This document shows, piece by piece, positions 1-64,000 of a stretch of 64,000 nucleotides of DNA; the stretch's first letter is position 1, and each line of letters opens with the position of its first letter. This DNA comes from Lepraria neglecta. Lineage: Eukaryota > Ascomycota > Lecanoromycetes > Lecanorales > Stereocaulaceae. The notes beneath the pieces are model-generated. The model was given only the letters and a program-made list of their open reading frames with translations, was not told the origin of the DNA and made no database searches. The translations under genes were made by a program, and so were the position numbers. The stretch lies in contig CM065646.1 in the NCBI GenBank assembly GCA_033220425.1, forward strand, positions 2,797,501 to 2,861,500, given 5' to 3'.

Positions 1-39
1 AGCATCGAAGTCACGCATTTGCCAATCTCACGGTAGAGC

Positions 40-1139
40 ATGGCTCAAAACGACATACACCGAAACTGTTCGACACCCCTGAAGAAGATGGTTGATTTTG
101 ATGAGAGCACTATGCGGACCGAGAAGCTGCCTTCAAACTCTGTCTACATATCTACGGATCCAATGTTATCACCCGGTCGAGAACATGTACACACTGAGCC
201 ATCACTGCAGGCCTCGAACGGCGCTTCTATTCTAGCTGACGACATGCTACTTCACCTTACCCTTGAAACAAGCAATCCCTCCCTTGAAGCGGCTGCGGAT
301 CGAGATGACCACATGATCAACAGTGTATCGCAGGCGTCGTTCCATCAAAAAACCGAAGACGGTGCCGTCTCTACCAGCCTGTCGCCGCAAACTCCGGCAA
401 GCCATATAACAAGTGCATATCATCCAGAAGAACGTGATCTCAAAGATTTTGAAGGCCTCAGAGACGCACAACATTAACGTATCCTTTGGGACCTAAGCGG
501 CGTCAACGATTCCCAGAAGAAGACGACTTTCCCAATTGGATCTCGGTCAAGACTTTGGACCCGTTATGGAAGCCTGATGAGGCTGTGGAACATTGTATCG
601 TCTTGCTACACGACTCTGCAAGTTCTGAAAGTTCTTTAGAACAATTGGCACTAAGGCTAAGGAGGAGACATCACGACAACGCGTTTCTCCTATTGCGCGG
701 CTTATAGGGAACGTACTGCGGTCGCCCTGGGTATGCATAGAACAATCCCCAGATGCCGTTCGATGGGACTTTCCTAGAGACGTTCAAAACACTTCTCATA
801 GATATTGCGACCAATGGGTTAGTGGCCAAATGTGGCTTCGAGTTGCATGATGTTGTGGTTATTGGATATGGTCAAGGTGGAATGGCAGCCTTATGGAGAG
901 AAAGTGAATTTGGCGGAATCATCTCAATTGATGGGCCAATGCCCGAATGCCTCCCTCTATGTTCAACCACCAAAGCCAAAACTCCTGCCTTGGTCCTCAA
1001 AGGCTGTTCTGGGTCCATAAACGCCAAGCAGCTGCTAGAGGTATTTGAAAATTTTGAATGTACTATTAGCGACTCCAAGCCTGGTGATTACCACGTACTT
1101 CCGGGACCGTCCGAGATGGAGACCATGTGTCGATTCTAA
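40..1139 (+). pseudogene. Decayed hydrolase-like segment 5' of patatin remnant
   Basis: Three open stretches (40-477, 486-707, 753-1139) lie in different frames and together look like one broken coding region. The first is low-complexity and Ser/Thr rich, with no recognisable domain. The second and third carry features of an alpha/beta-hydrolase (phospholipase/carboxylesterase type): a strand ending LLLRGL near 700, and a nucleophile-elbow-like GYGQGGMAAL near 868-897 in which the usual GxSxG serine is replaced by glutamine. A TAG at about 738 falls where a tryptophan codon would keep the frame open. The segment runs directly into the patatin remnant, so it may be the N-terminal part of the same ancestral gene or a separate one. 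Assignment to a hydrolase is inference from motif layout. Confidence 0.4.
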
Positions 1140-1140
1140 G

Positions 1141-2900
1141 TCATCGAGTCAGAAGGGAAGAATGGACAAAGAAAGCGGTCATTAGCTTTGGTAAGCAATG
1201 AGAAAGTTTCAAGCGTTTCCACTGCCGACTCGATTGTAGATGGCGGCGGAATAAGAGGTCATGGCAGTCTGTTGATCCTGCAAGCACTCATGGTCAAGAT
1301 AAAGAAAGAGAAGACTCGTATACAAGAAGCAGAGAGCGGTACAAGTACGGCTCATTCGAGTTTCGCGCCCTGCACCTACAAGCCGACTAAGAAAGCGTCT
1401 ATGGTCAGAGATCGAGGAAGATCGGAGCCCCAGCCTGTGGAGCCGTCCGAAACTGACGCTCAGGCCTGCAGCAATGTCTCGTGCACGCGTCTCAGCGTCG
1501 TACTTGCCATGTCACTATTTCGACTACGTTGCTGGAACTAGTACCGGAGGGTTAGCTCATTGGAATCTTAAGGATAACCACATACTAATATCGATCAAGG
1601 CTCATCGGCATTATGCTATCCTGTCTCCGCATGACCGTCGACGATTGTTTAGAAGAATACGAGACGTTTGGGACAAAACCTTTGTCCATCCCTGTCCTCT
1701 GTCATGCAAAGGCATAGTACGGCACAAATACAACGCCAAATCGCTCGAGAAAGCCATCGGAGAGGTGTTTGAGAGACACAGTGTTAAGAGACTTGGTTGG
1801 AAGTACCAAACAGAGAGAGATCTCTGCAGATGGTATAGAAGCCAAGATCCTGTGGTTACTGAGTTCTATGCTAGTATTGGTCATACGACAGCATCGTCCT
1901 CGCATATCCGGAAAATCAAACCAGAGGCGATATGCCGTATTTGTTTCGTACTTACCAAGCTCCACCGTTGGCGCCAGACCGGCGTCTGGCTAGCCTATAT
2001 GAGGAGCCTAAGACCGATAGATACTTATTGGAGAGGTTTAAGGCTGCTTGGCACAAAAGACTCAAACCAGATGCGATCGAAGAGCATAAAGCTAGCCTAG
2101 AAGCGCTGTTCAGCGAAGATTCAAGATTGTATCCAAGGCCATTGTCAACTGTGGAAGTTGCTCTCAGCGGCACCTGGTAACTTTTCCTCTATTAAGATCA
2201 TGCCTCCTCCCAAGCGGTTAAAAGCAACAGAAACGAATCAGATTCAAAGATGGTGGTTTCGGTTCCAACAACCCCAGCGAGGAGGCATATCACGATATCA
2301 TTGCAACTCATGGGGGCCTACGCAAAACATAGGACCATTTGTGAGCATCAGTACCGGCGAGTCACGTTTCAAGTTGTTCACAAAGAAAGAGAACTTCCGT
2401 GACTCTCTTGCCAATTTCAAGGCTGCAACACAGAGGCCAACACTGACTACGTTGACCCATCAAAGTATGCTCCAGCATGCAAATCATAACAACGAAGTGG
2501 CCTTTCCTTAATTCCGATTCGAAGGCGGCTGAGACCTAGGTGCTGTCGTCATGGACGAATGAAGACCTACAAGTGCACGTTTTGGACTCAAGAACTTCCA
2601 GGTTCGGGTATGAAGGCGCTTAGAAAGATTCTATTGGCCGTCGCAGAGTATCTGGAGCAACCTGAGGTAGAAAGGCAACTCGATGATTGTGCCAGAATAC
2701 CGGTTGAGAGACGGCGTCTCCGCACCCGCAGTATTTTGCAATGGGAGCGATATGCCTCGACGTTATACTTCTTGTGCGATGACGAGGATTGCAAAGAAGC
2801 CGAGCCTCTGCCTCCTCTGACAAAACGCCCACCTCTTTAATAGAGCTGCCCGTTTCAATACGACCCAAGAATTCAGGGAACGCTTAGCTGATACACACGG
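1141..2900 (+). pseudogene. Patatin-like phospholipase, decayed
   Basis: Patatin-like phospholipases hydrolyse acyl esters with a Ser-Asp dyad. Three signature blocks are present in order: the oxyanion-hole motif DGGGIRG at about 1240-1260, the nucleophile block GTSTGG at about 1538-1555, and the Asp motif DGGFGSNNP at about 2250-2276. They lie in different frames. An intron just before DGGGIRG (donor about 1190, acceptor about 1238) is at the same place as in the intact paralogue at 59.6-62.1 kb, and a second follows GTSTGG in both. Beyond introns, frame jumps near 1475, 1680 and 1930 cannot be spliced away, so the gene is broken. A PYLFRTY block (about 1935) is shared with the intact copy. 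The region after 2500 is probably the degraded C-terminal part. Confidence 0.8.
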
Positions 2901-4281
2901 TATTGACCTTGCAAATATGCAACAAAGGGTCGACAAATGCCGAGAGTACTATTGGTTACATCCAGGTGGAGCAATGGCGTAATCTAGTCTCTAATTGTGT
3001 CATCGTCTGCCAGAATTTGTCTAGCCTATCAAAACCCCCAAAATATGCCATCATGATCAATGAAACATGGAGTTTCCGAGGCAGTATGGCTCATAGCAAC
3101 ACTTTGGACAACCATATATAATTTGGTAGTCCATGATGAATGGTCAGACCGCCTGCGGCCGAATTCCTACCACTCCAAACACATGTCATCTCCCGAGGAT
3201 GAATATGCTCGCCCAGCTTGTCTATCTATACCTAAAAATCATTCTATAATTTGCTCGGGACAATGTACCGTTGCAAAGACGTCCGTCAGAGACGTGGACG
3301 AACGAAATTTGGGCTGTGGAGAGTGTCATCGGCCTGAACGAGGATTTAGGTAATCCTTCGGCTTCCCCTGAGAATTAATGTGTACCCTTAGATATGCGAA
3401 GGTTCATATGCATTCCGTGGGGGCACCACGGTCTCATCATGATTCTCCCAAACCATCTGGATGCCAGCAAAAATTTCGAAGAGCAGCCAAACTTAAATGT
3501 ATATCTTTGAAGGCTCCGGCTCAGGGGTCTCAATGGCGCGAAAGGGACGGCGTGGGGTCACACCACATCATGTTGATCAGTGTACCTTCGAAGGAGGATG
3601 GTGCGAGGCGCGAACTGCACTGCTAGTGCCACTATCAGTGTCGTATTGAGCGGCAAAATTTCAGCCCTATCTCAAGATTCTGTCTGCACCAACAATTGGC
3701 TGCCTGGAAAAGGTTTCTACAATAGTGGACTTGATGCACGAGGAGCTCAACCTTCCCTGCCAGCACAAGGCCAGCATAGGATTGAAGTAGGGCCGAAAAA
3801 AGACTCAATAGGTCAAAACATACCTAAAGCATAAAGTTCACACTGACTGTGCAAAGGATATGGTATACAGGTGACAATACACTAGCCAACGCAACGCGAA
3901 GGCCACACTATGCTACACCGTATTACGCACTGGCAGTGCATATTGACAGTACACTGATCATGCAGGGAAACGCTGAGAACCCTACTCTAGCTTTGACTTT
4001 CCCCACGATCCGCTTTGCCTTGACAAGGGTAGCTTTTGGCGTACGTGGACTTGGCTCAGCTTGCTTGAAGTGAAGCAAGAACAAAGTGACGAATCGCTTT
4101 GCCAATCAATGACGTAGTCATTCTATCATGGAACATGGTAGCACAGCCATCATTGCGGCATTCAAGACAACGTTTCCCACGTTAACTACAGTTAAAGACC
4201 TTCTCTACCTCAACTATACTGTCTGACCAACCTCATCGAGCTCTCTCATTTCGAATCCAGACACCAGCGAATCGATTACGC
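2901..4281. other. Gene-poor stretch after patatin remnant
   Basis: Only short ORFs in changing frames are present (for example 3060-3353, 3378-3626, 3580-3834). The plus strand between 3270 and 3840 has a protein-like feel, including a possible intron at about 3349 and an FEGGWCEARTAL stretch near 3588, so it may be another degraded exon set. No family can be named. Confidence 0.4.
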
Positions 4282-4673
4282 CATGCCTTCCAACCCTAAA
4301 GTTCCCGTCTTCGATCCTGCAAAGGAGCTGCTGCGCTGGTCCCCTTGTCAATGCTCGAACGTGCGTTAGATCCTATTGTTCCCACCCAACAAGTCTGACG
4401 CTGGGTAACATGCTAAGCTATGGCGTAACCGACAGCCATTTCACGATGACGGTTCCGAAACCTAGAGGGGTTTTCCATATCTACAAGATCGACGGCGAAG
4501 ACAGCTACATGGAAATGCAGCCGGAGGACCGGAGCACTTTGGGCATGACTCGTGTACACCGGGTGGAATTTGGGCAGCTGAGTTGGCATGACACGCACTG
4601 GAAACTACTGTTCTTCGCAGAGGCCCGTGTACCTCACATCGGGCCCAGCCCAGCAGGTTTCGGAGTTGAATAG
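4282..4673 (+). other. Possible short ORFs of unknown function
   Basis: An ATG at 4282 opens a 28-codon ORF and another at 4410 opens 87 codons (MLSYGVTDSHF...). A possible intron (donor at 4360-4366, acceptor ending about 4434) does not join them in frame. No domain, signal peptide or membrane segment is evident. They could be non-coding or remains of one small gene. Confidence 0.2.
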
Positions 4674-5330
4674 AGCGTGGAGGAGGTGCATGGCACAGCG
4701 GGGCTACAGAATGCTTCTGAAACGTAGTCTGTCCGATCGATAAAGGCTCTCCAAAGCGATATGAGTGTATGACCACTCAACTTCTACATGTTCTAATGAA
4801 AAGTGACTCCACGGTTCGAAATGAATTATCGAATAACAACGTATTGTGAAATGAACATTTGTAAGTTACTCATTGTACTTTAAAGAGTCTTAGAAAATCG
4901 ACCTTGTTCGAAGGCGTATGTTGGACGTAGGTAGATCTATTGAGCATTCTATCTGACATTATTTAGCTTGGATTCCGTTCATTCGCAAGCTGTACATGGA
5001 ACTATTAGCTTGGTACGTTGAACACCCCATCTAATCTTTTCCCGATTGTATTTACTCTATTCCATTTCCTCGTGAACTGTTTCGAGTTTCAAGTTTCAAG
5101 GCTAAATTCCAAGAAGATAATACATATAACGGCATGGTCACGGTCGTTTTAGGAGAGTACACGAGATAGTACATCTGCCTGATGGAGTAGTTGGAGCTCG
5201 ACAGTATTCTGAACGAATCAAATCCTCAAACCTCTGAAACGTTTTGAAGAGATAACGTTGTTCATAGTATACATGGCCTTGATAGCATTCAATGTAGACG
5301 AAATTCAATCATTGGCTTCATATCCTCTGG
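4674..5330. other. Intergenic, nothing recognised
   Basis: The sequence is moderately AT-rich, with no ORF worth calling on either strand and no obvious repeat before the palindromic array begins near 5330. Confidence 0.6.
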
Positions 5331-6410
5331 CTGTTGTCTGGACGAGAGAATTTGATTTTGTATAGGAGATCTGTATGGGAGACTTCCACTGCTCCTGCCT
5401 AAGCTTGTATGGGAACTGCTTCCACAGAACATCTTCTCCATGCAAAGTTCGATCCGTGAAACCTGATCTCTCAACCCTCCTCTACACTTCTCCCATGCAA
5501 AATTTGTACGAGCGATGACTCCCCGGTGCTCCAACCTAAAATCTTCTGTGGGAGATCTCCCAGCGCTCTCTAACAGCTCTCCTATAACGCTCTATCGTGC
5601 AAATCTTTGTATAAGAGATGTGATCTCTTAGTCCTAGCGAGCGGATCTTATACAAAGTTATGCAGGAGAACTCTCCAATCGCTGGCATTAAGCTTTCATG
5701 ATTTTGTATGGTCACATAGCTCGCATTACATGGCTTACAGAGCTCCTACACATTTCCCTATGCAAAATTTCTGTATGAGAGATTTGATCTCCCAGTGCTA
5801 GCGAACGGACATCCCATACAAAATTTTCTTGGAGGACTCTTCGCTTCCAGTCGGCCCTTCAACTGCTTTGTGGGAGATCTCCCAGCACGACCATAGAGAT
5901 TTCTATAAGACCCTCCTCTGCAATTTTTTGTATGGGAGATCTGATCTCTCACCATTTCTATGTAATTCTCCCGTACAAAGTTTTATACGAGAAAACTTCG
6001 GCCGCTCCCACTGGACATATCAAATATTTGTACACGAGTTCGTCCACGGCTGCCACAGCTTCTATTGTACAGACCCACAGAGCTCCTATGCGACTCTTTC
6101 GCACCACAGTGTGTATGGGAGATTTGTTCGCTTATATCGGGAGATCAGATCTCCCCTACAAAGCTTGACATGGGAGCTCTCCAATCGCAGTCAATAGTCT
6201 GGTCAAGATCTTGTATGGGAGATCTCCCAGCAAAATCTCCCAACGCTCTCAGCCCTCCCAAACAACCGTCTCAAGCGATAATTTATGTGGGAGATATAAT
6301 CTCCCAACGCCTCAATAACTGTCTCCCACACAAAATTTTGTATGAGAGCTCACCGTTCCCACGGCTCTCACCCAAGGTCAAGTTCTGGTAGGAGATCTCC
6401 CAGCGCTCTC
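5330..6410. repeat. Array of degenerate short palindromic repeats
   Basis: About a dozen variants of a GGGAGATCT-type element recur through 1.1 kb. Examples are tgtgggagatctcccagc near 5549, 5870 and 6214; gtatgggagatctgatctc near 5930; gggagatcagatctcccc near 6139; gggagatataatctccca near 6288; and ggagatctcccagcgctctc near 6392. Many are self-complementary, centred on AGATCT. Interleaved with them is a second palindromic word, variants of catacaaaattttgtatg, for example near 5762, 5815, 5922, 5975 and 6335. Spacing is irregular (about 60-120 bp), so this is not a strict tandem repeat and not a CRISPR array. Short ORFs inside are created by the repeats. A single similar word (gtgggagatct) occurs outside, near 13600. 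Confidence 0.7.
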
Positions 6411-7060
6411 AGTGACCCAAAAAGTTTGGCGTCGTTCATCCGAAGAAGGTTTTAATATACTAACATGGACTCATAGACCAATGATTCGACATGATTTCCA
6501 ATTCCATCACCCCCTGTGCTGCTCTATTCGGTCCACCAATAGACCTACAAACTGCACTTTCTCGGCTTTACAAAAACTTAACTTGACGCAAAGTCTGGCC
6601 TTTTACCCTTCAACGCGCAAATTTGCAACTCGAAAACCTTGAATATCTGACAAATTAGCACTCAATGTGGTTCCTCTTCCTCTAAAAGAGGACTCCAATC
6701 AATTCGCCCGCTCAGCTACTACTGCTCAGCTGCTTACTGCTTTCCTCGTCCACTGCTCTTGCTCCTGTCTTTACTGCTCTCCCACAGCTCTGCTCCTCAC
6801 CGATCTGGCTTTGCTCCCACTGCTCAGGCTGCGCTCTCTAGTGCTCTTCCTCTGCTTCCAGTATATTTGCGTTACTCTGCGTCTGCTCTTGCTTGCTCAA
6901 TGATGCTCCCACTGGTTGCTCCGCCTGTCACCTGTGGCTCGTTTTCATGCTTCTCTGCTGGATCCGTGAGGTCTTCAAAAAGTCTGTTCTTTCAATAATG
7001 TTTTACGTGCCTTTCCCTGCCAATGCAATAAAAATTATCGCCATAAATGATCTCAGAACA
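6411..7060. other. Intergenic, pyrimidine-rich
   Basis: From about 6700 to 6910 the plus strand is dominated by irregular repeats of ctgctc/gctcct words, giving leucine-rich ORFs (6667-6903, 6759-6998) that I regard as composition artefacts. The CT-rich minisatellite at 59 kb has a similar composition. Confidence 0.5.
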
Positions 7061-7063
7061 GCA

Positions 7064-7213
7064 GCTCAGATAGTGTAATGGCCAGCACGTCAGGTATATA
7101 CCCATTTGGGCATCGGGGCAGGTTCCCACCTGCTTTGGTCTGCTTCCGTCTCGGAAGTGCTGATACTTCACCGAACGTCCCTGGAAATCTCAGTTCGAAT
7201 CTGAGTCTGAGCA
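7064..7213 (+). other. tRNA-like element 1 (A/B boxes, long insertion)
   Basis: The ends form a perfect 7-bp acceptor-type stem (gctcaga 7064-7070 with tctgagc 7206-7212). A D-arm follows (gtg 7073-7075 / cac 7086-7088), and the T-arm is perfect: ctcag, loop ttcgaat (7194-7200), ctgag, directly abutting the acceptor strand as in a real tRNA. An anticodon-type stem can be drawn (tcagg 7090-7094 with cctgg 7180-7184), but about 85 nt lie inside it instead of 7. The loop lacks a clear U33-anticodon. It could be an intron-bearing tRNA pseudogene or the head of a tRNA-derived SINE. Element 2 downstream shares the ends. Confidence 0.6.
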
Positions 7214-7296
7214 GTATTCACTTTGTCTTCCATCAATCTTGCCAGCGAATCAATCAAATACAGAAAAAGGAACTACCAACGAAACGAACAGGCTGA

Positions 7297-7431
7297 GTTC
7301 AGATAGTGCAGTGGTCAGCACGTCAGGTGTCCGCTGGTTCTGGGCATCGGAGGGGATGGTAAATGCTGCCGTCTCGTTTTGCAGGGCTTGACAGTTCCTG
7401 AAACCCTTAGTTTCGAATCTGAGTCTGGGCA
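7297..7431 (+). other. tRNA-like element 2, followed by T-run
   Basis: This is a second copy of the element at 7064. The acceptor stem gttcaga (7297-7303) pairs with tctgggc (7424-7430) using two G-U pairs. The A-box region tagtgcagtggtcagcacgtcagg and B-box region tttcgaatctgag match copy 1 closely, while the middle differs in length and sequence except for tgggcatcgg. A long T-rich run (from about 7436), suitable as a Pol III terminator, follows directly. Conserved ends with a divergent middle suggest a tRNA-derived family rather than one functional tRNA. Confidence 0.6.
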
Positions 7432-7612
7432 GCCCTTTTTTTTTCTCTTTTTTTTCTCTTGGGCTTGTGCTTGAAAATGGGAAGGGCGAATTGATGAAAT
7501 AGAATATATAGACTCCCGAATGCTCCGTACCTAAATGAATCTCTAACGAATCCCCATCGACTCCTGAACGCTACGATACTATGTACAACACTTTCTCTCT
7601 TTGAGAATGGGA

Positions 7613-9302
7613 TCATTGACCAGGCGAGATAAGCAAGCCCTTCTTCTGGGCGTCGTGATCCCAGCCTCCTGCTCTAGCTTCACCACCATGCACTTCCGCG
7701 TAGCCTTTAACCCTAGCCTCAAGTTCAGGTCTGAAATGTCGTACGAGACCTTGCAGTGGCCATGCGAACGCTTCGCCCAGAGCTAGAAGGGATATCAGCA
7801 TACCTGTTATCTTAGTCATAAATAAGCGAGGACTTACCGCAGATAGTATGTCCCTCAACCTGCTTCGTCAACTCCTGCAACATATCGATCTCCCTCGCCC
7901 TGGCTTGGCCCTTCTCGAACCTCTTCATAATCTGCTCAGTCCACTTGCTGCCCTCTCTGCACGGCGTGCACTGTCCGCAGCTCTCATGCTTATAGAATGA
8001 CGCCAATCGCGATATAGCCCGCACCACATCCGTGCTCTTATCCATCACGATCACTGCTGCGGTGCCTAGGCCTGATTGACTGTCCTTGAGTGCGTCGAAA
8101 TCCATCAATTGTTCATCGCAGGTCATCTTAGGGAGAATGGGCGTTGATGAACCACCGGGAATAATTGCTTTCAAGTTATCCCACCCGCCTCGTACGCCAC
8201 CGGCGTGCTTCTCGATGAGTTCTTTGAGGGGAATGGACATTTCTTCTTCGACGGTGCAGGGGTTGTTGACGTGACCGGATATGCAGAAGAGTTTAGTTCC
8301 AGCATTGCGTTCGCGACCAAATGAATTGAACCAGCTGGCGCCACGACGGATGATTGTAGGAGCGACGGCGACTGTTTCGACATTGGCGACGGTGGAGGGA
8401 CATCCAAATAGACCAACTGATGCTGGGAAAGGGGGCTTTAGGCGAGGTTTCCCTGGTTTGCCTTCTAGTGATTCGATAAGGGATGTCTCTTCACCGCAGA
8501 CATAAGCCCCCATCCCACGGTGGATGAAGACATCAAAGTCATATCCACTACCACAAGCATTCTTTCCGATCAATCCCTCTTTATAAGCCTCCTGAATCGC
8601 TCGCTGGAGCACGGTAGCTTCATGATAGAATTCCCCTCGGATGTAGATGTATGCTGCGCTGCAGTTCATAGCTCGGCCGGCGACTAAACAGCCTTCGACA
8701 AGCTTGTGGGGGTCTTTACGCATGATTTCTCGGTCTTTGCAGGTTCCGGGTTCGCCTTCGTCCGCGTTTACGACGAGGTAGCGGGGTTTGGTGTCTTTGT
8801 CCCAGTCTTTGAAGTTCATGAATGACTGTATTGGTTAGCATTGGTATGTCTGGTGGGGTGTGATGGAGGCGTACCCATTTCATGCCTGAAGGGAATCCAG
8901 CGCCACCGCGTCCTCTGAGGCCAGACGCTTTGATTTCCGAGATGAGCTGGCCAAGTCCGTTAGCCAGACATTTAACAACCAAGATAGTTGGAGACCAACC
9001 CAATCATGACCCTTAAGAATTATCTCCTTCGTCTTATACCAATCCCCATACTTCATCGCACTCTTCAAATCCGCCCCATGATGCCCATACAGATTCTGAA
9101 ATATCCGATCCTGATCCTTCAATCCCCCAAAATGGGTCCGCTTCGGCGGCGGTGCATCCTGTACGGTGGCTAGCTCTCGCCGTTGTTGTCGTTGGGATGG
9201 TGTATGCACTCCATTGAGCCGCGAGGTGGCGGAGACGGAGGGGTGGAGATGATGGGAGAGAGCGCTGAGGGGCTTGGGAGCGGCGGCCCGTGATGTGATC
9301 AT
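7613..9302 (-). CDS. nuo51: NADH:ubiquinone oxidoreductase 51 kDa subunit (NDUFV1/NuoF type)
   Basis: This subunit of mitochondrial complex I binds NADH, FMN and one 4Fe-4S cluster and takes electrons from NADH in the matrix arm. Five exons, joined in frame: 9302-9000, 8946-8875, 8825-7838 and 7782-7613, with introns of about 50 bp. The first listed exon starts at ATG 9302, and the total is 510 codons, normal for the family. The first 40 or so residues are rich in Arg, Ser and Ala with no acids, as in a mitochondrial presequence. Visible motifs are the glycine-rich flavin/NADH loop [13 protein letters not shown] (about residue 109), [15 protein letters not shown], the cluster ligands [11 protein letters not shown] and the last ligand in HTIC, which is split by the final intron before [12 protein letters not shown]. 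All key residues are present and no damage is seen. The exon count in coordinates above is four. Confidence 0.95.
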
Positions 9303-9808
9303 TGCTGTTGAAGAGATGTAGAGGAGGGAGGAGAGGTACTGGTGTGGGTGTTGTAGGGTGGCTGATTTTGCGGGATAATGTCGAGGTCATCGAGTAGATA
9401 AGCGGGATGTGATTGGTTGGGAATGAATCGCGCTAGTACATCGACTTCTACTTTGGCACGTTCCTCTTCACTGTTCAGATCCACGTTTCCGCTCCTTACG
9501 ATTCACAAATAGCATATATCTCACTCTGACTGTGAGTAAAGTGACACCCTGAAAATTCGACTGGCGGTATTTTCATACCCAGATTAAAGTAGTCTGCTTT
9601 GAGCATCGGCATATGGGACGATCTCTACGTATCCCCTTTCTACAAAGGATTTGTGTATCTCAAGAAATGTGCAATGTGGCTTGCCAGGGTTTGCGTAGGA
9701 CATTCCTCATATTCATAAACTTATTAAGTATATTTTTAAGTCAAGAATACCTCCCATATCCATCCCATATGTCAACATATACACCAGCCAAGGGTTCAAA
9801 CTCCCCAT
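9303..9808. other. Intergenic between nuo51 start and wall-protein stop
   Basis: This is the upstream region of nuo51. A 61-codon minus-strand ORF (9299-9484) overlaps the nuo51 start in another frame and has no recognisable feature. No repeat is seen. Confidence 0.5.
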
Positions 9809-12478
9809 CTATACAAGGAAGAAAATGGCCAAAAGCGAACCAATTGTCAACAAGAATGTTGGCGCCGATGCAATGGAAACAGCGCTATTCTCGATGTTTC
9901 CATACTTGTCCCAATGATACCCCGCGTAGCCGGTGGGGAAGATAGCGAGAATGTCAGACGGGACTCGGTTGTAACCACTATATGGGCTACTACCGCCGCC
10001 GCTGCCGCCGGTCGTTTGTGGGTTACTGCCACCGCTCGTGGTTTGCGGGTACCTTGGCCCAGTGTCTGATGCAGTCGTTTGCGGGTGGTAAGGTGCGCCT
10101 GTTTCGCCCGACGTTGGCGATGGGGGGTAGAAGCCGGTTCCGGATGGGTTGGTTGGGGGGAAGTATCCTGAGCCCGAGGGGTGACCTGTACCCGAGGGAC
10201 AGTAGCCCGAGCCTGATGGGAAGCCGCCGGTGCCGGAAGGATAGCTTGATGGGTTGCCGGTGCCAGTTGGATAAGCGGGTCGGGTGGGGAAATATCCTGA
10301 GCCTGACGGCGAGCCGGTTCCTGACGGGAAATAACCTGAGCCTGTTGCGTAGACACCAGTCCCAGACGGATAGCTGCCAGTCCTTGTCGGGAAGATGCCT
10401 GATGCAGTTGTGGACGGCGTTGTACCAGATCCCCCATCAGCGGCGATAGCAATGATAACGACTGCCTAACACAAGGCCTCCCTGCAAACAGGCACAAGGC
10501 CCAAGGAATAGGTGGTCGAAATCACAGCAAACATAGAATCCAGTAGTGCCCTGGTCTTCGCAAGAGAAGACGCCAGCAGTAATCGCACATGTCGCAAGGT
10601 CGTTGATCGTCTCTGTGTCATCTGGGTAGAGACGGATGGCGTCGTCGGAACCTTTTAAGCCTGCAATTTCCAAATCACTGATGGTGCCCGCGGTAGTTTC
10701 TAGGTAGCCTTCAGCAGAGAGACTAAGAGGTGTCACTGCATCCTGAGTGTCGACAAATTTGAGTACATCATATGCAAGGGATTCGTCAGCTACGACGTTG
10801 ATATATTGAACCGTTGTGTCTGGTGTGTTGTCTGCGCGTCGCGTCTTCTTTGACTGGAGTCTGATTTCCAGAAAGAATGTTGGCTCGGGCGCTGCTTGCG
10901 TGGCGGTGAGAGTTATCGATGGGGCAACTGATGATACCATGCAATCCACTGCTGGTGCTGGTGACTCAAATGGCCCGCCGTCGACACCCAAAAACATTCA
11001 GCGTCAATTGATAGCATCCTTCTGGAACGCTACCAGGAGCTCCGACCTGGACGGCAGCCGAAGTTGAGCCAGCGCATGTGTAGAAGATAGTATTATCCCC
11101 AGTTACGCAGGTCAGAGAACCGAGCACAAACGAACAGATCAGTAAACGCGGTCGGCGTCGTTCTGAGCCGCTGTATTGAATAGCAAGAAAGGACCTTTAT
11201 TAACGGGGCTGACGTTCGCAGTTTCGACCTGGCCACCACCACCCTGAGTACCATCGATAGAGGTCAGCTGGCTCAATGTATTGACAGAGAATTTTGATGC
11301 CGCCATCAAATCTGTGACATATTGCCCCATGTCGTCGGTTTCGTCCATATCGTTGACTAGCCTTACGTATGACCCGTCGACAGGCCTCACACCTGCGGCC
11401 TGGAGAATGAATGTTGGCTCTGTGGCCGGGACTGGGACACATGAAGAGACTGCAGAAGTGGTGGTTGCAGGAGCTTCGGTGCTTGAGTGGTGACGGTGCT
11501 TCGTGTGATGGTGTTTCGTGTGCGAATATCCGGTAGGGAAGACACCACCGCTGGCGATAATTCCTGTGGAAAAGACACCCTCACTGGGAATCACGCCAGT
11601 TGGGAATACACCGCTAGGGATTACCCTAATGGGGAAGACCCCGGAGGGAATGACTCCAGTTGGGTTTGATCCGGTGCCAGAGGGGAAAACGGGTGCGAGC
11701 CACCGGTGCTGAATGGATATGTGGGCTGCAGTCCCGTCCCAGAAGGCAAACCTGAATGCGAATATCCTGTTCCAGATGCTGGGTGAGATGGGTGCAAGTG
11801 TCCGGTACCTGACGGCAGCACGATTGAACCAGGAGCTCCTGTTCTTGACGATGGAGCTACAGATTTCGATGAGTGGACCGGAGACAGGTGTATGGAATGA
11901 TGAGATGTTCCATTGCCTGGAGAGCCTCCGTGGCCAGAACCTCAATATCCAGAACCTCCGTGTCCAGAAGAACCGTGGCCCGACGACCCTGAGCCTGACG
12001 GGCCAGACCCTGAGCCAGATCCTTGGTGGCCTGAGGCACCTGAGCTTGAACTGCCAGATCCCGCATGCCCCGAACTTGAGCCTGAGGAGCCTGAGCCAGA
12101 CCCCGTACCAGCCGACTGACCATTACCAGACTCAGTTACAAGGCTCCATCCATTGTTACTGTGAGCACCTCCTGCGACAAGAGGGGAAGAAGTACCAGTT
12201 GAGAAGGGCGCAGATGTGGTAGGGAATTGTATTGTGGTGGCGGTTGAGCCAGTGGCGTTGAAGTAGTGTACGCCATGGCTTTTCATAGGGACTGGCAAAT
12301 GGCTTGCGATTTCGAGGGCAGATTTGCTCGCAGATTCGCTCCTGGTGGCCGTGACTGTAACAGTACCGGCAGTGACTGTTACTGTTACCGCTGGTACGGC
12401 GGGGCAGGTTTCGACGTTATGGGCAGATGCTGCCGCCGCAAGTAAGAGGCCGGAAAACCAGATATTAGTGTTTAGCAC
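9809..12478 (-). pseudogene. Large GPI-type cell-wall/adhesin-like protein, frame-broken
   Basis: Read on the minus strand this is one long secreted, low-complexity protein. It has a signal-peptide-like start (FSGLLLAAAASAHN, about 12460-12420), then a Ser/Gly/His-rich tract. Next come Pro-Ser-Gly-Thr-Gly repeats (FPSGTGS type) and two tandem copies of a ~130-residue domain that each begin EPTF and end FYxC (about 11440-11080 and 10900-10530). More SGTG(Y/F) repeats follow, and the protein ends in a hydrophobic tail LLTIGSLLAIFFLV that suits a GPI anchor. Reading requires passing a TGA at 11942 and frame changes near 11690, 11135 and 11000, plus an unresolved junction near 10480. Two of these sit at short homopolymers, so sequencing error is an alternative to decay. 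No ATG opens the first exon (GTG at 12478), so a 5' exon is missing or lost. Confidence 0.6.
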
Positions 12479-14186
12479 TAAGGATATTATGTATTAAAGA
12501 TAAACACTGTGGGTGATTATAGTGTCATGAATGAGTGGAACCCCAGCATTACAGGGCTAGATAACTCTGGTAAAGAATGAATGCGGGCAGAGCACCGCTG
12601 GGTACAGAAAGAAAAACACGGGAGAGTGAGGTGGAGGAGAAGAAAATAAGAGGTAGGAGGCGTCGAGGGAAAGTCTACATACAAAACCAAACGCAACCAG
12701 CCGAGGATAGGCACAACATCCGTGATTCCAGACCACATCTACAAATTGGCAAACGCGATGTCTGAAGAGTATGCATAAAGTAAGCAGGACAACCTCAGCT
12801 GTGGTCGATCCAGCCACAGTCACAGCGGTAAAGCACGTTGCAAGGGCTGCAGAAGATCGATCCTTGGATTTCATACCGCTTTGAGTATTGGAGAATGTTG
12901 TCATGACTCTTTTGGGACGGTAGGTTGGACTAGCACAGATAGGGAAAGCCAAACGAGATGAAGCCGAGTTGTTGGTAAATTAAGATGCAAAATAATGTGT
13001 CCTTCATGGTAGGAGCTTTCGACCAAGTGTGACTTGAGGATGGATGGTGGGGTCGTTGCTGTGTTTCTGCTTGCTTGAGACGGGACGCATGTTGCCATTC
13101 ACAGAGGGTTCCCCTAAAAGCCAACGTGTTACCGCCCAGAAAAGCCCTGAGCGTTGTCGAAATCAAACCCAAGAAATGATTTCAGGCCGGGAAACCGTCG
13201 GAAAACCTTGACTTCAATAGAATCAACAGTAAAGGATGTGAAAAGATCTAGAATCTCCTGATCGGACAAATTGACGGGAACCAAAAGCGGCTGCTAATTG
13301 CTAGTCAGGTCCCAAAGGAGAACAAAGCACGTGGTATTTCTCCGCTCACCAGGCTAGAAGGAGGCTCTGCTGCTATATAGAGACTCTTTCCGCAATAGTG
13401 GCATGGGAGAATGTTCGATTACATAGTCTGATTGGAACACGCTGTTATTACACGGCTACCTTTCAAGTGATAACCTTTTATGGATGTATAGAATGATGCA
13501 GGGAATACTTGGGACAGCATGGTGACTATCAGGAGTAACAAAACATCTGAAAGGAGGAGCGCAATCTCACCAGCTCTAGTCTACGCCCTCCAAGGTTTCG
13601 TGGGAGATCTAATTCGGCTATCGAATCCAAGGTGCCCATGCAGCTCTGCGCATTGCGTGCGGCCATAAGCTGCTCTATTAGAGCTGTATCCTAGCACACT
13701 GATAGACTAAAATCTGGAGCAGTAAAAAGAGTGAAAAATCTGAAAGGCATTGTTTTCGTTGACCAAATAGTAGGGTCGTAGCAGGCAAGTATGCAAGTAC
13801 ATGGGACGGCTTTGTGATATCGGAGATGAGTGCAGTATAAGGCAAAGCATCCTACTTACATTCAATCTGTAAGTTTGGAAATTCCTTCAAATTTTGGTAC
13901 GTTTGAGTGCAAATCTCCGGACGCCTTTTGACTTTGACACGGGCCGAGTTGCTCTCGTGGTTCGCCGCAAACAATCTATGCTCACGGCTTTCCAAAGCAA
14001 AAGTACAACCAACAAGCAAATGGGTATTTCGAAGCATTCGAACACCAGTCGCCAATCCATTACCTTCACCGAAATCCAAATTGCGAGGCACGTCAATGTC
14101 AGACCGCGACAGCATCAGAACCTCCAAATACCCAAGGTTTCGGCTGCTTCTCTACCACGTTACGTCGTAGCCTCCATCCCTGGCTG
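12479..14186. other. Long intergenic stretch
   Basis: Only overlapping minus-strand ORFs (12517-13172) occur near the start. One of them, with internal start MTTFSNTQSG at about 12904, contains a hydrophobic segment and might be a small protein or a 5' exon of the wall-protein gene, but nothing decides it. From 13180 to 14180 I see no gene. Confidence 0.5.
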
Positions 14187-15306
14187 TCAATTCTCCTTTT
14201 GTCTCTTGAGCCTCTCGTACTCCTGCTCTCGCATCCTCCTCTCATGCTCTCTCCGGCTCTTGTCCCGTTCGCGTTTCTGCTTCTCAGCATCAACACGCGC
14301 GGCTTCCTCATTCCGCTCCTTCTCTTCCTGCTCAGCAGCACGCCGAGCCTCCTCTATCCTCTCTTTCTCTTTCTCTGCAGCCTCGCGTCTTCTTTCTTCT
14401 TGGGCCTTTCGCTTTTTCTTCTCCAAAGCACTCAGCTTACTATCAAGCTCGGCTCTTTGCTTTCTCCTCTTGCGCTCCTCTCGTGCTTTCTTTTCGCGAT
14501 CTAGACCTTCTGCCTTCCTCCTAGCTCGTTTCTCGTCCTTTTCGCTAACTACCCATGGGATACTGAGGACGTCTTTGCGGAAGGCGGTGTTCTCGGCCCA
14601 AGCCGCTGCTTCTTCGTTGGTGGTGTGGATGATGGCTGGAGGAACACTCGGTATTAGCATAACTACATGATTGACTTGATAGGGGGCTAGCTAGCTTTAT
14701 AGAAGTGAAATGCATGCGTCATGACTTACAAATCCGCTCCAGCTGCATCTGTCTCTCGCCTCTAAATGACCCAATCCCACCCTTAGCCTTCACCACAGTC
14801 CCTATGTCTATCCCATTGAGATCGATGGTACGCCCTGTAGCCGTAACACCCTCGAAAGAGACACTTGGCTCGGCTAGGCTGATGCTTAGCAGATTTGGAT
14901 CCTCTGTTGAGTGCGCGGCCTTGCTCGTAGACGTCGGCCGTCTGCATGTAATCTCAATAAGTGTACCACTGCTATCATCCAGCAGCATAGACCAGCGCGT
15001 GGGCCACTCGTCGATGGCGACAATTACGCCGACAAGGCGTATCCATTTTATCGGGTGGTTGAGGTGGAAGTAGAGATTCTGTCCTGTGGTAATACATGTC
15101 AGTCCGGAGCCTCTACAAACTTAGCGGCAGTTGCTGTGAAGGTAATGGCAATATGGGTGTCGAGAGACCTTACCTTCGAAGCCTGCCCTCTCTTGCAAAG
15201 CATGCACGTCTCTCGCTGTCAATCTTGCCCATGCTTCGTGTGTTGGAGAGAGCGAGAAGCAGTAGGCAGGGTAGAATTTCAGGGGGGCGGAGAGGGAGGT
15301 TTGCAT
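14187..15306 (-). CDS. stn1: CST complex subunit STN1 (OB-fold telomere protein)
   Basis: STN1 caps telomeric single-stranded DNA with TEN1 (and CTC1/Cdc13) and recruits polymerase alpha for C-strand fill-in. Three exons, 15306-15174, 15083-14730 and 14635-14187, join in frame to 311 residues. Exon 1 gives FYPAYCFSLSPTHEAW. Exon 2 holds the OB fold: NHPIKWIRLVGVIVAID, a diagnostic STN1 strand, then a beta-barrel with LLDDSSGTLIEIT and ending GERQMQLERI. Exon 3 begins IIHTTNEEAAAWAEN, another feature of fungal STN1, and ends in a ~120-residue Lys/Arg/Glu-rich coiled coil. Fungal STN1 proteins of this length usually lack the C-terminal winged-helix domain of yeast, as here. The start is the first ATG in frame. 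Confidence 0.85.
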
Positions 15307-16035
15307 AGCATTTTCGGTGGTGGTAGACGGCGCATTAGGGACGAATGCTGCTTCCTGAGGATCGATAGTAAGGTAGGCCTGGTCTCAAGACGTGACGCGC
15401 CCAGAAATATGCCAAGACTTTGCCAAGACTCGACCCGATCTTCTCCAACAGACACATCTTTCGATGTGACCTCTCGCCACATGAGATTTACAAACGTCAA
15501 TATACAATGTCAGATATCGACATGCCAAAGAAAAGCAGTAAGCCGTCCAGATGTATTAAAGTCTATATGTCTGAACCTTCAATGAATTTCGTTTCCGTGC
15601 AAATGGCTGTTCTACTCTGCCTTACTATTGACCTTCGTTTCATGCCCACCTCACGTATCTAATCGAAAGTCATTTATGTTTCCCAATAACTTTACAACAA
15701 TACTCGTCCATATCTCCTAACTTTGATTCACTTCTAGAGCTTAAAAAGTTGACAAAGTGACACAGCTGACGGCAGAATGTGAATTCACTCCGTTCAGCAT
15801 AAATACCCACTGGCTACCCCCGACTTCTTCCAACTAACTAATTCCTTCTGTTTGAATGTTTTTGTGACATGCTGAATTTTCAGATTATCCATCTCTTACA
15901 CTAAAATCTTTTCCTTTCGCTCCACGCATACGAAATAACGAGCTTAATCTGGCAACAGATGCCCTTTTGAGGAGACATCTGTGCCCGTGGCTGTTGAGAT
16001 CGTCTCTCATACGTTGCTGCGACATTGATCTCGCC
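15307..16035. other. Intergenic, nothing recognised
   Basis: This is the upstream region of stn1 (minus) and of the paralogue pair (plus). Short ORFs on the plus strand (15420-15662) have no feature. Confidence 0.5.
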
Positions 16036-17316
16036 ATGGCTCCGTCAAGCAAAGAAATTCGCCTCAAGAAGAAGATACTGCTCTACTTGAACCAGATACC
16101 GGAAGACTTCCATCCCACATACCTCAGGCAGATCGCAGAGTCTCCGGAATACCAGAGGGTCGTCAAATATTGCTCGCCGGATCATTTAGCTACGGCTGAG
16201 AGCGCGAGAAATCAAAGATCATCTGAAGAGGGCGCATCAAGGTAGCGCCAAGCACCATCACACCAAGAAGTCTGAAGACCGATCAACCCAGTCAGAGACT
16301 GCGAATTCTTATGCTCAGGTGAATTTTAATAGTACACTAGTAACTTAGACATGTGCTTACCTCTCCTACAAGAACGATGACACAAACATACATCTACGGC
16401 CGACTAAGTTGTACGAGAAGGAGTAGGGCCTAGCGGCGGGGCTAGGAGAAGTCGTAGATCCTATGAAAGGACATTGTCTTATGTTCACAGCCGAGGACCG
16501 GAGGCTCAATCCTTGGGACGAGCAGAAGGAGATGGACGATGTCTTCGAGACCGCTAAGCAACTGGAATTCGCTTTTGTAAAAGAGGCGCTGCTGGACTTC
16601 ATGAGCTTCAGACTTGCGGCCCCTAGGAGCAAAATGGAACTGCCCGCTACTTGGAAAATCTCCGATCCCAATCTGCTATACAAGGCCTTTGCAGACGATC
16701 AATATGAACGTTCAAGGGGGCAACGTCCATAGAGCCTACGGACGGATGAAACTTTGGAGCTGGGTTCAGATGAGGAAGCCTCTGGCAGCCGCCGCCGAAA
16801 ATACCAAGGCTCCTCATCTAGACATCGTCGATAAGCTAGGACGCAAAGGCGTAGGAAAAGTGTCCGAGAAGGAGATTGCCAGAATCCTCAGAGCTTATGG
16901 TCGTAGTACTATGCTAGAGAGAACTAGCACGATGTCGCAAAATGGTTTGGAGGGCCAGGAATTGTAATGGTCTTTGCTGCCGCAGGTGTGTCAACATGTT
17001 GTCTGTCCCTTTTTGAACTCCAACACTAACATGCGTTTCTTTTTTGCGGGAGTCAGTAATTCCAAAGTAGCCAAAAAATGGTCGGAGTTCAAGCGGAAAT
17101 GCCTGGAATATATTTCCAACTTTCCCTAGCATTATAGCATTAGTCGATATACTCGGACAAGATGTTCTCGATCGCTATTGCCGCAACGGACAACTCTTGG
17201 ATGATTATATCTCCAAGATCCAGGATTATGAGGGCTTTATCCTAGATGAGAGTCTCTCAATCCTAAATGAAGACTCTGAGAGTCATGAATCTGGGTCTGA
17301 GGAGGAGTCTTCTTGA
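16036..17316 (+). pseudogene. Unknown gene family, copy A, decayed
   Basis: I do not recognise the family. ATG 16036 opens a ~69-residue lysine-rich helix-like region (KKKILLYLNQIPEDF) that stops at TAG 16243. A probable intron (about 16319-16374) leads to a block ending LYEKE, then a TAG near 16424, VDPMKGHCLMFTAEDRR and a long helical segment to about 16715. After a frame change come RAYGRMKLWSWVQ and GKVSEKEIARILRAYG, and after another intron VAKKWSEFKRKCLEYIS. The end is an acidic tail with ILGQDVLDRYCRNGQLL, at TGA 17314. Copy B at 18-20 kb matches these blocks in the same order (YEKEFG, VDPMK, RRAYAQMKLYYSV, GKVSDKE, WREFKRYCLQYISE). Stops and frameshifts show that it no longer encodes the whole protein. 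Confidence 0.6.
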
Positions 17317-18083
17317 CAAACAGGGTTATTAGTTGGTGTTGTCTTGCCGAGACATAGGGCCTTCAAAGGAGGTAGACTCAGTTGTGGACCTTGGCTAACA
17401 GGCAAGATATTGAACGATGATTTTTCTTACGCATACTACAATCAAAAGAGCAAGACAATGAAGGTGAAGAAAGGCTGGGCCTCATGGGTCTGAACGACAT
17501 CTTGCTATCTGTACATATCTGGATTATGAGATCACCATTCTTTGCCATGAGCAAAGAAATCAAAGATTTCGAAGACAACATGCAACATAACACTTCGAAA
17601 TGTCGACGGAGGGCAGTAGGCTATTCGTGTGCACAAGGGTAGAGGCTCTGAGCGTTCGACGACTTTCATCGCGGTGGGACTGGGCCTTGTTTCTCACTTC
17701 TACAAAACAAGCAAGTAGCTATGAAAGTTGTGTTCGAACTCACTGGCCATTTGCTTCGTGTTCATGCCGTCATTTCTGCACGCACCAATCATCGCTGGTA
17801 CAGTTTGCGGTTTATCTCTCGAAAAATCTGAATTTTCGAGTCTCAACAGGTATTGTACCCTGTCAAATCATGGAAAAGAGTTTAGGAGACTGAAAGGCTG
17901 ACACGGACGGTGCTCAGCTAAAGGGTGTCCTGGTATAGTGTTATCGCTCAAGGCGCCCTATGCTTGACTTAGTTTTAAAAATTGCAGGGATCGCCCTTTT
18001 AGTAAGATTTTAAAAGGTGTTGGATTAGTGATAAGGCAAGACTACCAATTCGATTGTCTGATAGACCCCAAACAACCTTCACC
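17317..18083. other. Intergenic between paralogues A and B
   Basis: At 17510-17590 a stretch (ggattatgag...tttgccatgagcaaag) resembles one unit of the 64-bp repeat found after copy B at 20.2 kb. The duplication that made A and B therefore probably included the 3' flank. No gene is called. Confidence 0.5.
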
Positions 18084-19959
18084 ATGGCGCAAATCTTCGA
18101 GGCGACGATTGTCTACATAGAACAGGCCGTCGAAGAGCTCTCATCCTCCCCACTCTACATCAGGAAGTTGGCCGAAAGCCTGACGTTCAGAGACTTCATA
18201 CAATTTCTCTCAACAAGCGCGCCGCACATCACGGCTCCGATCCCTGAAGAAGGAGTTCAGACCTGCGCTGCGCAAACGAAGAAGTTGGAAGAGGAGAAGA
18301 AGGCCAAAGGGAGAGAGGCACCCATAGATGATAGACCAGAGAGCAGCAAGCGGCCCAAAGTTCGGCACACTGATAAGGCGACGAGCCTCGAATAGCAGCG
18401 CAAGTTCTTCAACCTACAAGTAAACGTAAGTAAATACAATCTACTTAGGGCCAACAAGGATGCTCACAAGCTGCGAAGAGTGGCACCGGCCTATTCACTC
18501 CACCTAGTACGGCGCCGAGCACTAGCGATGGGAATACAAGCCGCAGAGCTTCGAGAAACCCCGAGCAGCTTGACGACCATTATGATGACCGAAAAAGGCC
18601 CGAGTTAAATGGCGTACCTGACCAAAATCAGCCAACACCAATGCCGGATGACCAGTCAAAGAGCGATGAGAACACCATCTGAGTCAGACGAAGAGTCCGA
18701 CCAAGACGAGGAAATCCAAAACCAGTTGCAGAGGTGATTCAGAGCGAAGAATATCTAAATCAGCCAAGCAATCAGTCAAGCAAATTATCGATCAATCAGG
18801 CAATCAGACCGGGGAACAGCCAGGAAATGGCAAAGACCTACCCCAATTGGCCAATGAGCTCGACCAGAACGAGGCAGTGGTTGGCGCTGCAACGGGATCA
18901 AACGAGACAATTGTAGTGCACACGGCTTCAATTTCGAAGACCCGCACGATGTACGAAAAAGAATTTGGAATCATGAGCGCCAATGCAGCGGTTGTTGACC
19001 CCATGAAGCAGCATTGGTTTACGTTTCGGACCTTCAATCGCTGTCGCCATTTCAATGTAAAGCAGGAAATCAACGACATGTTCTCCGAATGCCAGAAACA
19101 CCTGGTCTTTTTCCGGGTCAAGAAAGAGCTCCTCAGGTACCTAGAGGACAGGAAAGCCGTTCCTGGTAGCCGCATCGAGATTCCCTCGGCATGGAACATC
19201 GGCGCTCTCAAGACCATCACTTCAAAGTCCTGGGACGCTAAGATCCGTAGAGCTTATGCACAAATGAAACTCTACTATTCTGTCAACGAGAAGATCGCTT
19301 CGGGTTTTAAGCCAGTCAATCATGGTCATTTATATGACGAGATCTTCGGCGCTCTCAAGACCATCACTTCAAAGTCCTGCGATGCTAAGATCCGTAGAGC
19401 TTATGCACAAATGAAACTCTACTATTCTGTCAACGAGAAGATCGCTTCGGGCTTTAAGCCAGTCAATCATGGTCCATTATATGACGAGAGAGATTATCTT
19501 CATGAGCTGGGACTTAGAGCGGCAGGAAAGGTTTCGGATAAAGAGAAGGATTAGAGCATGGATGACCATAATCTGGCATATAATGCTGGTAAGAGATGGC
19601 TCGATGTGGTAGACTGGTTTGACGGGCCCGCCATTGCAGGTTTGTGAACACTAGATTCATGTTACTCAAGTCTAACATTCAAAATTCCCAAAGGAATCGG
19701 TAGCTCCTATGTAGCTAAGGATTGGAGAGAGTTCAAGCGATACTGCCTCCAGTACATTTCCGAATCTCTCTACAGCATTAAGGGACCGGTTCTTATTCTA
19801 GGCTCAGAGGCCCTAGAACAATACTGCCGCGATGGATATCTGGGACAAGAATAAATCGACAAGATCGAGAAGTATAAAGGCGTTGTCCCGGGAGAGGAGT
19901 TTGAGTACAGACTCCTGAACGTGAGCTCCGGCCTCTTGACTATGATCCTTGATCTATGA
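18084..19959 (+). pseudogene. Unknown gene family, copy B, decayed, with internal duplication
   Basis: This is the second member of the family at 16 kb. ATG 18084 opens 103 residues (MAQIFEATIVYIEQAVEEL, then PLYIRKLAES, then a Lys/Glu-rich tail with KRPKVRH, a possible nuclear signal), ending at TAG 18393. An intron may follow at about 18427-18448. A long open frame runs 18847-19554 with MYEKEFGIMSANAAVVDP, helical blocks and RRAYAQMKLYYSVNEK. This block is present twice because of an in-frame 147-bp tandem duplication. After an intron the conserved WREFKRYCLQYISE and LILGSEALEQYCRDG follow, interrupted by TAA near 19852. Function unknown. The conserved order of blocks in A and B suggests a real gene family that has decayed here. 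Confidence 0.6.
19201..19494 (+). repeat. 147-bp direct tandem duplication, in frame
   Basis: Unit 1 is 19201-19347 and unit 2 is 19348-19494. They differ at only a few positions (tgggac/tgcgat, ggtttt/ggcttt and the last ~10 bases). The length is exactly 49 codons, so the reading frame is kept. Near-identity shows that it is recent compared with the A/B duplication. Confidence 0.95.
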
Positions 19960-20436
19960 CGTCGAATCCAAGGAGTCCGAGGATGGAGATTCTGAGAGTT
20001 AAAGTCCTCGGTAGTTGCATTTTGGAATGGGAAATGAGCTGGAAGGGTGGATTGATATTTGGGGAGGGAGCAAGGTCTTTGGCGAACGTAGCTCGAAGGA
20101 AGCCACTTTTGATTAGGGACCGAGGCGACTATCGGAACAAATGCGTGCTTTCTCTACATAATTGAGCTCGAAGTTCATGGCTCTTTGCCATGAGCGAAGC
20201 AACAATAGCATCAAGGTTGTCCATATTTGAGCATGAGATCATGATCCTTTGCCATAGGCGAAGCAACAAAAGCATAGCTTTTGTACATGTTTGAGCAGAA
20301 GATCATGATCTTTTCCCACATGCGAAGCAACAAAAGACCTCAAATCAAAACAAATGAACCTTGAGTGTTGACTGCTTTTTATTTACTAATGATACATACC
20401 TTACCGCTGAGTCGAAGAATCGTAGTCAATGAGGGA
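19960..20436. repeat. 64-bp tandem repeat (about 2.7 copies) in intergenic DNA
   Basis: Three units start at about 20175, 20239 and 20303, each beginning tcatg(a/g)(t/c)c and containing gcgaagcaacaa(a/t)agc and a ttgagca motif. The period is exactly 64 bp. A diverged relative sits at 17.5 kb after copy A. The remainder of the interval shows nothing. Confidence 0.85.
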
Positions 20437-21260
20437 TCACTGATTCCCCTTCGCAGCATCCTCTTCATCATTCTTCGGCACGCCAACCACCTTCGGCACA
20501 GTCACGGCGTTGATCTTTCGGAAAGCCTGCAGATATTATAGTCAGCCATTACTCTCTCATAATCTGTCCAGATATCTCCTCTCCCAATTGATGGCATCAC
20601 ACACCTGCCACCACCACATATTCCACGTAAAGCTCCACCCCCAGAACACCCACCCCTCCCCATAATGCACCCACCACCAGGGATTGAATAGTTGATCAAT
20701 ACTCACATTCTGGATCGAGCTATCCGGCAATTTTCCACCCCACTTATCCTCAACCTTCGTGATCTTCCCGGTAGCCTTGTCATAGAAAATGTTGATTTTG
20801 CTGTCGATCGTCTGCTCTTTGCTGATGCCCTTTACGACGTAGCGTGTGCGTAGGTCCATGGAGATGGGATTGCCGCTGGAGGTGACTTCGTGGTGGAGGC
20901 GTTCGATCTCGGAGAATGCGGCTTGTAGGCCGTACCATTGTGGCTCGTATTGTTTGCGCCCGACGGCTTTCGTGATGGGATCTTCGAACGTGCCGTCGTC
21001 GGCCCAGAGTTGGAGTTTTTTGAGGGATGGGCGGCCTGCGAAGAGCTGGGACGAGGCTTAGTACTTGGCACAGGTGGAGTTTATCGAGCAGGGGTTGCTC
21101 ACATCTAGCACGCTTCCCACGAGAATCTTCTGATCTTCGTCGAGGGTGACACCGCTGGCCGTCTTGATGTTAGTATTCTCAATGTTGAGATCGCTCGATG
21201 CTGGGAATGTCAGATCCCATGACCTTTTGCCGGTAATCTTCTAGGCTTACCTGAAGCCAT
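20437..21260 (-). CDS. NTF2/SnoaL-like small protein
   Basis: Four exons join in frame to 178 residues: 21260-21251 (only 10 coding bases, ATGGCTTCAG), 21200-21103, 21045-20707 and 20526-20437. The body has the look of the SnoaL/NTF2 cone fold: LDLFAGRPSLKKLQLWADD with GTFEDPITKAVG, then QYEPQWYGLQAAFSEIE, an ISMDLRTRYVVKG strand and a final strand KINIFYDKATGKITKVEDKW. Fungal proteins of this layout are common and mostly uncharacterised. No catalytic residue can be assigned. The C-terminal exon is short and basic. The tiny first exon makes the start easy to miss: the downstream ATG inside exon 3 would truncate the fold. The fold assignment is an inference from strand and helix pattern. Confidence 0.75.
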
Positions 21261-21596
21261 ATTGCGAGTATGAACGGCTGGTGGTTGCTTGAAGGATTTG
21301 GATGTAAATAGTTTGCTGTGGATTGTTGAAGCTTGTAGAATTCTCTGGAGACTCGTCTGGGTAATGAGAAGACGCATGTGTAACTACGAACAATTATGTA
21401 GTAGGGGCGAAGTCGAGGGAATAAATGACGAGGATTGTTTTGGATGACGTGTTGAACCATTGCATCATGACTTTCGGCCTCAGGGTCTTGTCTGTACTCG
21501 TACAGCGGCTAGAACCGTCATAAATTTGGCGCATGCGCACGTGATGACAATATTCAGGACAGCGACAGCAATATCAAAGGAATGCGTTCAATCTTT

Positions 21597-22112
21597 CTAA
21601 TGACCAGCAGTGGCAACGGCCAAGATCTCCCTCTCGAGCCCTAGCACGTGGGTATACCCGATACCCGCCTCCTCAAGCTTCGCCCTGCCAGCATTTTCTC
21701 CAACGAACTTCTCTGGCTCTTTCACACCCACATAAACAGTCTGTATCCCCCCATTGCGTTTGCTCTTGCTCTTCAATATCGTCTCTGTACATGGAAGATT
21801 CCCACTAGCTCTCTTATTGCAGGGTTCCATCGTCGTGTACAGAACCAGCCTTTTTGACGCTGTATCCGTTGGCCCTATTTCTTTAATGTCCTGCTGCTCT
21901 TCATACTTAGCCAAGCAGCACTGCTCGGCGTGAGTGTTCCCGGGGAGCTCCATGGTGTAACCAGTCGACACGATGCGATTCGAGGCCTCATCCACCAGGA
22001 CTGCTCCCACGCAGTAGTTCGTGGGCTTGGGAGGCGCCTTTCTGGCAAGAGAGAGGGCATAGCGCATGTACGCTTGGTGATCTCCAGGTTCAATGGGCGA
22101 GGGGTCTGCCAT
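21597..22112 (-). CDS. rib2: RIB2-type DRAP deaminase (riboflavin biosynthesis)
   Basis: This single-exon gene (171 residues) belongs to the cytidine deaminase-like zinc enzymes. In fungi the RIB2 deaminase removes the amino group from 2,5-diamino-6-ribitylamino-4(3H)-pyrimidinone 5'-phosphate, the third step to riboflavin. Zinc and catalytic residues are visible: H61-A62-E63 in the GNTHAEQC context, P97-C98 in TTMEPC and C108 in GNLPC. The neighbouring words CVGAVLV, STGYTMELPGNTHAEQC and TVYVGVKEPE are characteristic of RIB2 rather than of salvage cytidine deaminases. Unlike yeast Rib2, the N-terminal pseudouridine-synthase-like half is absent, so this is a stand-alone deaminase. RIB3 lies at 53.7 kb; the two are not a cluster. 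The start is the first ATG. Confidence 0.88.
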   Translation of the reverse strand: MADPSPIEPGDHQAYMRYALSLARKAPPKPTNYCVGAVLVDEASNRIVSTGYTMELPGNTHAEQCCLAKYEEQQDIKEIGPTDTASKRLVLYTTMEPCNKRASGNLPCTETILKSKSKRNGGIQTVYVGVKEPEKFVGENAGRAKLEEAGIGYTHVLGLEREILAVATAGH

Positions 22113-23119
22113 ATTGATTGGAATTGCTCATAGATGAGCAGATCTGGCTTCCGTAGGTTGGTTCTGGAGCACTAATTCTGATGATTGATTCGGCGGGCCC
22201 ACTATGCGCTGACTAATCTACTTACCGTCGTCCAATCACGTCGTCCGTTGAAGTTGCCTTCCCCAGAACAGCAAATTGAAGCCTCATGCTTGGCTTTTGG
22301 CTTACAGTGTTTCATTGAGTGCGATGAAATCTGTTGGCGCGATTCCCCCTGCCTCGCTGCCTCTATATCGCATTGTCTGCTCTATACCCTTCGCTACCAA
22401 GAATTTTGTTCCTCGATCAAGGCTTTACATTGCCTATTAAGCCCTGTTGACTTGACAAATCCCTCAGCTATTTGGACAAGCACAGGATCGGCAAGCACCT
22501 CATTATGACGACTGAATTTCAGCCTCTTTCTCTCTCTACTGGCGTCCATAGCCTCCTCCGTCGTGGACCAGTTCTATTGGGGTCGGCTCAACTTTACGAT
22601 GACAGGTTTATTCGAGGGATTACTGTGGTGGCGTGAGGCACTAGAACCTGCATATTCCTCCCTGTCTTCCTTATCATGGCTACCCCTCATCGCAAAACAT
22701 TCATAAGCATCGTTTCCCCGTTGAAAATCTCTCGATCCATCTATTTTTTTGAGCGCAAGTCAATTTTGGTCTCCAGTATTGAGCATCGTTGCCTACCTTT
22801 TTACTCCGCACTAGTCAGCCTCGCGTCGTCAAATAGCTTGCTTGTCTCTGCCAATTTCTACAAAAGAAAGCCCTTCTCTGTAAGAATTTTCTCTAAAACT
22901 CTTGTATTCTCTACTAACAAAAGCCGTTAAACATACCACTTTTCATCAATTGTCATGCACGCCCAAATACGCTAATAATCTATGCGGCTTCTTACCAGAA
23001 GCTTTGTTCATTTGCATTGCACTGTCTCTCACAACGCCACGCTCGGTCAACATTAGATTTTATCAAGAAGCCCCTCGTGCTCACAACTCTACCATTACGC
23101 CAAAGTAAGCACAGCAGTA
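22113..23119. other. Intergenic, nothing recognised
   Basis: Short plus-strand ORFs (22185-22508, 22676-22930) show no domain. Part of this may be the lost 5' portion of the methyltransferase remnant that follows. Confidence 0.5.
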
Positions 23120-23781
23120 ATGGGTCGAAACAAATCCAAATCTTCCAATGTCCAGCTCTTCCGAAACGACATTTTTGATCTACCGTCGAATGAGCATGAG
23201 GATGCTTTGGCTGCCGGATCCCAGGATTTTGTCTTGAGTCGGGCCCTCGATAAATACATCACTGATTGGCCCGGCTATATCAAAAAAGCTTCCGAACTGC
23301 TCAAGCCGGGCGGATATTTGGAGGTGCAAGAGACTGATGAGCGATAGTATGAAGGCGATGGTAAGAGCGCCAACGACGGCAAACTCGTCTACAAAGATTG
23401 GGATTAGCTATATTTCCTTAAATCCCATCCCCAATATCGCGGCACAGACTAGGATTGTGGCAAGAACGCCGCAGAGTGGATGAAGAAAGCAGGATTCGAA
23501 GACGTGTAGGTGAAGAAGTTTGTTTTCCCGTGGGGCGATTGGCTCGCGAGACAGCAGGGACATACTAAGACGCTTGAGTATGGGACTTTTCATAGCAAGG
23601 GCTTGCGGGAGTATTGGAAGGGGAGTTTGAGATGGATGCGCCGAAGGCGGGGAGGGCCAAGAGTGCGCAGGAGGAGGCGTTTGGGAGATGGCGGGAGGAG
23701 TGTGAGAGGAGCTTGAAGAAGGAGGATGGGAGGTATCAGATTCATTATGTGACGTGGGGGCGAAAGCCGGATCAGGGATAA
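23120..23781 (+). pseudogene. SAM-dependent methyltransferase remnant (LaeA-like)
   Basis: The open stretch 23120-23347 contains DFVLSRALDKYITDWPGYIKKASE-like sequence and LLKPGGYLEVQETDE. The latter is the characteristic post-motif-II strand of fungal class I methyltransferases related to LaeA. The frame then hits stops (TAG near 23345, 23406, 23449 and 23506), but family-like sequence continues between them: NAAEWMKKAGFEDV, VKKFVFPWGDWLA, and in a shifted frame FGRWREECERSL and YVTWGRKP to TAA 23779. The SAM-binding glycine motif is not found upstream. This is a 5'-truncated, decayed copy. It could have regulated secondary metabolism when intact, but that is family knowledge only. Confidence 0.75.
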
Positions 23782-24063
23782 GGGGTGGAATGGAGGGGTT
23801 CGTTAGAGTGCGCGATGATACATACGGCTATGAGTTATAAGAAAAGCTTTTGGATTTCTTTTTGCTTTGGTCTGATTTCTTTGATCTTCAATGTAATGCA
23901 AATGGCGACTTTGCTAGCGTTGGATTCTGCTGGCGCCTGTCGTCCTAATCTTGAACACACATGCAATTAACGATTTTCCTCGACTCTATCTTCAAGCGTG
24001 GCACCATCTTTACGCTGCAATCTGTCTGGCCTCCACACGGATCGAAAAGACAGCCGACATTCG

Positions 24064-25298
24064 TCACGCCGACTCCTTCTGCACCCTGAGATACTCCCCA
24101 ACAGCCGGCCGCCTCTCTTCAAACCTCTTGAGCTGAATTTGCTCATCCGAGAGAACGCCCAGCATATTAGGCTCAGGAATCACCGTCCGAACGCGCCCCA
24201 CCAGCTCGAACCTAAGCGTCTCCCCCATCCACAAATCTTTTAGAACATGAGAGCCAAGGTCGAAAACGTCGAAAACGAGCTTAGCATACATTTCCTGCCT
24301 ACCTGCCACCTCCTCATGGGTGAAATAGCACCTGTCACTGGGCCCAACCCCGAGTTCTTCCATGGCCAAGTGCTGTAGCTTCGTGAAGCCGCGCATAATG
24401 GAGATCCAGTTGGTAATCATTGAGGTGAAGCGGCCTTGCATAGCGAGACTTGGTAAATGGGATAGGGTTTTGACGATGAGTCGGAGGAGCGGAGCGTTCC
24501 AGTTTTCGGTCAAGTCGAGGTGTCGGAGGTAAGGCGCTTTGGCTGCTGCTTTGATGAGAGGGAGTGATGATTTGTGGTTGCCGCGACAGGTCTTCTGTAC
24601 TTCTGAAGCTTTCAACCACGCCGTTCCGCGCTCGAGATTGTTGGCGAGTGTTTGTATATTCGGGCACTTGGCTATCATGAACTCGCAGTAAGGACCCACG
24701 ATCAGGGTCTCGACTGTCGGTAAGATGATCATGCGGGCGAAGGATTCGAAGATCTGGATATGGGATTCTGGCACACGGAGCTCGAGCTGTTTGAGTTTGG
24801 GCATCTGGCTGAGCATGCTGACGAGTCCTGGAGCTAGAAAGGGAAAATAGTATGTAATGTCGAATTTGAATGATCTACCAATGGTCAAGTCTCAAGATCT
24901 TGTATATGTACCAACGAAGAAGGAAGAACTCACTTGACGTGAACTGTGAACGCTGGAGACGCCTTCATTTCTGTTATACGTAACCCCGATGCGTCTGTGA
25001 CGGTCACATGCTGGAAGATTGAGGGCATAGAGAGCGCTCGAAAACGCTTGTTGGTCTTCGAAAGAGGGTCAATTGGTGCGGCACAGCTTGTGGTACCATC
25101 TGGTGATGCCTCATACAGTGATGTGATGATGCCGATGAGAATTTCGTTGGGCATCTGGGACAAGTTGTTGTCTGCCATTCGTTCGGTAAGCCTGGCTGCT
25201 GTATTCTGATTTTGGTACTGATAAATGGAGATATACTCTGCTGCAGCAGCGAGAATCTGAAGACTGGCCATTCTATCAGTGAGTTTGAGATGGTTCAT
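24064..25298 (-). CDS. F-box-like protein with LRR-like C-terminus
   Basis: Two exons, 25298-24934 and 24874-24064, join in frame to 391 residues. Around residue 45 the sequence NLSQMPNEILIGIITSLYE matches the start of an F-box (L..LP.E.L..I). PIDPLSKTNKRFRALSMPSIFQHVTVTD then fits the remaining F-box helices and the following strand. The rest contains spaced leucines, for example MPKLKQLELRVPESH and APYLRHLDLTENWNAPLL, in a leucine-rich-repeat-like rhythm. F-box proteins recruit substrates to SCF ubiquitin ligases through Skp1; the target here is unknown. Three in-frame ATGs precede the F-box (25298, 25271 and 25175 region), so the true start is uncertain. The frame is intact. Confidence 0.75.
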
Positions 25299-25963
25299 GT
25301 AAAGTCATCCTTTGTGATCACAACATCAACAACTTCACTCCGGCTAGCGCATAAGACGATCCGATATTCACCCGGGAGGCATGTTGCTCCGCTCCTCTAT
25401 CTCGAACTTAGCCACTTGTGAAAAGGCTGCTCCCTTCCTTGAGACAGCTCTCATGATTGCTAAGCCCGTGCTCCAATTCCGTTCAAAACGCCCGTCTTCA
25501 TGGGAACTTCCCTCGAAACTGAAATACCCTAGCAGCTTTGAGCCGGTCTCAACACAAATGATTTGGATTATTGTGCATTGTCGCTGGAGCACTACAACTC
25601 TTATAGTCCTATAGAGAGAGAAGTTGATGAGATGAGCATAGAAATTTAGATAGTAAGGCAGTATCCACAAGCACGAAGCCAGCAGATTGTTAGAGACTAG
25701 AAGCTCTGCAGATAGCAAGCTCGAAAGAAAATTTGGAGCTTGAGAGCAGGCCTTTGCGCCGAAATTTGGTAGCTGCACTGTAAGGTGGGAGGTTTTCCGT
25801 TCTATTCACCGATGCATTCCATATATCTATGCTCATTGACTCGTCTATCTGACACCTTCGTAGACCCTTGCACTGTTAGTAATACAAACTCGGGGCTTAA
25901 GCAAATGCAATTATTTTAAAGTAACTGCAGTCGTAAGCGATATTCCTTCCATCGAATGAGGCT
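25299..25963. other. Intergenic; doubtful 136-codon minus ORF
   Basis: A minus-strand ORF at 25368-25778 (MQLPNFGAKACSQAP...) has a hydrophobic middle but no recognised domain. It may be chance. The interval holds the 5' flank of the F-box gene and the 3' flank of the siderophore gene. Confidence 0.4.
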
Positions 25964-27674
25964 TTATAACTCCGGGGCTGTCCATCCGTCTCTAACAATC
26001 TTCATCAGCGCCGCCTGTTTGTAGGGGAATGATATCTCCTTCTCCTGAAAGAAGCCAACGTCTTTTAAATAATTGATGAATCTACCACAAGGTAAGCCAT
26101 GGAAATATAGAGACCATCAATAGCAGGGCGTCGCTTACTTTTTATTGTCAATTCTCGGCTCCACAAGCACGCGCTGCGTTCTATAATCTGCCAACCAGAA
26201 GTAGTGCACCAATGCACTCATCCATATTTTCACTCTGTGAGCACCACGAAACTCTTGCTCGCCTACCAAGGCATGAAAGCCCCTGTCCCAATCGTTGACA
26301 TCACTTCCAGTTAGATGCCTTCCCAATTGGTCCTCTTTGACCCAGTAGAGCTCAAAATAGCCGAATGGTTTCCCGTCCCAGCATCCGATCACGGGAAAGC
26401 TATGCTTGTCGTTCAACGCTCGCGTAAGGAACGCCTCCTGCGTGGATTGGGGGCCAGCGACGCCCCAAGCGGCCGAGACACGAGGCTGATTCATCCAATT
26501 GTATAGTAAGTCCGTATCGCACGGGTGAATGCTAAAAGTGCCTAACGATGGCAACGCAGCAGTGGCCACACCTGAATTGGGAGGGAGGAAGTTGAGTGTG
26601 TTTCCAGACCCGCTTGAAGTCGGTCCGTGGTACTTCGGAGCTCTTGAGGACAGGGACGCAACCCGAAATGAGAGAAATTGACCGACACTAGGAACATACC
26701 GGGTATAGATTGTGGCTCCTTGACCCGGGGGTTTTGGCCGTATCGGATGTCTGATTGACTTGGTGAAGGTGTATTGAGGTACTGGTGGAGGGTAATAGGT
26801 AGGAAGATGGCTGCTTGACGCGAAGGGCCCGGGAGATTGGTTGCCAGACCATAAACCATGTTGCGGTACTTCCCCTGTAGTAGTATCGTGTCTCGGTGTG
26901 CCTTCCCTGTTCGGGGAACCAGGTCTTGAAGGGTACGGGGATGCACCTGGGAACGGCGAAGACGAAGTAGGGGAGAGCGTAAAGAGGAAGATACGAGGAT
27001 CCAACTGCCAGAATGACTGCTGGCTAACGAACATCTTCTGCCAGCCCTCTCCACTTCTCTCATCTGTTGTAGCCCCAATGCAGGACTCCTCGCTAGCAAT
27101 CAAGCCCATCCTCTCCAATTTTGGCAACAGGTATTTGCCTTTGAATATGCCTTCTCTTTTGATATTGATACGCCATGGACCTTTTGGTCTTCCTGCCTCT
27201 GGCATCTCCGGGTTGATACCTTTGGTCAGGTGTGGGTTTGGTGCGGGCTTGGTCCCAGAATCAGTGTTAAGTCCAGCCAAACGAGGCCAGGATAGGTACC
27301 TGATGGAAATACCACCATAGTGTTCCCCACAGCATCATAGCTATCTGCCTTGTAGGAGAAGTGGCAGGCTTGAAGTCTGTGTTGCTGGGGTTTGAGATCG
27401 AAGAGATGAATAAGTTGTCATTGTGCAGTGTTGGGAGCTTGTAACGGTGTGCTCGACGTTTCGTAAAAGCGTAGACCCGTTCTCTCTCGTCTGGAAGTGA
27501 CTGAGGCCCATCTTCTTCTTCGTCATCATCGCCTGTTTCCAGGATGATGGTCCAGCCCGGTGGGAAGATGGAGTGGTGGATGTTCAGGTCATTGGCTTTA
27601 AAGGAGAGGCCCGCAAAGACCGGGGAGACCGTGATTGTCTGGCCATTGGGTAGGTACAGCAGGCTTGGTGCCAT
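25964..27674 (-). CDS. Siderophore N5-hydroxyornithine acyltransferase (SidF/SidL type)
   Basis: Three exons, 27674-27300, 27247-26139 and 26081-25964, join in frame to 533 residues. The C-terminal ~180 residues form a GNAT acyltransferase of the AlcB/IucB family. Visible blocks are FSIHPCDTDLLYNWMNQPRVSAAWG, split around the acyl-CoA fold, then GKPFGYFELYWVKED, the diagnostic DWDRGFHALVGEQEFRG, and in the last exon YLKDVGFFQEKEI with AALMKIVRDGW. In fungi such enzymes attach acetyl (SidL, ferricrocin) or anhydromevalonyl (SidF, fusarinine/TAFC) to N5-hydroxyornithine. The sequence alone does not decide which. The middle third (Ser/Pro-rich, about 170-260) is probably disordered. No NRPS or other siderophore gene is in the window. 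The AAA gene is divergent across an 870-bp gap. Confidence 0.85.
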
Positions 27675-28543
27675 GATTTCTAGGAGACAAAATCATGGCA
27701 CGTTGAAGAAGAATGTATCCGTTGGGTCGACCAGCTGGAGAAGGCCGAAGTCGAAACGCGCTAGCTTATCGATAGAACCTTGGAAGCTTCCACCGGCTCC
27801 GCGCTAAAGATAGCCTTGAAGCCGATTTTCTAGGGGCAGTTTCCATCCCCGGAGCCTTCCCCACTCTACCACTTCAGGGCTTAGGTCAAGCCGGAGTTTG
27901 TTGATTCTAGTGTGGGCTCTACCGCGCCGATATAAGTCAGCCCTGTCAATTCAGTAAACTCGATCTCCAGTTCGTGGGTTACACACGTCACCTGATCAGT
28001 CATGTTGACTGCAGGAAATTAACTTAGGTGATAAAGTTCACAGTGCGTTGGCGCATCTGTGGGCTCAGCTTTGGCAGTGGCGACCGTGGTGCCTAATGGT
28101 GACTAACTCATGCAAAGCCGATCTCCCCGCAGAACCACTCACAACAAGACAAACCGCTGCGGCTGAGTCAAGGCAACAGAAAGCAACCACTTATTATTCC
28201 ATCACGCTTATCACATTCTTTATACTGCTAATCTAGCTGAGTTGGTCCGCACGTATAGGTTTACTTCGTTGAGTCATCATTGGTAGAAGAGTCAGGGCAA
28301 GGTAAGGCCACCGCAAGGCACAACACTTGCCAGCCCTGATCGGGCGTTGCCCGCCTTCGTGCCTGCCATCTAAACGCTATATATGATCATCTCCGAACCT
28401 TCCAATCGATTACCGTTACATCATACATCATCCGAGCCTTCACTGCCCTGGCTGTGTGTTCATAAGCATTGGTTACTAAGGTTGGTAGGTGAGTCGTGAC
28501 GTTCGACAGGCACCTACTACAACGTCGACAGGCACTACAACGG
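27675..28543. promoter_or_regulatory. Divergent upstream region (siderophore gene / AAA ATPase)
   Basis: No ORF is supported in this interval. Three GATA-type words (TTATC/GATAA) occur at 27766-27770, 28030-28034 and 28208-28212. GATA factors of the SreA class repress siderophore genes, but such short words are frequent by chance, so regulation is only suggested. Confidence 0.35.
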
Positions 28544-31078
28544 ATGTGCTACGACCTCACGATGCCGGGTTCAAGTGCAGACAGCATCTCGTCGTCTTCA
28601 TCTTCAATAAATGAACAGATAGATCAAATTCCTACCTTCACTCCTCCCTCATCCGATACTGTTGGAAATGGAACGGCGTCGCCAAAGAACAAGCCGAAGA
28701 TCAGAGCGTCCATACTCGAATACAAGACCGTCAATCAGATGTATGATCCTAGTCTTTTCGTAACCCTGAGCGAGTATAATGTTGACCTGTCATGTGCCAC
28801 AGATGGGACAGAAAGAACTATGGTCTCAAACTTGTGGAGTCCCTCGACAAGGAGTTCAACAGAGAAGATAACTATGAGGAATACATTTTCATCGAACGAC
28901 GTAAATATGGTGTGTCCAAGGAGCGTTATGCTAACCTCAATTTTCGCTAATCTCAAGATAGACGAAGCGAATATGCACTACAAGACCTTTGTCGATATCA
29001 AGTCAGAAGCTTTGAGAGACGTATTGCGGGAAGTTCTCGAGGGTGTCAACACCGTCTCACTTCGTGGGGACAAGCCCGAAGTAAGAATCTTCTTCGATTA
29101 ATTATCTCTTGTGATATCAAAGTCTTGATTAACTTGGTTGTAGATCCGAGTTGAGGTTCTGTTCCACTACTTGACCGAACTGGAATCTCGACGAGACAAC
29201 GGTGACCAAGAAACCGACCAGGCAACAAAGCACCTCGACTTGCTCGTTCGCTATCTTCAAAAGCATTTCGCCTCGACCATCCAGACCCTGCCCCAACTTA
29301 TTGAGCATAATGAGATCACTTTCGACCTTCTTTGGGCATTATTTCCCCCAAATTCTCTTGTCTACACTACTTGCATTTATTCCGAACAGCCAAAATGCCT
29401 TGTTTTTGACTTCGGTGATGTACAGGTGATTAAGCAGCAGACATACTGGGTGCTTCAAGGCCGGTACCTAGACTATGACGGCAAAAAGTTCGGCGAAGTC
29501 TCGAGAGCTCTCTTGATACCCGAATACCGTGGTGCCAAGATCATCACATCTCTTGAGACCTTTCCCCTCGGATGTCATCCAGAAGTGGCCGAAGTCGAGT
29601 CGACTCTGATCGAACGTGGTCGAAAGTTTATGTCTCTCCAAGGAGTACACCACCGTTCATACAACGGTCTTGCGCACCTCAAGAAGGACGGCCAGCCTAT
29701 CAAGTTCAACCTGAAAGGTCGCTTCATGGTAGATCCGCTGTGCTTTAAAGAGCACAATGCCAATTATGAGAGGCCACGCATCGATGGAGTTTCCGTCCGC
29801 GACTTGCTAGGCATTCGAAGACGGGACTTAGAAGACATATCGGAACTACTTGGCAACCAAGACATCACTGGCACCAACTCTGGCAATGCTCCTCAATCAG
29901 ACGGAAATAGCCAACTAGGAGAGATGACGGACGAGGAGTTGCTGATTTGCAGTCCGACCGTGCTGGGTTTCAGTTTAGAGAGAAGGCTTTGGGGTAAGAC
30001 TTTCCAATCGCCACAGAAATTCACGTTTTTTTTTTATAGAGGAATGTTAACGATGCTGATGTCTATTCCAGCCGAGTTCGCCGTTGCCGGTATTGAAGAC
30101 ATCCAATGGAGCAATCTACCTTTCCAATCCCTCGTTATTCCCACCAAAAAGAAGGACATGCTGCAAGCGCTTGTCCAGCCCTACAAGCCCGATGCCGAAG
30201 AACGACCCTTTGATGATTTTGTGGAGGGAAAGGGCAAGGGTTTGATTATACTTTTGCAGTATGTTTCCCTACACTCACCATCCTTTATCACACACGTGCT
30301 AACTTGAGTTTGCAGCGGTCCGCCTGGAGTAGGCAAGACATTGACCGCCGAAGCCATCTCAGAATATCAACGTAGACCACTCTACCGCGTTCGTTTACCT
30401 TCCTCAGCCTATCTTTATAAGTTCAATTACTAACAACTCCTAGGTTTGCGCCGGCGACCTCGGCCTCGACTCCGACAAACTCGAGCGCCGCCTAACCGAA
30501 ATTCTCGACCTAGTAGCTCGCTGGAAAGCCATTCTACTCCTCGACGAAGCCGATGTGTTCCTTGAAAGCCGCGAACGGCAGCATCTCCACCACAATACCC
30601 TCGTCTCGGTCTTTTTGCGCCAACTAGAATATTTTCAGGGCGTCATGATCCTCACTACCAACCGAGTCACTGCGTTCGATGAAGCAGTGCAGAGTCGTAT
30701 TCATCTTGGGATCAAATATGAGCCGCTAAGTCGAAAGGCAAAGGCTGAAGTGTGGACGAACTTCTTGGAACAGGCGAACGTTGCCGGTGGGAAGGGGAAG
30801 GCGACGAGAATTACGCCCAGCCAGCTGGAAGATCTGAGCAGGAGAGAGTTCAATGGACGACAGGTAAGATTCCATCGTGCTTACTGGTTCCGCACGGGTT
30901 TTTCTAACATCGTATGTAGATCAAGAACACAGTACGCATGGCTTACGCCTTGGCCATCGCAAAGAGCGCACCGCTGGGCTACGAACACCTGATCGACGCC
31001 ATAGAAGCGAACGAAGATTTCGATGATGATTTCCGTGGAGGTGGTGGAAAGAGCGGGGCTATGAATTCCTACCAGTAG
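28544..31078 (+). CDS. AAA-type ATPase with N-terminal DUF7025-like region
   Basis: Eight exons join in frame to about 703 residues: 28544-28740, 28803-28909, 28962-29080, 29144-29993, 30072-30258, 30316-30388, 30444-30863 and 30920-31078. Walker A is HGPPGVGKTLTAEA, formed across the intron ending at 30315. Walker B is ILLLDEADVFLE, sensor 1 is ILTTNRV, and an arginine-finger-like QSRIHL follows. The last exon gives the AAA lid helix MAYALAIAKSAPLGYEHL. The N-terminal ~420 residues match the conserved region that precedes the AAA module in many Pezizomycotina ATPases (blocks RYLDYDGKKFG, FKGA-like PEYRGAKIITSLETFPL and HRSYNGLA). Cellular role unknown. The start could be ATG 28544 or 28562. 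All motifs are intact. Confidence 0.85.
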
Positions 31079-32240
31079 ATACTCTGCATTATGGTGGGTT
31101 CTGCGTTGCAGTTCGTCACACTTTGGGTAGATATCACTTTTCCTTTGAACGCGTGCATACGGATGGCGAGCGACGAATTGACGTTTTTGTACTAGAATGG
31201 AGCACGAAATATGCATTGAATAGATTTGGGTTCACTGCATATCTCCTAGATTACACGTTAGCAAGCCTGATTTTGACATACTCAATGCTTTCAGTCATGC
31301 AGGTTCGATATTTTCTCAACTCCTACTGTTGTTCAAAGGCCGGTTCTCTTAGCTCAGGTAATTTTTGGTATCTTGACTTACTTGGGGTTAAGGAGTGATG
31401 GTATGCACGGTCTCTGCTCCATTTACTTACAAGCTGGCAGACATCCCAGGTCAGTCAACCAGTAGTCGGCTCAATCTACGCTCGCATTTGGGTAAGTCCG
31501 ATAATGCAACAGCTTCCGCCTTCCCAAAATCTCGGTTCTGTAGGTGTGGCGGGAGTTGGAAACATCGCATTACTTGGGAGATTCCCTCCTCGGTATAGAA
31601 GATCTGTGCTCCATCGACTCGTGAACTGGCGGGTATGCCAGGTCCGAAGCCTAAACCGTGACACAACCTACGCTCTCATGTATGTGACCTCGACATTCCA
31701 TCAACTTCAACTTTTTCCACAACGCCGTTCTTCCTGCTCGAATCACCTTGGAATCCTGTCATATCTGAGGAGATTGTCTACTGTCTTTGCATGGCTTCTG
31801 CTCTATTCTCCCCCGCGATAGCAGTTTTTCCGCGGAAAATTGCACCACATTACACCAATTTCGTGGCAATTATCAGCAAATTTGATCAACCACGTGCTAG
31901 CATTTTGTTCTTTAAGTGCGTAAGAGTGGGTTTGGAAACACGAAACGGCTTTCATTCTTAGCATGACAAAAGAATAATACATACCTACAGTAAGGCTCCT
32001 GGTGTACAAAAAGAGCAGGTGACATGAAAATGGTGTGAGTGACACGACTGAAATGGCAAAGGTCATGCTTTGAGAGGGTGTGATACTGGAGTCTGTAGGT
32101 ACAGAAGGGACGCGTCTTCCCCACATTCCTCCTACCTTTCGATTCACCCACATACCTCCATTCCAAGCAGCAATATCACTCACAAAGCCAAACACACCCA
32201 CGTACCAAAAACTCGTCCAACGACCCACTCAACCGCTGAC
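31079..32240. other. Long intergenic stretch, nothing recognised
   Basis: Short ORFs in all frames (31123-31398, 31395-31598, 31803-32228) have no domain or signal. No repeats or RNA genes were seen. Confidence 0.5.
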
Positions 32241-32673
32241 ATGGCTTCCAATGGGATGTCCTTTGCAATGATCGATGAGCTCCAAGCAAAGCTTGCCTAA
32301 TTCGAGCCCCTCGAAGCCACCCTCAAAGAGCGCGACACAACCATCTCCAACCTCAAAGCCTTCGAGGCGGCCGTTCACAAATCCTACGACAGCGAAGGCA
32401 ACGGTAAGCAACCCCCATCATCCCCACTCCCATCAAACACAAGCCTAACCCTTCCACTAATCCTGCGCAGAAATAGAAGCAAGCAAATACTCCCGCGTCA
32501 CCACGCACATGACACCCGCAACATTCACCCCCTTCTTGACCGAGAAAATCCTGCCTATCTTGCAGAAAGGCGAATTCGGCGCGAAGCCTATCCTTGTGGC
32601 GTTTCCGAAGGGGGAGGCGCTGAAGGTTATGATGGCGTTGGGAGAGAAGGGGGTTGGTGGTGGGAAGGCTTAG
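32241..32673 (+). pseudogene. Small coiled-coil protein with one internal stop
   Basis: Two exons, 32241-32403 and 32471-32673, join in frame to 121 codons, but codon 20 is TAA (32298-32300). Around the stop the sequence is otherwise coherent: MSFAMIDELQAKLA, stop, FEPLEATLKERDTTISNLK. A glutamine (CAA) there would give an unbroken coiled-coil. Exon 2 reads EIEASKYSRVTTHMTPATF and ends in a Gly/Lys tail. No family is recognised. A single C-to-T change would account for the break. Sequencing error or strain-specific loss are alternatives. If translated from a later ATG, only a short fragment would be made. Confidence 0.55.
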
Positions 32674-33024
32674 GCGTGGTGGATGTGGCAGGTTGGGGGC
32701 CCATGTGGAGGGGGGTGGGAGGCGGGTTAGTGGTGCATGCATTGCTTAAGTGTTGTTTTGTTTCAGAGTGGAGTGGGCTGGAGGGCGGATCAGCATAGCA
32801 CGCGTTGCTTAGAGCGTTGATGGAACAAATACTTGAGTCCTGAAACATTATTTCTTGCCCTTGTAGGAGCATACAGAGTGCCAGATCCAACGCCACGCTC
32901 CCTCGATTCTGTCCAAACCGCACAACGCCTGTTCGCACCTTGAGCGACTCCCTGCGCCGATTCGCCTCAAATCGACCATACACCTTCCCCTATCCGCATC
33001 AACTCAAACTTCTCTTCGCTGCTT
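32674..33024. other. Short intergenic stretch
   Basis: This is a convergent 3' region between the small coiled-coil gene and centrin. The minus-strand ORFs here are proline-rich artefacts of biased composition. Confidence 0.5.
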
Positions 33025-33802
33025 TCACTGCAAACAAATCCCCAAAAACTCCTCCCTACTAATCGCCCCATCCCCATCCAAATCAAACTCCTCAATCATA
33101 GCCGCCAACTCCTCCTCCTCCAGCCCCTCCCCCAACTCCCTCGCAACCCGTCTCAAATCACTCAAATTAATCTTCCCCTTCGCCCCCTCATCAAACAATT
33201 CAAACGCCCTCAGTATCTCCTCCCTAGGATCTCTCGCCAATATTCTTTGCGCCATTATGGCCTGGAATTTCTCAAAGGGGAGGAGCAGGCGCGTGTGGGC
33301 GTAGGGAGAGGGGGCGCTGGAGGAGGAGGAGGGTGATTGGGGGGAGCCGTGTGTTTGGAGGATGGAGAGGATGTCAGCTTTTGGGAGGTCGAAGCCAAGG
33401 GCTTTCATTGCGACTTTTAGTTCGTGGTAGTCTATGCGTTGATCTTTGTCTAGGTCGAAGAGCATGAACTGCGCATACCATTATATCAGCCCTCTGTTCC
33501 CTCTCCACTCTCTTCCTCCGCTCTTATTCCACCCTTGCGTCGGCGCTTGGGAAATGAAGGGGGGGTTGGGTACACACCGCCTCCTTAATCTCCTCCCTCT
33601 GCTCCTCCGTCAACTGATTCTGCTCTTCCCGTTCCAACCGCTCTTTCTCCATGCGCTCTCTTTCGCGCTCTAGTCGTGCGTTCTCGCGCTGCTGTTGCGT
33701 TGTGGATGCGCCGAATGTTGTGCCGAGGGAGCGGTCGGGCAGTTTGCCTAGGTTGGAGGTGTAGGGTCGGGAAGGGAAGGAGGGGTGTGATGAGGATGCC
33801 AT
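33025..33802 (-). CDS. cdc31: Centrin (CDC31-type EF-hand protein)
   Basis: Two exons, 33802-33578 and 33468-33025, join in frame to 222 residues. Centrins are calcium-binding proteins of the spindle pole body, needed for its duplication. They also act in mRNA export and DNA repair complexes. After a ~55-residue N-terminal Arg/Glu-rich extension come the centrin helix [17 protein letters not shown] and EF-hand 1 loop [12 protein letters not shown], followed by [10 protein letters not shown], the centrin hallmark. EF-hand 3 ([12 protein letters not shown]) lacks some calcium-ligand acids. EF-hand 4 ([12 protein letters not shown]) is canonical. A Ser/Pro-rich insertion (about residues 115-135) sits between hands 1 and 2. 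Length is slightly above the usual 160-195 because of the extension and insert. The dehydrogenase gene is divergent, sharing a 370-bp promoter. Confidence 0.9.
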
Positions 33803-34172
33803 TGGGAGGAATTTGGAGGGTGTGGGTGCTCTAGTCCTGGTGTTTTGTCAAGTGCCAATCTGAGAGACGCGTTGTAAAACGCGATTTTAGCGGCCAGGGT
33901 CGGCTTGCGATGACGTGCGGTGACATGAGTGTGGTGCCCTGACCAGCTTATCTATTTGCTCAAGCTCCACGCTTCTTCAATACAGTGCCAATTGAGCTTG
34001 TAGTTGACTTGAGAAAGACTCGGCTTATATTGAGAAATCAACTTGAAATTGCACTGAAAAGCTACGGCCAAGGTAGGCGGTTCATCTTCCATACCGCTGC
34101 CATTTCCATTGCCAGTGCGCCAACCAGACATTAACAAAATACGTTACGCTAACATCGAGAACAGCAACAACA
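33803..34172. promoter_or_regulatory. Shared divergent promoter region (centrin / dehydrogenase)
   Basis: These 370 bp lie between two divergent ATGs and contain no supported ORF. I see no strong known element. Confidence 0.45.
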
Positions 34173-35041
34173 ATGCCAACCGTCCTCATAGTCGGAGCCA
34201 CACGCGGCCTCGGAGCCTCTCTAGCCAAACAATACGTCTCTCAAAGCGCCCGAGTCTTCGCAACCTCCCGCTCGAAAGACACACCCGAATCCACAAAAGA
34301 CATAACCTACATCCCCCACATTGACGTCGCAAAAGAAGATGCTGGCTCCAAGTTAGCCAAACACCTGGGCTCCATATCCCTTGACACAATCATCATCACA
34401 GCCGGCTACTTCGGTACAGAATCCTTCGACGAACCATCATGGGAGAAACAAGTCAAGATGTATACAACGAGCGCCATTGGGCCTGTGTTTATTATTCATC
34501 ATCTTGTGAAGGCGGGGCTGTTGAAAGAGCGGAGTAAGATTATACTTGTGAGTAGCGAGAGCGGAAGTATTACGCTACGGCATGAGAGCGAGGGAGGGGG
34601 AAATTACGGACATCATGCGTCTAAGGCGGCGGAGAATATGGTGGGGAAGCTGTTGAGTTTGGATTTGAAGGAGAAGGGGGTCGCGGTGGGGATTGTGCAT
34701 CCGGGGTTTATGAGGACGGAGATGACGAAGGGGGTGGGGTTTGATAAATTCTGGGACGACGGTGGAGGTAGGAAGTCTTTCCCATTATCTCGGAGCCTTA
34801 TATTAACGGGGATTTGCAGCCGTGACACCCGACGAAGCAGCAGAGTCACTGATCAAGTTTATTGAGACATTCGATATAAAACACACGGGCGAGTACTGGG
34901 CGCCTCGAGGACCTAGGTAAGCATCACCTGGCTTTAAACATATACGCATATTACTCAGCTGAAATCCCGCGCAGAGACATCGGTACCGCGGAAGCAGTGC
35001 TCGGCAAAGATCTTAGTACGCCGCTTCAACTACCTTGGTAG
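34173..35041 (+). CDS. Short-chain dehydrogenase/reductase, C-factor-like
   Basis: Three exons, 34173-34767, 34820-34916 and 34975-35041, join in frame to 252 residues. The protein is a classical Rossmann SDR with nucleotide-binding GATRGLGASLA at residue 8, an acidic end to strand 3 (HIDVAKEDAG), the structural IIITAGYFG (NAG position) and active-site Ser in ILVSSESGS. The usual YxxxK is replaced: where YxASK is expected the sequence reads HHASK (after GNY), so histidine occupies the catalytic tyrosine position, while the lysine is kept. A PGFMRTEMTK block follows, as in C-factor-type SDRs. The substrate is unknown. The missing tyrosine suggests altered or no redox activity. Motifs are otherwise complete. 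Confidence 0.85.
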
Positions 35042-35512
35042 GGTGTCGTTCGACCTATTCCCGGCTTAAGAGCCTATCGGAAATTGCCATTCTATCCAGC
35101 ACTTCGATAATGACGCTATGAAAGAAATGAAAGAGCAGAGAACTACTTGTTTTGTGGGTTTCTGACTCCAGTATTGTGGCGTGTTTTCTCCACAGCGGGT
35201 GGGAGAATGCCATTCCATACTCAAATCACTTCGACATTAACAGCATCAGACACTTGTAAGAGCAGAGCATGGCTATCGTCGTTGGCTTGTTACCCAACAT
35301 TTTCGGCATTTCGGGTACAAACGATAGCAGGTGCCGTGCTGTTGCTGCTCCATTAGCCCAACCTGTTACCATTCCCATGCTTCAAGTTCAGCAACTACGA
35401 CGCTTTCCCAGCGTTGGTCTCGCTCTAACACCATTTCCTTGACTCCCCGGATTGCAGAATCTTAACGTTGCCCGCTCAAAATGCATAACTTTTGCCCCCA
35501 ATCCCTCACCAT
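35042..35512. other. Intergenic, nothing recognised
   Basis: No supported ORF, repeat or RNA feature. This interval is the 3' flank of both neighbouring genes. Confidence 0.5.
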
Positions 35513-36790
35513 TCACGAAGCCTCAACCTCAGACCCTTGCCCCAGACTCCCCCTCACAAGACTAATCAAAACCATCTGCATCTTCCGCTCCGCCCCCAGC
35601 CCCGTAATCCTCCCGGTCCGCCCATACCGAACACACATGCCCTTAATAACAATAAAACCCTGCCAGAGCTTATAACTCGAGATCCTATCTCTCGTATCCC
35701 TTCCCCCTATCCGTCGCGCTTACTGTCCTGATGCATCCAAAGGGAGCTAGTTCGAAGGGTTAGATATGCAATCTTTGTCTAGGGTGTAATGTACTCACTA
35801 CGCGTATTCCACACACTAGGAAGCCCATCATCAACATCTGGACTCCCAGCCGGTCCGAACCGCAACACCGGCTGCATCTCAGCTTCCATGGTCTGGCTCA
35901 TATGCTCGCAGTTATCGCGGAGTGGGGGGAAGCGCGCGGGGCCACATTGGACGTTGCGGGGGAAGTAGGCGTTTAGAGTTAGAGCTAAGTCTCCATTCGG
36001 ACCTGCTTTACCCTCCCATATGAGGTTCTATCTCCAGAATCTTCCTTATGTTGCATGTTGAGAATTTTGAAACCCACCAATACCAGTCACAACCCCCCCT
36101 TTATCCCTGCTCCCACAAAACGTGATAAGCCGGAGTCCGGCTGCGCGGATTTCTACGCCCGTTATGCTGGCAACTGCGTGTTGCGGGCTTTTGAAGAGGT
36201 CGATCATGCATCTGCCATCGCCCAGGGGGTTGTTAGTATGCATGCTGATGCAGGAGGTGTTGGGGGTTTTGTAAGGTACCGCTGATCCAGCGCACCGGGA
36301 GGTTGAGGTCGAAGTCTCGCTTGCCTGGGACGCGCTGGCCGACTGTTAGGAGGCGAGGGAGTTGCGCGTCGAATGTATTTAGGGCGTCTAGACAACTGAG
36401 TTGGAGGACGCTGTAGCCTTGACATGTGATGAGCATGTCGTTCAATGTGGCGTTGTTGATTGAGATGTTGGGAATGGTGGTGTTTAGGGAGGGCGCTAGC
36501 TGAGCGGTTGTGTTTGGGTAGTTCAGAAGGGATAGTACATCTGTTGCAAATGTTGAGTTGGAGATGTTCGAGGATGCATATTGCGCCAGAAGGCTGTCTG
36601 GGCTCTGTGTAAGACCGAAGCCTGCCGATGAGGCTACCGAGTTGAGCAACAAGGCTGCGACTCCACGAGCGACCAGATGCGTGGTGACAGTTGAACGACG
36701 ATCATATGAAGATCCAGCTGCATATTTCCTGAAGCATGGAGATATAGAAGAAATCGCGTAGTGCGATTGGCGAGACGATATGCGAGTGCT
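35513..36790 (-). pseudogene. Asn-glycosylation-rich, probably secreted protein, frame-broken
   Basis: On the minus strand a coherent protein can be followed from about 36700 (VAALLLNSVASSAG, signal-peptide-like). Next comes a stretch with many N-x-S/T sites (NISNSTF, NTTIPNISINNATLND), then LQLSCLDALNTFD and LPVRWIS. Near 36283 the frame must change by one base. It then continues with TSCISMHTNNPLGDGRCMIDLF, a probable intron, and NAYFPRNVQCGPARFPPL and DNCEHMSQTMEAEMQPVLRFG. After another intron the last block reads LWQGFIVIKGMCVRYG, with a stop at 35513. Paired cysteines and sequons suggest secretion. No family is recognised. The 5' end is unclear because the frame upstream opens with GTG at 36847, not ATG. 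The frame change lies in a GCGG context and a run of seven Gs is nearby, so sequence error is possible. Confidence 0.45.
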
Positions 36791-37049
36791 TGCGCATAGA
36801 TGGGTAAGTGGCGATGTATATGCGATTGACAGTTTCGCATCTTCCACGGGGTCTTGATAGCTTTGCGAACGCTATTGCCGTCAACTTCGTTCTACATATT
36901 TCGAATTGTGCTAATTCTGGCACATTTTCCACGCCCAGAGTTGCATTCCTGTGCCCGAGTATCTCACTTGATTGCGCGTCTTGTTTGCTTCTTCAGGCTT
37001 TCGTGGAATTAACGTGAGCGACTGAATCTTACGGTCGACAGCATTCCCG

Positions 37050-39582
37050 CTAGACAAGTCTAACTATCTCCTCCTGGCCGTCTTTGGCGCATTGCGTATG
37101 GATGCTTCCAATAGTCACGCGTTCTACAAGCCCAATTTTCGGTAGACGCCAGATCAGCATCACATTGACCATACACCATCCATCCCACGCACCAACACGT
37201 GAGTCGAACTGCCAACTATCGTCCTCCTCGGACTTAGGCCTCGTTTTCGACAGGAGAATCATTTTGACCTTCTCATCCAGCTCGTCGAGGAGCGGTACGT
37301 GCCAAGCAGTCCCAACTCGCCGACGGCTTTTATCGAGAAGCCAGATACGTTGACAGCCTTCATCGTTTGTAGATTGATACTCTGAGACCGTGGACGAGAG
37401 CAGAAGCCTTACAAGCAGACTTTTGAACTGCAGTATAGCTGGTCCATCTGTGTTTCCTCCACGGAGGTTATTGCCCGGGTGCGTTCGGTATGCCAAGCTC
37501 AGTACCATCGGTTTCGCCCAATGCAAGTTGTGCATTATATCTTTGTAAGCGGAACAGTCCTGCGGTGCATATGGCGGTGCTGGTTCGAGAGTGGGGTATC
37601 CCACCACAGTTGTTGTCTTGTTATTTAGGCCGTATCGCACAACATGTCGTGTTTTGTTACCTGGCGTTACCATTTCGAAGCGGTCAACGAGAGGGTTAAA
37701 TCCCTCCAGTATGTTTGTCTAACATGTCACTGGACCATGCCAGGCTGACCACGCGTAGGTTGGAAGGCTTAGATTATGTTCACCTTGCGGGATTGACGGA
37801 TCTCCATTGCTTAGGAACTTGCGCCGAATTACGCCTCTATGGGGCCACAGAAGCACGAAGTCAATGACATCTTCGATCAAGCCGTTCGAGATTTTCCATG
37901 CTAAAGGAGCATGCATCACCTCCGATATTCCTTTGAAAGCTGCTAGTATATCGGTCGGAAACGTCATGTTCCTTGCGGTGTAGCTCTCGACGATCCTTGC
38001 ATACATCTCAAAGGTCAATTGCCAGTCCCGATTGTTGGCTGGAGACAGCCTTCATTCTATGGCTTGGGAGTTAAAACACGTTTCTTTAGTGCTTTCAATC
38101 TCCTTCAGGGTGAGCGCTGGAATCTCTGAGACAGTGTCCTCATGAGCTACATCTGTGGCGCCGCGAAAGTGAAACTGATCGTTGCCAAAGATGATCAAGG
38201 TGTGCGAGAGCTCTGCTTCTTGCATTGTCCAAGCTCTCGTGTCCCATGTCGGCTTTTCCAAAGTCTGTGTTATGCTTGATGAGGCAGCTACGAGACGTAT
38301 GCCACCAATGTTCCGTACCACCTGGCTGGGTCCGCTGATTCGAGCTGTAAGCGACTGGTCGTCATAAGGAGTTCGGACGGTTTCATTATCGGGGTGGAGA
38401 TGTGAAAATAGAATATCTGAGAGGCTTCTCTCTGTAGCAATCAGAGTAGCTATTGCACTTGAGTAAGTCTGACCGATTTGCTCAATTTGTATAGCTTTGT
38501 CTCTGGGATCGTCTTGGATGATGCATAGCTGATCTACCCAAAGTACAATATCTTACCCATTGTCGAGGCCGTTGAGATCTCAGACCAGTTCGATAGCATC
38601 TCTAATGACAGCTGGTATTGCATCCCATTCTTTGTTCAACGCTCCTTCCTGGAATAGTATTGATTCGTTCGACTTGGAGAGCTGTAAACCCTGCTTGCCT
38701 CCCCAAACATAGCTGAGTGATATGTGGTTTAATCGGCAGAACAGGCTCCACCTGGTCAGACACATCCGCTCGGTATCAATAAATCTCAAGCCTCTTGGAC
38801 CACCAGGGTTCTCACTAGTCCATCGGATTCGAATAGTTTCACAAAACCAATGATAGTACCTACAAGTCTTGATCCATGACCACAGAAGACTTGGTGAGAC
38901 TTGATTGCCAATGAGTCGTCATTGATACATCGGATATTGCCCTAGGAGGTGAGCATCGTTTGCTAAGAGGCGAATAAAGGTTCGATCTCTCTCCGCTGTC
39001 CTTATCGCTTATGGGAATAGCACGTTGGTGTAGATCATCATCCATCGTACATTCTGCTTGTCCTTGTTACCGAGAGAATTGATATCCCAAGACTGCGAAG
39101 CAAGGTAAAATGAACCAGCCACAGCACTACGCACGTAGATCTTGACAGGTTGATCGTGTATCATGGCAAGTGAGTTTCTGGCATCAAAAATTTCTGGCAG
39201 CCTTGCTTTGAGAGCGGCGACAACGAGCTCGCAGAAGCTGCAGTCAGATTGTGTGATAACATCAAGAGTACCCAGCAGGTGTTCTGTGATTGAACTCAGC
39301 TCACGAGTCGCAAAATACAGGTTATCTTCCTATTGAAAATCCAAATATCGTATCACAAGCAATGTGCAGGTGCAGAACTTGGGTCAAGCCCCCACACACT
39401 TTCAAACGCCACCCATGAACCGTACCCCTATGGCCAATTTCATGAATTGGAGCTGTGGTATCAAAAATCCGGGACAACGAACCGGATATCTCATCCGTTG
39501 GAGATTCGATAAAGTACCCTAGAATAGAGAGCGTGCTGCATCTTGTGCACAGTGGTCCTGGCGTTGCCGCAATATGTGGCAC
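37050..39582 (-). pseudogene. HET-domain (heterokaryon incompatibility) gene, decayed
   Basis: HET proteins trigger cell death when incompatible hyphae fuse. The minus strand shows the N-terminal Cys pair (PLCTRCSTLSIL, about 39550), HET motif 1 ISLSYVWGG (about 38700) and motif 2 LWVDQLCIIQDDPRDKA (about 38530). It then shows IGQTYSSAIATLIA and the motif-3-like DTRAWTMQEAELS, and a long C-terminal part to the stop at 37050. From 38789 to 37050 the reading frame never shifts, yet it contains four internal stops: TGA 38580-38582, TAA 38553-38555, TGA 38052-38054 and TAG 37719-37721. Each can arise from CAA/CAG/CGA/TGG by one C-to-T or G-to-A transition. The 5' part is in other frames, possibly across introns. 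The gene cannot give a full protein. Confidence 0.85.
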
Positions 39583-40054
39583 TAAACACCCTCAGCCACG
39601 TAGGGATACTTCGCAGGTCCCAAATAGCGTCCATCTGGGATAAGATCCATCAAATAATTATTTAGGGACAGCGCCCGAGAAGGACAAGCGATGCTTGTGA
39701 TAGCGGAATGGTTAAAAAATACTTTTTGGCAGCCTGGACAACTTGAAAATGCAAGCTTGAGGGGTGTCTGCCGTACAAATTTATCGCAAAAGTAGGTCGT
39801 TCAAGCTCATGTGTGCTAATTGTTTGGGCAGAAACCCAGGCAAAAGAGGCTCTCTGACGGCAGCCTGAAAAGCGGCGTTACCTTCCAAGATTGCTTAGTC
39901 ATATAGCCTCCACGCCAAGTGTCCTAGCCTCGGCATGACAGCGGAGTTTGTCCGCTCCCAGGGTTTGAAAACTTCCAAGCTCTCCGACCTCGCTGACCTC
40001 ACCTTTCGACCTCCAAAATCCACGGCGCGAAACCAGCGGAATGGTCCCAGAGAA
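39583..40054. other. Upstream region of dic1
   Basis: No supported gene. An in-frame open stretch (39935-40054) extends dic1 upstream to an ATG at 39935, but the added 40 residues do not resemble a carrier N-terminus, so I place the start at 40055. Confidence 0.5.
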
Positions 40055-41203
40055 ATGTCCTCGTCTGCTACGATTAAGAAAAAGGACCATGCGATACAGG
40101 CAGCCCACCATGTTCATTACCCATTTTGGTTCGGAGGATCAGCGTCATGTTTTGCTGCTACGGTGACACATCCATTGGACTTGAGTACGAGCTTCTAAGA
40201 TACATCCAAATTATATTGAATCCACGTAAAGCTAATTGAGTCGATAGTCAAGGTAGAGGATTACCCTCAGCCACAGTTAACCCCTCCAGAAAGAACCTCG
40301 CGCTTACACAGGGCAGGTCCGCCTCCAAACCCGCACCCCAGATGGCCCAAAGGGCATGCTCGGCACCTTCCTACATATCCTCAAGAATGACAATGTGTTG
40401 GGACTTTACCGCGGCGTACGTCCTCCTTCCGCTCCAAAATCCTGGCCTCCTTCGCCTTTTCCTTTGTTCTATTCCTGTCTAGCAATGCACAATGCTAAAA
40501 TCCTTCTCAACAGCTCTCCGCCTCCCTCCTCCGCCAATTAACCTACTCCACCACGCGCTTCGGAATCTACGCCGAGCTAAAAGAGACTTTCACCACTGCG
40601 CGTCACTCCCCCTCCTTCGCCGGTCTGATAGCTATGGCCTCCACTTCGGGGTTTTTGGGTGGCATAGCCGGCAACCCAGCTGATGTGCTTAATGTACGCA
40701 TGCAAAACGACATGTCGCTCCCGGCCGCCCAAAGAAGGAACTACAAAAATGCTGTCGACGGACTATTCCGCATGTCGAGAGAAGAGGGCTGGCGCAGCTT
40801 GTTCAGGGGCGTGTGGCCGAACTCGTTTAGAGCAGTGCTCATGACAGCCTCCCAGCTTGCCAGCTACGACGGGTTCAAGCGACTATTACTTGAAAAGGCT
40901 GGAATGGAGGACGGTCTGACGACGCATTTCACCGCATCTTTCCTGGCGGGGTTCGTGGCGACTACCGTCTGCAGCCCAGTCGACGTGATCAAAACGCGGG
41001 TGATGAGCGCAAAGGAGAAAGAAGGCTTACTCGTCTTACTACGACGAACCATTGCACACGAAGGTGTCGGATGGATGTTTAGAGGCTGGGTGCCTAGCTT
41101 CGTGAGATTGGGTCCACATACTATCGCTACGTTTCTCTTTTTGGAACAGCATAAGAAGATATACCGGCATTTGAAGGGGGTAGAGCATGACGACAGCACT
41201 TAG
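40055..41203 (+). CDS. dic1: Mitochondrial dicarboxylate carrier
   Basis: This inner-membrane carrier exchanges malate or succinate for phosphate. Four exons join to 307 residues: 40055-40184, a 5-nt micro-exon 40248-40252 (tcaag), 40317-40415 and 40514-41203. The three carrier signatures are complete: PLDLIKVRLQTR, in which the I-K pair is contributed by the micro-exon, PADVLNVRMQND (characteristic of DIC1) and PVDVIKTRVMSA. Each repeat also has the GxxxG-type and aromatic second-helix words (FWFGGSASCFAATVTHP, STSGFLGGIAGNPADVL, FLAGFVATTVCSPVDV). Six transmembrane helices are expected. A further ATG 40 codons upstream is in frame but unlikely. No damage is seen. Confidence 0.9.
40248..40252 (+). 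other. dic1: 5-nt micro-exon of dic1
   Basis: The bases tcaag are flanked by cgatag and gtagag, proper AG and GT borders. Without them the first carrier signature lacks two residues and the frame breaks. With them the signature PLDLIKVRLQTR is exact and all exons sum to 308 codons. Confidence 0.8.
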
Positions 41204-42037
41204 TGGGGAGTATTGGTAATCCTAATGTCTGTTACCTTTCTGCGTTGCATATACAATTTTCTCTACTTGTTTAGAGAGCAAGGTGTTGGTCGCTGCATGC
41301 ATATAGATTGATCGGCATTTTCAGGCGTTTAGAAACACACTTAGAGGGCTGCGTGCCAGAGCTCTATTGGCAGTCAATTTTGTCCCACTTCCAGGTTTTC
41401 AGCGTCCATCTGTCCAATGTAAAAATGTTCTTGACTTTGGTTTCCAATGCTGTAACGCCAAATGCGGCTATCTGGGCGCATAGACCTAACGCTAAAGGCG
41501 ATGTCCCCTCGGTACCTGCATGCAGCAGCGAGACTATTGATGCATTATCGCGTCAGAGAACATAACATCGGTAGCAATATGCAGGCGGATTAATCGGCAA
41601 CTGAAAATTTAAAATTGGATTTATTGGGGGCGGCCCAAGTTGTTTATCATTACAAGCTACTGAAATGGCAAATATTACACATTACACATTACCGCCTTCA
41701 TTGGCAATTCAAAAAAAAAACAGAATCAGCAAAAGATGAAAACAAGAAAAGAATTGGGAGCGCACCGCTGGGGGCTCAACCAGCTGCCTAGCACATCTCA
41801 ATCACGAACTCTCCATACACCAGCAAATCAAAAGAACTAAAACCAGTAAAATCATTAACAGACATTGGGAGCGCACCGCTGGTGGCTCAACCAGCTGCCT
41901 TGGCAAATCTCAATCTAGGTGCTCTCACTTAACACTCCCATCCACGTTCGCAACCGCCGCAACCGTCGTCCCAGTTTGGGGTCTAGCACCAGGTTAGTTC
42001 GTCATACTCGACACCAAGGGACAAATACACCTTACGC
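41204..42037. repeat. Intergenic with two copies of a ~38-bp hairpin-bearing repeat
   Basis: The sequence tgggagcgcaccgctgg(g/t)ggctcaaccagctgcct occurs at about 41755 and 41866, 111 bp apart. On the minus strand it contains gctggt-tgagcc-accagc (second copy), a perfect 6-bp stem with a 6-nt loop. The first copy keeps 5 pairs. It lies just downstream of the secreted repeat gene on that strand and could be part of its 3' UTR. The rest of the interval holds no gene. Confidence 0.7.
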
Positions 42038-42739
42038 TTACACATTAACAGTAGGTGACACAGTCGGGCTCAGGTCAACCGAGTTCCCATCTAGCGTGCC
42101 TGTGTTCTTGTTGTTGTTGCCGGCTACGTTGTCGCTTAGTGGGCTCAGAGAATTAGAGATTGCGTTGGCGGGATTGGATTGGCGCTTGCCGTTGCCGTTG
42201 AGGAGGCCAGTATTGGAGTTGCTGTTCCCGGCATCGTTGGCTGAAAGGGGGGAGACGGAGTTGGAGACGACGTCGACAGGGTCGTTGTGGCGGCGGGGAA
42301 GGGTGTTGCCGTTGAGGAGGCCAGTATTGGAGTTGCTGTTGCCGGCATCGTTGGCCGAGAGTGGGGAGACGGAGTTGGAGACGACGTCGACAGGGTTGTC
42401 GTGACGGCGGGGAAGGGTGTTGCCGTTGAGGAGGCCAGTATTGGAGTTGCTGTTGCCGGCATCGTTGGCCGAGAGGGGGGAGACGGAGTTGGAGACGACG
42501 TCTACCGGGTTTTCCTGGCGCTTGCCGTTGCCATTCAGTAGTCCAGTGTTGGAGTTGCTGTTGCCGGCATCGTTGGCCGAGAGCGGGGAGACGGAGTTGG
42601 AGACGACGTCGACGGGGTTGTCTGAGGGGGAGGAGGTGGTGGGGAGGGAGTTGGTGCCGGCTGTTTGGAGAATGGAGACTGGCAGGGAGACGGCAAAGGT
42701 GGTGAGGGAGAGGAGGGTTAGGAGGGTGCGGGTGTGCAT
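42038..42739 (-). CDS. Secreted tandem-repeat protein with dibasic cleavage sites (RiPP/KEP-like)
   Basis: This intact single-exon ORF has 233 residues. Residues 1-18 are a clear signal peptide (MHTRTLLTLLSLTTFAVS). Five tandem units follow (residues 41-76, 77-114, 115-152, 153-188 and 189-219). The first four share the core NPVDVVSNSVSPLSANDAG then NSNSNTGLLNGN almost perfectly; the fifth is diverged. Units are separated by GKRQ or LPRRH, giving dibasic pairs K73-R74, R111-R112, R149-R150 and K185-R186. Signal peptide plus near-identical repeats separated by Kex2-type sites is the layout of Kex2-processed repeat proteins, including dikaritin RiPP precursors and alpha-factor-like pheromones. 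The core has no Tyr or Cys, and no ustYa/ustYb-type gene is near, so a cyclised RiPP is not demonstrated. Product and role are unknown. Confidence 0.8.
   Translation of the reverse strand: MHTRTLLTLLSLTTFAVSLPVSILQTAGTNSLPTTSSPSDNPVDVVSNSVSPLSANDAGNSNSNTGLLNGNGKRQENPVDVVSNSVSPLSANDAGNSNSNTGLLNGNTLPRRHDNPVDVVSNSVSPLSANDAGNSNSNTGLLNGNTLPRRHNDPVDVVSNSVSPLSANDAGNSNSNTGLLNGNGKRQSNPANAISNSLSPLSDNVAGNNNKNTGTLDGNSVDLSPTVSPTVNV
42083..42619 (-). repeat. Coding tandem repeat, five units of 108-114 bp
   Basis: DNA units encode the 36- or 38-residue repeats of the secreted protein. Units 1-4 are nearly identical at the nucleotide level, including the linker variants, which implies recent expansion or homogenisation. 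Confidence 0.9.
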
Positions 42740-43880
42740 TGTGTTTGGGTGCTGGACGGTTGGTCGAAGGTGGTGAAAGTTGTTTATGGTGGAGTAGGGG
42801 GGACTGAGAGCAGCGGAGATGAAATTGAGATCGACGGAATTGGTAGTGTTCTTTTTTCACTCGGGGAACGGAATGAAGAGAGAAACTATGGTCGGGAAGA
42901 GCTCGTCTTTATAAAAAAAAAGGAAATGGCACCATTTACGAATATTTACCTACCAAGCAAGCTACCTACCTCATCACGCAATTCCCAGTTGCCAACACTG
43001 CAGGCACAGTACATACGCATAACGCATATCCACCACGAGTCGAGCGCATATATGCAGGTACACCGGCGTAGCTGCACCGGCGTAGCTGCACCGGCATAGC
43101 TGCACCAGCGCCCTCTACGACATCAACGCGGGAACACGAGCAAACGAAACGCATCAAGAAATTTTGCAGATCCGCTTTTGTAGATTGCATATGCGCATTT
43201 CCTCTATTGTATTGACTTTGAAGATCTGCAACTGAAACAGCTAGGTTGGGACGCTAATTCGGGCCTGAACGGGAGAGGAACGGACGGTGTGGAACTCTGT
43301 CTGGGCGATCCTTTACTTGGTGGGCGAATGGGAAGCGAGAGTGAGATTCTGATGCCGAGGCTGCATATGGAGATCGCCGGAAGAAGGAAATGAGGCGGTC
43401 TGTTTGGAGATGAGTTGTGAGGCGTTCGCGGTAGTTGCCGTCGAGAAAGCGTTTCGGCAGACTTTCTCCTTGAAGAATTAAGTTTTGAGCTAGCTGCCCT
43501 TAAGGCAGACGCCGTCATGAATTCTGCCATAGTCATGCTGTGCGAGCAGGCACTGCTAGACTTGTTAGGTCCTTGTTGCCTAACCATTTCCGCGAGGTTT
43601 CAGTCTTACCTGAAAGACCTCACGCAGGATGATCTTGTGGCGTGATCTCTCGAGACCCGATATGATCGACTCCAGCTCTGCCAAGCAGTCATCCGGTCAT
43701 CCCAACATTCAACTTGGTCACCAAAGATCCACGCCATTCGTCTTAAGATTTTAGAGGCTGGTAAATAAGCAGGTGATATTTTCAATCAGGCGCCGGGATT
43801 TTGACAGACTTTCGCCGCCGTGAGTTGGCATTAACCCCACTGGAGCTCTAACATTGTAAACGATCAAAGAGGAAGTTGTG
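42740..43880. other. Intergenic with a 15-bp tandem repeat
   Basis: At about 43059-43108 the unit ctgcaccggcgtag recurs about 3.5 times. A minus-strand ORF at 43204-43587 (Ser/Pro-rich) has no recognised feature. Nothing else is seen. Confidence 0.5.
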
Positions 43881-46068
43881 ATGCCTCCTCGATTCAAGTT
43901 CGACTACTCGTATGAAAGAGAATTAGACCTAGACTCCATCACATCAATCGAAGATGACGACGTACCCATTCCCCTAAAGCTAGACGCTGACGTTAACGCC
44001 ACATTAGTACTGCATCGTTTTGTGTGCCGAGCTATTTGAGAAGCATGGAAAAGCCCTTAAAAACACCTGCAATCATCATAGATCGAGCCTTGAGCTTGAG
44101 GCTTTAGCTAAAAGGGGGTGCCATTTGTGCTGTATTCTGTGGGCAAACTTACGAAACGAAGGAGGTCTGGACAGGCTGAGGCGCATACAGCGTGAAGGTA
44201 AGCTTCGCTACGACGGCCCACAGACCAGCTACAGCATTCATAAAACGAGGTGATGAAGCGAATTCTCGTCCTGGCCGGATCCAGCTTCAGATATGGCTTG
44301 GTTACAAGCCACGTCATCCGCATAAGGCATGCAGCTATGGGGAGTGCATTCTCAAAACTACTGATAATGATGAGGGCTTTCTTGAAATATGCTCATTCCT
44401 GAGTCTGTCAACCCTTTAGCATCCTAAGACGTCACCTCAGTATTCTACTAATACTAGAAAGCTGGGGAGGCACCGCACCCTCCAAACACTATGACAGTCT
44501 CTACAGTGTCGGATGCCTCATTCGCTTAGGCTTCAAGTTGGCTATCCGACTGTCTTTCCAACCATGCAGTATGTCGTTATGTAGCAGACGCATGCTTCTC
44601 AGCTCCAACGCGAGTCGTTGGCGTTGGGCTTCCAGGTCAGACCAAATTCCCGCGGCTTTACGTATCGTCCGAAAAGGATCTGAATATGCAGTATCTGGCG
44701 TTGAGTCATTGTTGGGGAAAGGTAAAGATACCGACATTAACAATGCTCAACTTGCACACGATGATGGCGAAAATAGACTTGGAGAGCCTGCCAAAAACAT
44801 TTTAAGACGCTATTCTTGTTACTAGACGCCTGCAATACCGATATCTCAGGATTGACTCTCTGTGTTTTACAGGATTCTATGGAAGACTGGGAAAAAGAAG
44901 CTGCTACGATGAGCGATGTCTATAATTACGCTGTGCTCACTATTGTGGCTTCTTGGGGTAAAGATAGCAGCACTGGTTGTTTCGTCGAAAGACCGCTTTT
45001 GAGCAAGTGGTCGTGTAGAATCTTTGAAGATGCACGGAAGGCGGTCTATGTCTCTCCGGAAAGCGTTGATGAGCCAAAATATACCACTCCTCTGCCGCTT
45101 GAGAAAAGAGCCTGGGTTGTTCGGGAACGAGCCCTTCCAGCGAAGACGCTTTCTTTCCGCGATCTGGAAATGCAATGGACTTGTCTTGAGTCTCGTGGGA
45201 GTGAAGCATGGTCTCTTACCGGAGCGGGACCGTCGGACAAAGAACTTCCATCATCGGAGAAGCAATCCTTTCGCGATCTCCTCTCCATGAAGCCTGGTCT
45301 CTGTGGAGCTGATATAGGCTACATGTGTGGCTTCTACAAGCATTGGCGGCCGCTAATTGCGCTATATACTGCCTGCAGACTTACTTTCCCGGATGATATA
45401 TTAGTTGCTATCTCCGGCCTCGTGAAGAGGATTGAGAAGCAAACAGGGCTTACGAATATCTTCGGAATGTGGAAAGACTTTCTTCGCATGGACCTGATGT
45501 GGGAGGGCACGCCGGGTTCGACGAAAAATAGGTGAACGTCTCTTCGATATCCTACTTGGTCTTGGGCGTCGGTGGCAGGGACAAACGTATCGATGTTGAA
45601 TTTACCAGAAGAGGGCCAGTGGAGGACGACTGTTCTTCCTTGGTCACTAATGAAGCGCGATTTTTATCTCTTCGCACTTGCACCGCGCCTCCTGGAGGAC
45701 ATTTTAAGCTATCTTTGCCCATGCACATCACTGTGTTGGAGACTGAGGGTCGATTTCTCTACGTTAAACAGATGGAAACAGCTTACTTACCACGATACTA
45801 CGGACGCTTCGAATGGCGTAGAGCGCAACGAGCTGATCGTTTCAAATGTTTGCCAGACACCAAAGACGACCTCCTATACTACCTGCATCTAATGCGGAAT
45901 GTTGATTGTAGAACAACGTGAAGGCGATCAAACCGTTTTCAGGGGTTGCTCTTGGCTCGTCTGCAGTCCGAGTCAAATTATCTCATTCGCTTGGGATATT
46001 GGTTCCTGGTCGTCAAGGACCCTTCAATATTCCAAAATGTCGAGAAAAGGACCATCAGCCTGATCTAG
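43881..46068 (+). pseudogene. Second HET-domain gene, decayed
   Basis: ATG 43881 opens MPPRFKFDYSYE. After a frame change the N-terminal HET region gives ELEALAKRGCHLCCILWANL (about 44090-44150). Motif 1 appears as YLALSHCWGK (about 44690) and motif 2 as RYLRIDSLC (about 44845), where a tryptophan has become arginine. These are followed by DWEKEAATMSDVYNYAVLTI, the motif-3 area KRAWVVRERALPAKTLSF, and RYPTWSWASV (about 45550). The end reads GLLLARLQSESNYLIRLGY to TAG 46066. In-frame stops (TAA 44803, TGA 45533, TGA 45919) and frame changes near 44005, 44865 and 45600-45900 break it. It differs from the minus-strand HET remnant at 37-39.5 kb and is not a simple copy of it. Confidence 0.85.
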
Positions 46069-46268
46069 GTGTACTCATGAGGTTTGGGAGGATGGCAGGG
46101 GCATCATAGCTTATTTTGAATGCCAAGGCTTATTGACTATCCATGGCGCATCACATTAAATACAGATTTATACCTTTATAATAGCGCGCCTTCTCAGATC
46201 GCCTTGCATTCGTACAAGACACCGCAACAATGATGGCATTCACATTTCAAATAATCCTCGCCATCAAT

Positions 46269-46616
46269 CTACCACCCCCAAACCGTCGCCACCACTTCCA
46301 GTAATCTGTCTCCACCATAATACACCCCTTCCCAATCACCAAGATCCAATCCCGGCACCAGATTCGCCAACACAAACCCCACCAGACAGCCAGAAGATAC
46401 GCCCCAAAGCAGTGCAGACCTCTCATCTTGCATTTCTTCGGGCTCAAATAAGTACTGCCAGAGCGAGGGCACGAGGAGAATCGTGCTCTTCTGGAATTGG
46501 GAACATTAATAAAGGACTTCGAATTCGATGCCGGTGCCTCGGACCAAGTGCATGATGCTGGTGTAGTAGGCCAAGAATATTAAGGGGATGGAGAGGGCGA
46601 AGATAAAGTCGTTCAT
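46269..46616 (-). pseudogene. Small membrane protein with internal TAA
   Basis: ATG 46616 opens MNDFIFALSIPLIFLAYYTS, a transmembrane-like segment, and ends at TAA 46506-46508. The same frame continues to 46269 with LLVPSLWQYLFEPEEMQ, a second hydrophobic segment GCLVGFVLANLVPGL and an acidic end. The two parts look like one protein with a single nonsense codon. A 27-nt intron could bypass it but is too short to be credible. No family is recognised. Confidence 0.4.
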
Positions 46617-46686
46617 GGTGGGGGGTTTTGCGGATCGTTTGAATGGTGTATCGTGTTGAGTGAAGAACCTCCGGGTGATGAGTGTT

Positions 46687-47011
46687 CTAGAAATGCAGCG
46701 TGCGAGGGAGGCTGTTTTCAAGCAGCGGAGCTCGCAGCTGAACGAACCACTTGACCTCTATCGCTAGATCCAGAGCGCCGACAACGAGATAAATAACCAG
46801 AAAAATGCCCAAGATGAGGATCTGGAGAAGGAGCTGGTGAAGAATAATCTAGACGTGAACGAGCTCGTCAGTGATGCTCTTACTGGACAGTTACAACTTG
46901 ATCACTTACTACTGTTCCGAGAAGGATGAAGCCTATGCCAATGAGAATGAAGCCTATACCAATAAGATCACCCCATCTGAGTATTGAGTTCAGGAATGTG
47001 ACGACCATCAT
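46687..47011 (-). CDS. Small predicted membrane protein, two exons
   Basis: Exons 47011-46910 and 46848-46687 join in frame to 87 residues across a 61-bp intron with gtaagt/ctag borders. Exon 1 has MMVVTFLNSILRWGDL then the repeated hydrophobic GIGFILIGIGFILLGTV. Exon 2 continues LLLQILILGIFLVIYLVVGAL, so two transmembrane helices are likely, followed by a short polar tail. No family is recognised. It lies head to tail with the other small membrane ORF at 46.3-46.6 kb, on the same strand. Short length and lack of similarity keep confidence low. Confidence 0.45.
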
Positions 47012-48326
47012 TTGAGACGGAGGGAGCGGAGGTGTGTGTGAGTGTAGTGGGTTGGAAGCGCAGAGAAGGGGAGGGTTGCTGATGACATGGTTACAATGTC
47101 TATATTTTTGTGAATGAAAAGGCATGTGGTCTTGGCCGAGATCTGAATAGCGCTTTTCTTATGCGACATGTGAAAGTAGTAGAATTTTCATGTCCAGTAT
47201 TTTCATAGACTTGCGCCAAGTCTAACAGCATATGTCTTGTAACAGCATGTGATAAAAGGGAATTGCGAGACGTGAAGATTTTGAGAGTAATTGAGGCTGA
47301 AGCTAGCGTCTACGAGATTCTCAAAATTCACAGACGACGAACCATTAAATCCTATCATGGACTTAGCAAAGACGCTTCACGGTATCAGCACGAGATTCAA
47401 TCAATATGCGCGGAGTGATGAAGTAAAGAGATGAAGAAAGGGTTAAAGTGATCATTTCCGTTCGTGACGGCAAGCCACTAGCTTCAATTCGAGGCCATCG
47501 GCGCATTGAACTCGATATTCACGAATTTGAAAGTTAGTGGCTACTTTTCTGATAAAGATACATAAGTATCATGATCCACCATTGCCAAGGAGACTATTAT
47601 TTGGATATTCGTATACGTGTATATAAAATTATAATTGATACTGAGTTTGAGAGCATTAGCTCGCATTACTTGCCACTTTCCATGAACTGAGAAAAATTCT
47701 CCTCTCCGAAGTCCATAATGTGCAATGTGTTGGTGAACCTCGCCGTACCCTATGCAAAGTGTTCAAGCTGCTGCCGTTACCCAAATCTGCCATAGCCCCA
47801 TGGTCATCAGACAGGTGACGTCCCTCCTCCGTATTCCTGGCAATTTCAACACGGGGAAAGACAAAAAGCCGCCGCCTGCCCTCCTCTCTTTTTCTTTTTT
47901 CTCCATACTTCCGGGTACCATAACACTACTTCAGCGAGTTCCCAAACACACGATACTATACCTGCTACTACATTTGCAACATCCAGAACATCCGCCGGTA
48001 CATACGTAAACACACATAATTCCCACTGGTGGTCATGTATACGCCCCGCAACTATAACACTGCTGTCTACTCTTTGACGACTTACGAAACACACGCTATT
48101 ACACGATCTATCATACGCCGAACTTCCACAGCATCAAAATTTGACAATCACCCACCCACAAACACATTCTCCACCAGCAACTCGCCAGATCATACCTTCT
48201 TCCACATCTCCAAACGCCTACTACATCACCACCCGACCAACACACTCCGAAAACCCGACTCAACATTCCACAAGTCCATCTTCCACACATCTACCGCCAC
48301 ATCATCAGCAATATCAAATAATCAAG
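47012..48326. other. Long intergenic stretch
   Basis: The interval is AT-rich without supported genes. The last 300 bp before 48327 are very CA-rich on the plus strand (a long pyrimidine/CA 5' leader is common in fungi) and keep an open frame by composition. No repeat worth calling. Confidence 0.5.
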
Positions 48327-48986
48327 ATGGCATCATTCGACAACATTGAGCGCCCAGAAGAAATGATACCTACTGTAGATGAGATAATCGAAAAGGAAGA
48401 TCATCTCATTGCAATGGCAAATGAACACATCCATGCCCAGCGTGTGGCTTCATGCACCTACGCCCAGGGGGGCGAACATAGCATCAACTGTGGTAGGGCT
48501 GTTGATGCAAGCGTGCTAGAGTACCAACACCTTGCCAGCAAAGGTCTTATCCGAGTCAAAGACTACGAAGAGTGGGGTTGTGTGGGCCCGGAAGAGGAGC
48601 ATTACCACCGAGACATCGCCAACACGAGAGTCAGGAAGGCTTTTATGCCAATGGACTGGAACAAAGGTTTCACAGGTCGAGGTAGTGAGTGTACCAAGCA
48701 TTCTACTCTTTTTGGTCCAAGTACTGACAAATCTCTAGTGAGCAAAACGACTTTGGAAATCACACATGCAATTGGGCCATCCGACGAGATCGAACCCACC
48801 GGTATGTCGCCGTTCGACTTGAATGGGCTGCCGTCGGAGCGGGGAGGTAGTAGCAGAAGTATCGGGAGTACGTCCTCTGTTAGTGAAGATGAAGAGGAGA
48901 GGAAGCTGAGTGTCAAACAGCGAGTGCGCACAACGTCGTCTCGAACGTGGAAGAGCTTTCTCCGAATCCTCGATCCGAGATACTGA
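48327..48986 (+). CDS. Hypothetical acidic protein with optional in-frame intron
   Basis: ATG 48327 (caagATGG context) opens 219 codons: MASFDNIERPEEMIPTVDEI, a His/Cys-containing middle (SCTYAQGGEHSINCGRAV), DYEEWGCVGPEEEHYHRD, then a Ser-rich end. A 57-bp segment (48682-48738) has good intron borders (gtagtg...ctctag) and no stop, so both spliced (200 residues) and unspliced (219 residues) forms are in frame. No family is recognised. Its last 40 bp overlap, in another frame, the open stretch that leads into the Myb-like gene, so the two may belong to one transcription unit or one misjoined gene. Confidence 0.55.
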   Translation: MASFDNIERPEEMIPTVDEIIEKEDHLIAMANEHIHAQRVASCTYAQGGEHSINCGRAVDASVLEYQHLASKGLIRVKDYEEWGCVGPEEEHYHRDIANTRVRKAFMPMDWNKGFTGRGSECTKHSTLFGPSTDKSLVSKTTLEITHAIGPSDEIEPTGMSPFDLNGLPSERGGSSRSIGSTSSVSEDEEERKLSVKQRVRTTSSRTWKSFLRILDPRY

Positions 48987-49270
48987 ACGGTGATGAAGTC
49001 GGCCCGTTCGGGGAGAGGAGCGTTGATGAGGATCTTCAGCCAGTCCGGGAGAGGAGAGGAGCCGTCGTCTTTGGCCATTCCAACGAGAGAGACGATGATG
49101 AGGCAGTCGGCCCATTCGACGAGACCATACTACGAGTCGAACCTACCCCCACCGACGCGAGGAATCACCTTAGCAACAATGCTAACCGTAGCTGCTTACT
49201 ACTTGACGAACAAGCGGTGGAGCCATCCAACGAGAGGAGTCCGCCAGAACTGGTCGACATTACCAGCCAG

Positions 49271-50995
49271 ATGATGAATGCCCTCGACGAGGTCTTCAGC
49301 GAAGCTACTACCGGAGCTATATCCAACCCTACAGAAGGTCCCCTCGAAGCCTCTACGAGCGGAGCTACACATCCTTCAGTAGACGATTTCAAGACGACAC
49401 CCATTATTGGAACGAAACGAGGGCGACAACCCTCCCCGGATTCGGAAGACGAGGACTCGGAGGTTGAAGAGTGCGTATCGAGGCCCAAGCGACTATGCAT
49501 CTCGCGAATTAATGGAACAAACACCTTGGGCCAAGTACGAGACATCGTGAGAGACATTGCCAGCCGAGACCCACAACTACACAACAATCCCACTACTACC
49601 ATAGCGGGCCCCATACCCCAAGCGAACAAGAAGCGAGACCGGGAGACTTTCGAAGACACCTACCCAGAAGAGGAGAGTAGAGTGTTGATAAAGAATACCA
49701 ACACCAAACGCGCACGCCGTTCTGGATTGAGAGAGACTGCATCCTCTGAAGACATCCTGACAGAGATCCATAGCCAAGGATGTCGAGATTCCGCATACTC
49801 TACCACCACCACCACCACCACCACCACCACCGGCAAGAGCGATGCTAGTACCGGAGAGACGAGCACCGCAGAGACACTAGAGGACATCGAAGCGACTGAC
49901 AGCAACGCTTCGAGCATGGACAATGGGAACGAGTCGAACAACAACGCTCGGCAGGCCACCTCAACTCATCGTGTCCATCACATCAAGCTAGAATTTGACG
50001 AGGACGAGGACGACAACGTCATCGATAACACACCCCCAATGGATGTACGGCCCACATACCAAGATACCGTGCTTTATAGGATCAAGGACCACCCAGGTTG
50101 TTTCAAGAAACGCCTCTTTTCCGAGCTCAACGAGGCTGATGGGATTGTTGTGATGTCAGTCAAAGGCAAAGGCAGCAATCCCCCACTCATTCTCAGGGAC
50201 AACATTCCCACACCTTGGACAGCGGAGGACGACGAGAAGCTCCGCTTCTGGGTCCAAGATTATGTGACCCGCAATTGGCTCCTAATAGCTTACTCCTTGA
50301 TGCGAGGTGACGAAGACTGTAGAGTGCGATATCGCGAGATCATTGTCGCATTGAACAATCGGGCTGGGAGACATCAGTATGCTGGGCTTCCGAAGAGCCT
50401 GATTCCTGTCACTGCCAACACCCCAGCACCGGATGCGGCACCAACGGAGTCATCGGCAACACGAACACCACCAGTAACAACGCAAGAAGCCTTGACATCT
50501 CATGCTCCAGAAGGGGAACCACCAGCACCACCGGCTCTACCAACACCACCAACCATAACAGCATCATCAGTGGCAGCAGCAGCAGCACCACCACCACCAC
50601 CGAAATCGGGTAGAGTCTTGAGACCTCGCATTCATCACGCAGTGCCCAGATTCCAATGTGGCAACATTATATATGACACCAAGGCTAGGAGCCTCCCCAA
50701 GGTCTCGAAGAAGGGGACCCTGGTGGACAGCAAGGGCAACGTCATCCTAGGCACAGAGGGAGAGATTAGAATAGCCTTAAAAAATACGCAGCTGAGGAGG
50801 AAGGCTGGCCAGAAGCTGGTGCTGAATGCGGGGCCCGATGTACAAGACGAGGAGGACGACGCGAGCACGAACGACGTGCTGAGAGTGAGGGGTGCGGGAG
50901 CTGCCAAGCGAGGTGGCAAGGGAAAGGGTAAGGGCAATGGCAAGGGAGCACGGCGGTATGGAGTCGATCGACGGGCTGGCAATCAGAAGAAGTGA
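49271..50995 (+). CDS. Myb/SANT-like nuclear protein
   Basis: The frame is open from 48947 to 50995, but its first ATG is at 49271, giving 574 residues; a 5' exon could extend it. Near residue 310 the sequence TPWTAEDDEKLRFWVQDYV, followed by NWLLIAYSLMRG and DCRVRYREI, has the spacing of tryptophans and the C..R pattern of a Myb/SANT helix-turn-helix. Upstream are acidic and Ser/Thr-rich stretches, a putative nuclear signal (RPKRLCISR) and a poly-Thr run coded by (ACC)n. Downstream are Pro/Thr-rich tracts and a basic Gly-Lys C-terminus (GGKGKGKGNGKGARR). The layout suggests a chromatin or transcription factor; the target is unknown. No disruption in the frame. Confidence 0.65.
   Translation: MMNALDEVFSEATTGAISNPTEGPLEASTSGATHPSVDDFKTTPIIGTKRGRQPSPDSEDEDSEVEECVSRPKRLCISRINGTNTLGQVRDIVRDIASRDPQLHNNPTTTIAGPIPQANKKRDRETFEDTYPEEESRVLIKNTNTKRARRSGLRETASSEDILTEIHSQGCRDSAYSTTTTTTTTTTGKSDASTGETSTAETLEDIEATDSNASSMDNGNESNNNARQATSTHRVHHIKLEFDEDEDDNVIDNTPPMDVRPTYQDTVLYRIKDHPGCFKKRLFSELNEADGIVVMSVKGKGSNPPLILRDNIPTPWTAEDDEKLRFWVQDYVTRNWLLIAYSLMRGDEDCRVRYREIIVALNNRAGRHQYAGLPKSLIPVTANTPAPDAAPTESSATRTPPVTTQEALTSHAPEGEPPAPPALPTPPTITASSVAAAAAPPPPPKSGRVLRPRIHHAVPRFQCGNIIYDTKARSLPKVSKKGTLVDSKGNVILGTEGEIRIALKNTQLRRKAGQKLVLNAGPDVQDEEDDASTNDVLRVRGAGAAKRGGKGKGKGNGKGARRYGVDRRAGNQKK
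49799..49831 (+). repeat. (ACC)n microsatellite coding poly-Thr
   Basis: About ten ACC triplets in a row encode a Thr tract inside the Myb-like protein. Its length is likely to vary between strains. Confidence 0.9.
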
Positions 50996-51910
50996 GCTTG
51001 TGAGCGAGGCTCGGTTATGCCTCCAGATGGATGGGCGACGATAGGTTGATCGGGAGTAATTAGGACTGGCAGCGGCCGGAAAGGAGGAGGACAGACCGCG
51101 CATTAGCGATTGACATTGCATTCTTTTCCATCGTGTTTCTGAATGTTTACAGATGAGGATTTGGCGTTCTTTCCTTTGGGTTGGTTCTTGGCAGCGATGC
51201 CCATTTTCAGTGTTATTGTCCATAGCAATCAATAAATCGGGTTTACCCAAACCACAAATTTTCGACCGTAGCTCTTGAAAAGTGCTTGGAACTTTGTCTT
51301 CCTTTTCACCGCTCACGAGGCGATAGGGATATTTGGGGTGCATAGGGTGGAGAAGAGGACGCGGCATCATTTAAATGGCACAAGGCCCATTCATTGGCAG
51401 AGCAGAACAATGCAATATCGATACCAGCGGAAATGAGATTAAAGCAATGTGATTAGCTAATTGCGATGATGCTGTGTAAGATGAAACGTCGCTGGCGCTA
51501 TCGCTACCGCACTAAAATCGTTCAGCCTCACAGATCTCTGCTGCCTCAAGTTAGCATAGCCATATTGAAATCCTAAAATCCTACAATCCTATCACTAGTG
51601 CTAACGCCATGACTGAAACTCATCCTTGTCACTCCTGGCAGTTCCAGTTTTTTTCGCATTGGTCCCTGGAGCGTTGTCATCCATGTTGCGATCCTCGACA
51701 GTACTTTCCCGCTCAACTTGGATGCTTTTTGAAGTTCCCTCTGGCCACTTGTAACGTAGTGGCATGGTTTAGTCGCACAGTCTTGTTGCAACCCAGATTG
51801 CAGTCGACGTTACCCAGTTCTGGGCGGGGCATACTCTGGTCGGTGCAGCTGTCATCATTCTGGCTGAGGTTTGACGTCCTTGTTTATCTTCCGAGACCTA
51901 AAGACCGAAG
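50996..51910. other. Intergenic, nothing recognised
   Basis: ORFs here (minus 50777-51370, plus 51609-52010) overlap neighbours in other frames and show no domain. Confidence 0.5.
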
Positions 51911-53165
51911 ATGCTTGCTTCAAGACCTCTCAGGATTATCGTTGCATTGGCCCTCTGTCATCAAATCGAATCCCGCAGCTTCGAGCTGCAGAAGGCTCTT
52001 GCGCCCCTAGCAGACTGTGAGGATATCAAAGAAGCGGGCTATGGCGTGGGTTTCGACCTGACAGCAGGTTATGGGTGTGATATGACCAACGCTAAATCTC
52101 CGTACCTTTCCGTTGACCACTGAACAGCATCGCTGCTGTCAGCTATCGAAATAGCTCCAAGGTGGTCGTCGCCAAGGTCGACGGCTCATCTGAGCACAAC
52201 GAGTTGTTTGCACGTCTTTCTTTGGCGTCCTCTCAGCATATAGCGTATGTTTTCAGGCTCCGAGGCACGTTGGAACCTGCTATTAACTGTACTTAGCCCG
52301 CCCTACACAAATCTCCGCGATGCCTTCAACGACAGACCCGGCAAGAGATGCGTAAAGCCCGAAAAGCTATTGGATTGCCCGCATCCGAAGACGTCGGCGT
52401 TCTCGCCGCTGTGCTCAAGGGTCTGCTGGACGCAGTCGAAAGCCACCTTGAATGCAAATTCGGCTCGGCTGCAGCGACGTCCCCTCACCTCCTCGCCCTG
52501 TACGAAGAGGACATGGGCGATGCCTTCGAATATCTTAATCTTTATTGGTTTCGTCTCCCTGTTCGATACCGCCACCTGCGTGAGACAAGCGCCGCATATG
52601 CGGGTTATGGCTTCGGTCTTTGTTCGAACTATACCGACCTTCCTGCCTGCGAAGACGAGCTTCAGAACTGGCCAAACGATGTAGTAAGTACACCCGAAAA
52701 GTGCTCACAGTATCACGATCCGTCACCAAATCAGCCTACTACCTTTGGGAGCCACCTTACCGGCATGAGGAGGATTTCACTCTAGGTAATAACGTCAAGC
52801 ACGACAACCCAAGCGAGGATTACTACTGGGAGTCGGTTAGAAAGGGTCTTTTGGATATCATGGTATACAATCAGTATATGCCGAGACCTGCCAAAGTGCT
52901 GTTGCTTGGGGAGAGCGCTCATGATGAAACGTTTATGGGCGTTCTGACTGAGGCGTTGGAGAGCGTAATGGAGGATATGCCGGAGATGCTGCAAGAAGGC
53001 GCCGAAGACGTTGGGGCTCGGGGAGCGGCAGAATTTGCCAGAAGATCGCCATGGAATCCATACAGAGGGCTGCAGGAAGGAGTGGGTCGATTGAATTTAG
53101 TTGATGACATCGATAAGGATTTAGAGGGCAGCGACATCTTTGCTAGAGGACTTGTCGAATTGTGA
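51911..53165 (+). pseudogene. Hsp70-like (actin-fold) protein with signal peptide, frame-broken
   Basis: ATG 51911 opens a signal-peptide-like start (LRIIVALALCHQIESRS). Exon 1 ends in DLTAGYG at an intron (about 52074-52130), and exon 2 gives IAAVSYRNSSKVVVAKVDG, after which another intron follows (about 52244-52296). The rest resembles the fungal Hsp70-like ATPase family: GLPASEDVGVLAAVLKGLL, FEYLNLYWFRLPVRYRHLRE, YAGYGFGLCSNYTD, SAYYLWEPPYRHEEDF, and the C-terminal nucleotide-binding strand PAKVLLLGESAHDETFMGVL then GARGAAEFARR. Two single-base frame changes (near 52340 and 52683) are not explained by introns. Either the gene has decayed or the sequence has small errors. The downstream part (52620-53165) is open throughout. 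Confidence 0.65.
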
Positions 53166-53668
53166 CTCCACGGATCAAGACATAAAACCAGAAGAACAGC
53201 CATATAATATCTACATTGACAACGTAGTAGAATTCGACAGAAAAAGGAGAGCTCATAGACGCAGCGAAACAAGGACGAAAACAGTCTTCAACGAAAGGGA
53301 TTCAAATGACCTACGACAGGGATCCTCGGCCCGCTATCGGCGTTATCCGGAAACTTTTCCAGGCCTCCACATTCTGCTTATTACATCAACTGCTAAGCAT
53401 GTCTAATTACCAATTTTCTCTTTGTTGCCTATGTCCTGCGCAAGTTTTAGAGACATCATCAGCACCTTTCGGCGTACGGAGTAAAGCTACCTTTGGATCT
53501 TTAGGCGTGGCGGATCCTGCAATCGTTCGACCAAGTTGAGAGACGTCTTTCTTTCCGAACGACTCTCGGCGAACATACCAATAATCCACTCGCAATAAGC
53601 AGCTACTGCCATACATCAGAGGCTGAAAATAACAGCGCCCAACACCACCTCATCTCTGCCAGCTGCAG
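53166..53668. other. Intergenic, upstream of rib3
   Basis: No supported gene, repeat or RNA feature. Confidence 0.5.
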
Positions 53669-54551
53669 ATGCCTGTCAATGGGGAGTCGAAGTTGCACTT
53701 CGATTGCATAGAGGATACTGTCGAAGCATTCAGTATGTAACCAAATCAGCGTCCTTGTGCCCTTGTTTCAATTCCTGCACCGGAGAAACTCGATGTAAAT
53801 CTTCTTGGAGCACCTCGCACTGAAGATTTATTGGCACCGACTGACCGAACTTTTTTAGGAAATGGCGACTTCATAGTCGTCCTCGACTCTACAGACCGGG
53901 AAAACGAAGGGGACCTCATTATCGCTGCAGAAGATGTTACGACTGAGAAGATGGCTTTCATGATCAGGCACACTAGGTAGCCTCTCTGCCATCGCACGCC
54001 TCACTCTGAGCAGCCGCTAAAGTGTTGATTTCAGCGGCCTGATCTGCGCCCCAATCCCTCCAACTCTCACTGCCACCTTCGATCTTCCTCAAATGGTGCT
54101 CGAGAACGCCGATCCAAACCGCACTGCCTATACTATTTCTATAGATTCATCAGATCCTTCTGTCACGACTGGCATATCAGCTCAGGACCGCGCCCTCACG
54201 TGCCGTACTCTTGCATCCCCTTCCTCGAATCCTGTGTCATTCAGGCGACCAGGACACGTCCTTCCCCTGCGCGCTCGTGCTGGGGGGATAAGAGAACGGC
54301 AAGGACATACGGAAGCTGCCGTGGAGTTCTGTCGATTATCAGGCAAGCGACCGGCTGGTGTCATCTGCGAGCTGGTTGAGGATGGTGAAGAGGTGGAAGG
54401 GTCCGCATTGAGAAGAGAGGGAGGGATGATGAGAAGAGATGGATGCTTGAGATTTGGAAAAAGATGGGGCCTGAAGGTATGTACGATTGAGGATCTACTG
54501 GACTATGTGAATAGACAAGAGAAAGGTATACACGTCAATGGAAATGTTTAA
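53669..54551 (+). CDS. rib3: 3,4-dihydroxy-2-butanone 4-phosphate synthase
   Basis: The enzyme converts ribulose 5-phosphate to formate and the four-carbon unit of the riboflavin xylene ring. Three exons, 53669-53732, 53859-53976 and 54035-54551, join in frame to 232 residues, the usual fungal length. Motifs: [11 protein letters not shown] at the start, the acidic metal/active-site loop DRENEGDLI (residues 34-42), [40 protein letters not shown] and [10 protein letters not shown] (151-160), where His and Glu act in catalysis. All are intact. The ATG 53669 is the first that gives the conserved N-terminus. It is a second riboflavin gene besides the RIB2-type deaminase at 21.6 kb, without physical clustering. 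Confidence 0.93.
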
Positions 54552-54694
54552 AAATCTATGCATGAATCTCAAACAATCGTTTCAGAGCGCCTTTCAATAT
54601 GCGACCGAAGTCTTATGGCAGTCCTTCCTCCCATTAACATCCATAAAAATGCCCGACGGAGTCACCAAATGAAGCTTGGACAGCAACTAAATGC

Positions 54695-55510
54695 TCAAAG
54701 CTCTTCGCAATAGTCATCATCATCATCATCCTCATCAACCACATCCTCCTTGGTCGAATCAGGACCACTCGCCGGCACAACACTGCCACTCGACAAAGGA
54801 ACAATGCCAGTCACCGAACTGCTACTCGTCGTTGCGCTACTACTCATGGCGGACGTAGCAATCTGAAACGCACCACCCACATTCGGCGTCCCACTCGCAT
54901 CCAGTACAACTTTTACCCCAGAAGCCTGCCCCGTCAACGAAAAACTCTCCGTCCCACCCCCCAATGTCCCCAATTTCGACCCAAACGGCCCATCATCCAA
55001 CGCACTACAATCATCTAACCTCTGGGCCAACCCCATCACCACCCCCGCCGCAATCTGCCCAAAAAACTGATCCGTAACACCCGTCGCATTACACAGATCA
55101 AAATGCACTTGCTTCCCATACCTCGTATTCACATTCGCGGTATTAGACCCCTCTTCCTGGTCGCAGTAGCCAGCGTCTGTGCATTGGTCGTTTACTTTCA
55201 CTACCACCGGCGTGCCGAGTTGTAACCCGTTGCTGGGGAATTGGTCGACGAGAGGTTGCAGATGCCAGCATTGACCGCAGCCGGCGCCGACGCCGTCGAT
55301 GATAGGGGCGCCGGAGGCATAGGTTATGTTGTTTGCGGCTGCGTAGCCGGTTCCGTAGGTGCCGACGGCGGAGGGGCCGCAGGCTACGGAGGGACCGCAG
55401 TTTTGGTTCCAGGTGAATGAAGATGTTAAGACGGGGTATGAAGCGGTTGTTAGGGTTGGGAGGAGGGAAGCGAGGAGAGATAGGACGGCAGGCGAAAGTG
55501 AGCAGTGCAT
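54695..55510 (-). CDS. Expansin-like / double-psi beta-barrel secreted protein
   Basis: This intact single-exon gene encodes 271 residues. It has a clear signal peptide (SLSPAVLSLLASLLPTLTTAS), then a domain with paired cysteines of the expansin/GH45-like double-psi beta-barrel: NQNCGPSVACG, YGTGYAAANN, GAGCGQCWHLQPL, VVVKVNDQCTDAGYC and KQVHFDLCNATG. Such proteins loosen or bind plant or fungal wall polysaccharides. Some are swollenin- or endoglucanase-like. A Ser-rich linker (about 215-250) leads to a very acidic tail (DEDDDDDDYCEEL) in place of a binding module or GPI signal. The Asp-rich C-terminus is unusual for the family. Catalysis cannot be judged from sequence. Confidence 0.8.
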   Translation of the reverse strand: MHCSLSPAVLSLLASLLPTLTTASYPVLTSSFTWNQNCGPSVACGPSAVGTYGTGYAAANNITYASGAPIIDGVGAGCGQCWHLQPLVDQFPSNGLQLGTPVVVKVNDQCTDAGYCDQEEGSNTANVNTRYGKQVHFDLCNATGVTDQFFGQIAAGVVMGLAQRLDDCSALDDGPFGSKLGTLGGGTESFSLTGQASGVKVVLDASGTPNVGGAFQIATSAMSSSATTSSSSVTGIVPLSSGSVVPASGPDSTKEDVVDEDDDDDDYCEEL

Positions 55511-56455
55511 TTTGAGGGTTGAAAAGTAGGGATATAATGATTGTGAGGGAGACTGAAGATGTTTCTTGTTATGAAGGTATTTAATGAGTGGACGATCCTG
55601 ACCAGAGGACCTTAAGGTAGATCAAATGAGTGGAATCTCCGTCCGGGACGTTGTGTTTCTGATAACGATGGGGAAACAACTGGCCCCAGGGGTACGGCTT
55701 CTATATATTCTCTCTCACATGAAGCTTGCCAGCCCCTGCTGAGTGCATGACAAGGAAGCCAAATGTTGGCTCCCATGCAGTAATACGGAATGCGGTGGCC
55801 CAACATGGCACCTCGTGACCTACCCGCTCACTACCGCACGAAACATTGGAGTCTCAATATCCACCTGATGGCGGCTCGGAGCATTAAATCCTATGGCTGC
55901 TTATGGAAGGAAGGTACCTCCACGTGGAGCGGCAATGGCCCGTTTGTTGAAACGGAGCTGGATCCTTTGACCCCCACGCGGGAAGTCAAGTTTGTTTGGC
56001 CGCCTCATTGAGGTGGATATACGAAGGGACTTTGGCGATCGTATAAAAAAAGTGCATTGTGCGTTGGTTCACTTGGTTGAGTTCTGGACTTGCTGCGCGG
56101 GCCTTTCTTTTATTGCGCTTTTGGCGCGCGAAGCAGTTGTCGAGGTTGCGGCAAAGAGAAGAAAAAGACGAGCAAGACTGTGATCCATTGGAGCATTAAA
56201 CGGGTATTGTTGGAAGTACATTACACACAACATAAGTTGATGTACAAGCAAATGAACAAATTGTTGGTACACGGAAACTCGTCAGACAACCTGCCAGGTG
56301 CTACACACTTCGGAGCGTTTCTTGCGCTTGAAATGCCCCAGACTTTTATCCATCCCACCCAATGCTTTTCCGACTGTCACGTACTTCGTAAATCCAGTAA
56401 TAATCCAGATTATTACTACTAATATCGACTATATCTCAACGAAACTATCCCCGAT
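55511..56455. other. Intergenic, nothing recognised
   Basis: Small ORFs (55790-56011, 56090-56422) have no domain. Confidence 0.5.
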
Positions 56456-57060
56456 TCAAAAAATTTAAGCGGCCTTGGAAAGTACTATATTTATGGTATA
56501 TTTTATATTCATAAATCTAAGCCCTAATCCTAATAGGGCAAAAGTTATTAAGGATTTGGTGTAATAGTGCTTCGGGGGGCACTTCGGGGGTGGCTGCGGG
56601 GGCTGCTTTAGGGCACTCCGCAGGCAAAAATATGTTTTTTGAGCTTTCCTTAGCCAAATCTTAACCAAATTTCAAAATTCGAACGGCGTTAGAAAGTGTA
56701 TAGCTAGCTCTAAAACTCATAGGATTATGTCGATATTATATGACGTATGTAGCGCGGGGCATTGCTGCGAAGAAGTTGCGGTGCGCATTAAACTTTTGAC
56801 GTTCTAGGGTCCGGCGCCAAGCTCAATGCTTGGCATTTGCCACCGAGCTCGCGCTGCCCGCAAAACATCGCGAAATACTAATAACTATTACGCAAATGGG
56901 CCGATTTTCAAAACTCTTGATGCGCAAGCAAGCTAACAATCAGCTTTAAAATCTAGGAGCTTTGCAAAAGAAAGAATGACGTATATTGCGCCAGGCATTG
57001 CTGCGAAGCAGTTGCGGTGTACGGTCAGATTTTGATGGGGTACGGCTTGGCACGCTAACT
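56456..57060. repeat. AT-rich region with diverged ~240-bp direct repeat
   Basis: The block gacgtatgtagcgcggggca..., then ttgctgcgaagaagttgcggt (about 56739-56810), recurs as gacgtatattgcgccaggca..., then ttgctgcgaagcagttgcggt (about 56979-57050). The 60-70 bp before each copy (ttcaaaa..., then ctaaaactcatagga / ttaaaatctaggag) are also related. The period is 240 bp with about three quarters identity by eye. The stretch 56500-56640 is AT-rich with cttcggggg words. This looks like a decayed satellite or transposon relic. No ORF is supported. Confidence 0.65.
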
Positions 57061-57256
57061 GGAGAAGGCGGGTTCTATAGGAGCACTTTGATTGGCTGCA
57101 AATGCGGAATACCTCCGAATTTCCTCATATGTTATTAGAAGAAGATAAGGTTTCATATCATGATACTAGTGTTCTATAGGCTTAGTGCGTTCCGGGTGTG
57201 ATAGATCTAGTTTCTTAGAATCCTGCAATCATCTTTTCCCCCGCAACGAGCTAAAA

Positions 57257-58708
57257 ATGGAACAGCCAACAGAATCACAGAGCTGGGTACAGGTACCGCA
57301 ACACCGTCGATGGGGCTTCGAGGAACCTCGACCAGAACTACTCAAGATCCTAATCGATCTGCGCGCAAAGGAGCATCAGCCAACGTACCACCCACCTCCA
57401 GAAAGAGGGTATGGCCCGAGCCTATCCTCCATACTTTCCCATCACCAACAGGCTAAGGCAAGTGATTCCAGTTGTTCAGAATCTCTTAAGATTATCACTA
57501 CTAATTCTCAGCAGAATCTGCAGACCAGAGGGCAACAGTCCAGCGGGTCTTATGTCCCAGATCTTTTTGTATGTTTGCTCCCCCCAGGCCCATTTTGGTT
57601 TTATAAAGTACTAATAGTTGAATCAGCGAAAAGAGAATCAGCGACCTGGCTCGTTCCAGGACAAGAACTTTCATCCATTTGGAAACGAGGATGTCAAAGG
57701 AGCCAGAGACAAATACTTTGGTGGTCCCATACTGGATAAGTCCGTGCTCAAATGGCGGCAAACGCACTACACCAGGGCATGTGGAGATGTAATCGGAACG
57801 AGAGAATCCAATATCCTGTTACCCTTTAACATGAGCCAAATCGTGAAGTCAGTTGCTGTTATGTCAAGCGCACACATGACCCAGACAGCAATTTGGGTAG
57901 GACCCCGCCTTCTCCTCTCAACGCTACATTTACATCATTGGGTCCAAGCTCTCCCATCGAATGAGGAATGCGACCTCGTTCGTAAAACAGGTCAGACTTT
58001 CGACGTCGAGAGCGAAAGTTGCTCGCACGTCCTGTCAGTGCACTCGCCAAAAGTGCAGCTTCTACAATTCAGCGCTGAAGACGACATCGGAATTTTTAAG
58101 CTCCAAGACTGCTATCCTCCAAGATCAGACTGGGTGAACCCTGATTGGCTGATGGAACGGGACGATGCATACAGACATGATCTGAATGTGGGACGGAAGG
58201 TTGCCTGTGTGGCTTACAATGGAAAAATAAGTGAAGGAGACACGAGGAAAATCAAGGATGAAGCTGCGATTCAGTTGCAGAAAAATTTGCAACAATTCGC
58301 GTTCTCGGTGAGCCTTTGTTGAACTTTGTGAGACTAACAGGCACTAACAATCAAGCAGGCTGAGCCAATAGATCTGGACATAGTCACAAAGCCACAGATG
58401 AAAAGTTTCGCCCCTGGAACCCTGGACAAAGCAGACGCCAATGACAAACGCATGGTTTTTGGAGTGAGCACTTCTTTGTGGAAAGGCTCGAGTGGGGGAC
58501 CATGTGTTTTATTAGACGGATTCGAAGGTGGTACAATCATCGGACTGGGTAAGAATTCCCCCTCGTTTCCAAGTCGAAAGCTTGCATGAAGCGATCTGAC
58601 TAACTCCTGTTCTTGTATACAGTACGGGGTTACGAGCTTCTTTCATATCCATACAACTTAGTTAATGGGTTTCCCGTTGGCTTAAAGGCAGCGCTCAAAC
58701 AATTTTAG
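57257..58708 (+). CDS. Trypsin-like serine peptidase-fold protein
   Basis: Four exons, 57257-57568, 57618-58307, 58359-58548 and 58623-58708, join in frame to 425 residues. No signal peptide: the N-terminal ~140 residues are polar and partly disordered, so it is probably intracellular. The C-terminal ~250 residues have the chymotrypsin-fold plan: AIWVGPRLLLSTLHLHHW, in the place of the TAAHC histidine strand, EDDIGIFKLQD for the aspartate, and WKGSSGGPCVLLDG for the GxSGGP serine. The last gives a strong serine-protease signature. The histidine assignment (one of the two in LHHW or the one in TLHL) is tentative. Such domains occur in fungi as effector modules of NLR-type proteins or alone. 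The gene is convergent with the intact patatin gene, 860 bp apart. No damage. Confidence 0.75.
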
Positions 58709-58984
58709 GGCTTCGGGGTTTACATAGTGTTCGTGATAGCGTTACGCCCGGTATGGTAAAGGGAAGGTAGGTCCTTGACGTCAAGAAGGGATTGAAGCCG
58801 ACCAAAATATCCCCCTTGTTAAACAGTCTTACACTTAGGAGGAGTGTTTATTCAACGGCGAAACGGGCAACAGAGATATTGTGATAAATACTGTGAGCAG
58901 CTATAGCCCAATCAGGCTCCTTAATGCTGCGCTCCTCCTAGTGCGGGCAGCTAGAACAGCTTCCTCCCTGCTATGCTCCCCCAT

Positions 58985-59110
58985 GCTCCCTTGCAGTTCC
59001 CTCCTGCTCCCTCGATGCTCCCTCCTGCTCTCTCGATGCTCCCTCCTGCTCCCTCGGTGCTCGCTCGATGCTCCCTCCTGCTCCCTTGGTGCTCCCTCAG
59101 TGCTCCCTCT
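58985..59110 (+). repeat. CT-rich 21-bp minisatellite
   Basis: About five imperfect units of ctccctcctgctccctcgatg, with variants gctctctcgatg, ctcggtg and cttggtg and shortened units near the end. On the plus strand it encodes an artefactual Leu/Ser/Cys repeat ORF. Confidence 0.85.
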
Positions 59111-59171
59111 AGAGCGGCCTTACTCCCTTTTGAGAACGGAAACGGTAATTAGCAATCCTAAATTCGGGGTG

Positions 59172-59206
<35 letters not shown>
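59172..59206. repeat. (TA)n microsatellite
   Basis: A run of alternating TA about 30 bp long, next to the CT-rich minisatellite. Confidence 0.9.
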
Positions 59207-59208
<2 letters not shown>

Positions 59209-59567
59209 TCTTCAAGATCTTCCAAAGCTTATACTAAGCTGCTGGTCTTCTCTGTAGTGATATTGGTTGCGCAATAACCACGCGGCTAGAGTCTTGTTCG
59301 GACCAGAGACGCAGTGGTAATCGTTATACGGTACTGCTCCTGCGGGTGTGTCAGATCATCTGTATGAATCTAGCAGGGCGAGCGGATGTACACTTGAAAC
59401 TTCGTGTGATGGATGATGTTGAGGTAGGTAGATGGACTCACCACATACTGTTTATTCCAGAGCATTAGAAAAGTCGACCCCGATACATACAGTTACGTTA
59501 TCAAACACAAAAGAACGGGATCTAGACGTGTCGAAGACATTCCGAGGAGAGAGGGACGACTCGCTGC

Positions 59568-62084
59568 TCAACGGACGACTTTCTTGCATGTCTCCAGTAT
59601 CTTTTCCAATTCTTCGCTATCCTCTACTCGACCGAATTTCTCTCCATGCTTATCCAGTAGATGCTTCACAATGTCCTTTTCCTGGAGGTATTTCTTCTCT
59701 CCTCGTGGACAGCCTGGAACTTTGCACTGATACCAGGCGCCAAAGCAGGCCCTCTCCCATCTTTGTTTGTTGTTCCGAGCTCGGTCTCTTCTGCCGTCAA
59801 CAAGGATCTTGGCGCATTCCTCGATCCAGTCTCTGACATGTTCTTGGGCAAGGTAGGCCTCGGTGTGCTTGCGAATTGTCTTGATGGTCTTGTTCTTGGG
59901 TAGGAGCCACTTGGGTATGCCAGCCAAATCATCGTCGGTGGGCGATCGGCCTGTTGTTGCGTCGTCCACATAGATGATAGTACCACTCTCTTTGGCCTCG
60001 TTGACAGATGCTGCGTTGGGTCGGTCGCAGCTTGGAGGGTTCGATTCTCGTTGGGCTTGCTCAAGTGCAGGACGACTGTCTGGCGGGACTTTGTCTTCAG
60101 AATCGCCGTTCCCGTTCTGGGAATGTTCATCTTTCTCCTCCGCTGATTGGCTTTCCCGAGCCTCAGCGCCAGGTTGTCCTGCATTCTTGGGCCGAGCTCT
60201 TGCCTTTCGAGACTTCATCTTCCCGATAAAGACTCCAAGATTTGTTCTTAGGGGATGTCGAGCGCGCCATTCGTCCAGCTTCATCGCGTCGAGGCCATAT
60301 TCCACGTTGAATCTCTGATAGCGGAATCTATCCACAGGGTCGAGAGCATTTTTAGCTTTGATCATGTTCCCGTGGGTACGCTCGGAATCAGTAGCCCATT
60401 TCATTGCAAAATTCAGATAGTTCCAATACCGAGATAGCCCCTGACCTTGGATACGACTGATCTTATTGTTCTTTCCAGTTCCAACGCTCACTATGATCTT
60501 TGCGCATTTCTTAGCGTTATTATTCATTTTTCTGACTTCATCGTAGATTTCCTCGCATGGGTTGTTCGTTGCTCCAAATCCTCCATCCACGTACTCAAGG
60601 CCGTCAATGACTACGGGCTTGAAGTAGGTCGGTGCTGCGGCAGTAGCACGAGCGACTTGCCATATAGGGACATCATGGGCTTGAGCAGGATTCCGGTCAA
60701 ACTTCTGTGCTTCTAGGTCTTCACTCTTGTGCAGATTCTCATAGGTTCTGAACAGATATGGCGGTTCCACACCTGACAGTCTCTGCTTCTGAATTGCGAC
60801 AACGAGCCTAAAAAGGGTCAGAAAGAATTAATGAGGATGCGCAGGTCTCTTACACTCTGCATCTATTCTCGTCAAAGGCGAAATTCCTTCCACCGGGAAA
60901 ATCAGCCACCTTCGGTATGTATCTCTTGACAACGTCTCTCACGATTTCCTGTAGGACCTTATGATTGTATTTATCCCTAGGCCAGAAAAAGGGTGATCGG
61001 AGATGGAACCATCGACTGTGTCCGAAGACCTTAGCACCTAGTGTTTCGTACTCTTTGATGCAGTCGTCGGTATTCATTCGCAAACGTCCAAGCATGATAG
61101 CAATTAGACTATGATGAGCGTCAGCATGTATATAATGCTTTGGGGATTGATCCTTACCCTCCAGTGCTCGTACCTGCCATATAATCAAAGTAGTGGCATG
61201 GTAGCCATGGAGATGAAGCTGTCTTGGGGCTTCCAGCAGCATTCTGCTTGTCCGGGGGTGCTTCTTCTGGGACTAATCTTGGGGGCGGCTGAAGTGGATG
61301 ATAGCTGGATTCGGCTGGCCCGTCGGCTTCGTTGGGTCCGGGCAGACTCGCAGTCTCAAGTCTGCCAATTGCCTCCATGAGCTTTTGGATGATCAATAGC
61401 GCAGAGTAGCCTCGAATGCCGCCTCCATCTGCGCGAAAAGTAGACATGTAAGCTTGAGCTATGCCATTGCAAACGACATATGCAAAGTACTGCGAAGGCT
61501 TTGAAGGGATTCTTTTTGGGTAGGACCTTGCATTAAGACAAAAGCCTTATTGGTTCATAGTAAGAAGTAGCGCCCTTGCTGAGGCAAGTGTATTTGATAT
61601 CAAAGAATGTTGCAGATAAAAGCTAGTGAGACATACCTAATGATAGTATTGCCTTCTGATCCCAGACGGCCGTCTCTGCGAAGCTCTCCGAGTTCTGCGT
61701 TAAGTTGGTCGAATGTCGCCTCGGAATCTGACCAAGGATTTGGTTCTCGACAAGCTTGTTTTTGTGGGAAATTGGTGGAACAGACTTGATCTTCTTATCA
61801 TAGGTTCGCGCCCTGTTCGCTTTGTTTGAAGGATTGGGCTCATTTTCCTCCGCTGACCCTTCAGCCAGAGGCTGATTGGTCGAAATTTGTCTGGAGCTTT
61901 GACGCTGTTGCTGTCGTCCATCTTGGAAATCGAAGTACGCAGTATCCTCCTGTATTGGCTCTGGGGAGGTGGACTGTTCTCGAAGCAGGCTATGTTCGCT
62001 TATAGCTCCAAGTCCATCAACGCTGGTGTTAAGGTTTGTAAGAGTTTCGTCATTGGATGCAGATGGGGCTGTTGGGTCGGTCAT
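59568..62084 (-). CDS. Patatin-like phospholipase, intact, with C-terminal zinc-finger-like region
   Basis: Four exons, 62084-61637, 61428-61158, 61108-60854 and 60807-59568, join in frame to 737 residues. The N-terminal ~150 residues are Ser/Gln-rich. The patatin domain follows: AILSLDGGGIRGYSALLI (oxyanion hole, formed across intron 1), HYFDYMAGTSTGGLIAIML (nucleophile Ser, formed across intron 2), PPYLFRTYENL, IWQVARATAAAPTYFKPV and the catalytic-Asp motif YVDGGFGATNNPCEE. A basic/acidic linker follows, and near the end a C2H2-like CKVPGCPRG, then IVKHLLDKH. Patatins release fatty acids from phospholipids. In fungi they occur as effectors of incompatibility and NLR systems as well as in lipid turnover. 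ATG 62084 is the first ATG in the open frame. The decayed paralogue at 1.1-2.9 kb shares the first intron positions. Confidence 0.9.
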
Positions 62085-63235
62085 TCTCGTCTGCAGCCGG
62101 AATGTGTACACTAACTATGACCAAGCTTTTATTAGAGGGGTAATTGATCGCAAGAAGCAGGTCAGATAACTGGGCTATGATATCACCAATTGCGCTGTGC
62201 GACACAGTAAGAAGACTGATTTGATGAGCTCGCTTTTGCCATCGAACGAGGGATTATTATGTGTTGATCATTTTGAGCCTCATCGACAGCGCGCTGAAGA
62301 TGCTCGATCTCGATCCTTTACCGCCCACTTAGTAGCCTTTCACTGTTTCACGACAGCCATCGTCCTCTTCAGCTGGGAAAAATAGAAACGCTCTTCATGG
62401 TGTGCGAGCACAAGCCAACTGGTAAGTGATTGGCCCCAGAGCTGCTTGGTAATCGTCAGAACGGACGCCTCCTGCAGGAGTCGAGAGCATGCAGGTCTAA
62501 ATAGAAAATCACCATGAGGTTGCATAGAATACGGGTACGCCACAGTCCCCAATGCAGTCATGATAGACGATTCAGCTTATCAGGTTGAAGGAAAACACGC
62601 ACCTCACAATCGCCATCAAGCCACGGGCGTTAGCATTTTGCAGCTCACATGGCTGAGGGCCCAAGGCATACGTGGCTGATTGTGGCTTTCCCACATTATG
62701 CTGGGAATGGGATTGGTATTCACGATGATAGGCCTGCGAGGCGAGAACTGTCAGAAAGAGGGGGGGCGTTCGTTCAGTCTAATGAAGTTCTGTTTAGTAA
62801 TCTTTATTGGTCGCTTCATAATTGGACCGGAGATTGCCGCGGAATGGGGAGGAAGGAGCCCTGCTCCGCCACCACTCGTTTCAAGCCAGGAATTCGTAAA
62901 GCTGCACGCGCGGAGATGACCCTGCTCGGCTATGAAAGTCAATAAGTCTCCCTTCTACCATCCATCGTGATTTCGCCTCCAACGCTTCCTAAAGGAGTCA
63001 CAGCGTTGTAACATCCTTATCATCCATTGGACGACGTGGACAAATGCTCCCTTGAGGATTGGGCGCAGCTGAAACCCTGTCACTCCTCGGGCGCCTGCTG
63101 AGACTATCAGGCGGTCAGACCGAAGGGTAAATAAGAACCAAGGACGCTCCTCTATCGAGTTATGCTGCCCAAAATTCACTCGCCATTGTGTCGGCGATTC
63201 TTTGTTTATTTGCGATTTATTCCGACACCTTTGAG
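62085..63235. other. Intergenic, nothing recognised
   Basis: Upstream of the patatin gene. Short overlapping ORFs at 62649-62945 show no domain. No repeats were seen. Confidence 0.5.
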
Positions 63236-63624
63236 ATGTTGACATCCGCCTACCAGAACTCCATGTCTCCGGAATCAGATATTAAGCCAATACAAAGGAC
63301 GAACAGCGGTCACGTGATCGTTTTCGACCCCGCCACTCAAACCCTCACCACTGAAAAAGCCAAGAGGCTCAAAGGTACTTCTTGTAATCGACAAGATCTC
63401 ATTGCCCTAATGCTAATTCTGATATAGACTACGACGCCAAGCTGCAAACTGCCCCTAAGCTTGGTAGCCGAGTGGATATCTTCGTCGACTCCCGCCTTGT
63501 CGCAACGATCAACCTGAGCAAGCTGAGTTGGGCTACGAACACCAAACGCTTCTTCGGCAAATGCAATCAAATCCTTGTCATGGAGCTTCCCGATGGCATA
63601 TTACCACCCAGAATAAAGGCTTAG
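63236..63624 (+). CDS. Small hypothetical protein, two exons
   Basis: Exons 63236-63374 and 63428-63624 join in frame to 111 residues across a 53-bp intron (gtactt...gatatag). Sequence features: SGHVIVFDPATQTLTTEKAK, then KLGSRVDIFVDSRLVATINL and LVMELPDGILPPRIKA. The alternating strands suggest a small beta-rich domain. No family is recognised, and there is no signal peptide. A second ATG nine codons in (63263) could also be used. Clean splice borders and an intact frame make it likely to be real. Confidence 0.5.
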
Positions 63625-64000
63625 TAAAGTCATTGCAGTCTGCTATGAAATACAACGCTAGCTATTCTATTGGTGCCGCAATTCCACTCTCGCACTTGCC
63701 TTGGAATCTTGCTCCGTGTGACATCTAATGCGTAACGACAGTACTTCGCGTTTCACATTCTATAACTCGCCGAAATTCCCTATGGATTTGGAGGAAGGTT
63801 TTCTTTGTGGAGTCTCCCACATTCCCCAATCTTCTGACCTATACATGAAAGCGTCTTCGTGGCTCAATTGCTCTAGGCGAGCATTCTCTAATATTTCTTT
63901 ACGAGAGTGGAATGGCCATGTTATGCTGCTGAATGCACTGGGAGTGTGAGCTAGGAGTTAGCAAGGAGACATCTGGTTGGTTGGCTCCGCGTGAGGAGTT
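63625..64000. other. Window end, nothing recognised
   Basis: Plus-strand ORF 63728-63949 has no domain, and the window ends without a further call. Confidence 0.4.

Follow-up and report, generated by a model that had tools for sequence, protein, structure and literature searches.

A gene of Lepraria neglecta that probably encodes a Kex2-processed repeat protein

A gene on the minus strand of a 64,000-nucleotide stretch of Lepraria neglecta DNA (contig CM065646.1, positions 2,797,501 to 2,861,500; 'the window' in what follows) probably encodes a Kex2-processed repeat protein (KEP) that would release three linear, acidic peptides of 34-36 residues, its secretion and cleavage being read from sequence features. 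KEPs are an already described class: one survey counted 1193 in 226 species (Le Marquer et al., 2019; PMC6339444), and another, which has 838 types, found 7878 in 1345 strains, 2560 of them without homologue (Umemura, 2020; PMC7329392). We file the gene as a member of that class. The four best copies of its repeat encode the same peptide despite drift in their DNA, and this suggests that the peptide is itself of importance once released.

The precursor and its units

The open reading frame runs from ATG to TAA (42038..42739, minus strand, as are all the features of the gene given below) and, read as a single exon, encodes a KEP-type precursor of 233 residues. Its first 18 residues (42686..42739) resemble a signal peptide by hydropathy: the most hydrophobic 11-residue segment in the protein, which begins at residue 14, scores 1.93, against 0.9 past residue 30. 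By the -3,-1 rule, signal cleavage would fall after AVS. A pro-region follows (residues 19-40; 42620..42685), then five repeat units, then a C-terminal tail (residues 220-233; 42041..42082).

The core of the repeat is a stretch of 31 residues rich in Asn and Ser, NPVDVVSNSVSPLSANDAGNSNSNTGLLNGN, which starts at residues 41, 77, 115, 153 and 189, hence with spacings of 36, 38, 38 and 36. It is the same in unit 1 (residues 41-71; 42527..42619), unit 2 (77-107; 42419..42511) and unit 3 (115-145; 42305..42397). Unit 4 (153-183; 42191..42283) replaces the first residue, N, by D, and 30 of the 31 residues are common to cores 1-4. The core of unit 5 (189-219; 42083..42175), NPANAISNSLSPLSDNVAGNNNKNTGTLDGN, has diverged: it differs at 11 of the 31 residues and is identical to the consensus at 20. 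On the DNA, Tandem Repeats Finder reports a period of 114, 3.8 copies, 89% matches and a score of 638. The sequence-only reading of this locus had described an intact frame with four alike units and a diverged one, and a core devoid of Tyr and Cys. Both descriptions are borne out; indeed, the whole precursor lacks Tyr, Trp and Cys after residue 18. None of the 43 Asn residues of the mature precursor lies in an N-X-S/T sequon, while shuffles of the whole sequence average 9.3 sequons; this absence is weak when taken per unit, since 14% and 7% of shuffles are also without any, and the copies are not independent.

The 3' end of the frame accommodates a second gene model. GTAAGC overlaps the stop codon, and the stretch of 59 nucleotides that runs from there to GAACTAACCTGGTGCTAG has ACTAAC inside and TAG at its end. 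Judged by the splice consensus, this makes a candidate intron of 59 nucleotides (41983..42041; GTAAGC ... GAACTAACC ... TGCTAG). The stop of the frame may therefore lie inside an intron, in which case splicing would put an 18-residue tail, ...TVNVPQTGTTVAAVANVDGSVK, in its place, with a candidate exon 2 (41925..41982) finishing a split Val codon and adding PQTGTTVAAVANVDGSVK and TGA. The repeat units are unchanged in both models. An alternative splice from the donor GTGTAA, leading to a Cys-containing tail, was set aside because that donor looks poor by the same consensus.

Upstream of the ATG, a possible TATA box, TATAAAG, can be read from the sequence about 170 bases away (42907..42913). A 14-base minisatellite, CACCGGCGTAGCTG, stands in 3.6 copies at 43061-43110, some 320 bases upstream and likely in the promoter. 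Just 3' of the gene, at 41753-41915, two 37-base copies, 97% alike and 111 bases apart, start at 41753 and 41864 and have a 13-base continuation. The sole match of this stretch in the genome is itself, its fold is not unusual (z 0.53) and it has no Rfam match at E up to 1. Elsewhere in 41200-43300, Rfam gives three sub-threshold matches; two fall within the coding repeats and concern a snoRNA family of trypanosomes (E 0.12). A tRNA search of the window with bacterial settings found none.

Dibasic sites and predicted processing

Only four dibasic pairs occur in the precursor, and all four stand at unit junctions; the sequence-only reading had likewise seen KR or RR between the units. These putative Kex2 sites are KR at residues 73-74 (GKR-Q; 42518..42523), RR at 111-112 (LPRR-H; 42404..42409), RR at 149-150 (LPRR-H; 42290..42295) and KR at 185-186 (GKR-Q; 42182..42187). 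Eight of the nine Lys and Arg residues found after residue 18 sit in these pairs. GKRQ forms linkers 1 and 4, and TLPRRH forms linkers 2 and 3; the two types are unlike in length and sequence, and a dibasic is present in both. Two types of linker had indeed been recognized at the outset, but they do not alternate, as was then proposed: their order, GKRQ, LPRRH, LPRRH, GKRQ, is nested. Shuffles of the mature sequence contain four dibasics in 8 of 100,000 cases, a figure that overstates significance because the repeat copies are not independent.

No dibasic separates the pro-region from unit 1, and none follows unit 5. Cut at the four sites and stripped of its basic pairs, the precursor would yield fragments of 54, 36, 36, 34 and 47 residues, among which only units 2-4 would be released on both sides. 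Two surveys have set rules for such proteins. The first asks for at least four fragments after KR or RR cleavage, at least three of them alike, and for repeats making up at least 15% of the protein (PMC6339444); the second asks for at least three repeats of 8-100 residues between Kex2 sites (PMC7329392); both call signal peptides with SignalP. Applied to the precursor by hand, and not via the FIMO and seed-shift programs of the surveys, the fragment and repeat rules of both place it within the class on paper, with five fragments and enclosed units of 36, 36 and 34 residues, and its repeat share comes to 44% if counted as 3 x 34 residues, or 67% as 5 x 31. Like the KEPs of these surveys, it has three or more nearly identical units bounded by KR or RR, repeats make up much of its length, and its N-terminus looks like a signal.

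The genome also encodes a kexin. Its single P-domain match lies in and beyond a 488-residue open frame (contig C5, 4339941-4341407) that matches the kexin entries 2id4, 1r64 and 1ot5 with E values from 3.5e-150 (2id4) to 1e-149, and furins at about 1e-105; by eye, the next frame, which overlaps it, shows a run of hydrophobic residues and an acidic tail. Taken together, the junction-only dibasics in two unlike linkers, the kexin frame and the repeat rules of the surveys support the Kex2-processed repeat architecture that had been proposed for this gene.

The route that we infer for the precursor, from secretion through cleavage and trimming to a linear end product recognized outside the cell, would begin with removal of the signal, followed by late-Golgi kexin cuts after KR and RR. 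A Kex1-type carboxypeptidase would then trim the basic residues, freeing peptides of about the following sequence: QEN..NGNTLP (36 residues), HDN..NGNTLP (36 residues) and HND..NGNG (34 residues). Their linear masses, calculated ahead of any pyroglutamate formation, are 3596.7, 3591.7 and 3337.4. What is left would be one piece from the N-terminus, in which unit 1 stays joined to the pro-region, and one from the C-terminus, in which unit 5 stays joined to the tail. The N-terminal Q of two of the products would be expected to turn into pyroglutamate, and the tandem copies would raise the dose of peptide per transcript. Linear KEP peptides with pyroglutamate N-termini are on record in Coprinopsis, whose KEPs have also been produced in Pichia pastoris (PMC9769878).

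Sequence change among the copies

The DNA of the units had been described as near-identical, and this had been put down to homogenization or recent expansion. A comparison of the copies contradicts the first statement and does not support the second. Any two of cores 1-4 are set apart by 3 to 11 differences in 93 bases, and the four together have 12 variable columns, 11 of them at third positions. Counting alleles minus one, there are 13 synonymous changes against a single amino-acid change, where about 24 sites are synonymous and 69 nonsynonymous; the binomial p value of 2.4e-7 takes base differences as independent and codon use as unbiased, and rests on small numbers from the copies of this one gene. 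Pairwise pS within cores 1-4 ranges from 0.13 (units 2 and 3) to 0.42 (units 1 and 4), and pN from 0 to 0.014. Because gene conversion or recent duplication would keep the synonymous sites alike too, this pattern suggests that copies 1-4 are older, and that amino-acid changes have been removed from them by strong purifying selection. Against unit 5, cores 1-4 give a higher pS (0.61-0.76) and a higher pN (0.27-0.28), which suggests that this unit is older or freer than the other four. As it departs from them at more than a third of its residues, the requirement for the sequence is not absolute.

Since the four copies agree in all but one residue of the core although their synonymous sites have drifted, the peptide would most likely act outside the cell by sequence-specific recognition, as a signal or as an agent against other organisms; a bulk surfactant is the less likely role. 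A more specific proposal, which we regard as possible and still rather doubtful, would see in the core an undescribed type of messenger: linear, secreted, near sequence-exact, 34-36 residues long, constrained almost throughout, produced from a stand-alone gene that belongs to no cluster, and unlike pheromones, dikaritins or repellents. When the six KEPs studied in Coprinopsis were deleted, growth and fruiting remained normal, and the authors propose communication with the biotic environment (PMC9769878). A developmental signal is therefore an unsafe default for the KEP described here.

Other readings of the repeats

A repellent comparable to Rep1 of Ustilago maydis would use the freed peptides of 34-36 residues in another way, as surface-active, amyloid-like fibrils on aerial hyphae. 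Rep1 is cut into ten peptides of 35-53 residues and one of 228, and its repeats are amphipathic and imperfect (PMC4617103); repellent peptides of 37 residues are also mentioned in one of the surveys (PMC6339444). The size of the peptides and their predicted release at Kex2 sites fit this model, and AlphaFold2, run on the precursor as a single sequence, places short strands in every unit, but with a mean pLDDT of 47.6 and a pTM of 0.36. The core of the Lepraria precursor, by contrast, is nearly invariant in units 1-4 and without clear amphipathicity: in a simple test of unit 2 (four angles by three windows, 3000 shuffles), the hydrophobic moment was not clearly above that of shuffles, the lowest count being 249 of 3000, at the helix angle with a window of 11. 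Unit 2 has no aromatic residues either, and the three peptides that would be freed have a GRAVY of -0.51 to -0.59 and a charge of about -3; a curli-type repeat expression had no match in the precursor. The near-exact keeping of polar residues would moreover exceed what a surfactant needs, and we consider a repellent unlikely.

The protein might also work uncut, as a secreted disordered repeat protein, for example a component of the wall or matrix, in which the dibasics would be incidental. Cleavage of the precursor is indeed a prediction, the modelled fold is of low confidence, the sequence is rich in Ser and Thr, and so possibly O-mannosylated, and unit 1 has no dibasic on its N-terminal side. 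Against this stands the confinement of nearly all basic residues to the junction pairs, kept in two unlike linkers, which makes an uncut protein quite improbable.

An alpha-type mating pheromone precursor would have the same layout, with a signal-like start followed by a pro-region and by units that recur between KR sites, as in ascomycetes. The known alpha pheromones are 9-24 residues long (PMC6339444), well below the 34-36 residues found here; the residues that follow the four sites, QE, HD, HN and QS, do not form the XA or XP signature of Ste13; and the precursor contains neither the PYGxPxG motif nor the two-Cys motif given for such pheromones in that survey. A pheromone is thus very improbable. 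Searching the genome for the Pleosporales pheromone motif gave 0 matches. The two-Cys pattern, searched as W-C-x3-G-x2-C-W only, gave 13, against 4 in a control, and none of them in tandem. Seven of these 13 correspond to one near-identical dispersed sequence, TGGTGC(T/C)GGCAGGGCGGATGCT(G/A)CTGCTGG, found at seven places on contigs C1, C2, C4, C6 and C8 and perhaps a dispersed repeat.

A dikaritin-type precursor, with a core cyclized by UstYa oxidases, is barely credible, because no UstYa match was found within 366 kb and the units have neither Tyr nor Cys. It is true that precursors of ustiloxin and phomopsin share the KEP layout (PMC7329392), that in them, as in the precursor of asperipin-2a, a signal peptide precedes copies of a core set between Kex2 sites, and that the genome has at least 42 exon-level UstYa (DUF3328) matches. 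These matches, a lower bound, include none in the window, and the nearest detected one on the same contig is 366,664 bases away. The typical units of ustiloxin, phomopsin and asperipin-2a measure 13, 14 and 8 residues (PMC7329392), which makes those of Lepraria about 2.4 to 4.5 times longer; as to Tyr, 65.6% of the repeats beside DUF3328 genes, and not all of them, contain it in the same survey. The misfit of the core to dikaritins and pheromones, suspected from the sequence at first sight, is borne out by its length, its composition, the distance to UstYa and the missing Ste13 signature.

Surroundings and relatives of the gene

The window has 70 frames of 110 codons or more, with little overlap among them; 30 of these, besides that of the precursor, were scanned against Pfam. 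Matches near the gene are to an EF-hand protein (33028-33480), a short-chain dehydrogenase (34077-34862), a mitochondrial carrier (40499-41200), a Myb-like protein (48893-50992), a DHBP synthase (54021-54548), an expansin-like protein (54698-55621) and a patatin-like protein (59571-60827). Frames with a heterokaryon-incompatibility (HET) domain flank the KEP gene on both sides (38055-38552 and 44777-45532); together with the UstYa matches of the genome they would fit a filamentous ascomycete. Nothing around the gene points to a dikaritin-type cluster, and the gene appears unclustered. On this one point it agrees with type G-9 of one survey, present in 14 genera with 0 of 48 members associated with DUF3328 (PMC7329392). 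Two other repeats were seen in the window: a 147-base unit (49 codons) stands twice in tandem, with 96% matches, at 19199-19489, inside an open frame (18670-19551) that has no Pfam match at E up to 0.01, and a degenerate 21-base array of the CTCCCT type lies at 58964-59109.

Within the genome (42.0 Mb, 11 contigs), the precursor is single: DNA and protein searches at E up to 10 return only itself, the protein search with 1 match out of 3 scored candidates. Pfam and NCBIfam, searched with the same E limit of 10, give a single match, Pax7, at E 1.9 and below its cut-off, bearing in mind that the filters of HMMER drop most matches above about 0.1. Comparison with PDB sequences gave 0 matches, and pattern searches retrieved 10 stretches from viral contigs and 50 from bacterial and archaeal genome contigs, none of which was confirmed. 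The search for homologues thus covered the fungus's own genome, PDB, Pfam and NCBIfam, viruses, and bacteria and archaea, a scope that does not imply orphan status. Six fragments of the core were found in none of the paper texts searched.

Significance

The functions of KEPs have been called largely unknown (PMC9769878). A comparison, within one gene, of synonymous and amino-acid change among tandem copies can tell the precursors of selected peptides from low-complexity repeats. Since the outcome is clear for the KEP gene of L. neglecta, it makes a good candidate for peptide synthesis and a search for the target.
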